A DNA stretch of 43,459 bases from Bacteroidota bacterium (GTDB taxonomy: Bacteria > Bacteroidota > Ignavibacteria > Ignavibacteriales > Ignavibacteriaceae): positions 1 through 43,459 of the forward strand of contig JAKAJV010000124.1 of NCBI GenBank assembly GCA_021813585.1, written 5' to 3'. A model generated the notes under the pieces. That model was not told the DNA's origin. It saw nothing but the letters and a program-made list of their open reading frames with translations, and ran no database searches. Positions 1 through 43,459 of the stretch are shown here, one piece after another. A program made the translations under genes and the position numbers. Within the stretch, counting starts at the first letter, position 1. Each line of letters begins with the position of its first letter.

Positions 1-1
1 T

Positions 2-2509
2 GATCAATTAAAGGAGTTGTCCAAGAGTCAGACTCCGGCTGATCAAGGTAGTGGCAGTGAGTTGTTTCGTGCAATTTATAAGAGAAAAATTCCCATAATT
101 ATTTCTTTTGTGGTCATCCTTGCACTCGGAATCTTTTATCTGAAAACAGCTTCCCCCGTTTATGAATCTTCTGTGCTGTTAAAGAAGGTTGACAACCAGC
201 AGAATTCGAACCAGGACCCGTATAAGAGATTGATGGCTCTCGAATCTCAGGACGATATAAGCACCGAGATTGCCCTCGTTAAGACTAGAAGCGTTTTAGA
301 CAAAGTTGTAAAGCAGCTTAAGCTTAATTTGGTAATTAAAAAACTTGTTATGCCCGACGGCAAAACGGAAAACATAAACAAATCGTTAGGCGAATATAAC
401 TCATGGCTGAATAAACAACACCGGCACGGAGACGGATTACCTCAGATTGTGGACTTCCAGTACAACTCTATCGATAAGACAAACCAATTTTTCCTTACAG
501 ACAACAACGACGGGAAGATCGGCTTGTACAGCGTAACGGATAACTCAAACATTCTTGTAGCTTCTGCACCTATAAATAATTTAATTGAGATTAATGCAGG
601 CAATTATAAACTGACCATCTACTGGCCGGCAGCTAACGATGGGGCTAAGTTTTATTTTGTGGTTTACGACGACATAAGCGCTTTCGATATGCTGAGCAAT
701 AAAATTGTTGTTGCCCAAAAAGACAATACCAACTTATTGGAAATTAAGGTTAGGGATAAATCCCCGGAAAACGCCCAGATTATTGCCGCCACCGTGGTTA
801 ATAAATTCAGGGAAACAAGAACCGAACAGCAAAGACAAAACGCGCAGTCCTCCTACGCATCTATTGACTCGCAGCTGACCGAGATGTCTAAAAAATTGAA
901 GAATGCCGAGGACAGGCTGAGCGATTACCAGGCTTCAACCGGCATTATGAACATTGACCAGAATTCAAACAATGCGGTTAACGCTTTAAGCAGCCTTGAA
1001 GCCGAAAAAATAAGCAACCAGCTTCTGCTAGGCCAATATGAAGAGAAGGAAAGACAGCTAAACAATATCTACGATTCGAAAGGCTATTTCGATCAGACTT
1101 ATCTTTCGCCGGCACAAACAACCGGCGATGAAAGAGCGTTTACAAATTTGCTTCAGCAGCTTTCCGATCTTGAAGTAAAAAAAATTGAACTGCTGCAAAA
1201 GGAAACTGAGCAGCATCCGGATGTTATAAGCATTAACAGCCAGATAGCACAAATTAAAAAACAACTGAGCGGCTATAACCAAAATACTCTTACCGCTTAC
1301 AAAATCATCATCAATTCTCTTAAGGATAAGGACAGGAAGTTAAATTCATTAGTCGGAAACTATAGATCGAAGATTAAAAATCTACCGCAGAAGGAAACGG
1401 TTTTAGCCGGACTAATAAGGGATAAGGACGTTACCGAGAAGGTATTTAATCTGCTTCTGGATAAAAGAGAAGAATTAAGAGCGCAGGAGCTTGCCCAGCT
1501 GCAGGACGTAGTAGTAGTCGACCAGGCATCATTACCCGTTGCGCCCGTTTCTCCCAATAGGAATTTAACACTTATCCTTTGCGTATTATTATGGGGAATT
1601 ATTTCTATAGTATACGTAGCTATAGGAGAGCTTAGAGAGCGAAAATATATTAAGCTGGAAGAAATTGAAGATAAGCTAAAACTGCCGTTGTTGTCAATTA
1701 TTCCTGCGTTCTCCGGAAAGCTGAGAAACAAGATTGATAATTCGGGAAATTTTAAAGACAGGTTCCCCGTACTGTTGTCCGATAATCCCGGCATAGCAGA
1801 ATCCTATAAAGTACTTCAGACCAAATTAACATTGAACTCGAAAAATCCTTCCAAGATAATTATGTTTTCCAGCTGCGAGGAAAATACCGGCAAGACAACC
1901 CTGGTTGCCAACCTCGCTTTGTCTCTGGTAGCAGCTCATAAAAAAGTTCTTGTGGTAGATGCCGATTTAAAGAGATGCGGACTATCCGACCTGTTCCAGA
2001 TACCGAGAGATTTTCCAGGCCTCAGCACCTTCCTTGAGAAAGATTTAAAAGCAGCGCCGGTAATGAACCTGTCGAATATGTTCGGGCAGTCTTCCAGCGA
2101 TAAGTTATTGAGCATCCTGCCAGCCGGGGATGTAAACGAAAATTCGAGCGAGCTGTTCCAGTCCCCAAGAACCGTTGATCTGATTAACGCGCTCAAGTCC
2201 AGCATTTACGATTACGTACTAATAGATACACCGCCGATTACCCGTGTAGTGGATTCTCTAATTCTAGGCAAGCTGATAAATAACCTTGTTATGATAGTAA
2301 GATATAACTACTCTCTTAACGACAGCTTCTACTGGGGAATAAACGAGATACGTAAAGAAAAGATAAAGATACTTGGGATAGTTGCCAATGCATGCGATAT
2401 TGAAAAATCTGCATTCAGGCATAAATACGGCTACGGGTACGGCTACAAATACGCATATACTCCTTCAAAGACGAACAAGAAGAAAAAGAAATTTTCGGCC
2501 GCAATTTAG
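2..2509 (+). CDS. Wzz/BY-kinase: polysaccharide co-polymerase with tyrosine autokinase domain (5' end open)
   Basis: Inner-membrane regulator of chain length and export for a Wzy-dependent polysaccharide. Numbering is from the TTG at 17. A membrane segment at about residues 27-45 precedes a periplasmic Wzz/GNVR region with coiled-coil stretches (about 265-480), and a second membrane segment lies near 515-535. The cytoplasmic kinase has a Walker A loop ending GKTT (625-628), a Walker A' VVDAD (646-650) and a Walker B ending in Asp737. The tail is tyrosine-rich, with six Tyr alternating with other residues between 804 and 814, as expected for autophosphorylation. The frame is open to the window edge, and the AAGGAG touches the TTG with no spacer, so the real start may lie upstream. 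It heads the polysaccharide locus. The domain call is secure; the exact N-terminus is not. Confidence 0.93.
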   Translation, partial: DQLKELSKSQTPADQGSGSELFRAIYKRKIPIIISFVVILALGIFYLKTASPVYESSVLLKKVDNQQNSNQDPYKRLMALESQDDISTEIALVKTRSVLDKVVKQLKLNLVIKKLVMPDGKTENINKSLGEYNSWLNKQHRHGDGLPQIVDFQYNSIDKTNQFFLTDNNDGKIGLYSVTDNSNILVASAPINNLIEINAGNYKLTIYWPAANDGAKFYFVVYDDISAFDMLSNKIVVAQKDNTNLLEIKVRDKSPENAQIIAATVVNKFRETRTEQQRQNAQSSYASIDSQLTEMSKKLKNAEDRLSDYQASTGIMNIDQNSNNAVNALSSLEAEKISNQLLLGQYEEKERQLNNIYDSKGYFDQTYLSPAQTTGDERAFTNLLQQLSDLEVKKIELLQKETEQHPDVISINSQIAQIKKQLSGYNQNTLTAYKIIINSLKDKDRKLNSLVGNYRSKIKNLPQKETVLAGLIRDKDVTEKVFNLLLDKREELRAQELAQLQDVVVVDQASLPVAPVSPNRNLTLILCVLLWGIISIVYVAIGELRERKYIKLEEIEDKLKLPLLSIIPAFSGKLRNKIDNSGNFKDRFPVLLSDNPGIAESYKVLQTKLTLNSKNPSKIIMFSSCEENTGKTTLVANLALSLVAAHKKVLVVDADLKRCGLSDLFQIPRDFPGLSTFLEKDLKAAPVMNLSNMFGQSSSDKLLSILPAGDVNENSSELFQSPRTVDLINALKSSIYDYVLIDTPPITRVVDSLILGKLINNLVMIVRYNYSLNDSFYWGINEIRKEKIKILGIVANACDIEKSAFRHKYGYGYGYKYAYTPSKTNKKKKKFSAAI

Positions 2510-2723
2510 GTAGTATAATAAAACAACAAACAAAGGATGAACAACTTAAATATAATGGTTCGGAAATAAATTCTTACCTTAATTAAGTTACGCCGCAAAT
2601 AACCGCAATTTTCAAACACATTTTTTTCACATTTCTCTTTATAGCCGCATAAACCTATTTTCATTTTTAAGTTCGTTCCCCGGGTACGTTTCATAGTAGT
2701 GCCAAATAAATTAATCAAATTTT

Positions 2724-3938
2724 ATGAAACCGAATAACAGCAATACAAAGAAAGTTCTAATGCTTGTGCTATCTCATTACCCAAGCGATCCCAGGGTAAG
2801 GAGAGAAGCGGAAGCTCTTGTGAACAACGGATACCGCGTGGATATAGTATGCATGAGCTCCCGGAACGAATTGCCGGAAGAAAATTTTGAAGGGATTAGG
2901 GTATTCAGAATTTTACATGGCCACACAAAGGAAAACATTCTTAAATATTTGCTGCTTACAATTCGGTTCTTTATAAAAGCTGCTGCAAAAATAAACCGTC
3001 TATCCAGGGAAAATGAGTATTCGGTTATCCAGATTCATAATATGCCGGATTACCTGGTGTTCACCACAATTTTCCAGAAGCTCCACGGTATACCGGTTAT
3101 ACTTGACCTGCATGATATTATGAAAGAGCTGTTTAAATCGAGATGGAACGGCGGGCTGCAAAGATTTCTTTTGCCGTTTATAGGACTTACCGAGAAAATT
3201 TCTTGGGCATATGCCGATTCCCTTATTACAACAAGCTACGGTTTCAAGCAATGTCTGTTGGATAGAGGAGTAAAGGAAGAGAAGATAACGTTAATCCTTA
3301 ATACTGCCGATCCACACATATTTAATAAGCCTAAATCCGACTGGTCATTCAAAAAAGGAAATCCGAGGTTCTTATACCACGGCACTGTTGCGGAAAGATT
3401 CGGAATACATGTAGCAATAGAAGCGATTAAGAAATTAAAGGACAAATATCCGGATATCCGTTTTGATATTTACGGTAATTATCAGATTGACTATAAAGAA
3501 AAGCTTCTGGCCCTGGTGCAGAGCAGCGGTCTTACTGCAAACGTATTCTTCCACGAGTATGTCTCGCTTGAAGAGATAAGCGGGATAATTCATAATACAA
3601 ATTTCGGGTTAGTTCCTTACGTAAGTGATGGCTTTATGGATCTTGCCCTCTCGACCAAAACATTTGAGTATGTGATAATGAAGCTTCCGGTAATAGCATC
3701 GGATATTCCTTCCATGAGAACCATATTCAATGAGAAAGAGATTTATTATTTTAAGCAAAACGATCCGGCTCATCTTGCCGATACACTCGATGATATTTTA
3801 TCGGACGGCATTCATATAAAAGAAAAAGTAGCAAGCGCAGCCGAAGCTTACAGGCACTTAAGCTGGTCGCTTATGGTTAAGGAGTACGTAAAACTAATTG
3901 AGAAAGTTTCAGCTAAAAACGAAACAGTTAGAGCATGA
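2724..3938 (+). CDS. Glycosyltransferase family 4 (GT-B fold)
   Basis: Predicted cytoplasmic retaining glycosyltransferase that adds one sugar to the lipid-linked repeat unit. The 404-residue length is normal for GT4. The N-terminal domain carries the SHYPSDPRVRREA signature (17-29) seen in WbuB/PimA-like enzymes that grip the acceptor. The C-terminal donor domain begins near the HGT motif at 219-221 and has the conserved Glu of the donor site near 315 (KTFEY). The start follows an A/T-rich leader with no clear Shine-Dalgarno. A 214-base gap separates it from the kinase gene; nothing convincing was seen in that gap. Its stop overlaps the next start by four bases (ATGA), so it is coupled to the deacetylase gene. 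Donor and acceptor cannot be read from the sequence. Confidence 0.9.
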   Translation: MKPNNSNTKKVLMLVLSHYPSDPRVRREAEALVNNGYRVDIVCMSSRNELPEENFEGIRVFRILHGHTKENILKYLLLTIRFFIKAAAKINRLSRENEYSVIQIHNMPDYLVFTTIFQKLHGIPVILDLHDIMKELFKSRWNGGLQRFLLPFIGLTEKISWAYADSLITTSYGFKQCLLDRGVKEEKITLILNTADPHIFNKPKSDWSFKKGNPRFLYHGTVAERFGIHVAIEAIKKLKDKYPDIRFDIYGNYQIDYKEKLLALVQSSGLTANVFFHEYVSLEEISGIIHNTNFGLVPYVSDGFMDLALSTKTFEYVIMKLPVIASDIPSMRTIFNEKEIYYFKQNDPAHLADTLDDILSDGIHIKEKVASAAEAYRHLSWSLMVKEYVKLIEKVSAKNETVRA

Positions 3939-4627
3939 ATTACTTCTTTACGGTTTTTTTAGTATTAGTGTTTTTATTTTTGTTAAATTTTATTCTGCCG
4001 CACCTGGTAAAGCTTTACTGGAAGAAGAGGAATTTAAAATTGATGGAAAGCTCCGGTAAAATTTTTTTAACGTTCGATGACGGCCCGGATGAAACCTGTA
4101 CCGCAGAAATATTGAATACGCTGAAGGAGTATAACATCAAAGCCACATTCTTTGTGGTTGGGGAGAGAGCTGAAAGAAATTCATCACTGATTGAAAGGAT
4201 GATTAAGGAAGGCCATGCAATAGGCCTTCACGGGAATAAGCATGTCCATCCCTGGAAGTCTAATCCTTGGAAAGCAATGGATGATTTGCGTGAAGGGCAG
4301 AAGGCCCTCCAGAACCTGGGAGTCCGAGCTAATTATTTACGTCCGCCCTACGGCAAAATAAATTTTTTCAGTTTGATGTATGTTTTGTATAACCGTTTTA
4401 TTTTTGTCCACTGGAATACCGATCTTCATGATTATAAGGAAACGGTGCCGGAAAATTTGAAAAATAAACTGGACAAAGAAGTAACCGCCGGTAAGGTAGT
4501 CTTATTACACGACGGCAGGGTACAGGGCGCCAAACCCAATAAGGTTACATCGGAAGGCTTAAGATTATTTTTGCAAAATATGAAAACAGATAAAAGTCTT
4601 TTTGCAACAATAGCAGCTGTTCTATAA
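3935..4627 (+). CDS. Polysaccharide deacetylase, NodB / carbohydrate esterase 4 type
   Basis: Membrane-anchored metal-dependent deacetylase, expected to remove N- or O-acetyl groups from a surface glycan or its precursor. An N-terminal hydrophobic segment (about 4-25) acts as anchor. The NodB domain begins with TFDDGPD (46-52), whose Asp49 is the metal ligand and Asp48 the base. It continues with HGNKH (His99 and His103, the other metal ligands), RPPYG (136-140) and LHDG with catalytic His192. All CE4 motifs are therefore intact. The 230-residue length fits a single-domain enzyme. It overlaps the upstream glycosyltransferase by four bases. Peptidoglycan as substrate cannot be excluded, but the locus argues for the exopolysaccharide. 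Confidence 0.92.
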   Translation: MNYFFTVFLVLVFLFLLNFILPHLVKLYWKKRNLKLMESSGKIFLTFDDGPDETCTAEILNTLKEYNIKATFFVVGERAERNSSLIERMIKEGHAIGLHGNKHVHPWKSNPWKAMDDLREGQKALQNLGVRANYLRPPYGKINFFSLMYVLYNRFIFVHWNTDLHDYKETVPENLKNKLDKEVTAGKVVLLHDGRVQGAKPNKVTSEGLRLFLQNMKTDKSLFATIAAVL

Positions 4628-4660
4628 AATAAATTTAACAGCAGGCAAAACTAAGCAAAT

Positions 4661-6028
4661 ATGAATTTTAATTACAAGTCGATAGTTAAAGCTTTAATCT
4701 ACGCCTATATCTCGTCAAAGTTTTTGTATCCTTTCTTTGTCAGATATTTTCACCTTCCGGAGCTGCCGCCTTTAATGATGGAGCTTTTGCTGGCTCTTGT
4801 GTTATTAATTATCAGCTCATACACAATTATTACCGGGCAAAGAGACCACACAAATAAGTTCCTAATTATTTATAAACTTCTGTTTACGGTTTTCCTGGTT
4901 CTTCTTTTGGTAAGCGCCGTACTTAACAACAACAACTGGTTCCTGGTTGGCAAGTCGTTTTTAACTTTCTTTTTCCCTTTTATAATAATAACACTTGTAA
5001 TAATTAAAACGGACTTTTCCGAAAAAGAGCAGATGGGCCTTTTAAGATTCCTGTTCTTTTTGATCATACTGCAAATACCTGTTACTTTGTTCCAGTATGT
5101 AGTCTTTCATCCGGTTACAGCCGATAGTAATAACGGTACTATTGCATTCGGAGCTTTAGGCGGGACCGGCGTAATTGCAGTGCTTGAGTCATTCCTATTA
5201 TCTTACAGTGTGGCGAATCTTCTTTATAAAGGATTTAATATAAAATATCTGATATTGGCGCTGCTAACATTCATCCCGCCGGTTGTAGGCGGCGCGCGCT
5301 TCGGGTTTATCGTTTCTCCCGTTGCTATGATAGTGACTTTTTTTACGTTCCTAATCCTATATAAAAAAGTAGCATTCAAAGTAATCGTAAACATGGCGGC
5401 AATGGGGTTTTTATTTATTACTACCCTGGCAGTAGTAATAATCTTTATAATCCCTCAAACAAAATATGCAAGGTTCCTGGATTTTGACGTAATCTTAAAT
5501 GCTCATAAGGCAGAGCAGTACGATAGATCCGACGGCGAGGAAAGCAGGTTCGATGCATATCCTAAACTGCTGGATCAATATTTTAATAATGATGTTAATT
5601 TCGCAATCGGCTTTGGCCCGGGTGCGTTCGTCCAATCGCAAAGCGTAGATATGTCGAAAGCGGTGCTCAACTTTGTTGTTAACCTGCCCGATGCAGTAAT
5701 TGTACTGGCAAGCCTTGGCGTTGGGGGCTTTGTCTTCGTAATGCTATTGCTGCTCTTCCCGGTGTTTTTTATTAAGAGCTACGTAAACTACGAACAGAAT
5801 ATTGAGATGCATATTTACGCATGCACTTTAGTGCCGGTAAGTGTGGCTACATTTATGGCGATGTTCTACTGCGAAACCTGGAGTACACAGATAGGGCTTG
5901 TTTACTGGATAATGCTCGGAATATTTTTAGCCCGCTACAAAGTATTTGCCGCAATAAAAAACCTTACAATACTAAAGAAGGCAGAAGGCAATTTGAACAT
6001 TGCCCGCATACAGACTGAAAGCTATTAG
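4661..6028 (+). CDS. O-antigen polymerase / ligase-like polytopic membrane protein (Wzy-type)
   Basis: Very hydrophobic protein of 455 residues with about ten to twelve predicted membrane segments. A larger loop in the second half, around residues 275-330, is polar and likely periplasmic. This layout fits the O-antigen polymerase/ligase (Wzy/WaaL) superfamily, in which the large periplasmic loop joins polysaccharide repeat units. The GARFGF stretch near 210 resembles the conserved Arg region of these families. Wzy proteins share little sequence, so the call rests on topology and on sitting between glycosyltransferases and a flippase. It lies 33 bases after the deacetylase gene, within the same run. 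WaaL-like ligation to lipid A core is the main alternative. Confidence 0.75.
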   Translation: MNFNYKSIVKALIYAYISSKFLYPFFVRYFHLPELPPLMMELLLALVLLIISSYTIITGQRDHTNKFLIIYKLLFTVFLVLLLVSAVLNNNNWFLVGKSFLTFFFPFIIITLVIIKTDFSEKEQMGLLRFLFFLIILQIPVTLFQYVVFHPVTADSNNGTIAFGALGGTGVIAVLESFLLSYSVANLLYKGFNIKYLILALLTFIPPVVGGARFGFIVSPVAMIVTFFTFLILYKKVAFKVIVNMAAMGFLFITTLAVVIIFIIPQTKYARFLDFDVILNAHKAEQYDRSDGEESRFDAYPKLLDQYFNNDVNFAIGFGPGAFVQSQSVDMSKAVLNFVVNLPDAVIVLASLGVGGFVFVMLLLLFPVFFIKSYVNYEQNIEMHIYACTLVPVSVATFMAMFYCETWSTQIGLVYWIMLGIFLARYKVFAAIKNLTILKKAEGNLNIARIQTESY

Positions 6029-6064
6029 AAGAAATTTCCTTTTCAAAATTTAACTAGAGCATTA

Positions 6065-7255
6065 ATGAAAGTTTTATACGTTCGAAATGGAATCTTGGGC
6101 AGAGACCATTACATTATTAGTGAAATTGAAATTACAAGGGCACTCAGGGCCGCAGGCATCGATGCCAGGCTGATTGTAAAGGGTGAAAAAAAACAGGGTG
6201 AGCAGTTCATATTACCGCTTAAAGTGCCGTTCAACAAGAACAGATATTTCGTCCTGAAATTATTGTTCTACCTTCCTTTTTATGTTATAAAGAATAGAAT
6301 AGATTTTATTGTAGTCGATGAAAAATCCGTCGTCCCATCAATCTTTTTAGTAGCAATAAAGAAACTGTTCGGCTTTAGGATAATTCTAGACGTAAGGACA
6401 GTTCCCGTTGAACAGGTAAAACTTTCGCTTCAGCAGAAAGCCGCGTATAAGATTGCCAGGTTATTTTACGACGGCGCATCCTATATAACCCCTTCTACGA
6501 AAAGATTATGCGAGACTAAATACGGGCTTAAGTTTAACATGGCTGCAATTTATTCTTCAGCTGTTAATGAAAAGCTTTTTACCAAGAATGTTAAAGTAAC
6601 TTTGAGCAGCGATATTGCAGATAGATTAAAGAACAGGTTCGTGATGATCTATCATGGCTCTGTTACTCCCAACAGGGGAGTAACTATGGTACTGGATGCA
6701 ATAAACGAGTTAAAGGACAAGATTCCCGGCTTGTTGTTTCTTTCAATAAGCGACAACAATAGTCTTCTGCAAAAATACTGCTCGGATAACAATCTTAACC
6801 TGGATGATCAGATACTTTATCTTAAATCGGCAGACAATTCTTTAATGCCGCAGTACATTAAATCGGCAGACGTTGGGATTATCCCGTACTCAAGAATAAA
6901 ATGGTGGGAAGTATCATCTCCGTTAAAGCTGATGGAATACCTATCGATGGAAATGCCGATTGTTATGAGCAATATTAAAGCCCATGTTGATGTTGTGCCC
7001 GAAAATTCCGACTTCGTAGTTTATTTCAATCCGGATAACAAACGAGAATTAGCCGAAAAGATTTTATATGCTTATAATAATATCGAATACTTAAAAGTCA
7101 ATGCATATAAGGGAAGAGAAATTGTTCTGGAAAATCTTACATGGCAAAAGCAGGCGGAAAGAATGTTTGAATTTCTGAAAAGCTTTTCTCACGGTGCAGA
7201 AACTCAGCTTTCGTTCTCAGGTAAAAAAATTTCAAATGTAAATCCAGCTTCTTAG
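6065..7255 (+). CDS. Glycosyltransferase family 4, paralogue of the gene at 11369
   Basis: GT-B glycosyltransferase of 396 residues. The donor domain starts at the YHGS motif (196-199), followed by the NRGV glycine turn. WWEVSSPLKLMEYL (280-293) holds the donor-binding Glu. An LDVR segment near 112-115 lies at the end of the N-terminal domain. It is clearly related along its whole length to the product of 11369-12523: both share LDVR, YHGS-x-x-PNRGV, WWE-x-SSPLKLMEYL and YFNPD in the same order. The pair looks like a duplication inside the locus, perhaps adding similar sugars at two positions. The start has no strong Shine-Dalgarno. It sits 36 bases after the Wzy-like gene. Sugar specificity is unknown. 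Confidence 0.88.
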   Translation: MKVLYVRNGILGRDHYIISEIEITRALRAAGIDARLIVKGEKKQGEQFILPLKVPFNKNRYFVLKLLFYLPFYVIKNRIDFIVVDEKSVVPSIFLVAIKKLFGFRIILDVRTVPVEQVKLSLQQKAAYKIARLFYDGASYITPSTKRLCETKYGLKFNMAAIYSSAVNEKLFTKNVKVTLSSDIADRLKNRFVMIYHGSVTPNRGVTMVLDAINELKDKIPGLLFLSISDNNSLLQKYCSDNNLNLDDQILYLKSADNSLMPQYIKSADVGIIPYSRIKWWEVSSPLKLMEYLSMEMPIVMSNIKAHVDVVPENSDFVVYFNPDNKRELAEKILYAYNNIEYLKVNAYKGREIVLENLTWQKQAERMFEFLKSFSHGAETQLSFSGKKISNVNPAS

Positions 7256-7317
7256 CTGTAAAAAAATCCGAATAAACTTATCATAATTTACTTAATAAAA
7301 ATAAGTCCATATTTATT

Positions 7318-8976
7318 ATGAAAGAAAAATTAAAAATAGGGATAATCCTCCGGTCATTAAATTCCCCTGCGTGGGTCTCGGATTTAATCCGGCAGATTAA
7401 AAGCTCCGAGCTTATGGAGCTTAATCTTATAATAGTTAAAGCCGGGCGTAGTGTAGAAAAGGATGAATTCAGTTTCAGCGCTTCAAGGCTTTTTAAAATT
7501 TTACTGAAATCCTATCTGACGATAGAAAACATTTTGGTCCCGGTTAAACAAAATTTTGCCGAAGTAATTAATATCGGCATGCAGGTAAAAAACATAAAGA
7601 CAATAAATCTAAGCGGGGTACTAACCAACGATCAATTGAAAGAAATAGCAGCGCTGAATCTGGATGTTCTGCTAAGCGTCGACCGGGATCAAGTACCCGG
7701 AGAACTTAAGGATTTATTTAATATCGGCGTAGTATATAATAAAATTTCTATACCCCGCGGCAGTATTAATCTTCCGGTTGAATGGTTTGTAATAAATAAC
7801 CAGGCATGTATTGAAGCGAAGTTGATATTGGAAGAGACAAATACCAACACGCCGAAAAAGCTGTCCCAATTATTTTTCGCACCCGATTCCTTCTTCGTTA
7901 ATAGGGTTGAGAGCCAGTATTTATGGAAAGCCTCGCTGATAACTATGCGCGGGCTTATAACGATTTGTAATATGAAGAACCATTGCGCCGGTGAAAAATT
8001 AAACCTTGAACCTGTTGAAAATAATCTGACGAATGATATTCCCGGCCTAAGTACTTTTAAAGTAATAAAGCACTTCCTATTCTATTTGAAGAAATCGATT
8101 GAGAAAAAAATAAATATTATCCAGTGGATAATTTTGTACAGGGAAAACTCAGCCAAGCCGGAAGCGATAGAAAATTATAAAAAGATTTATCCGCCGATAA
8201 AAAACTTTTGGGCAGACCCTCACATTGTCGAGACAGACGGTTGTTCATATGTTTTTATAGAAGAGTATTCATACGCAAATAAAAAAGGTCACATCTCAGT
8301 CTTCGAGATAAATAAAAACGGCAAGCCCACTCTGCCGGTAAAGATTCTTGAAAAGCCATATCACCTTTCCTATCCTTTTATTTTTGATTATGAAGGTTCT
8401 TACTACATGATCCCGGAGTCTGCACAGAACGGAACAGTTGATATTTATAAGTGCACCGAATTCCCGTTTAAGTGGGAATTTTATAAGCATATCTTCGTCG
8501 ATATTTCTGCGGTTGATTCTACAGTATTATTTTACGAAGGCAAGTGGTGGATGTTCTTGAATAAAAAGGTTGACAACTATATTTCTTATAAAGATGAATT
8601 ATACCTTTACTATTCCGATTCCCCATTCAGCGAAAAGTGGATATCGCATCCGCAGAATCCGGTTGTTACCGATGTAAGGTCTGCAAGATCGGCCGGAAGA
8701 ATTTATAAAAGCAACGGAAATCTAATCAGGCCTTCACAAGATTGCTCGGTTGATTACGGCTATAAGCTTAGACTGAATAAAATTGTAAAAATGAATGAAG
8801 AAGAATACCGGGAAACTGAATTCGAGGTAATTGAACCCAACTATACTAAGAAAGTACGCGGCATTCATACCCTGGCTAAATCGGATGGATATACCGTATT
8901 GGACTGTAAACTGAAGAGGTTTAAATTTCCTGAGGAATTCAACCTACAGCTTATGCTGCTTTCTCATATTTTCTAG
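7318..8976 (+). CDS. Two-domain protein: formyltransferase-like N-terminus plus GINT1-like propeller domain
   Basis: The product has 552 residues. The first 250 or so resemble a nucleotide-fold formyltransferase-type domain (opening IGIILRSLNSPAW), but the catalytic motif of active formyltransferases is not obvious. From about 290 there is a beta-rich domain with FWADPH (297-302), then repeated aromatic motifs of the type YPFIF-YEGSYYMIPES and STVLFYEGKWWMF. This matches the domain named after plant glucosamine inositolphosphorylceramide transferase 1 and resembles the blades of GH43-like five-bladed propellers. In bacteria such proteins occur in polysaccharide loci, so a glycan-modifying or sugar-transfer role is likely here; the reaction is not known. 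The start is an ATG after an A/T-rich leader, 62 bases from the upstream gene. Confidence 0.7.
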   Translation: MKEKLKIGIILRSLNSPAWVSDLIRQIKSSELMELNLIIVKAGRSVEKDEFSFSASRLFKILLKSYLTIENILVPVKQNFAEVINIGMQVKNIKTINLSGVLTNDQLKEIAALNLDVLLSVDRDQVPGELKDLFNIGVVYNKISIPRGSINLPVEWFVINNQACIEAKLILEETNTNTPKKLSQLFFAPDSFFVNRVESQYLWKASLITMRGLITICNMKNHCAGEKLNLEPVENNLTNDIPGLSTFKVIKHFLFYLKKSIEKKINIIQWIILYRENSAKPEAIENYKKIYPPIKNFWADPHIVETDGCSYVFIEEYSYANKKGHISVFEINKNGKPTLPVKILEKPYHLSYPFIFDYEGSYYMIPESAQNGTVDIYKCTEFPFKWEFYKHIFVDISAVDSTVLFYEGKWWMFLNKKVDNYISYKDELYLYYSDSPFSEKWISHPQNPVVTDVRSARSAGRIYKSNGNLIRPSQDCSVDYGYKLRLNKIVKMNEEEYRETEFEVIEPNYTKKVRGIHTLAKSDGYTVLDCKLKRFKFPEEFNLQLMLLSHIF

Positions 8977-9059
8977 TCACTATTCTTTATTATTTATAAT
9001 TGTATTTTTGCCGCTACAATTCTAATCCACTATAAGCGATAAAATTAAAGGCAGCTGTT

Positions 9060-9752
9060 ATGTCCTTGTTACGGGTATTCAAAAATAAAAAAAGTAAGTT
9101 AAGAGAAAGTTTTTACGGAAAGCTTTTTAAATACAAAAAGAACCTTGAGCACTGGCATCATCACAAGAAGATAGAGGAACTGGTACGGAACGGTTTAAGA
9201 ATAGGGAAGAATGTAACAATTATGCCTACTGCCGAAATCGATGATTCGTATCCTTACTTGATAAGCATTGGAGACAACTGCTCAATATCCAAGTATGTTC
9301 AGTTAATTGCGCACGACCAGGCTACCTTTAAGTTTACAGAAGACAACCTTGAAAGACTAGGAAAAATTGAGATAAAGGAAAATTGTTACATCGGGCAAAG
9401 CGCAATAATACTGCCGGGGGTAACAATTGGCCCCAATGTTTTAGTCGCTGCCGGTTCGGTAGTTAATAAGGACATTCCACCTAACTCGTGCGTAGCAGGG
9501 GTACCGGCAAGAGTCTATTCCAGGTTCGACGAATTTATCAGCAGGCAGGTTGAGAAATCCAAGGTAAGGCCTAACTTCAGCTCAAAGGAAACTATGCATC
9601 CGATATCCGATAAATTAATTGAAAAGATGAGACCGCTTGCAGAAGGCGGAGATTTATTTATAAGAGGATTCCAGGGCGGCCCGGTGGAAGCATTCCCCTA
9701 CATTGTAAAACAGGAGTTGATTGACAAGGCGCTAAACGGGGATAACCTGTAA
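9060..9752 (+). CDS. Left-handed beta-helix acyltransferase (hexapeptide repeat), first copy
   Basis: Predicted cytoplasmic O- or N-acyltransferase of the hexapeptide-repeat family, usually trimeric and acetyl-CoA or acyl-ACP dependent. Repeats of the (I/V)GxNx form run from about residue 48 to 150. The central histidine typical of these enzymes is probably in LIAHD (about 80-84). The PGVTIGPNV turn (119-127) and the VAGVPARVY ending mark the maltose/galactoside acetyltransferase-like group. A basic N-terminal stretch of about 45 residues precedes the helix. It is strongly similar to the protein at 18975-19559, including the tail. An AAAGG lies upstream of the ATG. The flippase gene follows after five bases. 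Substrate is unknown, presumably a sugar of the repeat unit. Confidence 0.9.
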   Translation: MSLLRVFKNKKSKLRESFYGKLFKYKKNLEHWHHHKKIEELVRNGLRIGKNVTIMPTAEIDDSYPYLISIGDNCSISKYVQLIAHDQATFKFTEDNLERLGKIEIKENCYIGQSAIILPGVTIGPNVLVAAGSVVNKDIPPNSCVAGVPARVYSRFDEFISRQVEKSKVRPNFSSKETMHPISDKLIEKMRPLAEGGDLFIRGFQGGPVEAFPYIVKQELIDKALNGDNL

Positions 9753-9757
9753 AAGAT

Positions 9758-11311
9758 ATGCATACTTTAAAACGGTTCTCTGAAAATATTAAATGGCTCT
9801 TTATCGGGACAATGGCTTCCAATTTTATCTCGGTATTTATAAGCATATTCCTTATCAGAAAATTAGCTGTTGCCGATTTCGGAATTTACAGCCTGTTTAT
9901 GGGTAGCCTTTCAATATTTGCCATCTTCTCTATTAACGGGATTGTTGTTGCTATAAGGAGGTTCATCCCCGAGCTTGTGCAGAAAAAATATTACAAGTAC
10001 CACAAGCTGATAATAATAAAGCTGTACTTAATTTCTCTTTTATTAATATTCATTACCATACTAATAGTTTATATCTATAGAGAGCAAATCGGCTTTTACC
10101 TTAAGATCGATAAATTCGAGCTCTACTATTCAATATTCATAATAAATATTTTCCTCTTTCTGCAGGCTTCAATTACCAACAATCTGCTGGTTACTCTATT
10201 CGAGCAGAAATTTTTATCCATTATTGGAGTCGTCAGCATTATTGCAAGGGGTGTTCTTTATGCAATATTCTTATCGCAGCTTACTATTGACTTAATATTT
10301 ATTATCGAAGCGATATGCATGGGAATAAAGGCTCTGCCGTCACTCTATTTTACCTATAAAAAAATTACCGAGCTTGAAAAAGATTCAGGATTGACCATCA
10401 GCCAGGAAGAAACTAAAGACTTTGTTAAAAGAATACGGAGATTCTCTCTGCTGTCCACCGCAAACGAAATGGGTGAGGGCGGATTCAGTCAAATATCGGA
10501 TTACTATTTTGTCTCTGCATACCTTGGGCCATTTGCAATGGGGCTTTATGCCTTCCCATATAAAATATTGAGCACAATTTTCGATTGGATACCGATGGTT
10601 CAGTTGAACAACATATTTAAGCCATACTTTATAACTAAGTATTATGAGAAGGATGAGGACTCCGCATACCTGTCCGATATGTTTAATTTTATAACTAAAG
10701 TTTATTTCTTCTTCTACGCAGCCATCGTTGTCGGTGTAATCTCATATCAGCATCTCATTCAAGTGTATGTTTTTAATTCCAAGTATCTAGAAACCCAGAC
10801 GCTGATAGTAATTGTTATTTTATTTTACCTGCTGCGTTCATTCGCATTCCCCATCTCAATCATCATCGAAATAAAAGAGAAAATAGAATATACTTTATAT
10901 GCAAAGATCTTTGCGGTGTTCAATGTATTCGCGGTTATATTCGTACTTGAATATACCGGCTGGAATTTGATAGGCGTTGCTCTGGCAACCGGCGTATCGG
11001 GATTATTAAGAAATATTTATTTATACTTTAAGATGAAACAGATCAGCAAAGTTCGTCTTAACTTTCCGGAGATGTATAAATCTTTAGTAATATTTTTGGC
11101 AATGGGATGTTCGATGTATGGATTGAGCCTGATAAATAATATTGTAACGCAGGTTGTTCTGCCAGCAATGACGGGCTTGTTGCTCTTTCAACTGCTGTAC
11201 AGGACTTTGCGTCCTTTTAATAAAAATGAAGAGGCGATTCTGTCAAATCTGCTTGGGCGGCTGCCTAAAATGTACTTCATATCGAAATTTCTTGCGCTTA
11301 ATCAATCATAA
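9758..11311 (+). CDS. Wzx-like oligosaccharide flippase (MOP superfamily)
   Basis: Polytopic protein of 517 residues with about twelve to fourteen membrane segments spread over its length. The N-terminal segment has the look of polysaccharide-biosynthesis flippases: a first helix, then IFLIRKLAVADFGIYSLF around residues 30-47. Wzx proteins move the undecaprenyl-linked repeat unit across the inner membrane before Wzy polymerises it. Together with the Wzy-like gene at 4661 and the Wzz/kinase at the start, it completes a Wzx/Wzy-dependent export set. It follows the acyltransferase gene by five bases and is probably co-translated. The function is inferred from family and context, and lipid II-type flippases of the same superfamily are less likely. 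Confidence 0.87.
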   Translation: MHTLKRFSENIKWLFIGTMASNFISVFISIFLIRKLAVADFGIYSLFMGSLSIFAIFSINGIVVAIRRFIPELVQKKYYKYHKLIIIKLYLISLLLIFITILIVYIYREQIGFYLKIDKFELYYSIFIINIFLFLQASITNNLLVTLFEQKFLSIIGVVSIIARGVLYAIFLSQLTIDLIFIIEAICMGIKALPSLYFTYKKITELEKDSGLTISQEETKDFVKRIRRFSLLSTANEMGEGGFSQISDYYFVSAYLGPFAMGLYAFPYKILSTIFDWIPMVQLNNIFKPYFITKYYEKDEDSAYLSDMFNFITKVYFFFYAAIVVGVISYQHLIQVYVFNSKYLETQTLIVIVILFYLLRSFAFPISIIIEIKEKIEYTLYAKIFAVFNVFAVIFVLEYTGWNLIGVALATGVSGLLRNIYLYFKMKQISKVRLNFPEMYKSLVIFLAMGCSMYGLSLINNIVTQVVLPAMTGLLLFQLLYRTLRPFNKNEEAILSNLLGRLPKMYFISKFLALNQS

Positions 11312-11368
11312 TAAATAATTTTATTCGTAGAATTTCGACGTTAAATTTTATGATCTTAATTTATCAGG

Positions 11369-12523
11369 TTGCTGGGAAAGGAATTAATAGTTATAAAAAA
11401 ACTGAACATCCTATTTGTCCGGAAAGTTATTGTAGAGGAAGCGCATCACATAAACACAGAACTCCAGTTGGTCAAAGCCCTCAACTCGCGGGGTCATAAT
11501 GCAAAGCTAATGGGAATCGGGAAGAGGACTATATCCAATGGAGAGTTGGTATTATTAAAATTTTCTATGAACAAAGGGAGAATTTTTCTACTTAAGCTGC
11601 TGCTGCTTTTGCCGTTTTATTGCATAACTAAAAATATCGACGTCCTTATTGTAGATTCCGAAATTGTCCCCTCAACATTTTTTGTCGTTTTAATTAAAAG
11701 AATATTTTCAATAAAAATTTTGCTCGATGTAAGATCGATACCGGTTGAACGCGATTTGCCCGCAACGTACAAGCATGCTTGCAATATAGCCTGCAAATAT
11801 TATAATGGAACAACATTCATTACTAACGGAACGAAAAAATATATCGAGCAGCTAATAAATAAAAGATTTAAAAATACATTGGTATTTCCGTCGGCAGTTA
11901 ATCCGTCGGTCTTTTCACCGGCTGCGACAGGGGCCGTTCCGCTGGCGGTTAAAGAAAAACTGGAAAACAAAATAATACTTTTCTACCACGGCAGCATTAG
12001 TCCGAATAGAGGAGTGTTTTTAGTTCTCGATGCGCTGCATCAAATTAAAGAACAAGTGCCTAACATTTTGTTTGTTAGTTTAAGCGGCAGCAATAATTTT
12101 ATAACTGAATATTGCATCTCTAAAAATTACAAGCTTGACGATCATTTGCTGCTGCTGAACTTAGTTGATCATGAAAGCGTTCCTGCCTATATTAAGGAAG
12201 CGGATATATGCATAGTACCTTTGCCCAGGCTTGTTTGGTGGGAAATTTCCAGCCCGCTTAAGCTGATGGAATATCTAGCTATGGAGAAGCCATTAATATT
12301 AAGCGATATAGAAGCTCATAAATCTGTTGTCCCTGCGGATTCCGGTTATGCGCTCTACTTCAATCCAGATGAACCGGAGGATTTGGGGAAGGCAATTTTG
12401 AAAGCAATCGGTGGATTGAACAAATTGAGATTAAATGCAGTTAAAGGCAGAGAGCTAATTTTTAATAAATTTACCTGGGAGATTCAGGCTAAAGCTATTG
12501 AAGAGTTTGCCGGTTATATTTGA
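11369..12523 (+). CDS. Glycosyltransferase family 4, paralogue of the gene at 6065 (uncertain non-ATG start)
   Basis: GT-B glycosyltransferase of up to 384 residues. It shares the LDVR segment, the YHGS-x-x-PNRGV donor loop, WWE-x-SSPLKLMEYL and YFNPDE with the gene at 6065. No in-frame ATG lies near the expected N-terminus. The frame opens at TTG 11369, which would add about eight residues before KKLNILFVR, the natural first strand. An AAAGGA at 11377-11382 is well placed for a start at the ATA codon 11393, giving (M)KKLNILFV. So either TTG 11369 or a rare ATA is used, or an ATG has been lost by mutation or base error. The protein is otherwise intact, with no frameshift. It sits 57 bases after the flippase gene. 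Confidence 0.86.
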   Translation: MLGKELIVIKKLNILFVRKVIVEEAHHINTELQLVKALNSRGHNAKLMGIGKRTISNGELVLLKFSMNKGRIFLLKLLLLLPFYCITKNIDVLIVDSEIVPSTFFVVLIKRIFSIKILLDVRSIPVERDLPATYKHACNIACKYYNGTTFITNGTKKYIEQLINKRFKNTLVFPSAVNPSVFSPAATGAVPLAVKEKLENKIILFYHGSISPNRGVFLVLDALHQIKEQVPNILFVSLSGSNNFITEYCISKNYKLDDHLLLLNLVDHESVPAYIKEADICIVPLPRLVWWEISSPLKLMEYLAMEKPLILSDIEAHKSVVPADSGYALYFNPDEPEDLGKAILKAIGGLNKLRLNAVKGRELIFNKFTWEIQAKAIEEFAGYI

Positions 12524-12600
12524 AAGCCGTATTTATAAAGCCCGGCAGCTAATATTTTTATGTCCCGATCATATCAAATCAGGTAATCATTTATCAGCGG

Positions 12601-13824
12601 ATGAAAATTTTATTATTCAGCTATTTATTCCCTAACTCGAAGCTGCCCAACCGGGGCATTTTCAATTTATCGAGGGCTAAGGCTTTAACAAATGCCGGAT
12701 GTAGCGTTATTGCTGTTGCGCCGGTAAGCGTAAATCCTAATTTAAAGGATTTACTTTCTCTGTCCGGCATAAAAAAACAATTCGTGCTTTTAAACAAGCT
12801 AAGGTCGGTTCCCAGGCTCGAAGTATATGAGGGTATAAAAGTTTATCATCCTAAATGGATTACCGCACCGCGGAAATTTTTCTGGAAATATCTGCCGGAC
12901 ATTTTGCATTTCTTCGCCGGAAAAGAAATCGACGGAATAATCTCCGAGTTTAAACCCGATCTGATTATTAGTACATGGGTTAATCCTTTTTCCGCTTATG
13001 CAAATTATTTTAAAAAATATATTGGGGTAAAGCATTTTGCAGTAGCAGAAGGAAGCGATGTTCTTGTTCAGCCCTCATCCTTTAAGGGCTGGAGTAGAAT
13101 AGAAAAATTAATAAATGAAAATTCCGATCTGGTTATTGCCGTCTCGCAAAAGATGAAAGAACAGATGGAACATACTACCGGGCTTAAAAGGATTAAGCTA
13201 ATTAATAACGGTTATGATGAAAATATTTTCACCTTTAAAAATCCTAACGGCAAATTTGCCGCTGATTATTTAAAGATAGTTACCGTCGCTAATTTTAATT
13301 ACGAAAAGGGACACGATATACTTTTTGAAGCACTGCGTCTGCTGAAAATCAAGTTTAAGCTTACTCTTGCCGGGGACGGCCCATTAAGAGAAAGATATGA
13401 AAGAGCCGTAAAAGAGTACGGCCTGCAAAACGATGTAATTTTTTTAGGGCAGGTTCCGCATTCCAGAATACCAGAATTGTTGGCCGCACAAGATTTGTTC
13501 TGCCTGCCAAGCAGGTCGGAGGGATTTCCGGCTGCACCGCTGGAAGCAATGGCCTGCGGTCTGCCTGTTGTTGCTGCCGATGTAGGCGGTATGAACGAAA
13601 TTATAACCGGCGGTTTCAACGGATATTTGTTTATGCCGGGGTCTAAGGAAGAATTGGCCCAAAAGATAATGTCTGCTAGCTGGACAAGGTGGGATCATAA
13701 GGAAATCTCCGAATGGGTCTTAAAAAATTTTAGCTGGAGTGCATGGGCGGCAAAAATTATTCGAAGCTATGATGATACTAATTTGAAAACCGAAGAGACA
13801 GTGCTTCACGGAGCTGTTCTATAA
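12601..13824 (+). CDS. Glycosyltransferase family 4
   Basis: Predicted retaining glycosyltransferase of 407 residues. The N-terminus MKILLFSYLFPN with a following NRGIF glycine loop is typical of the acceptor domain of WcaL/AmsK-like enzymes. The donor domain contains the AEGSD motif near 150 and GDGPLRERYE near 258. The E-x7-E nucleotide-sugar motif is fully conserved as EGFPAAPLE (Glu307 and Glu315), followed by MACGLPVVAADVGG. It is the most canonical GT4 of the locus and is not a close copy of the others. It lies 77 bases after the preceding glycosyltransferase gene and 42 bases before the methyltransferase gene. The sugar transferred is unknown. Confidence 0.93.
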   Translation: MKILLFSYLFPNSKLPNRGIFNLSRAKALTNAGCSVIAVAPVSVNPNLKDLLSLSGIKKQFVLLNKLRSVPRLEVYEGIKVYHPKWITAPRKFFWKYLPDILHFFAGKEIDGIISEFKPDLIISTWVNPFSAYANYFKKYIGVKHFAVAEGSDVLVQPSSFKGWSRIEKLINENSDLVIAVSQKMKEQMEHTTGLKRIKLINNGYDENIFTFKNPNGKFAADYLKIVTVANFNYEKGHDILFEALRLLKIKFKLTLAGDGPLRERYERAVKEYGLQNDVIFLGQVPHSRIPELLAAQDLFCLPSRSEGFPAAPLEAMACGLPVVAADVGGMNEIITGGFNGYLFMPGSKEELAQKIMSASWTRWDHKEISEWVLKNFSWSAWAAKIIRSYDDTNLKTEETVLHGAVL

Positions 13825-13869
13825 ATTAATTAAGCAGAAATAATTTAAGAGAAGTAAAAAATACGGGTG

Positions 13870-14661
13870 ATGATTATGCAGGAAAGAAGAAATGTTTTCA
13901 GAAAGGCGGCTCATTCATTAGTAATAATGAAGATATATATCAGGGAAAGCGTAAAGCTCGTTTTCCATGTCTTCCTATCTTTAAAAAGCGGATTAAGATA
14001 TTTTACCAGAGGCATGAAGTACGACAAGTATTGCATTAAGGTAAATTATTACACCCGCAAAAAGTATGTTCACTTCGATGCGACAAAAAGCAGCGAGGAA
14101 TACCAGGATAAGGTTTATAAAGGCATCCAAACGTTTTTTAAAGAAAATAATCTTTCCTCCGTGCTGGATATAGGCTGCGGCTCGGGCTTTAAGCTTATGA
14201 AATATTTTAGCGAATACGAGACTACCGGCTTGGAATTGCCGCCCGCGCTAGACGAGTTGAAGGTAAACTATCCCCAAAGAAACTGGAGCGAATCCAATTT
14301 TAATAACCCGCCTCAAAAATATTACGATCTTGTAATGTCTATTGATGTAATCGAGCATTTGCTTGAGCCTGATGTGCTGATGGAATTTATTTCGAAGCTC
14401 AATTTTAAATACATTGCCTTAGGTACACCCGATAGAAGCAAACTGCCGGTCTTTTCCAAATTCGGTCCGCCGTGGAATAAACATCATATACGCGAGTGGA
14501 GCAGACAGGAATTTGTAAATTACGCCGGTAAATATTTCAACGTAATCTTATCCGAAGTGGTAAACGGGCACGAGCATTTTATAGTAGCTGAGAAAATAAA
14601 TTCTCCCGCGTATAAAGTTAAGTGCGACCTGAATATGACCGAACTTTCATTTAATTATTAA
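13870..14661 (+). CDS. Class I SAM-dependent methyltransferase
   Basis: Soluble methyltransferase of about 263 residues. The SAM-binding glycine loop is VLDIGCGSG (98-106), followed by an acidic residue at the end of the second strand (GLELPP). The motif-IV-like VMSIDVIEHL is typical of Methyltransf_11/23 enzymes such as UbiG. A basic N-terminal extension of about 60 residues precedes the catalytic fold. Codons GTG 13867, ATG 13870 and ATG 13876 are all possible starts; ATG 13870 behind a purine-rich AAGAGAAG is preferred. In this locus it may methylate a sugar hydroxyl or a terminal residue of the glycan. The reaction is an inference from neighbours. Confidence 0.87.
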   Translation: MIMQERRNVFRKAAHSLVIMKIYIRESVKLVFHVFLSLKSGLRYFTRGMKYDKYCIKVNYYTRKKYVHFDATKSSEEYQDKVYKGIQTFFKENNLSSVLDIGCGSGFKLMKYFSEYETTGLELPPALDELKVNYPQRNWSESNFNNPPQKYYDLVMSIDVIEHLLEPDVLMEFISKLNFKYIALGTPDRSKLPVFSKFGPPWNKHHIREWSRQEFVNYAGKYFNVILSEVVNGHEHFIVAEKINSPAYKVKCDLNMTELSFNY

Positions 14662-14698
14662 AGCTTGATGCGTTATTTTTCTGCAGGAAAATTCTTTT

Positions 14699-15496
14699 AT
14701 GGCAAACAGTATATTTTTCAGGAATGATGATATAAGGAATAAGCTCGATCAGTCGCTTATTGATGTAACCGGGTCCTTTATCGAGAAGAAAATTCCTATT
14801 GCTCACGCCGTAGAGCCTGCAAATATTACTGCTGAAGTTGCCGGCTGGCTTTTAAGAATGAAGAAAGATTATCCCGATTTAATAGTTATTATGCAGCACG
14901 GGTACGACCATACTATCAAGAACAAATTAATTAAAGGTGAGTTCGGGGGGCAGAGAAATTATGAAGAGCAATTTGAAGATATAAGCCGCGGCAAAAAATT
15001 AATGGACCGCTGGTTCGGCGATCTATGGTTCCCGGCTTTTAATTTTCCCTACGCACCTTATAATCCGCCGGCTATGAAGGCGGTGGATGACTTGAATTAT
15101 AAGGTAATCAATTCGCATTACAACGACAGTCTTTCCCGCAAGTTGTTTTACGCGGCAGGGCATTTATTAAATAAAGGTTATTTGTTCAACCACCATGTAT
15201 CCTGGAACCTGGATTATTACCCTGGCACCCGGCTCTTCGAAATTGATATGAACGTAAGCTTTATTAAAAAATATTTGAATGAAGAGGAAGACGCAGAATT
15301 CTTTACCCTTGGCGAACTGATTTCAAAGACTGTCCGGTACTCCAAATATAAAACTACCGGCACTCTTCTTCATCACAGATACCATAATACCGAAGATAAG
15401 ATTAAGCTGGTTAAAGACTACTTGGATTGGTGCATAACTAACGGGTATAAGTTTACATCGCTGCCAGAAATTTACAACCGGTATAAAAAAAGATGA
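14699..15496 (+). CDS. Polysaccharide deacetylase-like protein, soluble, NodB superfamily
   Basis: A 265-residue protein without signal peptide or membrane segment. FFRNDDI (6-12) gives the Asp-Asp pair at the start of a NodB-like barrel. HGYDH (67-71) gives the His-x3-His pair, so a metal site of the CE4 type (Asp11, His67, His71) is plausible. FNFPYAPYNPP at about 116-126 takes the place of the usual RPPYG motif, without its Arg. A likely catalytic His occurs late, in LLHHRYH. It therefore resembles the divergent DUF2334-like branch rather than standard chitin deacetylases. Its stop overlaps the next start (ATGA at 15493-15496). A cytoplasmic deacetylation of a lipid-linked or nucleotide sugar would fit. 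Activity is an inference. Confidence 0.78.
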   Translation: MANSIFFRNDDIRNKLDQSLIDVTGSFIEKKIPIAHAVEPANITAEVAGWLLRMKKDYPDLIVIMQHGYDHTIKNKLIKGEFGGQRNYEEQFEDISRGKKLMDRWFGDLWFPAFNFPYAPYNPPAMKAVDDLNYKVINSHYNDSLSRKLFYAAGHLLNKGYLFNHHVSWNLDYYPGTRLFEIDMNVSFIKKYLNEEEDAEFFTLGELISKTVRYSKYKTTGTLLHHRYHNTEDKIKLVKDYLDWCITNGYKFTSLPEIYNRYKKR

Positions 15497-16650
15497 AATC
15501 AATAATTCATTTTTCCGGTGACGACTACTGGAACAGCAATCCGCATTCGAGGTACCATATAACCAAGAACTTTATCGGACGCGGATATAAAGTCCTGTGG
15601 ATAAATCCGCTCGGCACAAGGTTCCCGTCAATCAAGAAGAAAAATTTTTCAAACAGGATATTAAGGAAGCTGAAGAGCATTTTTAAGTTTCTTAAAAAAG
15701 CAGAAGATAATTTATATGTTTATACTCCGGTTCTTTTACCGGTATTCAAGACGGGATTTTATTTTAACCTGAATAAAATTCTTTTCTTAGTTCAGATGTC
15801 TTTTATTACCGCAGTTTTAGGAATAAAAAAGCCGGTGCTCTTTTTCAGCACACCGCTTTACGCCTTTGCCCTTAGCCTCATCTCATATTCAAAATCAATT
15901 TACTATTATTCAGACTTTTACACTGCCTACAGAGAGTTAAACAACTCCTCGCGCGGGTACCTGGAGTTTTTAGACGGCATTCTGTACCGCAATGCCGATT
16001 CGGTATTTTGCGCATCGCGGGAAATTTATTCGGGGCTTATTAGCAAAAATAACCGGAAGAATATTTATTATCTCCCTCATGCAGTCGACTTCGAGCATTT
16101 TAATTCCGGCCGGGGAAAAAATAATACTCTCCCCCACGATATTCAATCCGTCAAGCATCCTGTAATCGGCTATTACGGCACGCTTACCGATTCGAATGAT
16201 TGGGATATAATAGACTACTGTTCCAAGGAGAGGCCTGATTATAATTTTGTGTTTATCGGCAGAAAGGATATGTCGCTTCCACAACTGGAAAGCCGGCCGA
16301 ACGTTTTTTTCCTTGGTAAGAAATCTTACAGCGAATTGCCTTTGTACGCCTCTCATTTTGATGTGTGCATTATGTTCTGGGTTAGAAGAGAATGGATAAA
16401 GAATTCATCGCCCTTAAAACTGAACGAGTATTTGGCGCTGGGCAAGCCGGTTGTTTCTACATTCATAGAAGAGGTAAATTCGAATTACAACGATGTGGTT
16501 CAGATAGCGGAAACCAAGGAAGAATTTCTTGAACAACTGGATAAAGTATTAAAATCGGATAACACCGAACAAATTGAAAAAGGCCTGCAGATGGTAAAGG
16601 AGAGCAGCTGGAGATCGGTTGCGGAAAAAATATTACGCGGGACTCAATAA
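15493..16650 (+). CDS. Glycosyltransferase, GT4-like
   Basis: Product of 385 residues. It opens with HFSGDDYWNSNPHSRYHI and KVLWINPLG, an N-terminal pattern shared by GT4-like enzymes found next to teichuronic-acid and exopolysaccharide genes. The donor half starts at IGYYGTL (about 226) and reaches NSSPLKLNEYLALGKPVVST (about 303-322), the usual donor-site Glu region. The middle part contains aromatic and hydrophobic stretches that may touch the membrane. It is translationally coupled to the deacetylase-like gene upstream through a four-base overlap, suggesting that the two act on the same intermediate. Donor and linkage are unknown. Confidence 0.88.
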   Translation: MKSIIHFSGDDYWNSNPHSRYHITKNFIGRGYKVLWINPLGTRFPSIKKKNFSNRILRKLKSIFKFLKKAEDNLYVYTPVLLPVFKTGFYFNLNKILFLVQMSFITAVLGIKKPVLFFSTPLYAFALSLISYSKSIYYYSDFYTAYRELNNSSRGYLEFLDGILYRNADSVFCASREIYSGLISKNNRKNIYYLPHAVDFEHFNSGRGKNNTLPHDIQSVKHPVIGYYGTLTDSNDWDIIDYCSKERPDYNFVFIGRKDMSLPQLESRPNVFFLGKKSYSELPLYASHFDVCIMFWVRREWIKNSSPLKLNEYLALGKPVVSTFIEEVNSNYNDVVQIAETKEEFLEQLDKVLKSDNTEQIEKGLQMVKESSWRSVAEKILRGTQ

Positions 16651-16694
16651 GAGAAGTCCGATCTTAGCTGAAAAAAATCGGATCAAATAATAAT

Positions 16695-18035
16695 ATGAAC
16701 ACGATATTTCAAATAAATTATAAAATACTTGATTTCTTTAGAAAGACGGATACTCTTAAGCTGTATAAAAAAATAGTTGAGTCCCAGTACGCTTCCAGGG
16801 ATGAGTTAAGAGCAAGCCAGCTAAACGCATTTAAGAATCTGCTTACGCATGCATATGAGAATGTTCCTTACTATTCGAGCCTCTTTAAGAAAATTTCGTT
16901 TCATCCGGAAGATTTTAAATCAATGGATGATCTTAAAAAGCTTCCAACTACTTCAAAGGATATTGTAAGAAATAACTTTAACGATATCAAAGCAGCCGGT
17001 TTCGAATCGTATAAGCCACGTATTACACAAACCGGGGGAACGACAGGCAAGCCGTTTTTAACATACAGGGATAAACTAAGCCACAGCTATATGTGGGCAA
17101 ATATTTTCCGCGCCTGGAACGCAGGAGGATTTGAACCGGGCGACAGGTTCATTAATTTTGCAGGAGGCTCTCTGCTGCCGAATACTAATCTGTTCAAGCG
17201 GAATATTTACAACTTCCTTCAGAATGCGGTTCTAATAACCAGTTATCATCTGAACGATGAAAGGCTAAAGAATATTTCTTATACAGTTACAAAATCGGGT
17301 GCGGAATATATTTTCGGTTATTCTTCTTCTATATATTTGTTGTCGCAGTACTGCAAGTCGAACTCGATATCGTTGAAAGGATATATAAAGGCCGTCATCA
17401 CTACTTCCGATATGCTGTATCATAAGCAAAGAGAAGTTATCGAAGAAGTCTTCGGCGCAAAGGTGTTCGATCTGTACGGCTGCCCCGAAGGCGGAATTTT
17501 TTCATTTGAATGCAGCGAGCATAACGGCTACCATGTAAACCAGGAATCGGCGCTTGTAGAAGTAACCGATAGCGGCCAGAACGGCCTCGGCAAGATCATC
17601 AGCACTCCCTTGTTCAATTATGCTTTCCCTTTAATTAGATATGAAACAGGAGATGTGGGCAGCTATTCTTCAAAGCAGTGCGGCTGCGGCAGGCATCTTG
17701 ATAGGATTGAAGAATTGGGAGGAAGGATAAGAGACTTTATAGTGCTTAGGGACGGACGCTACATCCACGGTGCTTTCTTCAACCACCTTAACGTCCTTTA
17801 TAACGCCGAATGGATTAAGCAGTATCAGATTGTTCAGACCGACGTTGATAATCTTACAATCAAAATATCAAAGCTTGAAGAGCCGGCAGAGGAAGCTCTC
17901 GATTTAATTAAGAATGAGATTCATAAGGGCCTTCTTCCCGACCTGAAAATAAATTTTGACCTGGGCGGCGTGGAATATACCGGCGGCGGTAAATTCCGCT
18001 TAATAATTTCCAACGTCTCGAATAAGTGGCAATAG
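16695..18035 (+). CDS. PaaK/CapK-like AMP-forming acyl-activating enzyme
   Basis: Member of the adenylate-forming superfamily in the phenylacetate-CoA ligase-like branch often found in capsule and exopolysaccharide loci (CapK). The phosphate-binding loop is TQTGGTTGKP (111-120), the aromatic-acidic motif is LYGCPEGG (260-267), and YETGD (about 317) is the ATP-ribose motif. A Cys-x-Cys-Gly motif (QCGCGR, about 327-332) is common in this branch and may bind metal or shape the site. The 446-residue length is full. It would activate a carboxylic acid as acyl-AMP and pass it to CoA, to a carrier protein or directly to an amine. With the ACP and a second ligase downstream, it marks the start of the tailoring cassette. 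Substrate is unknown. Confidence 0.85.
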   Translation: MNTIFQINYKILDFFRKTDTLKLYKKIVESQYASRDELRASQLNAFKNLLTHAYENVPYYSSLFKKISFHPEDFKSMDDLKKLPTTSKDIVRNNFNDIKAAGFESYKPRITQTGGTTGKPFLTYRDKLSHSYMWANIFRAWNAGGFEPGDRFINFAGGSLLPNTNLFKRNIYNFLQNAVLITSYHLNDERLKNISYTVTKSGAEYIFGYSSSIYLLSQYCKSNSISLKGYIKAVITTSDMLYHKQREVIEEVFGAKVFDLYGCPEGGIFSFECSEHNGYHVNQESALVEVTDSGQNGLGKIISTPLFNYAFPLIRYETGDVGSYSSKQCGCGRHLDRIEELGGRIRDFIVLRDGRYIHGAFFNHLNVLYNAEWIKQYQIVQTDVDNLTIKISKLEEPAEEALDLIKNEIHKGLLPDLKINFDLGGVEYTGGGKFRLIISNVSNKWQ

Positions 18036-18041
18036 ATAAAT

Positions 18042-18890
18042 ATGAGGAATAAGAGAAAGATATTCTTATTGACCGTCCCCGTATTTATAATTCTTTTTTT
18101 CTCATTGCTTTTTCAGTCTAACAACAAAAATGAAAATATGCACGAAGGACTTTCCAAAGATTTATTCCTTATAAGCACGCAGAATATTTATTTCGGGCAC
18201 CGGTCTGTCGGTGAAAATATTTTAAGCGGCATGAAGAAGATAATTTCCGAAGATACTTCTTCTGGGCTGAGAATTACCAAGCTGGAAAATTTGAAGTACA
18301 ACGGCAGCCGTTACTTTGCCGATTCAAATATAGGGAAGAACGGTGACCCCGAAAGTAAAATTAAAGAATTCGCCGGGGCAGTCGACAGCCTTTCCACACT
18401 GGGTCTGAATTTGGCTATGATGAAGTTCTGCTATGTAGACATCACGAGCTCTACAGATGTTAATTCGGTTTTTAATTATTATGCAGGCGCCATCGCTTCA
18501 CTTAAAAGAAAGCATCCCGGACTGACTATTATTAATTTTACCGTGCCTTTAACCGCACAGAGATCGCTGTACCGTAAGTTAGTTGATTTGGTAAAAGGGA
18601 ACGATAGCAATAACCAGGCAGACAATGCTGCAAGGAATAAATTCAACGAGCTGTTAAAATCTCAATTCCCGCATGATGAAATTTTTGATCTTGCAGGGAT
18701 AGAGTCTACATATCCGGACGGAAAAAGGAATACCGAAATTACCGACGGGAAGATTGTTTATTACCTAGTTAAAGATTATTCCTCAGACGGCGGACATCTA
18801 AATGAAAGAGGACAGATGGTAGTTGCGGAAACATTATTAAAATTTTTATCCGGTGTAATTGCAAAATCGGAGACACATGCGGTTAATTAA
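18042..18890 (+). CDS. SGNH-hydrolase-like exported protein
   Basis: A 282-residue protein with an N-terminal hydrophobic segment (about 6-25) that may be an uncleaved anchor or signal peptide; no lipobox is seen. The mature part opens with YFGHRSVGENIL (50-61) and ends with SDGGHLNERG (248-257). The Asp249-x-x-His252 pair matches the Asp-His end of SGNH/GDSL esterases. Ser55 is the likely nucleophile, although the block differs from classic GDSL. Such proteins in polysaccharide loci remove or move O-acyl groups outside the inner membrane. It starts six bases after the CapK-like gene, so they are probably one transcript. It could be a non-catalytic relative; this has medium certainty. Confidence 0.65.
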   Translation: MRNKRKIFLLTVPVFIILFFSLLFQSNNKNENMHEGLSKDLFLISTQNIYFGHRSVGENILSGMKKIISEDTSSGLRITKLENLKYNGSRYFADSNIGKNGDPESKIKEFAGAVDSLSTLGLNLAMMKFCYVDITSSTDVNSVFNYYAGAIASLKRKHPGLTIINFTVPLTAQRSLYRKLVDLVKGNDSNNQADNAARNKFNELLKSQFPHDEIFDLAGIESTYPDGKRNTEITDGKIVYYLVKDYSSDGGHLNERGQMVVAETLLKFLSGVIAKSETHAVN

Positions 18891-18974
18891 TCTGTTTTCT
18901 TCAATTCGCTGCTCGCGGGAAGGAAGAGCTATTCTAAATAATTTTTTTCTGCATTTAAATTTTATAAATAGTTT

Positions 18975-19559
18975 ATGAAAAAATTATTGCTTACCCTAAT
19001 TGCTAAGCTTAAATATAAAAATTATAAGCGGAAGCTAAGGCAAAATATTGCCAACGGATTAAAAATTGGCAAGAACGTTACAATTATGCCGAACGTTACT
19101 ATAGACGATAAATATTCATACCTTATCAGCATCGGCGATAACTGTTCGTTCAGCAACGGCGTGCTTATACTTGCCCACGATGCAACTACATTTAAATTTA
19201 CCGGCGGCTATACTAGAGTTGCAAAAGTGAATATAAAAGACAATGTTTACGTCGGCCAAAATTCTATTATTCTGCCGGGTGTAACCATAGGCCCTAACGT
19301 CCTTGTTGCCGCAGGCTCGGTAGTTAATAAAGATATTCCGCCTAATTCCTGCGTTGCCGGTGTGCCTGCAAGGGTATACGCAAAATTTGATGAGTTCCTT
19401 GCGAACCATAAAAATTTAATAAATGAAAGATCGGTCTTTGATTACAAAGATTTTGCAGCACCTACAGAAGAGTTCAAAGAAAAAGTGAAACGACTGACTG
19501 AAGACGGACATGTTTATGTGAAAGGCTACGAAGGAAATTTTCCCTGGACTATTTCTTAA
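18975..19559 (+). CDS. Left-handed beta-helix acyltransferase (hexapeptide repeat), second copy
   Basis: Hexapeptide-repeat acyltransferase of 194 residues, shorter at the N-terminus than its paralogue at 9060. Shared blocks are GKNVTIMP (about 33-40), LISIGDNCS, LAHD with the probable catalytic His, ILPGVTIGPNVLVAAG (98-113) and VNKDIPPNSCVAGVPARVY. The last stretch is identical in both proteins. Both also end in a similar tail that turns into a Gly-Tyr/Phe-x-Gly motif. Placed directly before the acyl carrier protein gene, it is a good candidate to move the ACP-bound acyl group onto a sugar, although CoA-linked acetyl is the family's usual donor. The start follows an A/T-rich leader without a clear Shine-Dalgarno. 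Confidence 0.9.
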   Translation: MKKLLLTLIAKLKYKNYKRKLRQNIANGLKIGKNVTIMPNVTIDDKYSYLISIGDNCSFSNGVLILAHDATTFKFTGGYTRVAKVNIKDNVYVGQNSIILPGVTIGPNVLVAAGSVVNKDIPPNSCVAGVPARVYAKFDEFLANHKNLINERSVFDYKDFAAPTEEFKEKVKRLTEDGHVYVKGYEGNFPWTIS

Positions 19560-19631
19560 GGCCGCATCTAATAAATTCTAATTCGGACTAAAAATATTTT
19601 TATAAAATATGCTTTAATAACGGAGTAATTA

Positions 19632-19892
19632 ATGGAAATAAATGAAAAGTTAAAATCTTTTGTCGCCGATAATTTCTTATTCGGCCAGGCAGACTCGCTA
19701 AACTATGATACCGATTTTTTTGAAAAGGGAATTATAGACTCAACCGGAATCGTAGAACTGGTTAGCTACGTTGAAGAGACTTTTAATATTACCGTACTGG
19801 ACGACGAGCTTGTACCTGAAAATTTTTCATCTATAAACAAGGTAAGCGAGTTTATTGGCCGGAAGCAAAACGAAATAGCAAAAGCAAGCTGA
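19632..19892 (+). CDS. Acyl carrier protein dedicated to the polysaccharide cassette
   Basis: An 86-residue carrier protein. The phosphopantetheine attachment site is Ser37 in IIDSTGIVELV. The usual Asp-Ser-Leu is here Asp-Ser-Thr, as in carrier proteins that stand alone beside AMP ligases rather than in fatty-acid synthesis. FEKGIIDS before it and EETFNI after it follow the ACP helix pattern. A clear GGAG (19622-19625) lies six bases before the ATG. The asparagine-synthase-like gene starts three bases after its stop. The likely job is to carry an activated acyl or aminoacyl group made by one of the two ligases and hand it to an acyltransferase. No fatty-acid synthesis genes are nearby, which supports a dedicated role. 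Confidence 0.9.
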   Translation: MEINEKLKSFVADNFLFGQADSLNYDTDFFEKGIIDSTGIVELVSYVEETFNITVLDDELVPENFSSINKVSEFIGRKQNEIAKAS

Positions 19893-19894
19893 TT

Positions 19895-21895
19895 ATGTGC
19901 GGCATTACAGGCATACTTAACATCTCCGGTTCCCAAAGTGTTTCTACCAAAAAGCTCGGCTTGATGGCCGGCCAGCTAAGCCATCGCGGGCCTAACCAAG
20001 CCGGCGCATACATGGACGACCGGATTGGGATCGCTCAGACACGGCTTAGTATAATTGACCTTAAAGGCGGCACCCAGCCTATCCACAACGAAGATAAAAC
20101 TCTGTGGATTGTATTCAACGGCGAGATATACAACTATATCGAACTTAAAAAAGACCTGTTGAAAAAAGGGCATAGGTTCTATACAAATTCGGATACCGAA
20201 GTTTTACTTCATCTATACCAGGATGAAAGAGAAAAATGCCTGCATAAGCTGAACGGGCAATTTGCCTTTGCCGTATGGGATACCGAAAGCAAAGAGCTGT
20301 TTATTGCCCGCGACAGAGTGGGAAAAAAACCTTTGTACTACACTATCGAAAGCGGAAGATTTTATTTCGGCTCGGAAATTAAATCCATTTTTGCCTGCAG
20401 CGAAATAAGCCGCGAGATCGATTTAGATTCCTTAAATCAGATTTTTACATTCTGGACTACACTGCCCGCCAAAACCTTTTATAAAAACATAAGTGAGCTT
20501 CCTGCAGGCTCATATCTCAAAATCAAGGACGGCGGTCTTCAGGTTAAACAATACTGGGATTTTAACTTTGCACTAAAAGATGAGCTTGTTAATTTTACCT
20601 CCGGCGAAATTGCCGAACAGGCCAGGGAACTGCTGCTGGATTCGGTCGGGCTGCGGCTTAGAGCCGATGTTCCTGTGGGCAGCTATCTAAGCGGCGGACT
20701 GGATTCATCGGGCATAACTTCGTTAATAAAAAATAATTTTAACAACAAGCTCAACACATTCGGCATCCGTTTCGAGGAAGCCGCTTTCGATGAAGGTGAA
20801 TTCCAGAACGAAATGGTAAAGAAGCTGAACGTAAAGCACAACATTGTTCTTGCAAATAACAAAGCCATAGGCGAACTGCTGCCGGATGTACTATGGTATT
20901 GCGAGATTCCTCTTCTCCGGCTCTCGCCGGTTCCTCTTTTTATTTTATCGGAGCTTGTTCATAATTCGGATTTCAGAGTTGTGCTTACGGGCGAAGGTGC
21001 CGATGAGGTCTTCGGCGGATACAACATTTTTAGGGAAACCCTGGTTAGGGCATTCTGGTCTAAGTACCCCGACTCGAAAATTAGGCCGCTCCTGCTGGAA
21101 AGACTTTATCCTTACATATTCAAGGATGCAAAGAGTAAGGCGAGTTTAAAGTCTTTCTTTAAAATGGGTATAGAAGATCCGGGCAACCCTTTCTTCTCCC
21201 ATATGATCAGATGGCAGAACACATCCAAGATAAAGAGATTTTTTATTGATGCGGCAAAAGAGAACTTAGCCGTCTACAATCCGCTTGAACATCTTGCCGC
21301 ATTACTTCCGGAGAATTTCCACCGCTGGGATGCACTGGCGAAAGCGCAGTATCTTGAGATGAAGATTTTTCTTTCCAACTACCTGCTCAGCTCGCAGGGC
21401 GACAGGGTCTCGATGGCGCATTCGCTTGAGATTAGGATGCCGTACCTGGATTACCGGGTGATCGAGCTGATGAGCAAAGTTCCTTCTTATTTGAAAATAA
21501 GAGGACTGGATGAAAAATTTATTTTGAAGAAGGTCTTTAAGGACGTTCTTCCCGATACGATAGTTAAAAGGCCTAAGCATCCTTACAGGGCGCCTATTAA
21601 GAACAGCTTGCTTAATAATAACATTGAATATGTCGATTATTATTTATCCGAAAGTTATCTTAATAAAACCAGGCTGTTTAATCCTTCAATGGTTGCTAAG
21701 TTAAAAGAGAAATTATCTATTGCCGGCAATTCGGGAGAATTCGACAATATGGCTTTGGTAGGCATATTATCTACCCAAATTATTTACGATAGGTTTATTG
21801 AGAATTTTGAATTGAAGGCGGTTAAGCCGGCCGATTTTACAATCGTTTTCGACAACAGACTGGTCGAGTCAAATTTAATTATTAAGAATGAATAA
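19895..21895 (+). CDS. Asparagine synthase-like glutamine amidotransferase (AsnB family)
   Basis: A 666-residue two-domain enzyme. The N-terminal class II glutaminase domain starts at MCGITGI with the catalytic Cys2 exposed after Met removal, which fixes the start codon. It keeps LSHRGP and FNGEIYNY. The C-terminal PP-loop domain has SGGLDSSG (266-273) for ATP and a TGEGADE motif (about 367) typical of asparagine synthases. It adenylates a carboxylate and amidates it with ammonia from glutamine. In polysaccharide loci, AsnB paralogues often amidate uronic acids or small acyl groups rather than free aspartate. It sits in a tight run with the ACP and the following ligase, whose start lies inside its last codons. 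Both active sites appear intact. Confidence 0.92.
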   Translation: MCGITGILNISGSQSVSTKKLGLMAGQLSHRGPNQAGAYMDDRIGIAQTRLSIIDLKGGTQPIHNEDKTLWIVFNGEIYNYIELKKDLLKKGHRFYTNSDTEVLLHLYQDEREKCLHKLNGQFAFAVWDTESKELFIARDRVGKKPLYYTIESGRFYFGSEIKSIFACSEISREIDLDSLNQIFTFWTTLPAKTFYKNISELPAGSYLKIKDGGLQVKQYWDFNFALKDELVNFTSGEIAEQARELLLDSVGLRLRADVPVGSYLSGGLDSSGITSLIKNNFNNKLNTFGIRFEEAAFDEGEFQNEMVKKLNVKHNIVLANNKAIGELLPDVLWYCEIPLLRLSPVPLFILSELVHNSDFRVVLTGEGADEVFGGYNIFRETLVRAFWSKYPDSKIRPLLLERLYPYIFKDAKSKASLKSFFKMGIEDPGNPFFSHMIRWQNTSKIKRFFIDAAKENLAVYNPLEHLAALLPENFHRWDALAKAQYLEMKIFLSNYLLSSQGDRVSMAHSLEIRMPYLDYRVIELMSKVPSYLKIRGLDEKFILKKVFKDVLPDTIVKRPKHPYRAPIKNSLLNNNIEYVDYYLSESYLNKTRLFNPSMVAKLKEKLSIAGNSGEFDNMALVGILSTQIIYDRFIENFELKAVKPADFTIVFDNRLVESNLIIKNE

Positions 21896-23486
21896 CCAAT
21901 TATTTCAACCGAGAGTCTTGCATAATTTTTTAATTCAGAATGCACAAAAATTTCCCGATAAGGAAGTTCTGGTATTCGAAAATTCAAGGCTCACTTATTC
22001 CGATCTAAATACCCGGTCGAACAAGCTGGCCGAATCTTTAATTGACCTCGGCCTGCAGAGGCACGACAGGGTTATTATCTTCCTGGATAATTCGGTAGAG
22101 ACTGTTTTGTCAATCTGGAGCGTATTAAAAGCGGGCGGAGCCTTTGTTGTTTTAAATTCATCTATCAAAGCAGCCAAGCTTGAATACATTATAAAAGACT
22201 CCGGTGCGGGCATTATCATAGCTCATTCTAAGAAATCCGATATTGTTGAGAAGGCTTGCGAAAATATAACCACCGGCTTAAAGATTATTTATACCGGTGC
22301 GGTTAAAGGCAGGCAGCAGAAAGATGGTTTGGCTATTTATAATTTTGAAGAACTGTTAAACTCCCAGAGCGGCGTTGCCTCCGAAAAATTATTGAAGAGG
22401 ATGAACAGCGTTATCGATTACGATCTTGCTGCGTTAATCTATACATCCGGCTCAACCGGCGAACCGAAGGGAGTTATCAGCTCTCATTTCAATATGATCT
22501 CCGCCGCCCGCAGCATTATTGAATATCTAGAGAATGACTCAAGCGACATTATTCTAAATGTCCTTCCTCTGTCATTCGATTACGGCTTATACCAGATGAT
22601 AATGAGCGTAATGTTCGGCGGGACGATGGTGCTCGAGACTTCGTTTATGTTCCCCGTAAAAATTCTGCAGAAGATTGAACAGGAAAAAATAACCGGCTTC
22701 CCGATTGTCCCGACTATCATCGCTCTTCTGTTAAAGATGAGGGAGATTGACAGGTACAAACTGGAGACCGTGAGATACATCAGCAACACCGGCGCAGCTT
22801 TTCCCGTGCCGCACATACTAAAGTTCAACGAGCTTTTCCCGCATATAAAAATATTCTCGATGTTCGGCTTAACGGAATGCAAGCGAATTGCCTATTTGCC
22901 GCCCGATCAAATTAAAGTGCGCCCTGGCTCGGTTGGCAAGGCAATGCCCAACTGCGAGGTATTTATAGTTGATGAAAACGGCAGCGAGGTTCTTAACGGC
23001 GAGCCCGGCGAGCTTGTTGTAAGAGGCTCTAACGTAATGCGCGGCTACTGGAACTCCACAGAGCTGACGGAGAAGGTTTACCGCAAAGGTAAATTGCAGG
23101 GTGAAACTATTCTGTACACCGGCGATCTTTTCCGCATGGATGAGGAAGGCTATTTGTATTTTCTAGGCAGAAAAGACGATATGATAAAATCCAAAGGCGA
23201 AAGAATAAGCCCTAAGGAGATTGAAAATATTTTATGCTCAATAAAAGGAGTGGCTGAAGCCGCAGTAATCGGGGTCCCGGACGATGTTCTTGGCCAGGCC
23301 ATTAAAGCTTACATCGTAAAGCTGAACGGACAATACATCGACTCCAATACCATCCTTCAATTCTGTTCGGAGAACATGGAGACCTTTATGATTCCCAAAT
23401 ACGTAGAGTTTTTAAATGAGCTGCCTAAGAGCCCGAACGGGAAGGTTGACAAGAAAATTTTAAAAGCCGGATTGATGGATAACTAA
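21888..23486 (+). CDS. AMP-forming acyl-CoA / acyl-ACP ligase
   Basis: Full-length adenylate-forming enzyme of 532 residues. IYTSGSTGEPKG (184-195) is the phosphate loop. FGLTECKR (about 325) is the A5 motif, YTGDLF the A7 motif and GRKDDMIKSKGERISP the hinge with the A8 motif. PNGKVDKK near the C-terminus carries the catalytic Lys. It resembles the branch found in exosortase-associated polysaccharide loci and in stand-alone adenylation domains that load carrier proteins. With the ACP three genes' space away, the likely reaction is ATP-dependent loading of a small acid onto the ACP phosphopantetheine. It overlaps the AsnB-like gene by eight bases. The acid is unknown. Confidence 0.91.
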   Translation: MNNQLFQPRVLHNFLIQNAQKFPDKEVLVFENSRLTYSDLNTRSNKLAESLIDLGLQRHDRVIIFLDNSVETVLSIWSVLKAGGAFVVLNSSIKAAKLEYIIKDSGAGIIIAHSKKSDIVEKACENITTGLKIIYTGAVKGRQQKDGLAIYNFEELLNSQSGVASEKLLKRMNSVIDYDLAALIYTSGSTGEPKGVISSHFNMISAARSIIEYLENDSSDIILNVLPLSFDYGLYQMIMSVMFGGTMVLETSFMFPVKILQKIEQEKITGFPIVPTIIALLLKMREIDRYKLETVRYISNTGAAFPVPHILKFNELFPHIKIFSMFGLTECKRIAYLPPDQIKVRPGSVGKAMPNCEVFIVDENGSEVLNGEPGELVVRGSNVMRGYWNSTELTEKVYRKGKLQGETILYTGDLFRMDEEGYLYFLGRKDDMIKSKGERISPKEIENILCSIKGVAEAAVIGVPDDVLGQAIKAYIVKLNGQYIDSNTILQFCSENMETFMIPKYVEFLNELPKSPNGKVDKKILKAGLMDN

Positions 23487-23494
23487 AAAATCCG

Positions 23495-24712
23495 ATGGTA
23501 AAAAATTATTACGACGCATACGGCGAGCTTATAAATCCCTGGTACATAACGCATCTGCGGAAGATGGGAATTTTAAATGTCGGTGTTAAAGCTGAGGGTG
23601 CAACCTTTACCGATTCTGCCGGCAATGTTTTTATCGATTGCACAGCCGGATACGGCATTGGCAATCTCGGCCATAATAATACGCAGGTTGTTAATGCGCT
23701 GGTCGAACAATTACAAAGCGGCCAGGTGAATACACGCCCGTTTATAAATAAAATTCAAATAGAACTAGCCGAGCTGCTGAAAGAAATTTCACCGCCCGGG
23801 CTGGAGTGTTCTTACATTCTAAATAGCGGAAGCGAAGCTATTGAAACTGCGCTTAAGCTTGTAAGGCTTTACAAAGGAGGTAAAAAAATTATTTCCATGG
23901 AACATTCTTTCCACGGGCATACGCTTGGCGCTCTGTCGGTTTCGGGCGTTCCGGCATTTAAGAAAAGCTTTATGCCTCTGCTGCCCGCGTTCGAGCAAGT
24001 ACCCTTCGGCAATATAAACGCATTACAAGACAGCATAGATGAAAGTACTGCCGCAGTAATGATTGAACCGGTACAGCATGATGCGGGTGTAAAGGTTCCT
24101 GCAAAAGAATATTTACAGCAGGTTAGGGAGCTGTGCAGCGCAAAAGATGTTATCCTGGTTTTTGATGAAGTAATAACCGGCATAGGCAAAACCGGTTTCA
24201 TGTTCGCTTCCCAATATTTTGATGTTGTACCGGATATACTGGTAGCGGGTAAATCTCTCGGTGCCGGATTAATTCCAATAGGCGCGGTACTGGCCAGAAA
24301 AAATCTTTGGCAGCGATTCGGCTTAAGCTTCCCGATGACGGCCTCCAGCTACGGCGGCAATGCATTGGCATGCAGGGCTGCGGTTGAATCAATTAAATTC
24401 ATCTGTGAAAACAATGTACTCGAGTCTGCAAGGCAAAAATCCGAATTGCTATTTTCAGGGTTAAAAAGCCTTGCCGTTAAATATTCGGGTTTCATCCGTT
24501 CGCTTAACGGGATAGGGATGTTGTTCGGGATGGAGATAACCGAAAAAAATACCGCGGCTGCAATAGTAAGGAAAATGATTGAAAATAATGTGATTGTTTA
24601 CCAGTCATTCGGAAATCCTTTTGTAATAATGATTGAGCCGCCGATCGTTATCTCGAACGACCAGATTGAAAGAGTGATTGAGGCTTTTAACAAGGTACTG
24701 GGAGAGGTTTAA
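23495..24712 (+). CDS. Class III PLP-dependent aminotransferase
   Basis: Fold-type I aminotransferase of 405 residues in the acetylornithine / 4-aminobutyrate / putrescine group. The PLP Lys is Lys253 in LVAGKSLGAG. Asp224 in VFDEVITGIGKTG contacts the pyridine nitrogen. NSGSEAIETALKL (about 110-122) and the SFHGHT motif hold the phosphate and ring. This class moves amino groups on omega-amino acids or diamines and only rarely on nucleotide sugars, which usually need DegT-type enzymes. In the cassette it would therefore make an amino acid or amine that is then joined or activated by the neighbouring ligases. It starts nine bases after the ligase gene. Confidence 0.9.
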   Translation: MVKNYYDAYGELINPWYITHLRKMGILNVGVKAEGATFTDSAGNVFIDCTAGYGIGNLGHNNTQVVNALVEQLQSGQVNTRPFINKIQIELAELLKEISPPGLECSYILNSGSEAIETALKLVRLYKGGKKIISMEHSFHGHTLGALSVSGVPAFKKSFMPLLPAFEQVPFGNINALQDSIDESTAAVMIEPVQHDAGVKVPAKEYLQQVRELCSAKDVILVFDEVITGIGKTGFMFASQYFDVVPDILVAGKSLGAGLIPIGAVLARKNLWQRFGLSFPMTASSYGGNALACRAAVESIKFICENNVLESARQKSELLFSGLKSLAVKYSGFIRSLNGIGMLFGMEITEKNTAAAIVRKMIENNVIVYQSFGNPFVIMIEPPIVISNDQIERVIEAFNKVLGEV

Positions 24713-24806
24713 TCTTTATTGCCGGTGCAGTTAGATGACAGCGGTTTAATGGAATATAAAAAAATATTAATTTGTACGGTAAATTAATTAACCTTAAGGA
24801 AATAGG

Positions 24807-25784
24807 ATGGAATACACCAGGGATTTAATTTTAATTAATCCGGAAGAAGAAGCGAAGAAAATAATTGAAGATATACGCTACGCGGTTTCGCACGTATTAA
24901 AGAAAAGAGGAGCGGTAATAGGTGTAAGCGGCGGTGTCGATTCTTCGGTATGCCTGGCGCTTACCGCTACGGCGCTAGGCAGCGATAAAGTTATTGCCGT
25001 TATGCTTCCGGAAAAGGAATCGAGCGGCGAGAATATTCCTCTGGTAAATAAGCTTCTTGAAAAATACAAAGTTGAATCTGTCATCGAAAATCTTACCGGA
25101 GCGCTGGGCGGGTTCGGATGCTACGAAAGAAGGGATGAGGCTGTAAAACAAATTTTCCCGGAATACGATTCATCGTATAAAATGAAAATCATCCTTCCGG
25201 AAAATATTCTTGAGACGGATAAGCTTAACCTTTTCTTTCTAGAAATTATCTCTCCCTCCGGCGAGGTAAAGAAAGCCAGGCTTCCGCTTAAGGAATACTT
25301 ACAGATTGTAGCCGCTTCTAACTTTAAGCAGAGAAGCAGGATGAGCATGCTGTACTATCAGGCCGAGCTTAGAAACTATGCCGTAATAGGCACACCGAAC
25401 AAGAACGAGCACCAGCAGGGATTCTTTGTAAAGTTCGGGGATAGCGGCTCGGATTTAAGACCGATCTGCCATCTGTTCAAAACACAGGTATACCAGCTTG
25501 CAGATTACCTGGGCATTCCGGAGGAAATTAGAAAGCGTAAGCCTACTTCGGATACTTACAGCGCAGAGCAGACGCAGGAGGAGTTTTTCTTCCGGCTCTC
25601 CTTCGATATACTTGACAGAATTTGGTTCGGCTGGGAAAGCGGGGTGGAGACGGCACAAATAGCGAAAGCTCTGGGCCTTACGGAACAGCAGGTTGAAAAC
25701 GTAATTAAAGATATAACGAGAAAAAAGAACACTACCGAATATTTGAGGAAGGAGCCGCTGGATATCAACTCGATAATCCGATGA
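24807..25784 (+). CDS. NadE-like PP-loop synthetase (NAD+ synthase family)
   Basis: A 325-residue ATP-pyrophosphatase with SGGVDSS (41-47). Downstream are GTPNKNEHQQGFF, KFGDSGSDLRPI and LFKTQVYQLADYLGIPE, which match the NAD+ synthase order of GT-NK-E, GD and K(T)QV. There is no glutaminase domain, so ammonia is the nitrogen donor unless it is channelled from a partner. Between about 95 and 175 it has an unusual lengthy segment (GCYERRDEAVK..., LPENILETDKLNL...) in place of the short stretch of housekeeping NadE. As last gene of the polysaccharide run, it may be a repurposed amide-forming enzyme rather than the cell's NAD synthase. An AAGGA precedes the ATG. The fold is sure; the substrate is not. 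Confidence 0.82.
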   Translation: MEYTRDLILINPEEEAKKIIEDIRYAVSHVLKKRGAVIGVSGGVDSSVCLALTATALGSDKVIAVMLPEKESSGENIPLVNKLLEKYKVESVIENLTGALGGFGCYERRDEAVKQIFPEYDSSYKMKIILPENILETDKLNLFFLEIISPSGEVKKARLPLKEYLQIVAASNFKQRSRMSMLYYQAELRNYAVIGTPNKNEHQQGFFVKFGDSGSDLRPICHLFKTQVYQLADYLGIPEEIRKRKPTSDTYSAEQTQEEFFFRLSFDILDRIWFGWESGVETAQIAKALGLTEQQVENVIKDITRKKNTTEYLRKEPLDINSIIR

Positions 25785-25808
25785 GCTTATAATTCAATTC
25801 CCATTTGA

Positions 25809-25851
25809 AGCCGGAAGCAGCCGATATTCTGTTTCCGGCTTTTTTATTTTT
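25809..25851 (+). terminator. Intrinsic terminator closing the polysaccharide locus
   Basis: An 11-base stem, AGCCGGAAGCA (25809-25819) with TGTTTCCGGCT (25830-25840), pairs throughout with one G-U. The loop is ten bases, and a T-rich tail runs to 25851. It sits 25 bases after the NadE-like gene and before the isoprenoid genes. It marks a transcript end between the surface-glycan region and the metabolic run. Confidence 0.92.
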
Positions 25852-25940
25852 AATCTCTCTATCCAAATAATGATAAGAAGAATTTTGTCCTGAATTTTAA
25901 TATTTTGGAATCAAAATTTTATTTAATTATAACTTTATTT

Positions 25941-26987
25941 ATGCCGGAAATATCCGAATCAATTTCGCAGAGGAAAAAAGAGCATATCGCGTTATGTCTT
26001 ACCGGTGAAGTTTCTTTTAAAAGCAAAACAACTGGTTTCGAAAACTACGATTTTAAGCATTACGCGATAACCGAAGTTGATTTAAGGAAGATAAGCTTTA
26101 ACACGGATTTTTTCGGTAAAAAAATTAATTACCCGTTTTTAATTTCGTGCATGACGGGCGGCGTATCCGAAGCTGAAAATATTAACATGCAGCTGGCGGT
26201 TGCCGCTAACGAGCTTAATATTCCCGTGGGTGTAGGAAGCCAGCGGCAGGCGCTTGAAAATAAAACTTATCATCAATCGTATAAAGCTTTACGCAAGAAT
26301 GCGCCTAGCATTCCGGTACTCGGGAATATAGGTGCGGCACAAATTGCTAAGCTAAAGAATCTTGATCAAGTACGCCTTTTAGCCGAATTGGTTAATGCGG
26401 ATGTAATGGTAATTCACGTTAATCCATTGCAGGAGTTATTGCAGTACAAAGGTCAGCCGGACTTTTCGGGCTTTATCAAAGCCCTGGAAAAGCTGGTTAG
26501 ATTTCTGGATATTCCCGTAGTTGTTAAAGAGGTTGGAGCCGGTATTTCCAAAAAAGCTGCCTCACGGTTGTTGAATATAGGCGTAAAAGGCATTGATGTT
26601 GCCGGTGCCGGCGGTACAAGCTGGGCCGGAGTTGAAATACTGAGGAACAAAAGCGATAAAGGCAGCGAATTTTGGGATTGGGGCCTGCCGACCTCTTACT
26701 GCCTGCGGACAGTTGGCAAGCTTAAAAATAAATTTGATTTTATGCTGATCGGTTCCGGCGGCATTAACAACGCTGCCGATGCTGCAAAGGCATTTGCACT
26801 GGGAGCCGACATAACCGCATCCGCAAGAATTATTTTGCAGGTGCTTGATAAGTCCGGCGTTGAAGGAGTCGTTCAACTGATTAAAGACTGGTTTGAAACA
26901 ATTAAGCATGTTATGTATCTAACAGGTTCCAATTCCATTGAAGAACTTAAGGACGGTAAATTAATTAGAAAGGAAAAATTCTTTTGA
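25941..26987 (+). CDS. fni: Type 2 isopentenyl-diphosphate delta-isomerase (FMN-dependent)
   Basis: Interconverts isopentenyl and dimethylallyl diphosphate using reduced FMN, feeding prenyl chain synthesis. The ATG at 25941 gives 348 residues, the usual IDI-2 length, and places RKKEHI at 11-16 as in the family. A TTG 36 bases earlier would add twelve hydrophobic residues with no family match. Motifs are MTGG (71-74) for FMN, SQRQAL (100-105), VKEVGAGIS and GSGGI near the phosphate site. It overlaps the prenyl synthase gene by three bases (TTGA), so isomerase and chain-building enzyme are made together. The start has an A/T-rich leader and follows the terminator, so a promoter must lie in 25852-25940; none was pinned down. 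Confidence 0.94.
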   Translation: MPEISESISQRKKEHIALCLTGEVSFKSKTTGFENYDFKHYAITEVDLRKISFNTDFFGKKINYPFLISCMTGGVSEAENINMQLAVAANELNIPVGVGSQRQALENKTYHQSYKALRKNAPSIPVLGNIGAAQIAKLKNLDQVRLLAELVNADVMVIHVNPLQELLQYKGQPDFSGFIKALEKLVRFLDIPVVVKEVGAGISKKAASRLLNIGVKGIDVAGAGGTSWAGVEILRNKSDKGSEFWDWGLPTSYCLRTVGKLKNKFDFMLIGSGGINNAADAAKAFALGADITASARIILQVLDKSGVEGVVQLIKDWFETIKHVMYLTGSNSIEELKDGKLIRKEKFF

Positions 26988-27979
26988 TCGGGGAGAGAAC
27001 TGATAAATTTTATTCCCTTTACGAAAGAGAGAGGGAAAAAGTAGATAAGAGATTAGCGGAATCGTTAAAAAATAGAAAGCCGGATTCACTTTACGAACCG
27101 GGACTATATATAATTGACGGCGGGGGCAAACGGTTAAGACCGCTGCTTGTTTTGTTTGCAGCACGGGCTGCCGGAGGAAAATTTACCGACGCTTACAACG
27201 CATCCGTCGCCGTAGAGCTTCTGCATAATTTCACTCTTGTACATGACGACATAATGGACAATGCCTCCAAACGCCGTGGAAGGCTAACGCTTCATGTAAG
27301 GAACGATTTGAGTACTGCAATTCTTGTCGGCGACAGCCTGCTTTCTATTGCGTATGAATATCTGTTAAGGGACTGCAGCGGAGACTCGAAAGAAATTATG
27401 GCGCTTTTTACCAAGAGCTTAGTTGATGTTTGCGAAGGCCAGAGCCTTGATAAGGATTTTGAATCCGACGAATCCGTTTCAATAGATCAATATCTGGAAA
27501 TGATAGAGAAGAAGACTGCGGCACTTTTAAAAATGTGCTGTAAGGTAGGCGGCATTCTGGGCGGCGGAACGAAAAAAGAGATAAATGCGCTTGCCAATTT
27601 CGGAAAAAATATCGGGATCGCCTTCCAGATACAGGATGATTTGCTGGATATCACCGGAGAAGAAATCGAATTGGGTAAATTTGTAGGTGGAGATTTGGTT
27701 GAAGGGAAAAAGACTTTCCTTTTTATTAAAGCTTTGGAAAAAGCCGGCGGCAGCGATCTTAAATCCCTGCGCAATGTTGTTTCCAACGGCGGTATTAAGG
27801 TAAACCAGATCGGAAAATATAAGCAGATTTATTTTAGGCTTAATGTACTAGAAGATGCCAGATCGGCGATTAAGTATTTTTCCGGCAGAGCGCTGAGCTC
27901 TTTAAAATCTCTTAAGAAGGAAGAAGACCGGGAATTATTTACGTGGCTGGCAAATTCATTAATCAAAAGAAACAAATAA
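26984..27979 (+). CDS. Polyprenyl diphosphate synthase (trans-isoprenyl type)
   Basis: Condenses isopentenyl diphosphate with an allylic diphosphate to build a linear prenyl chain for quinones or other isoprenoids. The first Asp-rich motif is HDDIMDN (Asp88, Asp89, Asp92) and the second is QDDLLD (Asp218, Asp219, Asp222). GGKRLRP (about 46-52) binds the diphosphate. At 331 residues it is the size of IspB/GGPP synthase-like enzymes. The start is TTG at 26984, inside the stop of the isomerase gene, with AGGA about eight bases upstream. Chain length cannot be told safely from the sequence; residues just before the first motif (LLHNFTLV) suggest a medium or long chain. Confidence 0.92.
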   Translation: MIGERTDKFYSLYEREREKVDKRLAESLKNRKPDSLYEPGLYIIDGGGKRLRPLLVLFAARAAGGKFTDAYNASVAVELLHNFTLVHDDIMDNASKRRGRLTLHVRNDLSTAILVGDSLLSIAYEYLLRDCSGDSKEIMALFTKSLVDVCEGQSLDKDFESDESVSIDQYLEMIEKKTAALLKMCCKVGGILGGGTKKEINALANFGKNIGIAFQIQDDLLDITGEEIELGKFVGGDLVEGKKTFLFIKALEKAGGSDLKSLRNVVSNGGIKVNQIGKYKQIYFRLNVLEDARSAIKYFSGRALSSLKSLKKEEDRELFTWLANSLIKRNK

Positions 27980-28245
27980 TGATTGAGAAAAAAATACAGA
28001 TAGTTAATAAAGCAGGACTGCATACAAGGCCCGCAGCCACTATTGTTAAAATGGCGGCAAAATATAAATGCGATTTTTTTATCTCCAAAGACGGGCTTAA
28101 TATAAACGGGAAAAGTATAATAGGAGTAATGACACTGGCGGCCGAGATGGGCTCTGAGCTGCTTTTAACTTTTGACGGTGAAGATGAAAAAGAAGCCGCC
28201 ACGGAGATTTCCGATTATTTTAACAGAGGATTTGACGAGCTTTGA
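27979..28245 (+). CDS. ptsH: Phosphocarrier protein HPr
   Basis: Small PTS phosphocarrier of 88 residues. Starting at ATG 27979, which overlaps the preceding stop as TAATG, puts the active His at position 15 (KAGLHTRPA) and the regulatory Ser at 46 (INGKSIIGV), exactly the HPr numbering. An upstream in-frame start at 27943 would spoil this and is rejected. His15 takes a phosphate from enzyme I. The conserved Ser46 region suggests control by an HPr kinase, although no such gene is in the window. It is followed by the enzyme I gene with a TTGA overlap. The gene set around it is isoprenoid and sugar-phosphate metabolism, with no permease. Confidence 0.95.
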   Translation: MIEKKIQIVNKAGLHTRPAATIVKMAAKYKCDFFISKDGLNINGKSIIGVMTLAAEMGSELLLTFDGEDEKEAATEISDYFNRGFDEL

Positions 28246-30008
28246 AAAGTTTTAAACAAATATTTAAGGAAGCCGACAACAAGATCGTAGGTATTGCCGC
28301 CGCCCCCGGAATTGTAATTGCGAAGGTGTACCTCTTTACTAAGGAGAAGCTGGTAATAAACGACAGTCCGATTGAAAATACGGAAGAAGCCAAGCAAAAT
28401 TTTAGAGAGGCATTGAACAAATCGAAAAAAGAATTGGATAAAATATTCCAAATTGCCAAGGAAAAAATGGAGGCGACCAGGGCTGCAATATTTGAAGCTC
28501 AGTTAATGATTCTAGACGACCCGATCCTTATCGGCAATATTGAATCCAGGATCGAAAAAGAAAAAAAGCAGCCCGAGTATATCGTGTTCGACGAAATTTC
28601 CCGCTACCAGCAGATGATGATACTTTCTCACGAGCCCTACATGAACGACAGGGCCAACGATATTGAAGATATCAAGAACAGGATAATAAGGAACCTGCAG
28701 AAAAAAAGATGGCAGTCCAAAATTATAAGCGATACAATTGTCGTAAGCGATTCACTTACTCCGGCGGACACTATCCTTTTATCCAGATGCAATGTTAAGG
28801 GGTTTGTTACCGACCACGGCGGCCTTACCTCTCATGCGGCTATCGTTTCCAGGTCGCTAAACATTCCGGCAGTAGTTGGAACCCATAACTCGACCAAGAA
28901 GATTAAAGACGGCGACCAAATTATCGTAGACGGATTTCACGGATACGTTATTATAAATCCTACTGAAGAACAGATCATCTTCTTTACTGGTAAACTCGAC
29001 AGGCTGATGGAGCTTCAACAAAGCTTAAGTGAATTAAAAGACCAGCCGGCGCAAACATCCGACGGTAAGGAAATTACTCTTCTTGCAAACGTTGACGTTA
29101 CCGGCGAGATAGACCTGGTGATTACCAACGGTGCAAAAGGCATAGGGCTGTTTAGAACCGAGCAAATACTAGAGGAGATGGGAGAGTTCCCTTCGGAAGA
29201 AGACCAGACGAGAATCTATTCGAACCTGGCATCGAGGATGTATCCCTCTCCGGTTACAATCAGAGCCTTCGATATCGGCGGAGATAAATTCAAGTTTCTA
29301 AATTTTACCGAGCCGAATCCTTTCCTGGGCTTAAGGGGCATAAGGCTTCTGCTGGAGAATGAAAAGGTATTCATGACGCAGATAAGGTCCGTATTGAGTG
29401 CCAGTAAAAATAAGAATGTCCTTTTCATGCTTCCTATGGTTAGCACTGTTGCCGAAATAAAAAAAGCCATGCAGTTGATTGAGCATTGCAAGCATCAGCT
29501 TAGAGAAGAAAAAGTTCAATTCGATAAGCACATGAGGATAGGCGTAATGGTGGAAGTGCCGTCCGCAGCAGTACTGGCCTTCGAGTTAGCCAGCGAGGTA
29601 GATTTCCTAAGCATCGGGACAAACGATCTTATTCAGTACCTGATGGCTGTAGACCGGGGGAATGATCTTGTCTCCGGCCTGTACCAGGAATTTCATCCGG
29701 CGGTAATCCGGACTTTAAGCCACATAATAAAAGACGCCGCAAGAGCAGATAAATTAATCAGCATATGCGGCGAGATGGCCGGTGATACCCTTGCAATACC
29801 ACTTCTTGTCGGCCTCGGGATGAAAGTGCTTAGCATAGCCCCGACAACAATACCTTATGCCAAAAGGATTATCAGAAGCATATCTTTCAGCAAGGCAAAA
29901 TCGCTTGCAGATGAATGCCTTGTATGCAAAACCGAAGCCGAGATTATTGAGAGGCTGGAAAAGTTCTTTGCAGATAACTCTATTACGAGAACCAGAAATA
30001 TAATTTAG
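28242..30008 (+). CDS. ptsI: PTS enzyme I, phosphoenolpyruvate-protein phosphotransferase
   Basis: Transfers phosphate from phosphoenolpyruvate to HPr. The length of 588 residues is standard, with no N-terminal GAF domain, so it is the sugar-type rather than the nitrogen-type enzyme I. The phosphohistidine is His198 in GGLTSHAAIVSR. The C-terminal PEP-binding barrel has LFRTEQ, IRAFDIGGDK, and the signature DFLSIGTNDLIQY followed by CGEMAGD with the catalytic Cys. The TTG start at 28242 overlaps the HPr stop, with an AGAGGA eleven bases upstream. The N-terminus begins KSFKQIF, slightly longer than usual. All key residues are present. Confidence 0.95.
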   Translation: MKSFKQIFKEADNKIVGIAAAPGIVIAKVYLFTKEKLVINDSPIENTEEAKQNFREALNKSKKELDKIFQIAKEKMEATRAAIFEAQLMILDDPILIGNIESRIEKEKKQPEYIVFDEISRYQQMMILSHEPYMNDRANDIEDIKNRIIRNLQKKRWQSKIISDTIVVSDSLTPADTILLSRCNVKGFVTDHGGLTSHAAIVSRSLNIPAVVGTHNSTKKIKDGDQIIVDGFHGYVIINPTEEQIIFFTGKLDRLMELQQSLSELKDQPAQTSDGKEITLLANVDVTGEIDLVITNGAKGIGLFRTEQILEEMGEFPSEEDQTRIYSNLASRMYPSPVTIRAFDIGGDKFKFLNFTEPNPFLGLRGIRLLLENEKVFMTQIRSVLSASKNKNVLFMLPMVSTVAEIKKAMQLIEHCKHQLREEKVQFDKHMRIGVMVEVPSAAVLAFELASEVDFLSIGTNDLIQYLMAVDRGNDLVSGLYQEFHPAVIRTLSHIIKDAARADKLISICGEMAGDTLAIPLLVGLGMKVLSIAPTTIPYAKRIIRSISFSKAKSLADECLVCKTEAEIIERLEKFFADNSITRTRNII

Positions 30009-30015
30009 GAGAAAA

Positions 30016-31050
30016 ATGAATATTACCGATTACGTAAAAAAATACGATCCGCAAAATCAGTTTGACGTGTTAATAAAAACCTCCGGCCAGGTTAAGTTTG
30101 CCTGGAACAACCGGATTGATCTTTCATCATTAAAGAATAAGAAATTTGATAAAGTGCTTGTTACCGGGCTTGGAGGCTCTGCAATAAGCGCAGACCTTAT
30201 GCAGAACTTTTTGCGCGATGAATTGCCGCTTCCGTACTTTGTAAACAGAAATTATTTTCTGCCCAAGTTCGCCGACGAGAATGCATTAGTTGTTGTTTCC
30301 TCATATTCCGGCAACACCGAAGAAACCGTAGAGGTGCTTGAAGCCGCATTAAAAAGGAACTGCGCGGTTGTGTGCATTACAACCGGGGGAAAGGTTGAAA
30401 AGATTGCCGATGAAAATAAGATTCCAGTTGTTAAAATATTCCCCGGCCTTCAGCCCAGGTATGCGCTGGGATTAAGCTTTTTTTCTCTGCTTAAAGTTTT
30501 CCAGGAACTGCAACTGATCGGTAGCCATGATAAGGTTGTAGCTGATGTTATAGACATGTGGACCGAAATGGGCAATGAGCTTTCAGTTGACGACAACAGA
30601 GCATATAAACTTGCCCTGGAGTTAACCGGATTTATACCGGTTATTTATTCCGCGGCGGATGTAACCTCTGCGGCAGGCTATAGGCTTAAATGCCAGGTAA
30701 ACGAAAATTCGAAGCTGCATGCCTTCCACAACGTTATACCGGAGCTTAATCATAATGAAATAATCGGCTGGGAATCGTACACCGAAAAGCAGCTTAACGC
30801 AAAGGTTGTTTCGATTGTTGATGAGGACTACCATCCGCAGGTTAAAAAAAGGTTTGAAATAACCTGCGAGCTTGCCGCCAAAAGCGGGGCTGAAATTATA
30901 ACTCTGCAAAGCAGCAGGTCTAATTTTAAGCTACGATTAATGGAGTTGATTTATTTGGTAGACTGGATTACATATTACCTGGCTGTTTTGCGCGGCTACG
31001 ATCCGACTGAAATTGATAATATAAATATTCTTAAGAAACGGCTGGCATAA
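30016..31050 (+). CDS. Bifunctional phosphoglucose / phosphomannose isomerase
   Basis: Interconverts fructose 6-phosphate with glucose 6-phosphate and mannose 6-phosphate. The 344-residue protein is the short PGI/PMI type with SIS domains. GLGGSA (51-56) and SYSGNTEET (96-104) bind the phosphate, and ELNHNE (243-248) carries the catalytic Glu/His region. A C-terminal SIS-like PMI domain follows. A TAGGAG precedes the ATG by a good distance, and the gap to the enzyme I gene is only seven bases. It links PTS-type sugar phosphate handling with mannose supply for the glycans encoded upstream. The family is well recognised. Confidence 0.9.
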   Translation: MNITDYVKKYDPQNQFDVLIKTSGQVKFAWNNRIDLSSLKNKKFDKVLVTGLGGSAISADLMQNFLRDELPLPYFVNRNYFLPKFADENALVVVSSYSGNTEETVEVLEAALKRNCAVVCITTGGKVEKIADENKIPVVKIFPGLQPRYALGLSFFSLLKVFQELQLIGSHDKVVADVIDMWTEMGNELSVDDNRAYKLALELTGFIPVIYSAADVTSAAGYRLKCQVNENSKLHAFHNVIPELNHNEIIGWESYTEKQLNAKVVSIVDEDYHPQVKKRFEITCELAAKSGAEIITLQSSRSNFKLRLMELIYLVDWITYYLAVLRGYDPTEIDNINILKKRLA

Positions 31051-31089
31051 ATTTCATCTTTTTTAAAGAGACCGGAATATAAGGCTTCT

Positions 31090-33906
31090 GTGGTAAGTAA
31101 GTATGCAAAATATTTTTTACTGTCAATAATATTTTTTAATTCCGCTGCTTTCGGACAGTATTATTTTTTCGGCAGGAACAAGGTTCAGTACGAAAGATTC
31201 GACTGGAAAGTTCTGCGGACTAAGCACTTTAATATTTATTACTACGATGAGATGGGGGAGATAGCAGGCATTGGCGCTGCATATGCAGAGCAAACGTATG
31301 AAGAATACAAGGTGAAATTTAACGAGGTAATATCCCATCGTATTCCTTTAATTTTTTATAATACATCCAACCAGTTCGAGCAGACCAACACAACTCCGGG
31401 ATTAATTCCCGAGGGAGTAGGCGGATTTTTCGAATACATGAAGGGGCGGGTCGTTATTCCCAATACCGGCTCGCTGCACGATTTTAGGCACGTCATAAGG
31501 CACGAGCTTACTCACGTCTTTATGGCGGCAAAGCTTTACCGGATCTTTAAAGATCACCGTCTGCCCAACGATTCATTCCCGCCTCTGTGGTATACCGAAG
31601 GCCTTGCCGAATATATATCCACGCCAGAAGACGCACAGGCAAAAATGGTTCTGCGCGATGCAATAATAAATAATTACTTTTTTAACCTGGAAAATATTTA
31701 CCGTATAAGCGGTACCTTTCTAATGTACAAGGAAGGCCAGGACTTTCTTGAGTTCGTCGCTAAAAGATACGGTAAAGAGAAAGTGCTGCAGATGCTTGAA
31801 AATTTTTGGATGTACTCCACCTTTGCCAAAGTTATGGAATACACGCTCGGCAGACCGATAAAAGAAATTGATAAAGAATGGACATTCTACTTAAAGAAGA
31901 AATTTTATCCTTTAATTACCAAAGATGCGCCGCCGGAAATTGCAGCCCAAAAGCTTACCGATTTCGGATTTAACTTCTCACCGGTCCCGTTTAAGATTGG
32001 CGGCAAGGAATATTTATATTTCGTTGCCAACAGGGACGGGTACTCCTCAATTTACCGGCTGGAATTGAACGATAAGATGCAGGCCGAAATAAAACCCGAG
32101 CTTGTACTGAGAGGCGAAAAGTCGGAAGAGTTCGAGTCGTTCCATTTGTTCCAGTCCTCAATTGATATCTCGAAGAACGGTCTGCTTGCTTTTGTTACCA
32201 AGACCGACGGCACCGACGCGATCCATTTCCTTTCCGTTAAAGACAGCAAAGTAATAATGAATTACCAAAACCCGGAGCTGATAACCATCTCTTCACCTAA
32301 ATTTTCTCCGGATGGCAACAGGGTAGTTTTTGAAGCTGTAGACAAGAAGGGCTTTAGCGATATTTACATTTTGCATCTGCCCGATCTTGCTATTACAAGA
32401 CTGACAAACGATATCTACGACGACGAGGACCCCTGCTTCGGGCTGAATGATCAAATAATTTTTTCTTCAGACAGAACCGGTGGAGAGTTCGAAAAAAATT
32501 ACAACCTGTTCTCTTATAATTTAAATACGCACAGCATACAGTACGTTACTTACCTGAATACAAATAATTTTTCGCCCGTAATCTCGCCGGATAAAAAAGA
32601 GCTTTTGTTTACTTCGGAACTGGACGGAGTGCGAAATGCTTATGAGCTTAAGATTGACGGCGAGAATTTTTCCGATACTGTAAAAAAAGTTACTCATTTT
32701 ATTACCAGTGCCTACAACCCCGTCTACCTTAACAGAGATGAAATTGTAATGTCCGGTTTCGAAAATTTTGAATTCAACCTTTACAGAATGAAGATAGACA
32801 GTTTGGAGATAGACAGTTCATCTGCAATTGTTATGAATATGGCTTCCGCTAGAGGTAAATGGCTGCCGATAGCATTAAGCAGCACATCGCAAAAGGAAAA
32901 AATAAAATATGAAAAGCAGTACAGCCTTGATTATGCACAAAGCCAGGTATCTACCGATCCGGTATTCGGCACTCAGGGCGGGGCAGTCGTCTCGCTTAGC
33001 GACCTGCTGGGCAACGACAATTATTATTTCCTCATTTACAATACTGCGCAGGTTCAAAGTGATATTTTAAAAAGCTTTAACGTTGAAATTGAAAGAATTA
33101 ATCTCGGCCAGCGGGCAAACTACGGCTACGGCGTTTTCCAGTTTAGCGGCAACAGGTACGATATTACCGAGTCGGATGAGTTCTATTACGAGCGCAGCTT
33201 CGGCGGTTTCTTTACAATGTTTTTCCCGCTTTCTACGTTCGATAGAATAGAGACCGACGTATCTTTAATTAATTCCGACAAACAAATAGTTACCGGAGTA
33301 ATTGAGCGTAAGGCGCTGTTGGTAAGCAACACTGTCTCGTATGTTTTCGATAATTCATTGTGGGGACCTACCGGACCGATAGACGGTATAAGGGCAAAGT
33401 TTCTGCTCGGCTATACCGGCGATGTTAAATACAGCAACGTAAACTACTATTCGGTAATAGCGGACTACAGGCAGTACTTCAGGTTCAGCTACAGCTCGGC
33501 CTTCGCGGTAAGAGCCGCGCTTTTCTACAACCAGGGTAAAGAAGCCCGGCGCTATTTTATGGGAGGCAGCTGGGATATGAGGGGCTGGCCGCTTTGGTCT
33601 ATTAGAGGTGAGAAGATGTGGCTTACTTCTATGGAGCTTAGGTTCCCGCTTATAGATCAGCTGAACATAAAATTCCCGTTTATCGATCTCGGCTTTGCCG
33701 GCATACGCGGCGCTTTGTTTGTTGATACAGGCAGCGCGTGGGACACGCAGTATACAAGCACGCTAGGCGATTTAGGCGGCGGTATAAGGATAAATTTTTT
33801 TAACGCATTAGTCCTTAGATACGATGTCGGAAAAAAAATCGAGGATAATTTCTCCAGGCTGCAGCACGGACTGTTTTACCAGTTCTTTTTCGGGTGGGAC
33901 TTTTGA
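31090..33906 (+). CDS. Exported metallopeptidase / PD40-propeller / Omp85-like barrel fusion
   Basis: A 938-residue envelope protein. A signal peptide (about 1-22, ending AAFG-Q) precedes a domain with HELTH (138-142) and WYTEGLAEY (167-175), the zinc motif and downstream Glu of gluzincin-like peptidase MA-type proteins. From about 275 to 610 there are PD40/TolB-like repeats (such as FSPDGNRVVF). The last 300 residues are beta-rich with aromatic alternation, contain GGSWDMRGWP (825-834) like the Arg-Gly-aromatic motif of Omp85 loop 6, and end in Phe938 as outer-membrane barrels do. It would thus place a protease and propeller in the periplasm or at the surface, anchored by a barrel. The GTG start is uncertain. 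It is coupled to the lipoprotein gene that follows. Confidence 0.83.
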   Translation: MVSKYAKYFLLSIIFFNSAAFGQYYFFGRNKVQYERFDWKVLRTKHFNIYYYDEMGEIAGIGAAYAEQTYEEYKVKFNEVISHRIPLIFYNTSNQFEQTNTTPGLIPEGVGGFFEYMKGRVVIPNTGSLHDFRHVIRHELTHVFMAAKLYRIFKDHRLPNDSFPPLWYTEGLAEYISTPEDAQAKMVLRDAIINNYFFNLENIYRISGTFLMYKEGQDFLEFVAKRYGKEKVLQMLENFWMYSTFAKVMEYTLGRPIKEIDKEWTFYLKKKFYPLITKDAPPEIAAQKLTDFGFNFSPVPFKIGGKEYLYFVANRDGYSSIYRLELNDKMQAEIKPELVLRGEKSEEFESFHLFQSSIDISKNGLLAFVTKTDGTDAIHFLSVKDSKVIMNYQNPELITISSPKFSPDGNRVVFEAVDKKGFSDIYILHLPDLAITRLTNDIYDDEDPCFGLNDQIIFSSDRTGGEFEKNYNLFSYNLNTHSIQYVTYLNTNNFSPVISPDKKELLFTSELDGVRNAYELKIDGENFSDTVKKVTHFITSAYNPVYLNRDEIVMSGFENFEFNLYRMKIDSLEIDSSSAIVMNMASARGKWLPIALSSTSQKEKIKYEKQYSLDYAQSQVSTDPVFGTQGGAVVSLSDLLGNDNYYFLIYNTAQVQSDILKSFNVEIERINLGQRANYGYGVFQFSGNRYDITESDEFYYERSFGGFFTMFFPLSTFDRIETDVSLINSDKQIVTGVIERKALLVSNTVSYVFDNSLWGPTGPIDGIRAKFLLGYTGDVKYSNVNYYSVIADYRQYFRFSYSSAFAVRAALFYNQGKEARRYFMGGSWDMRGWPLWSIRGEKMWLTSMELRFPLIDQLNIKFPFIDLGFAGIRGALFVDTGSAWDTQYTSTLGDLGGGIRINFFNALVLRYDVGKKIEDNFSRLQHGLFYQFFFGWDF

Positions 33907-35042
33907 AAAATTATTTTTACATACTGCCGGTTCTATTTGCACTGTTCCTTTCCGGATGTCTCCCTTCCATAATAAAGGTAGATGTTAAGAACGACCCGGA
34001 CAGCTATTCAATGTTTGGCAAAACGCAGGAAAGGGATTTCTACCTGCCGGTTACAATCGGCGACTCGCTAATTGAAAAATGGGAAGCGAGCTTGAACGGG
34101 GGATTAACAAACTCTTCGGTAACGGTGTACGATTCATGCATTTTCGTTAATGACCTTTCCGGCTGGGTAACATGTTACGACATCCGGAACGGGAAACGCC
34201 TCGGCCAGTTCAAAGAGAAGGGCGCGGTGTATTCCAGCCCGGTTATTGATAATAATATTTTGATCTTTCCCATCGTAATTGACAATGAGAATTACACGGA
34301 CCTTTTCTTTTACAATTATAGAACGGGGGAGACGATAAGAGAAGTTAAAGTTGAAGGGAAAATACTTAACGAACTGATAAAGACCAGCGATGGAATAATT
34401 TTCGTAACTGAAAGCGGTAAGGCCGGAAAATATAATTTTGTCGGCACCGAAGCGTGGGAAAAAAATATCGGGGCCAACTGCCACAGCTCGCCCTCGGCCG
34501 ATAATCATTCTGTCTTTTTGGGGAACGATAACGGAGAGATTGTTTTGCTGAATATGAATGACGGGAAGGAAATTTATAAAAAAAAGATTGGCAGCCCGTT
34601 CTACGGCGGCTCAACAATAAAAGGCAATACCGCCTACATCGGAGACGATGATGGAGTGGTCTTCGCAGTCGAGTTAAGCTCGGGCAGAATTAAATGGCGG
34701 TTTAATACCGGTGCAAGAATTTTTGCAGTACCTGTTCTCAACAATAAATCGGTCTACATAGGGAACCTGGGCGGAAAATTATTTTCGCTGAACAAGGAGA
34801 CCGGCAAATTAAATTGGGTGCAGGATGTGGGCGGTGTAATTAACGCAACGCCGGTTTTAACCGATAATTTTTTAATTGTTCCGGATTTGAATGCGAAATT
34901 GTATTTTGTCGATGAATCGAACGGCAGAGTAAAAAAAGAATACAACCTTCCGGGGCATGTAAAGACTTCTCCGGTCTATACAAAGAATTTATTGTTCATC
35001 GGTTATGATAACGGGATATTAAAAGCATATGAAATATTATAA
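33903..35042 (+). CDS. PQQ-type beta-propeller lipoprotein, BamB-like
   Basis: Outer-membrane lipoprotein candidate of about 379 residues. TTG 33903 is chosen over GTG 33894: it gives MKNYFYILPVLF as signal peptide, overlaps the previous stop as TTGA, and has GGTGGGA just upstream. The lipobox LSGC puts the lipidated Cys at 19. The rest is a run of propeller blades with repeating SSPV / YIGNxxGxLxxLxxxTGKxxW patterns, as in BamB and other PQQ-repeat proteins. BamB supports BamA, an Omp85 protein, and here the neighbour upstream ends in an Omp85-like barrel. A partner role is therefore plausible. No PQQ-dehydrogenase catalytic residues are seen. Confidence 0.88.
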   Translation: MKNYFYILPVLFALFLSGCLPSIIKVDVKNDPDSYSMFGKTQERDFYLPVTIGDSLIEKWEASLNGGLTNSSVTVYDSCIFVNDLSGWVTCYDIRNGKRLGQFKEKGAVYSSPVIDNNILIFPIVIDNENYTDLFFYNYRTGETIREVKVEGKILNELIKTSDGIIFVTESGKAGKYNFVGTEAWEKNIGANCHSSPSADNHSVFLGNDNGEIVLLNMNDGKEIYKKKIGSPFYGGSTIKGNTAYIGDDDGVVFAVELSSGRIKWRFNTGARIFAVPVLNNKSVYIGNLGGKLFSLNKETGKLNWVQDVGGVINATPVLTDNFLIVPDLNAKLYFVDESNGRVKKEYNLPGHVKTSPVYTKNLLFIGYDNGILKAYEIL

Positions 35043-35763
35043 CCTATCTGTAATAATTTTCGCATTAGTGATATTTTTCCCTTCGGTATTGTCCGCTCAG
35101 GACTGCAGGGCGAAAGTTTCCATTAAAACCGATCAGGACAGTTCGTCGATCTTTGTAAACAACAAGTTTGCCGGCATTGGAAGCGTAAGCCTTGAATTAG
35201 CCAATGGCGCATATGAAATTAAAGCCGTAGAGCCAGCCTGGATATGGGATGCGAAGACTGTAAAAGATTCGCTTGTAATTGATAATTGCAGCAGCCCCAA
35301 AACCGTAAGCCTGGTTTTTAATAATTTACTTTATTTACAAACGTTGCCGGAAGATGCGCCGGTTTATTCCGGCGACTCGCTCATCGGCTATACGCCGCTT
35401 TTTATTCCGGAGAGATACAACAAAGTAGAATTAAAAAAGCCCGGCTTTGATGTTAAAAATGCGGCGTTGAGCCATAGCCTTGCCGATCAGACGTTTAGGC
35501 TTGATTACAAAGGCATAAAGAACAACAACGACAATTTTTTTAAAGGCCCTTTATTTAAAATACTGATGGGCAGCCTGGTGGCTCTCGGCACCGCTACGGC
35601 ATATTTCAAATTAAAGGCAGATGATAGGTTCAGTCAATATCAGGCCAGCGGAGACGAATCGCTGTTAAGTGAAACCAGAAGGCTGGATCTAATAAGCGGA
35701 ATTACTTTAGGGGCGCTGGAAATAAATTTCGGTGTTTTGATTTATTTTTTCCTGAGCGATTAA
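35029..35763 (+). CDS. PEGA-domain membrane protein
   Basis: A 244-residue protein with a signal peptide (about 1-23, ending VLSA). Two PEGA-like surface repeats follow. The first runs about 26-70 (RAKVSIKTDQDSSSIFVNN), the second about 103-150 (TLPEDAPVYSGDSLIGYTP). Two hydrophobic stretches (about 178-197 and 222-241) could anchor the C-terminus. PEGA domains are small beta-sandwiches common in S-layer and envelope proteins. The gene overlaps the propeller lipoprotein gene by 14 bases, making it the third member of an envelope trio. A binding or scaffold role is inferred; no catalytic motif is seen. Confidence 0.78.
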   Translation: MKYYNLSVIIFALVIFFPSVLSAQDCRAKVSIKTDQDSSSIFVNNKFAGIGSVSLELANGAYEIKAVEPAWIWDAKTVKDSLVIDNCSSPKTVSLVFNNLLYLQTLPEDAPVYSGDSLIGYTPLFIPERYNKVELKKPGFDVKNAALSHSLADQTFRLDYKGIKNNNDNFFKGPLFKILMGSLVALGTATAYFKLKADDRFSQYQASGDESLLSETRRLDLISGITLGALEINFGVLIYFFLSD

Positions 35764-35843
35764 GATTACCTTTCCGTTCATTTTATTAAATTTAAAAGCC
35801 GGTAATATTATTCGTTCATTAATATTCTTCATTTTATTAAGTT

Positions 35844-36698
35844 ATGTTAACCGTTTTAGAATCAATTAAACTCTCAACAGAATTTTTGCAGAAGAAGGGT
35901 ATAGAGTCTCCAAGAATAAATGCAGAGCTTTTGCTCGCCAAAATTTTAAACTGCAAAAGGCTCGATCTGTATCTTAAGTTTGACAGGCCACTTAACGAAG
36001 AAGAAATAAAACTGTACAGGGAGTTCTTATCCAGAAGAAGCAAGTTTGAGCCGCTGCAGTATATCTTAGGCTCGGTTGAATTTTACGGGCTGGAATTTAT
36101 GGTCGACAGCTCGGTGCTTATCCCAAGGCCGGAAACAGAAATCCTGGTTGAAGAGATAATCAATTCAGTTACTAAAGGCGATAAGCTGAAAATACTTGAT
36201 ATAGGCACAGGCAGCGGTATTATTGCCGTCTGCCTTGCAAAGCATCTGCCGGAATGCAAGGTTATCGCCGTCGACTCGAGCATTGAAGCGCTCAACACTG
36301 CAAAGAAAAATTCGGACATAAATAATACCGCCGGAATGATTGACTTTATTGAATGGGATATTCAATCCGGTTCATTCTTACCGGAAAAAGATTTTGATAT
36401 TGTCGTCTCCAATCCTCCGTATATTTCGGCAGAAGAATTTACCAAGCTGCGTCCGGAATTAAAAATATATGAACCGAAGACAGCACTAACGGACAGCGCC
36501 GACGGATTGAGCTTTTTCAGGGTAATTGCACTTAAATCTAAAGAACTCTTGAAGCGTGGAGGCAGGTTGTTTATGGAGACGGGAATGGAACAGGCGGGCG
36601 AAGTGAAAGAAATTTTATTAAGCAATAATTATTCGGATATAAAATTTAAAAAGGATTATTTAAATATTGATCGGGTCGTTTCGGGAGTAAGCAATTGA
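35844..36698 (+). CDS. prmC: Release factor glutamine N5-methyltransferase
   Basis: Methylates the Gln of the GGQ motif in peptide chain release factors. At 284 residues it is full length. The N-terminal helical domain recognises the release factor. The catalytic domain has the SAM loop LDIGTGSG (118-125) and the NPPY motif (190-193) that holds the target Gln. PRPETE (about 94-99), typical of PrmC, is also present. There is no release factor gene beside it, which is the usual partner in many genomes. The start follows an A/T-rich leader without Shine-Dalgarno. It overlaps dtd through TTGA. Confidence 0.94.
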   Translation: MLTVLESIKLSTEFLQKKGIESPRINAELLLAKILNCKRLDLYLKFDRPLNEEEIKLYREFLSRRSKFEPLQYILGSVEFYGLEFMVDSSVLIPRPETEILVEEIINSVTKGDKLKILDIGTGSGIIAVCLAKHLPECKVIAVDSSIEALNTAKKNSDINNTAGMIDFIEWDIQSGSFLPEKDFDIVVSNPPYISAEEFTKLRPELKIYEPKTALTDSADGLSFFRVIALKSKELLKRGGRLFMETGMEQAGEVKEILLSNNYSDIKFKKDYLNIDRVVSGVSN

Positions 36699-37150
36699 GA
36701 GCTGTTGTACAAAGAGTATCGGGCGGAGGAGTTTTTATTCCGAAAGAAAATTATTCGGCCGAAATAGGCAAAGGGATGGTTATACTTCTAGGCATTAAGA
36801 CCGATGATACTCTGGACGATGTAAATTTTGTTGCCGATAAATGCTGCAACCTTAGAATTTTTGAAGATGAAAATGAAAAAATGAACCTTTCTTTAAAAGA
36901 TATAAACGGCGAGATACTTTTGATTTCCCAATTCACTCTTTACGGCGATACGCGGAGAGGGAACAGGCCGAGCTTTATTGATGCAGCCCGGCCGGAGGCT
37001 GCGGTTCCACTTTATGAAAATTTTATCAGCCGTGTAAAAAGTAATGTAGGAGATGCAAAAGTTAAAACCGGAATTTTCGGAGCCATGATGTCAGTTAAAA
37101 TCATAAACGACGGACCTGTTACAGTGATAGTGGAATCTAAACAACAATAA
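36695..37150 (+). CDS. dtd: D-aminoacyl-tRNA deacylase
   Basis: Removes D-amino acids, and glycine mischarged on tRNA(Ala), from tRNA. The length of 151 residues is standard for DTD. Both active-site motifs are intact: SQFTLYGD (78-85) and NDGPVT (138-143), the latter corresponding to the family's Gly-cisPro motif. The N-terminus MRAVVQRV is typical. The TTG start at 36695 lies across the prmC stop, giving coupled translation. The next gene follows after 14 bases. Function is assigned with high certainty by family. Confidence 0.95.
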   Translation: MRAVVQRVSGGGVFIPKENYSAEIGKGMVILLGIKTDDTLDDVNFVADKCCNLRIFEDENEKMNLSLKDINGEILLISQFTLYGDTRRGNRPSFIDAARPEAAVPLYENFISRVKSNVGDAKVKTGIFGAMMSVKIINDGPVTVIVESKQQ

Positions 37151-37164
37151 AAAGTAAGCCGGCA

Positions 37165-38067
37165 GTGGATTCAATTCTGATGATATTTTTAGATGGAGTC
37201 GGAATCGGTAAGGAAGACTACGAGAATAATCCTTTCTTCAGATACGGCTTTAAGACATTCAGCAGCATCTTCGGCGATTTGCCTTCACTCCAAAAAAGTA
37301 CTCTTAAAAGAAACGGCTCATTCTTGTTTCCTGTAGATGCCCGCTTAGGAGTTGAGGGATTTCCTCAAAGCGGAACCGGGCAGACTGCAATCTTCTGCGG
37401 GATGAACGCACCGAAGTTTGTAGGCAAGCATTTCGGTCCCTATCCATACTCAACTTTAGTTCCCGTCATCAGGGAACAGAATATTTTCAAGGAATTTTTA
37501 ACTAGAGGTAAAGAAGCTTTTTTTGCCAATGCATACCCGAAAATCTTTTTTGATTACCTTAAGTCCGGCGGCACAAGGCTAAGCGTTACTTCCCTAAGCT
37601 GCAGGCTGAGCGGGATTAGACTGAACACTGCGGCAGACGTCCGGCGCGGCCTAGCTTTAACAGCGGAGATTACGAACGAAAGATGGAATAAGAAACTCGG
37701 ATATAAACTTAAGACTTTAACTCCGGTTAAAGCGGCAAGACGACTCTTGAAATTGGCAAGGCAAAAATCATTTACTCTATACGAATACTTTCTAACCGAT
37801 CATCTGGGACACGGCAGGTACGACGGCGACGCGCAATCGCTGCTGGGAATACTTGATGAGTTCCTTTTTACAATACTCAGCGAATTGAACAATGATATGA
37901 CTCTTGTAATCTGCTCGGACCACGGTAACATCGAGGACATGTCGGTTAAGACTCATACTTTCAATCCGTCGCTGGCAATTACATCCGGTGCTCATGCCGA
38001 AAGTGTTTTTAAGGAAGTTACAGACCTGACGCAATTTAAACCGGCAATAATGAAAATAATTAAATGA
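37165..38067 (+). CDS. Alkaline phosphatase superfamily metalloenzyme (phosphomutase-like)
   Basis: A 300-residue protein of the two-metal phosphomutase/phosphatase superfamily that includes phosphoglycerate mutase and phosphopentomutase. FLDGVG (8-13) gives the first metal Asp. SGTGQTA (69-75) provides the presumed Ser/Thr that carries the phosphate. DHLGH (212-216) and SDHGN (251-255) give the remaining metal ligands. It is shorter than either named mutase and lacks their large extra domains, so the substrate is unclear. A GTG start at 37165 is taken; ATG 37180 would cut into the first strand. It overlaps comEC by four bases (ATGA). Confidence 0.82.
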   Translation: MDSILMIFLDGVGIGKEDYENNPFFRYGFKTFSSIFGDLPSLQKSTLKRNGSFLFPVDARLGVEGFPQSGTGQTAIFCGMNAPKFVGKHFGPYPYSTLVPVIREQNIFKEFLTRGKEAFFANAYPKIFFDYLKSGGTRLSVTSLSCRLSGIRLNTAADVRRGLALTAEITNERWNKKLGYKLKTLTPVKAARRLLKLARQKSFTLYEYFLTDHLGHGRYDGDAQSLLGILDEFLFTILSELNNDMTLVICSDHGNIEDMSVKTHTFNPSLAITSGAHAESVFKEVTDLTQFKPAIMKIIK

Positions 38068-40460
38068 AAAATTATCCTGCAATAAAGTACACGCTGCTTT
38101 TTATATGCGGAATTATTATTTACAGGCTAACAGGGCTTACTGCCGATAATTTTGCATTTTATTTTTCCCTGCTGGTAATTTCTTTTTTATTTATTGTCTT
38201 TAACTCTGCGCTTAAAAGCCGGGACCTTTCTTACCGGCTGGCGGTCTATTTATTCATTATCGCTGCCGGTATATTTATTTCGGCTTTCCAAAAGCCCGAA
38301 TACAAATATTTACATGACGGTTTATATTTAGCTAAAGACTTCCATGCTGTCGGTACTATCTCTAGTGTTGAGCTGATTAAAAAATCGGAAGTGGATTTTA
38401 ACTTGAGTGCCGAGAAGGTTTCTTCCGGCGGCATAAAGTTGAAAGGACCTTTTAACTTAATTTGCCGGATCCGGGATACCGGCAAAGCACGGCTGGAATT
38501 TCTTTACTCCAGAATCCTGCCGGGAAATAGAGTTGAAGTTTCGGGGACATTCGTTAAAGGGAGGGAAAGAAGGAATCCCGGTGAGTTCGACTATAATAAA
38601 TATTTGCATGAGCACGGCATAAGCGGTTTTGTAGTATCTAGCTCGGTTGATGAAGTAGGAATATTAAACGGACGTTCCAATTTTTTCGAATCGCTCGTGT
38701 TTAAAATTAGAAAAGAAATAGACCGCGAAATTTCCAAGCTTCACTCGGAAAATTCCGCCGCATTTATTAGAGGCCAGGTTTTAGCAGACAGAAGCAACAT
38801 TGAATATGATGCGGTGGTCGAATTTATTAATTCAGGCGTTGCTCATATACTTGCCGTCTCCGGGCTTAATGTCGGCTTCATCGTTCTCATCATTCTCATC
38901 CTGTTCGGAAGGTTCAATCTCTACATGCGCTCGCTTTTAATGATGGCCGGGATAATCGCGTTTATGATTTTGACCAATTCGCAGCCCTCGGTTATACGCG
39001 CTACGCTGATGACCGGAATTATTTTAATAGCCTTTGTTACAAACCGGTCAACCAACATATTCAATTCGTTGGCTGTTTCGGCTCTAATAATTTTACTCGT
39101 TCAGCCGTACCAGCTGTTCGATCCTGGGTTCCAGCTCTCATATTCGGCGGTGTTATCCATCGCGGCAATTTACCCTGTTTACCGGGGCATTATAAACTCA
39201 ACCGGAATAAAAAATAAAGCCATAAAATATCTGCTGGCTTATTCCGGCGTCTCGCTGTGCGCTCAAATAGGAACTATGCCGGTTACATTAATTTACTTCG
39301 GAAAATTATCCCTGGTATCTTTGTTTACTAATCTTCTTGTCATCCCGATTGCCGGCGTAGTAGTAGGTATCGGAATATTTACCTTGATAATAAATATTAT
39401 CTCTCCTCTTATTGCGCTTCAATATGCGGCTGCTAATGATCTGCTTACTTCGGTTATGTATTTTATTATACACGCTGCCGGGAGATTTGAATATGCATTC
39501 CTTTGGGTAAGGAATTTCTCCCTAATCGATTCAATATATTTTTATTCCTTCCTCATTATCATTTTATTCTCTTTAAAATATTTCAGATCTACCGCAGCAA
39601 AGTTTACCGTATCGCTGCTGGCTTTCTTTAACATCCTGGTCTTCTGTTCGCTGGACGATAAAAAATTATTTAATGATAACAATCTGAATCTGATGATGAT
39701 TGATGTGGGGCAGGGAGACTCGTTCCTTGTTAAATTCCCAGGCGGTGAAACAGCTCTGGTTGATGCAGGCCCCGCTTCTGCAAACTTTGACACCGGCGAA
39801 AGGATTATCCTTCCTCTACTAAATTATCTTGATGTTAATAAAATAGATTATGCATTTGTCTCTCACGTCGATCTTGATCATTACGGCGGAATTCTTTCCT
39901 TAATAAAAGAGAATAAGATTAAAATGATTTATAAGCCGGAAGCTGATTCGGCTTTAGGAAAGGATTTAAAACTTGAAAGTTTCCTGCTCAGCCGGGGAAT
40001 ACCGTTTAATTATTATAAGAAAGAAATTATAAAGCTCAAAAAAGGCAGAATCTATGTCCTCAATTTTCCCGGGGCAAGCTTTTTGAAGACTACCAACAGC
40101 AGGAGCGGCGTGTTGAAATTTGTGTTCGGCCGGACGAGCGTTTTGTTTACCGGCGATCTTGAAATGAAATCGGAAGAAAGGTATGTGCGCGAGTACTGTG
40201 GATTCTTAAAGTCGGATGTTTTAAAAGTTTCCCACCACGGAAGCGGTACCGCTTCCACGAATGAATTTGTCTCCGAAGTTAAGCCGGCTATCAGCCTGAT
40301 TAGCGCAGGTATTCAAAATAAATTCGGCCATCCTTCTGCCGAAGTTGTAAATAGGCTGCTTAATGCTGGCTCAAGAGTGTTCAGAACCGATAAGCTCGGC
40401 GGAGTTTTGTTTAGTTCGAACGGAGACTCTATATTTGCGGTGGACTGGAAAAAATTTTAA
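38064..40460 (+). CDS. comEC: ComEC/Rec2 DNA-uptake channel
   Basis: Inner-membrane protein that brings single-stranded DNA into the cytoplasm during natural transformation. At 798 residues it has all three parts: a N-terminal membrane and OB-like region (DUF4131-type), a multi-helix Competence domain from about 225 to 520 containing AVSGLNVGF and the region around DPGFQLSYSAV, and a C-terminal metallo-beta-lactamase-type domain. The last has MIDVGQGDSFL, SHVDLDH (600-606) and SHHGSGT, with an Asp in place of one His, as usual for ComEC. The domain is thought to degrade one DNA strand. It is coupled to the upstream gene by ATGA. No other competence genes are in the window. Confidence 0.94.
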   Translation: MKNYPAIKYTLLFICGIIIYRLTGLTADNFAFYFSLLVISFLFIVFNSALKSRDLSYRLAVYLFIIAAGIFISAFQKPEYKYLHDGLYLAKDFHAVGTISSVELIKKSEVDFNLSAEKVSSGGIKLKGPFNLICRIRDTGKARLEFLYSRILPGNRVEVSGTFVKGRERRNPGEFDYNKYLHEHGISGFVVSSSVDEVGILNGRSNFFESLVFKIRKEIDREISKLHSENSAAFIRGQVLADRSNIEYDAVVEFINSGVAHILAVSGLNVGFIVLIILILFGRFNLYMRSLLMMAGIIAFMILTNSQPSVIRATLMTGIILIAFVTNRSTNIFNSLAVSALIILLVQPYQLFDPGFQLSYSAVLSIAAIYPVYRGIINSTGIKNKAIKYLLAYSGVSLCAQIGTMPVTLIYFGKLSLVSLFTNLLVIPIAGVVVGIGIFTLIINIISPLIALQYAAANDLLTSVMYFIIHAAGRFEYAFLWVRNFSLIDSIYFYSFLIIILFSLKYFRSTAAKFTVSLLAFFNILVFCSLDDKKLFNDNNLNLMMIDVGQGDSFLVKFPGGETALVDAGPASANFDTGERIILPLLNYLDVNKIDYAFVSHVDLDHYGGILSLIKENKIKMIYKPEADSALGKDLKLESFLLSRGIPFNYYKKEIIKLKKGRIYVLNFPGASFLKTTNSRSGVLKFVFGRTSVLFTGDLEMKSEERYVREYCGFLKSDVLKVSHHGSGTASTNEFVSEVKPAISLISAGIQNKFGHPSAEVVNRLLNAGSRVFRTDKLGGVLFSSNGDSIFAVDWKKF

Positions 40461-40542
40461 TAAATCATAAGATAAGCAACTTGAGAAGGTTGGGTATAAC
40501 CCGCCTGCCGGACGGAGCCTGTTGCACAACTCGAGTGCAGGG

Positions 40543-40566
40543 CAGTCATGGTCCAAACCATGACTG
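40543..40566. repeat. Perfect 10-bp hairpin, first of two related copies
   Basis: CAGTCATGGT (40543-40552) and ACCATGACTG (40557-40566) pair fully around a CCAA loop. A run of six T begins about nine bases later (40575-40580), so it could also act as a weak terminator after comEC. Confidence 0.85.
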
Positions 40567-40581
40567 AATTGTGAGTTTTTT

Positions 40582-40605
40582 ATGTCACGGAATGGTCCGT
40601 GACAT
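40582..40605. repeat. Perfect 10-bp hairpin, second related copy
   Basis: ATGTCACGGA (40582-40591) and TCCGTGACAT (40596-40605) pair fully around an ATGG loop. The inner eight pairs match the first hairpin except at two positions, where both strands changed together. Confidence 0.85.
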
Positions 40606-40635
40606 CCCAGTTTTCAGTTCTGCAACACGCTCGGA

Positions 40636-40686
40636 CGGGCAGGTTCTCCATCGCCCCGCCTGTCAAAGCAAAGCGGCGGGCAGGTT
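40636..40686 (+). repeat. 10-base direct repeat flanking a GC-rich hairpin
   Basis: CGGGCAGGTT occurs at 40636-40645 and again at 40677-40686. Between and into the second copy, CCCGCC (40655-40660) pairs with GGCGGG (40675-40680) around a 14-base loop. The self-complementary GTTGCAAC follows at 40684-40691. Confidence 0.7.
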
Positions 40687-40701
40687 GCAACGGAACAGGG
40701 T

Positions 40702-40717
40702 TCGGGGCTTGCCCCGA
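40702..40717. repeat. GC-rich 6-bp hairpin with CTTG loop
   Basis: TCGGGG (40702-40707) pairs with CCCCGA (40712-40717) around CTTG. It is the last hairpin of the block, 43 bases before the purE start. It has no T-run, so it is not an intrinsic terminator. Confidence 0.75.
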
Positions 40718-40760
40718 GGTTCATACCATTGATTCTAAAAAAATTTTAAGGTGAAATTTT

Positions 40761-41255
40761 ATGGAGAACAAACCTTTGATCGGTATAATAATGGGAAGCG
40801 ATTCCGACTTGGGAGTAATGCAAAAGGCTTTTGATGTGTGCAAAGAGTTCGGTGTTCAATATGAAGTTAAAATTTTATCTGCTCACAGAACTCCCGGTCA
40901 GCATGCCGAATATTCGAAGTCGGCTGCCGGAAGAGGATTGAAAGTTATTATAGCTGCTGCCGGCGGTGCTGCGCATCTGCCGGGAGTTACTGCAGCTCAA
41001 ACAATATTACCGGTAATCGGCGTACCTATTTTTACAAAATCGTTAAACGGTATGGATTCTCTTCTGTCAATCGTGCAGATGCCTGCAGGCATTCCTGTTG
41101 CAACAGTTGCCATAGACGGCGCTAAGAATGCGGCGCTGCTTGCAATCCAGATTATCGCTCTAGGCGATGCGGAACTATCGGCTAAGCTTGACGAGTACAA
41201 AAAGAAAATGGCTGAAGAATCCATGAACAAAAACAAGAATATAAATGTGCAGTAG
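40761..41255 (+). CDS. purE: N5-carboxyaminoimidazole ribonucleotide mutase, class I
   Basis: Converts N5-CAIR to CAIR in de novo purine synthesis. The 164-residue protein has MGSDSD (11-16) for the ribose phosphate, SAHRTP (40-45) with the catalytic His42, and [11 protein letters not shown], all as in class I (bacterial) PurE. A conserved [18 protein letters not shown] block follows. AAGGTG lies about eight bases before the ATG. No other pur gene is next to it; purK, the usual partner, is absent here. Placement just downstream of the hairpin block raises the chance that the block affects its expression. Confidence 0.96.
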
Positions 41256-41377
41256 ACATTCGCCTTTATTTAAGTGCGAAGAGAATTTAATTCATCGGCA
41301 ATTTAAATTTACGTTGCTACTTCAAATCCATTTTAATAACTTTATCGCCGATTTCTAAAAATATTGGTGAATCTCTA

Positions 41378-41887
41378 ATGAAAATTTTATTAATTATACC
41401 TTTACTATTATCATTGGTACTTTTAAACGGCTGCGGTAAAAAATCCGATACCGATTATATGAACATTGCAAAGGAAGGCATAGCCAAAAATAATACCGCC
41501 GATGCTGTAGCCGCCTATCAAAGCCTGGTAAAGGATTACCCGAATAGCCCGCTGGCACCGGAGGCTTTATTCCAGCTGGCAACCCTATATCAAAATAAAA
41601 TGGTAAAGGATGTTCCATCTACGGAATCTCTTCAAAAGGCAGTCGGCTTGTTTAGAAGCATTTTTGATAAATACCCCGGCGATAAGCTTGCACCGAAAGC
41701 GCTGTTTATGTCCGGCTTTATCCAGGCTAACGAGTTGAAAGCTTACCCCGAAGCTACCGGTTCGTTCAATCTCTTTCTGCAGAAGTTCCCGAACAATGAG
41801 CTTGCAACATCTGCAAAGGAAGAGCTTGATAATATGGGATTAACGCCGGAACAAATACTGCAGAAGAAGAAGGATCCCAAAATATAA
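41378..41887 (+). CDS. TPR-repeat lipoprotein
   Basis: A small lipoprotein of 169 residues. The lipobox LLNGC puts the lipidated Cys at 19. The mature part holds about three TPR-like helix pairs, with PNSPLAPEALFQLATLYQNK and PGDKLAPKALFMSGF as the clearest. It resembles the N-terminal part of BamD/YbgF-like tetratricopeptide proteins but is shorter than BamD (about 245 residues). It may help protein interactions at the cell envelope. A GGTGA precedes the ATG. Its stop overlaps the next start as TAATG. Membership in a BAM-like complex is a guess. Confidence 0.82.
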   Translation: MKILLIIPLLLSLVLLNGCGKKSDTDYMNIAKEGIAKNNTADAVAAYQSLVKDYPNSPLAPEALFQLATLYQNKMVKDVPSTESLQKAVGLFRSIFDKYPGDKLAPKALFMSGFIQANELKAYPEATGSFNLFLQKFPNNELATSAKEELDNMGLTPEQILQKKKDPKI

Positions 41888-42795
41888 TGGCCCAGGCAAG
41901 CAGCGATTACAGAAAATATCTTAATCCTTCCATAATATCCAGGCTAAATTCTTTGGAACTTAGAGCAAGGCTGGTAGTGGAAGGCTTTATGGTTGGTCTG
42001 CATAAGAGTCCTTACCACGGATTCAGTGTTGAGTTTACAGAGCACCGCCCGTATATGCAGGGCGATTCGCTTAAGGATATTGACTGGAAAGCTTACGGCA
42101 AAACAGAAAAATTCTATATTAAACAATACGAGGAAGAAACCAATTTAAGAAGCTATATACTTTTGGATACGAGCAGGTCTATGCAGTTCGCTTCCGAAGG
42201 AAATATTACTAAGCTTGAATATGCCGCAACACTTGTTGCATCCTTAAGCTACTTAATGGTAAAGCAGCAGGATGCTGTGGGACTTACTCTGTATGCCGAG
42301 AAGATCAACAAGTATTTCCCGCCGAAGACCAGCAAGACTTATCTGCAGGAGCTGCTGAAACAGTTGAATGAAATTTCTCCGTCGGAAAAGACGAACACTG
42401 CTTCGTGCCTAAACGCCATTGCCGAGAAAATAAAAAGAAGAGGCCTGGTAATTATCGTCTCCGATTTTTTTGACGATATAAATTCAATCCTTTCCGCGCT
42501 TAAACATTTTAGATACCGGAACAACGAGGTTATAGTTTTCCAGATTTTAGATCCTCTGGAGAGGAGTTTCGATTTCGGCCGCGACGCAATTTTTAAGGAT
42601 CTGGAAACTGCCGACGAGATAACTACCCAGCCCTACCAGATTCAGAAGGCTTACCGGGAAGCAATGGAACAGTTTATTTATAAGATTAAATCCGAATGCC
42701 TCAATTCGAATATCGACTATAATATCATTGAGACATCCACATCATTCGATAAAGCACTATTCGGCTATATTCAGAAGAGAAGCCGGCTGTTCTAA
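41887..42795 (+). CDS. DUF58 protein with vWA-like fold
   Basis: A 302-residue protein of the DUF58 family. The typical block is EHRPYMQGDSLKDIDWKAYG (about 53-72). The vWA-like part has LLDTSRSM (92-99), where Asp-x-Ser-x-Ser forms a metal-ion-dependent adhesion site. A second acidic site follows in VSDFFDD (about 196-202). DUF58 proteins usually sit beside MoxR ATPases and vWA membrane proteins, and act in protein maturation or envelope stress. A MoxR gene is not in the window. It has no signal peptide, so it is cytosolic. The gene ends 15 bases before a convergent gene. Confidence 0.9.
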   Translation: MAQASSDYRKYLNPSIISRLNSLELRARLVVEGFMVGLHKSPYHGFSVEFTEHRPYMQGDSLKDIDWKAYGKTEKFYIKQYEEETNLRSYILLDTSRSMQFASEGNITKLEYAATLVASLSYLMVKQQDAVGLTLYAEKINKYFPPKTSKTYLQELLKQLNEISPSEKTNTASCLNAIAEKIKRRGLVIIVSDFFDDINSILSALKHFRYRNNEVIVFQILDPLERSFDFGRDAIFKDLETADEITTQPYQIQKAYREAMEQFIYKIKSECLNSNIDYNIIETSTSFDKALFGYIQKRSRLF

Positions 42796-42810
42796 AATCC
42801 TAATAGATCG

Positions 42811-43459
42811 TTACATAATCAGATTCTTGATTTCATTAAAATACCCGTCCGATAATTTTTCGGCAGACTCTTCATCCTTTGCTTCGGTTATTATCCTTAT
42901 TATCGGCTCGGTATTCGATTTCCTGAAATGAACCCAGTGATCTTTAAAATCAATCCTTAGGCCGTCGTCAGTATTTATTTTTTCGCCTCCGTACTTTTTA
43001 ATGAGCTCATTAATAATCTCATCCGGCTTTACATTGCCGAGTACGATTTTTTTCTTCGCGATAAAGTAAGCGGGCAGTTCTTCTTTTAATTCCGATATAG
43101 TTCCTCCGAATTCCAGCAGGTGCTGGAGCGTTATGGCAATTCCTACTAGAGCGTCGCGCCCGTAATGCAGTGCGGGAAATATTACTCCTCCGCTGCCTTC
43201 CCCGCCGATTACGGCATTTACTTCTTTCATCTTTTTAACAACGTTTGCCTCGCCAACGGGCGAGCGGAAAACCTTCTGTCCGTATATAGAAGCTACGTCG
43301 TCAACTGCGCGGGTAGTGGAAAGATTTACCGCCACGTTTCCCTTTTCCTTCGATAAAACAAATTTAACGGCCTGCGTTATTGTGTTCTCTTCGCCGAAAG
43401 GTTTACCTTCATTGGTAATTAGCACCAGCCTGTCAACATCCGGATCAACTACAAAGATC
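42811..43459 (-). CDS. Phosphohexomutase (phosphoglucomutase / phosphomannomutase / GlmM family), 3' part
   Basis: C-terminal part of an alpha-D-phosphohexomutase read on the minus strand; the gene runs off the window, and only about 215 residues are seen. The first residues are FVVDPDVDRLVL, the metal-binding Asp loop of the family. GEGSGGVIFP is the sugar-binding loop, normally GE(E/N)SGH. RKSNTEPIIRI near the end is the phosphate-binding loop, normally RxSxTEP. These variants fit the GlmM-like branch common in archaea and some bacteria. It converges on the DUF58 gene with 15 bases between stops. The substrate (glucosamine, mannose or glucose phosphate) is undecided. Confidence 0.9.
   Translation of the reverse strand, partial: IFVVDPDVDRLVLITNEGKPFGEENTITQAVKFVLSKEKGNVAVNLSTTRAVDDVASIYGQKVFRSPVGEANVVKKMKEVNAVIGGEGSGGVIFPALHYGRDALVGIAITLQHLLEFGGTISELKEELPAYFIAKKKIVLGNVKPDEIINELIKKYGGEKINTDDGLRIDFKDHWVHFRKSNTEPIIRIITEAKDEESAEKLSDGYFNEIKNLIM

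Follow-up and report, generated by a model that had tools for sequence, protein, structure and literature searches.

A recurring four-gene set with an NAD-synthetase-like protein in a bacterial polysaccharide locus and its possible role in carboxamide decoration of surface glycans

Genes for an acyl carrier protein (ACP), an AsnB-type glutamine amidotransferase, an AMP-forming ligase and an NAD-synthetase-like protein, called NadE2 here, form a recurring unit and are neighbours in the genomes of many unrelated bacteria. The set was analysed in a 43,459-nucleotide stretch of DNA from a member of the Ignavibacteriaceae (contig JAKAJV010000124.1), the whole of which is called the window. In the interpretation that we favour, and to which we give an even chance, the four proteins make a carboxamide-bearing thioester, here of aminoacyl type, for the decoration of a surface glycan. 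The features of the window are as follows.

17..16650, + strand: polysaccharide locus with Wzc, glycosyltransferases, candidate Wzy, GINT1_N-like protein, Wzx, methyltransferase and deacetylases
16695..18035, + strand: PaaK-like adenylating enzyme, presumably also CapK-like; accessory; NCBIfam matches, no Pfam match
18042..18890, + strand: SGNH hydrolase/transferase with N-terminal membrane anchor; accessory; no Pfam match
18975..19559, + strand: hexapeptide (LbH) acyltransferase, encoded immediately upstream of ACP; accessory; PF00132
19632..19892, + strand: ACP, carrier protein; core; Ser37; PF00550 (8.3e-6)
19895..21895, + strand: AsnB-type glutamine amidotransferase; core; Cys2, SGGLDSS, RPKHPYRAP; PF00733, PF13537
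21888..23486, + strand: AMP-forming ligase, amino-acid type; core; D231, R333; PF00501 (5.5e-88)
23495..24712, + strand: class III aminotransferase, between ligase and NadE2; PF00202 (1.8e-86)
24807..25784, + strand: NadE2, NAD-synthetase-like ammonia ligase; core; PF02540, NCBIfam PRK00876 type
25905..31050, + strand: locus end with type 2 IPP isomerase, polyprenyl synthetase, HPr, PTS enzyme I and phosphoglucose isomerase

Eight predicted open reading frames occupy positions 16695-25784, all on the + strand, and family models and motifs agree with the eight families named in an earlier note on this DNA. That note had also described several overlaps; among the seven junctions, AsnB and ligase share the only one, of 8 bases, and the other genes are separated by gaps of 2 to 94 bases. 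The Wzx/Wzy polysaccharide setting that it proposed is borne out by Wzc (17-2509), Wzx (9758-11311) and five glycosyltransferases of the same locus, while Wzy itself (4661-6028) is a candidate without a Pfam match, guessed from its hydrophobic sequence.

Recurrence of the set was examined in the best 80 of 268 NadE2 loci. Results showed that AsnB was present in 61 of these 80 loci, ACP in 54 and the ligase in 64. Thirty of them had at least 9 kb on both flanks; there, AsnB, ACP and ligase were found in 27, 27 and 25 loci, always within 5 kb of NadE2, and one locus of the 30 had none of the three nearby. All 80 loci were counted, including L061-L064, L073 and L080, which repeat the contigs of L035, L036, L034, L037, L040 and L039 and were thus counted twice, and L105, L106 and L115, which are one assembly by accession. 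The 80 loci were also the source of the family profiles, which were used for these counts, for a second sample and for a control; Pfam scans of neighbours covered single members of clusters, and the NadE2 of L163 was masked by the overlap filter in one profile search and present in another. In the second sample, drawn with the NCBI model and having no stretch in common with the 80, AsnB accompanied NadE2 in 8/8 loci, the ligase in 7/8 and ACP in 7/8. NadE2 was also accompanied by ACP and AsnB in all seven relatives that have it. The control of 18 housekeeping-NadE loci contained none of the three (0/18). NadE2 and AsnB distances were strongly correlated across 57 loci (r 0.82, against a maximum of 0.13 in 2000 permutations; relatedness uncorrected). 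Judged by record titles, the module is spread over about nine phyla. Against it, NadE2 occurred without AsnB, ACP and ligase in 6 of the best 80 of 268 loci (four at contig ends; L081 and L082 with 5-10 kb on both sides), and no ligase was nearby in L037 and L160. These results indicate that the NadE-like gene is a true member of the set, as the earlier note had it, and that a carrier-protein tailoring unit does lie in this polysaccharide locus. We found no unit of ACP, AsnB, ligase and NadE described in the titles and abstract beginnings of the open-licence PMC papers listed by our searches.

The earlier note had expected all eight families to co-occur and to act as one set, and this holds for the core four only: the full eight did not recur in 101 loci. 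The aminotransferase had a single match there (24.6% identical, L077, on the other strand), its closest homologues in relative genomes share 32-37% identity with it, and it was rejected as a member of the set for want of a close counterpart; it is so far a local addition, specific to the window's genome. The genes for the PaaK-like, SGNH and hexapeptide proteins are accessories whose presence varies. The PaaK-like enzyme matched NCBIfam models (best 9.7e-39), with every score well under its cut-off (TIGR02155, the PaaK equivalog, at 110.5 of 646.3 bits); homologues 38-40% identical were present in 3/7 relative loci, and matches at 1e-40 in 9/41 genomes. A hexapeptide homologue, 60-70% identical, precedes ACP in 4/7 relative loci, and this protein is a candidate acyl-ACP:sugar transferase. 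The product of 18042-18890 has the SGNH fold with the Ser and the Asp/His: its model matched SGNH esterases and its fold 2hsj, 6xpg and 6se1, and the family alignment keeps Ser, Asp and His in HxSVG and DxGH, with a lipobox-like Cys in several members. It is probably exported. Such variation of the accessory genes, with an aminotransferase confined to the window bar one weak match in 101 loci, would suit the view that unrelated tailoring genes came together by chance in a variable polysaccharide locus; wide conservation of the core four and their absence from the 18 control loci contradict this for the core, and we regard it as highly improbable.

NadE2 itself could be an ordinary second NAD synthase for supply or back-up, linked by chance to a true module of ACP, AsnB and ligase as in exosortase loci. 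It passes the curated NAD synthase models NF002048 (435.9 bits, cut-off 313) and TIGR00552 (156.3 bits, cut-off 63.65) and keeps the NAD-synthetase P-loop together with N198, E201, D212 and K225. Its predicted model (pLDDT 92.7) has NH3-dependent NAD synthetases as nearest folds, which would also fit that role. However, NadE2 carries an insert and has PTTDTYSAEQTQEEFFF at the site of PSAGLW-GQTDE in 2e18; the corresponding segment, PSAxLWxxQ[TS]DE, is present in 2e18, 3p52 and the NMN synthetase 3fiu and absent from NadE2, and 18 long housekeeping NadE proteins likewise differ from it here. NadE2 is also sporadic (9 of 198 genomes of the phylum), is tied to AsnB in the well-flanked loci as counted above, and is accompanied by a canonical NadE in 8/8 genomes of one set and in 23/26 genomes taken from the best-80-of-268 set; of the other three, which speak for a NAD synthase, two had no other NadE and one a fragment only. 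In addition, a second NadE2-like gene occurs in five loci of the best 80 of 268, and AsnB is missing from all five. The window's genome encodes a separate NadE of 560 amino acids on contig C131, and NadE2 as its only NadE is thereby ruled out. "NAD synthase" is probably the wrong name, because a canonical NadE is present as well in most NadE2-bearing genomes. Taken together, we consider the second-synthase explanation unlikely, and NadE2 is most likely not the NAD synthetase of this cell. It shares the fold and the adenylating P-loop with NadE and with the Francisella NMN synthetase, whose entry title (3fiu) indicates that the NAD-synthetase fold can serve another substrate, and differs from both in its substrate-side segment, its insert and its linkage to carrier genes.

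The other core proteins keep their catalytic residues: the ACP serine in 57/57 family rows and Cys2 of AsnB in 55/58 long rows. AsnB passes TIGR01536. The closest PDB relatives of the ligase are NRPS proteins, and its D231 and R333, mapped through an LgrA alignment to PheA numbering, presumably correspond to PheA positions 235 and 330. Asp at position 235, the mark of an NRPS-type stand-alone amino acid ligase, was found in all 24 ligases of the window ligase's group. The other 48 of 72 ligases form another group, nearly all of them without this Asp, which means that different lineages must load different acids. Genes for a PrmC-like amide N-methyltransferase accompanied only ligases with the Asp signature (10/24 versus 0/41 loci, p 1.1e-5; relatedness uncorrected), and all ten genomes with PrmC-bearing modules contain a second, higher-scoring PrmC. 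This restriction to amino-acid-type modules is as expected for a carboxamide product. Indirectly, then, the amide-bearing acyl group that the earlier note had proposed gains support from the pair of amide-forming enzymes and from the PrmC-like paralogue that some amino-acid-type modules contain. In the window's genome the sole PrmC match above the cut-off was the window's own gene at 35922-36680; since no second PrmC was found there, we do not extend the N-methyl step to the window.

In the favoured pathway, the ligase would adenylate an amino acid and load it onto the phosphopantetheine of ACP. AsnB, with glutamine, and NadE2, with ammonia, would each convert a carboxylate into an amide via an acyl-adenylate, either on the carrier-bound group or on the sugar acceptor. 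An interchangeable transferase, here possibly the hexapeptide protein encoded beside ACP, would move the group to a sugar before export by Wzx, and the SGNH protein might trim or transfer it outside the cell. The substrate, the order of the steps, the glycan acceptor and the chemistry of this scheme are our inference.

Several known systems resemble parts of the module. XrtA/PEP-CTERM loci likewise have an ACP, a TIGR03098-like ligase and a TIGR03108-like AsnB adjacent to one another in a polysaccharide locus; a PLP decarboxylase also belongs to the XrtA set, and FemAB-type and DUF3473 deacetylase proteins are XrtA-locus families as well. FemAB-type genes recur near some modules, and a DUF3473 deacetylase gene lies near one NadE2 (L065). 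The window differs from such loci by the extra NadE2 and by the lack of an exosortase: PF09721 had no match in the window's genome (99.95% complete), and the cut-offs were missed by both the ligase (TIGR03098, 478.3 of 592.35 bits) and AsnB (TIGR03108, 447 of 816.9 bits), in line with the earlier suggestion of a system distinct from exosortase loci. We know of no report on the product of XrtA-type carrier genes. In malonamyl-ACP formation in glutarimide and tetracycline pathways, an AsnB-type enzyme paired with an ACP amidates a carrier-bound acid; by contrast, the window contains no polyketide synthase and its ligase is of the amino-acid type. D-alanylation by DltA/DltC and the butirosin proteins BtrI/BtrJ/BtrK bring an amino acid on a stand-alone carrier to a glycan or sugar, whereas the window has two amide-forming enzymes in place of an MBOAT protein.

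A closer parallel to Dlt, in which an MBOAT O-acyltransferase carries the ACP-bound group across the membrane and the SGNH protein fixes it onto the glycan outside, appears quite unlikely. The ligase, the carrier and an anchored SGNH protein are all present, and 7 of the best 80 of 268 loci have an MBOAT cluster (one member Pfam-checked, L122) in the neighbourhood of NadE2; against this, the window has no MBOAT (DltB), the single MBOAT match of the genome is on contig C44, and ACP falls under the DltC cut-offs (NF003464, 31.8 of 68 bits).

Annotated four-gene sets are also found on plasmids of Sinorhizobium (S. meliloti pSymB), Nitratireductor and Mesorhizobium. In S. meliloti, the SMb20650 ligase is reported to acylate the SMb20651 ACP (PMC7232532); passages of that paper treat them as a fatty-acid-ligase-like/ACP pair, and the word "asparagine" does not occur in it. 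The ligase and ACP of the module on pSymB (1450582-1455388) are almost surely these two proteins, judging by the replicon, by how the genes are paired and by a single ACP match. Neighbours of this module within 10 kb are mostly non-glycan genes, with a flippase-like gene about 12 kb off, and we found no hexapeptide or SGNH gene beside it. GNAT-annotated proteins near rhizobial modules were considered as a common part and rejected: four that were tested had no Pfam match, and their profile had no match in L061-L140 at 1e-4.

Such stand-alone rhizobial sets outside glycan clusters, though with Wzx-like and PrmC-like genes about 10-12 kb away, count against a glycan role and favour a module whose product is a free small molecule or a lipid head group and whose position in polysaccharide loci is secondary. 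The same is suggested by the lack of the amino-acid Asp in most NadE2-linked ligases outside the window's group and by ACP matches to cispentacin and ornithine-lipid carrier models, which, like those to AmcB and DltC, are below cut-off. On the other side, the best 80 of 268 loci include wzc near NadE2 in 13, a hexapeptide gene in 19 and an SGNH protein with a signal or anchor in 14, and Poly_export, Bac_transf or CpsB genes occur in individual loci inspected. We think the small-molecule or lipid product somewhat unlikely, and glycan decoration remains our preferred reading.

More broadly, and tentatively, somewhat short of an even chance, PRK00876-type "NAD synthases" may be misnamed amide (or amidine) synthetases that work together with AsnB on the same carrier-bound acid. 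A PrmC paralogue would add an N-methyl group to the resulting carboxamides in some amino-acid versions, exchangeable transferases would pass the carboxamides to glycans, and a second NadE2 clade could replace AsnB. If so, many genomes would carry a wrong annotation for a curated family now named NAD(+) synthase, and in about nine phyla surface glycans or related products would be modified by a previously uncharacterised four-gene pathway. S. meliloti pSymB would then offer an experimental foothold, and the module an entry to the XrtA-type carrier genes.

A recurrent carrier-protein amide module, located in a Wzx/Wzy polysaccharide locus, is well supported. The window is an entire contig (C138, 43,459 bases) of a 4.54-Mb genome that is 99.95% complete. 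Eight ORFs on the + strand between 16695 and 25784 were confirmed at the positions and with the families of the earlier note: PaaK-like ligase, SGNH protein, hexapeptide transferase, acyl carrier protein (ACP), AsnB, AMP ligase, class III aminotransferase and NadE-like enzyme. The polysaccharide setting also holds, with Wzc, Wzx and glycosyltransferases in the same locus; the several overlaps described among the ORFs reduce to a single junction, AsnB/ligase, of 8 bases. Beyond 25905 lie housekeeping-type genes (IPP isomerase, polyprenyl synthetase, HPr, PTS enzyme I). Within this bacterial polysaccharide locus, 7318-8976 encodes a 552-aa protein whose C-terminal half matches GINT1_N (PF24793, 1.3e-43), a name derived from glucosamine inositolphosphorylceramide transferase.

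The NadE-like gene (24807-25784, PRK00876 type, NF002048; hereafter NadE2) was found in 8 of 41 genomes, the window's own and 40 relatives. All seven relative loci carried ACP and AsnB; a close ligase (at least 58%) was present in four and a weaker match in two (L038, L039), and none was found around NadE2 in the seventh (L037). Homologues of the hexapeptide and SGNH genes occurred in four each and of PaaK in three. The eight families had been read as one co-occurring tailoring unit; the carrier-protein amide part recurs, but the aminotransferase was absent from all seven loci, with one match (24.6% identical, in L077) among 101 loci.

A scan with eight NadE2 proteins gave 268 relatives, and the best 80 loci were sampled with AsnB, ACP and ligase profiles built from these same loci. 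Many contigs were short, and AsnB was found in 61/80, ACP in 54/80 and ligase in 64/80. In the subset of 30 of these best 80 flanked by 9 kb or more on each side, the counts were 27, 27 and 25; 23 held all three partners and one held none, the closest copies always lay within 5 kb of NadE2, and the median distance to AsnB was 23 bases and that to the ligase 38. The NCBI family model detected NadE2 in 9 of 198 phylum genomes, and the eight loci besides the window, sharing no tested stretch with the 80-locus sample, had AsnB in 8/8, ligase in 7/8 and ACP in 7/8. Each partner was found in 0/18 control loci around housekeeping NadE. NadE2 and AsnB distances were correlated (r 0.82, 57 loci), a pattern that common ancestry of the genomes could produce by itself. 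Among 14 control genomes the PRK00876 model matched only the archaeon Methanosarcina acetivorans. Relatives of the GINT1_N protein lay downstream of NadE2 in L061, L062 and L064.

By record title, AsnB, NadE2 and ACP occur together in nine phyla.

Records with AsnB, NadE2 and ACP
Bacteroidetes/Ignavibacteriales
Calditrichota (L088)
Anaerolineae (L075)
Nostoc (L099)
Pirellulales (L094)
Verrucomicrobiota (L085)
Zixiibacteriota (L113)
Caldisericaceae (L086)
rhizobia

Many of the module records are MAGs; those of Nostoc, Maribacter, Gelidibacter, Xanthomarina, Sinorhizobium and Mesorhizobium are not so titled. NadE2 is carried by 116 plasmid records, 76 from Sinorhizobium, and the order asnB, acyl carrier protein, class I adenylate-forming enzyme, nadE is annotated in S. 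meliloti, Mesorhizobium ciceri and Nitratireductor. The ligase is annotated as one gene in other S. meliloti strains; in strain Ak57 (L174, 13425-14968) its ORF is split in two, with no ligase row in the annotation table. On pSymB of S. meliloti 1021 the four-gene set lies at 1450582-1455388, and its ACP has one matching place on the replicon (E 0.01). Judged by replicon, gene pairing and the single ACP match, we take SMb20650 and SMb20651 to be, very probably, the ligase and ACP of this set. The passages of PMC7232532 on these genes describe SMb20650 as a pSymB ligase cotranscribed with the ACP SMb20651, which it acylates in E. coli (crediting Ramos-Vega 2009), leave the acyl group unnamed, and state that SMb20650 cannot replace FadD. 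In Nitratireductor rhodophyticola (L175, 3298-6673) the module lies near genes for Mu transposase C-terminal, TniB and TniQ, hinting at mobility.

Only L081 and L082 were true NadE2 loci without AsnB, ACP and ligase; absence of ACP or AsnB at L065, L072, L087 and L128 is insecure because NadE2 lies close to a contig end. In L082 (12120-12839) none of the three was found within 10 kb on either side, and a CpsB/CapC capsule gene is nearby. In L065, NadE2 is preceded by a DUF3473-containing polysaccharide deacetylase, and the upstream contig end is 1.8 kb away. Five loci of the best 80 of 268 (L084, L093, L095, L096, L100; Acidobacteria and Aminicenantes by title) carried a second NadE2-like gene, and these copies formed one clade (support 0.86). 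AsnB was found in 0/5 of them versus 61/75 others (p 4.8e-4, uncorrected for contig ends and relatedness), which suggests that AsnB and NadE2-type enzymes have comparable amide-forming roles.

The NadE-like enzyme is probably misnamed. A separate 560-aa NadE is encoded on C131 of the window's genome, so NadE2 is not this cell's usual NadE, and all eight NadE2-bearing genomes of the 41 also hold a long NadE. Genome search found NadE2 without canonical NadE in G246 and G247 (loci L125, L127), which may be incomplete MAGs. The NadE2 structure model (pLDDT 92.7) has NH3-dependent NAD synthetases as nearest folds. Compared with 18 housekeeping enzymes, NadE2 retains the P-loop with several conserved positions changed, some reflecting class because the comparison set is the long class; the PSAxLWxxQ[TS]DE segment of 2e18, 3p52 and 3fiu is replaced. 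De Ingeniis 2012 (PMC3376133) analyses nadE contexts, reports no new partner glutaminase and does not contain 'acyl carrier'.

The closest PDB relatives of the window ligase are NRPS proteins. All 24 members of its group have Asp at the PheA D235 position; among the 48 remaining NadE2-neighbouring ligases one has it and 46 carry Cys, Ile, Ser or Val there. Arg at position 330 is found in 24/24 and 45/48, respectively. A PrmC/HemK-like methyltransferase gene occurred in 10 of the best 80 of 268 loci, in 10/24 with the Asp ligase versus 0/41 without, and all ten genomes had another, higher-scoring PrmC. Six rhizobial stretches of unequal length gave 3/3 and 0/3, the Sinorhizobium copies lying about 10-12 kb from the module. 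PrmC methylates a glutamine side-chain amide, and a carboxamide product therefore fits this association. In the window, 35844-36698, about 10 kb downstream of the module, is the genome's sole PrmC match above cut-off (TIGR03534, 272.9 bits); no second one was found in that genome.

The SGNH protein retains the catalytic Ser/Asp/His and has an N-terminal hydrophobic helix, which makes an extracytoplasmic role probable. The kinds of transferase found close to modules differ among the best 80 of 268 loci (hexapeptide 19, FemAB/GNAT6 8, MBOAT cluster 7); in the window the hexapeptide gene lies 72 bases upstream of ACP. A family of about 300-344 aa accompanies the FemAB/GNAT6 proteins (L061-L064, L067, L068, L071, L095, L160), and two members tested gave no Pfam match. 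For the module as a whole, we infer the substrate, step order and glycan acceptor: an amide-bearing, here aminoacyl-type, group would be made on the ACP and passed to a surface glycan.
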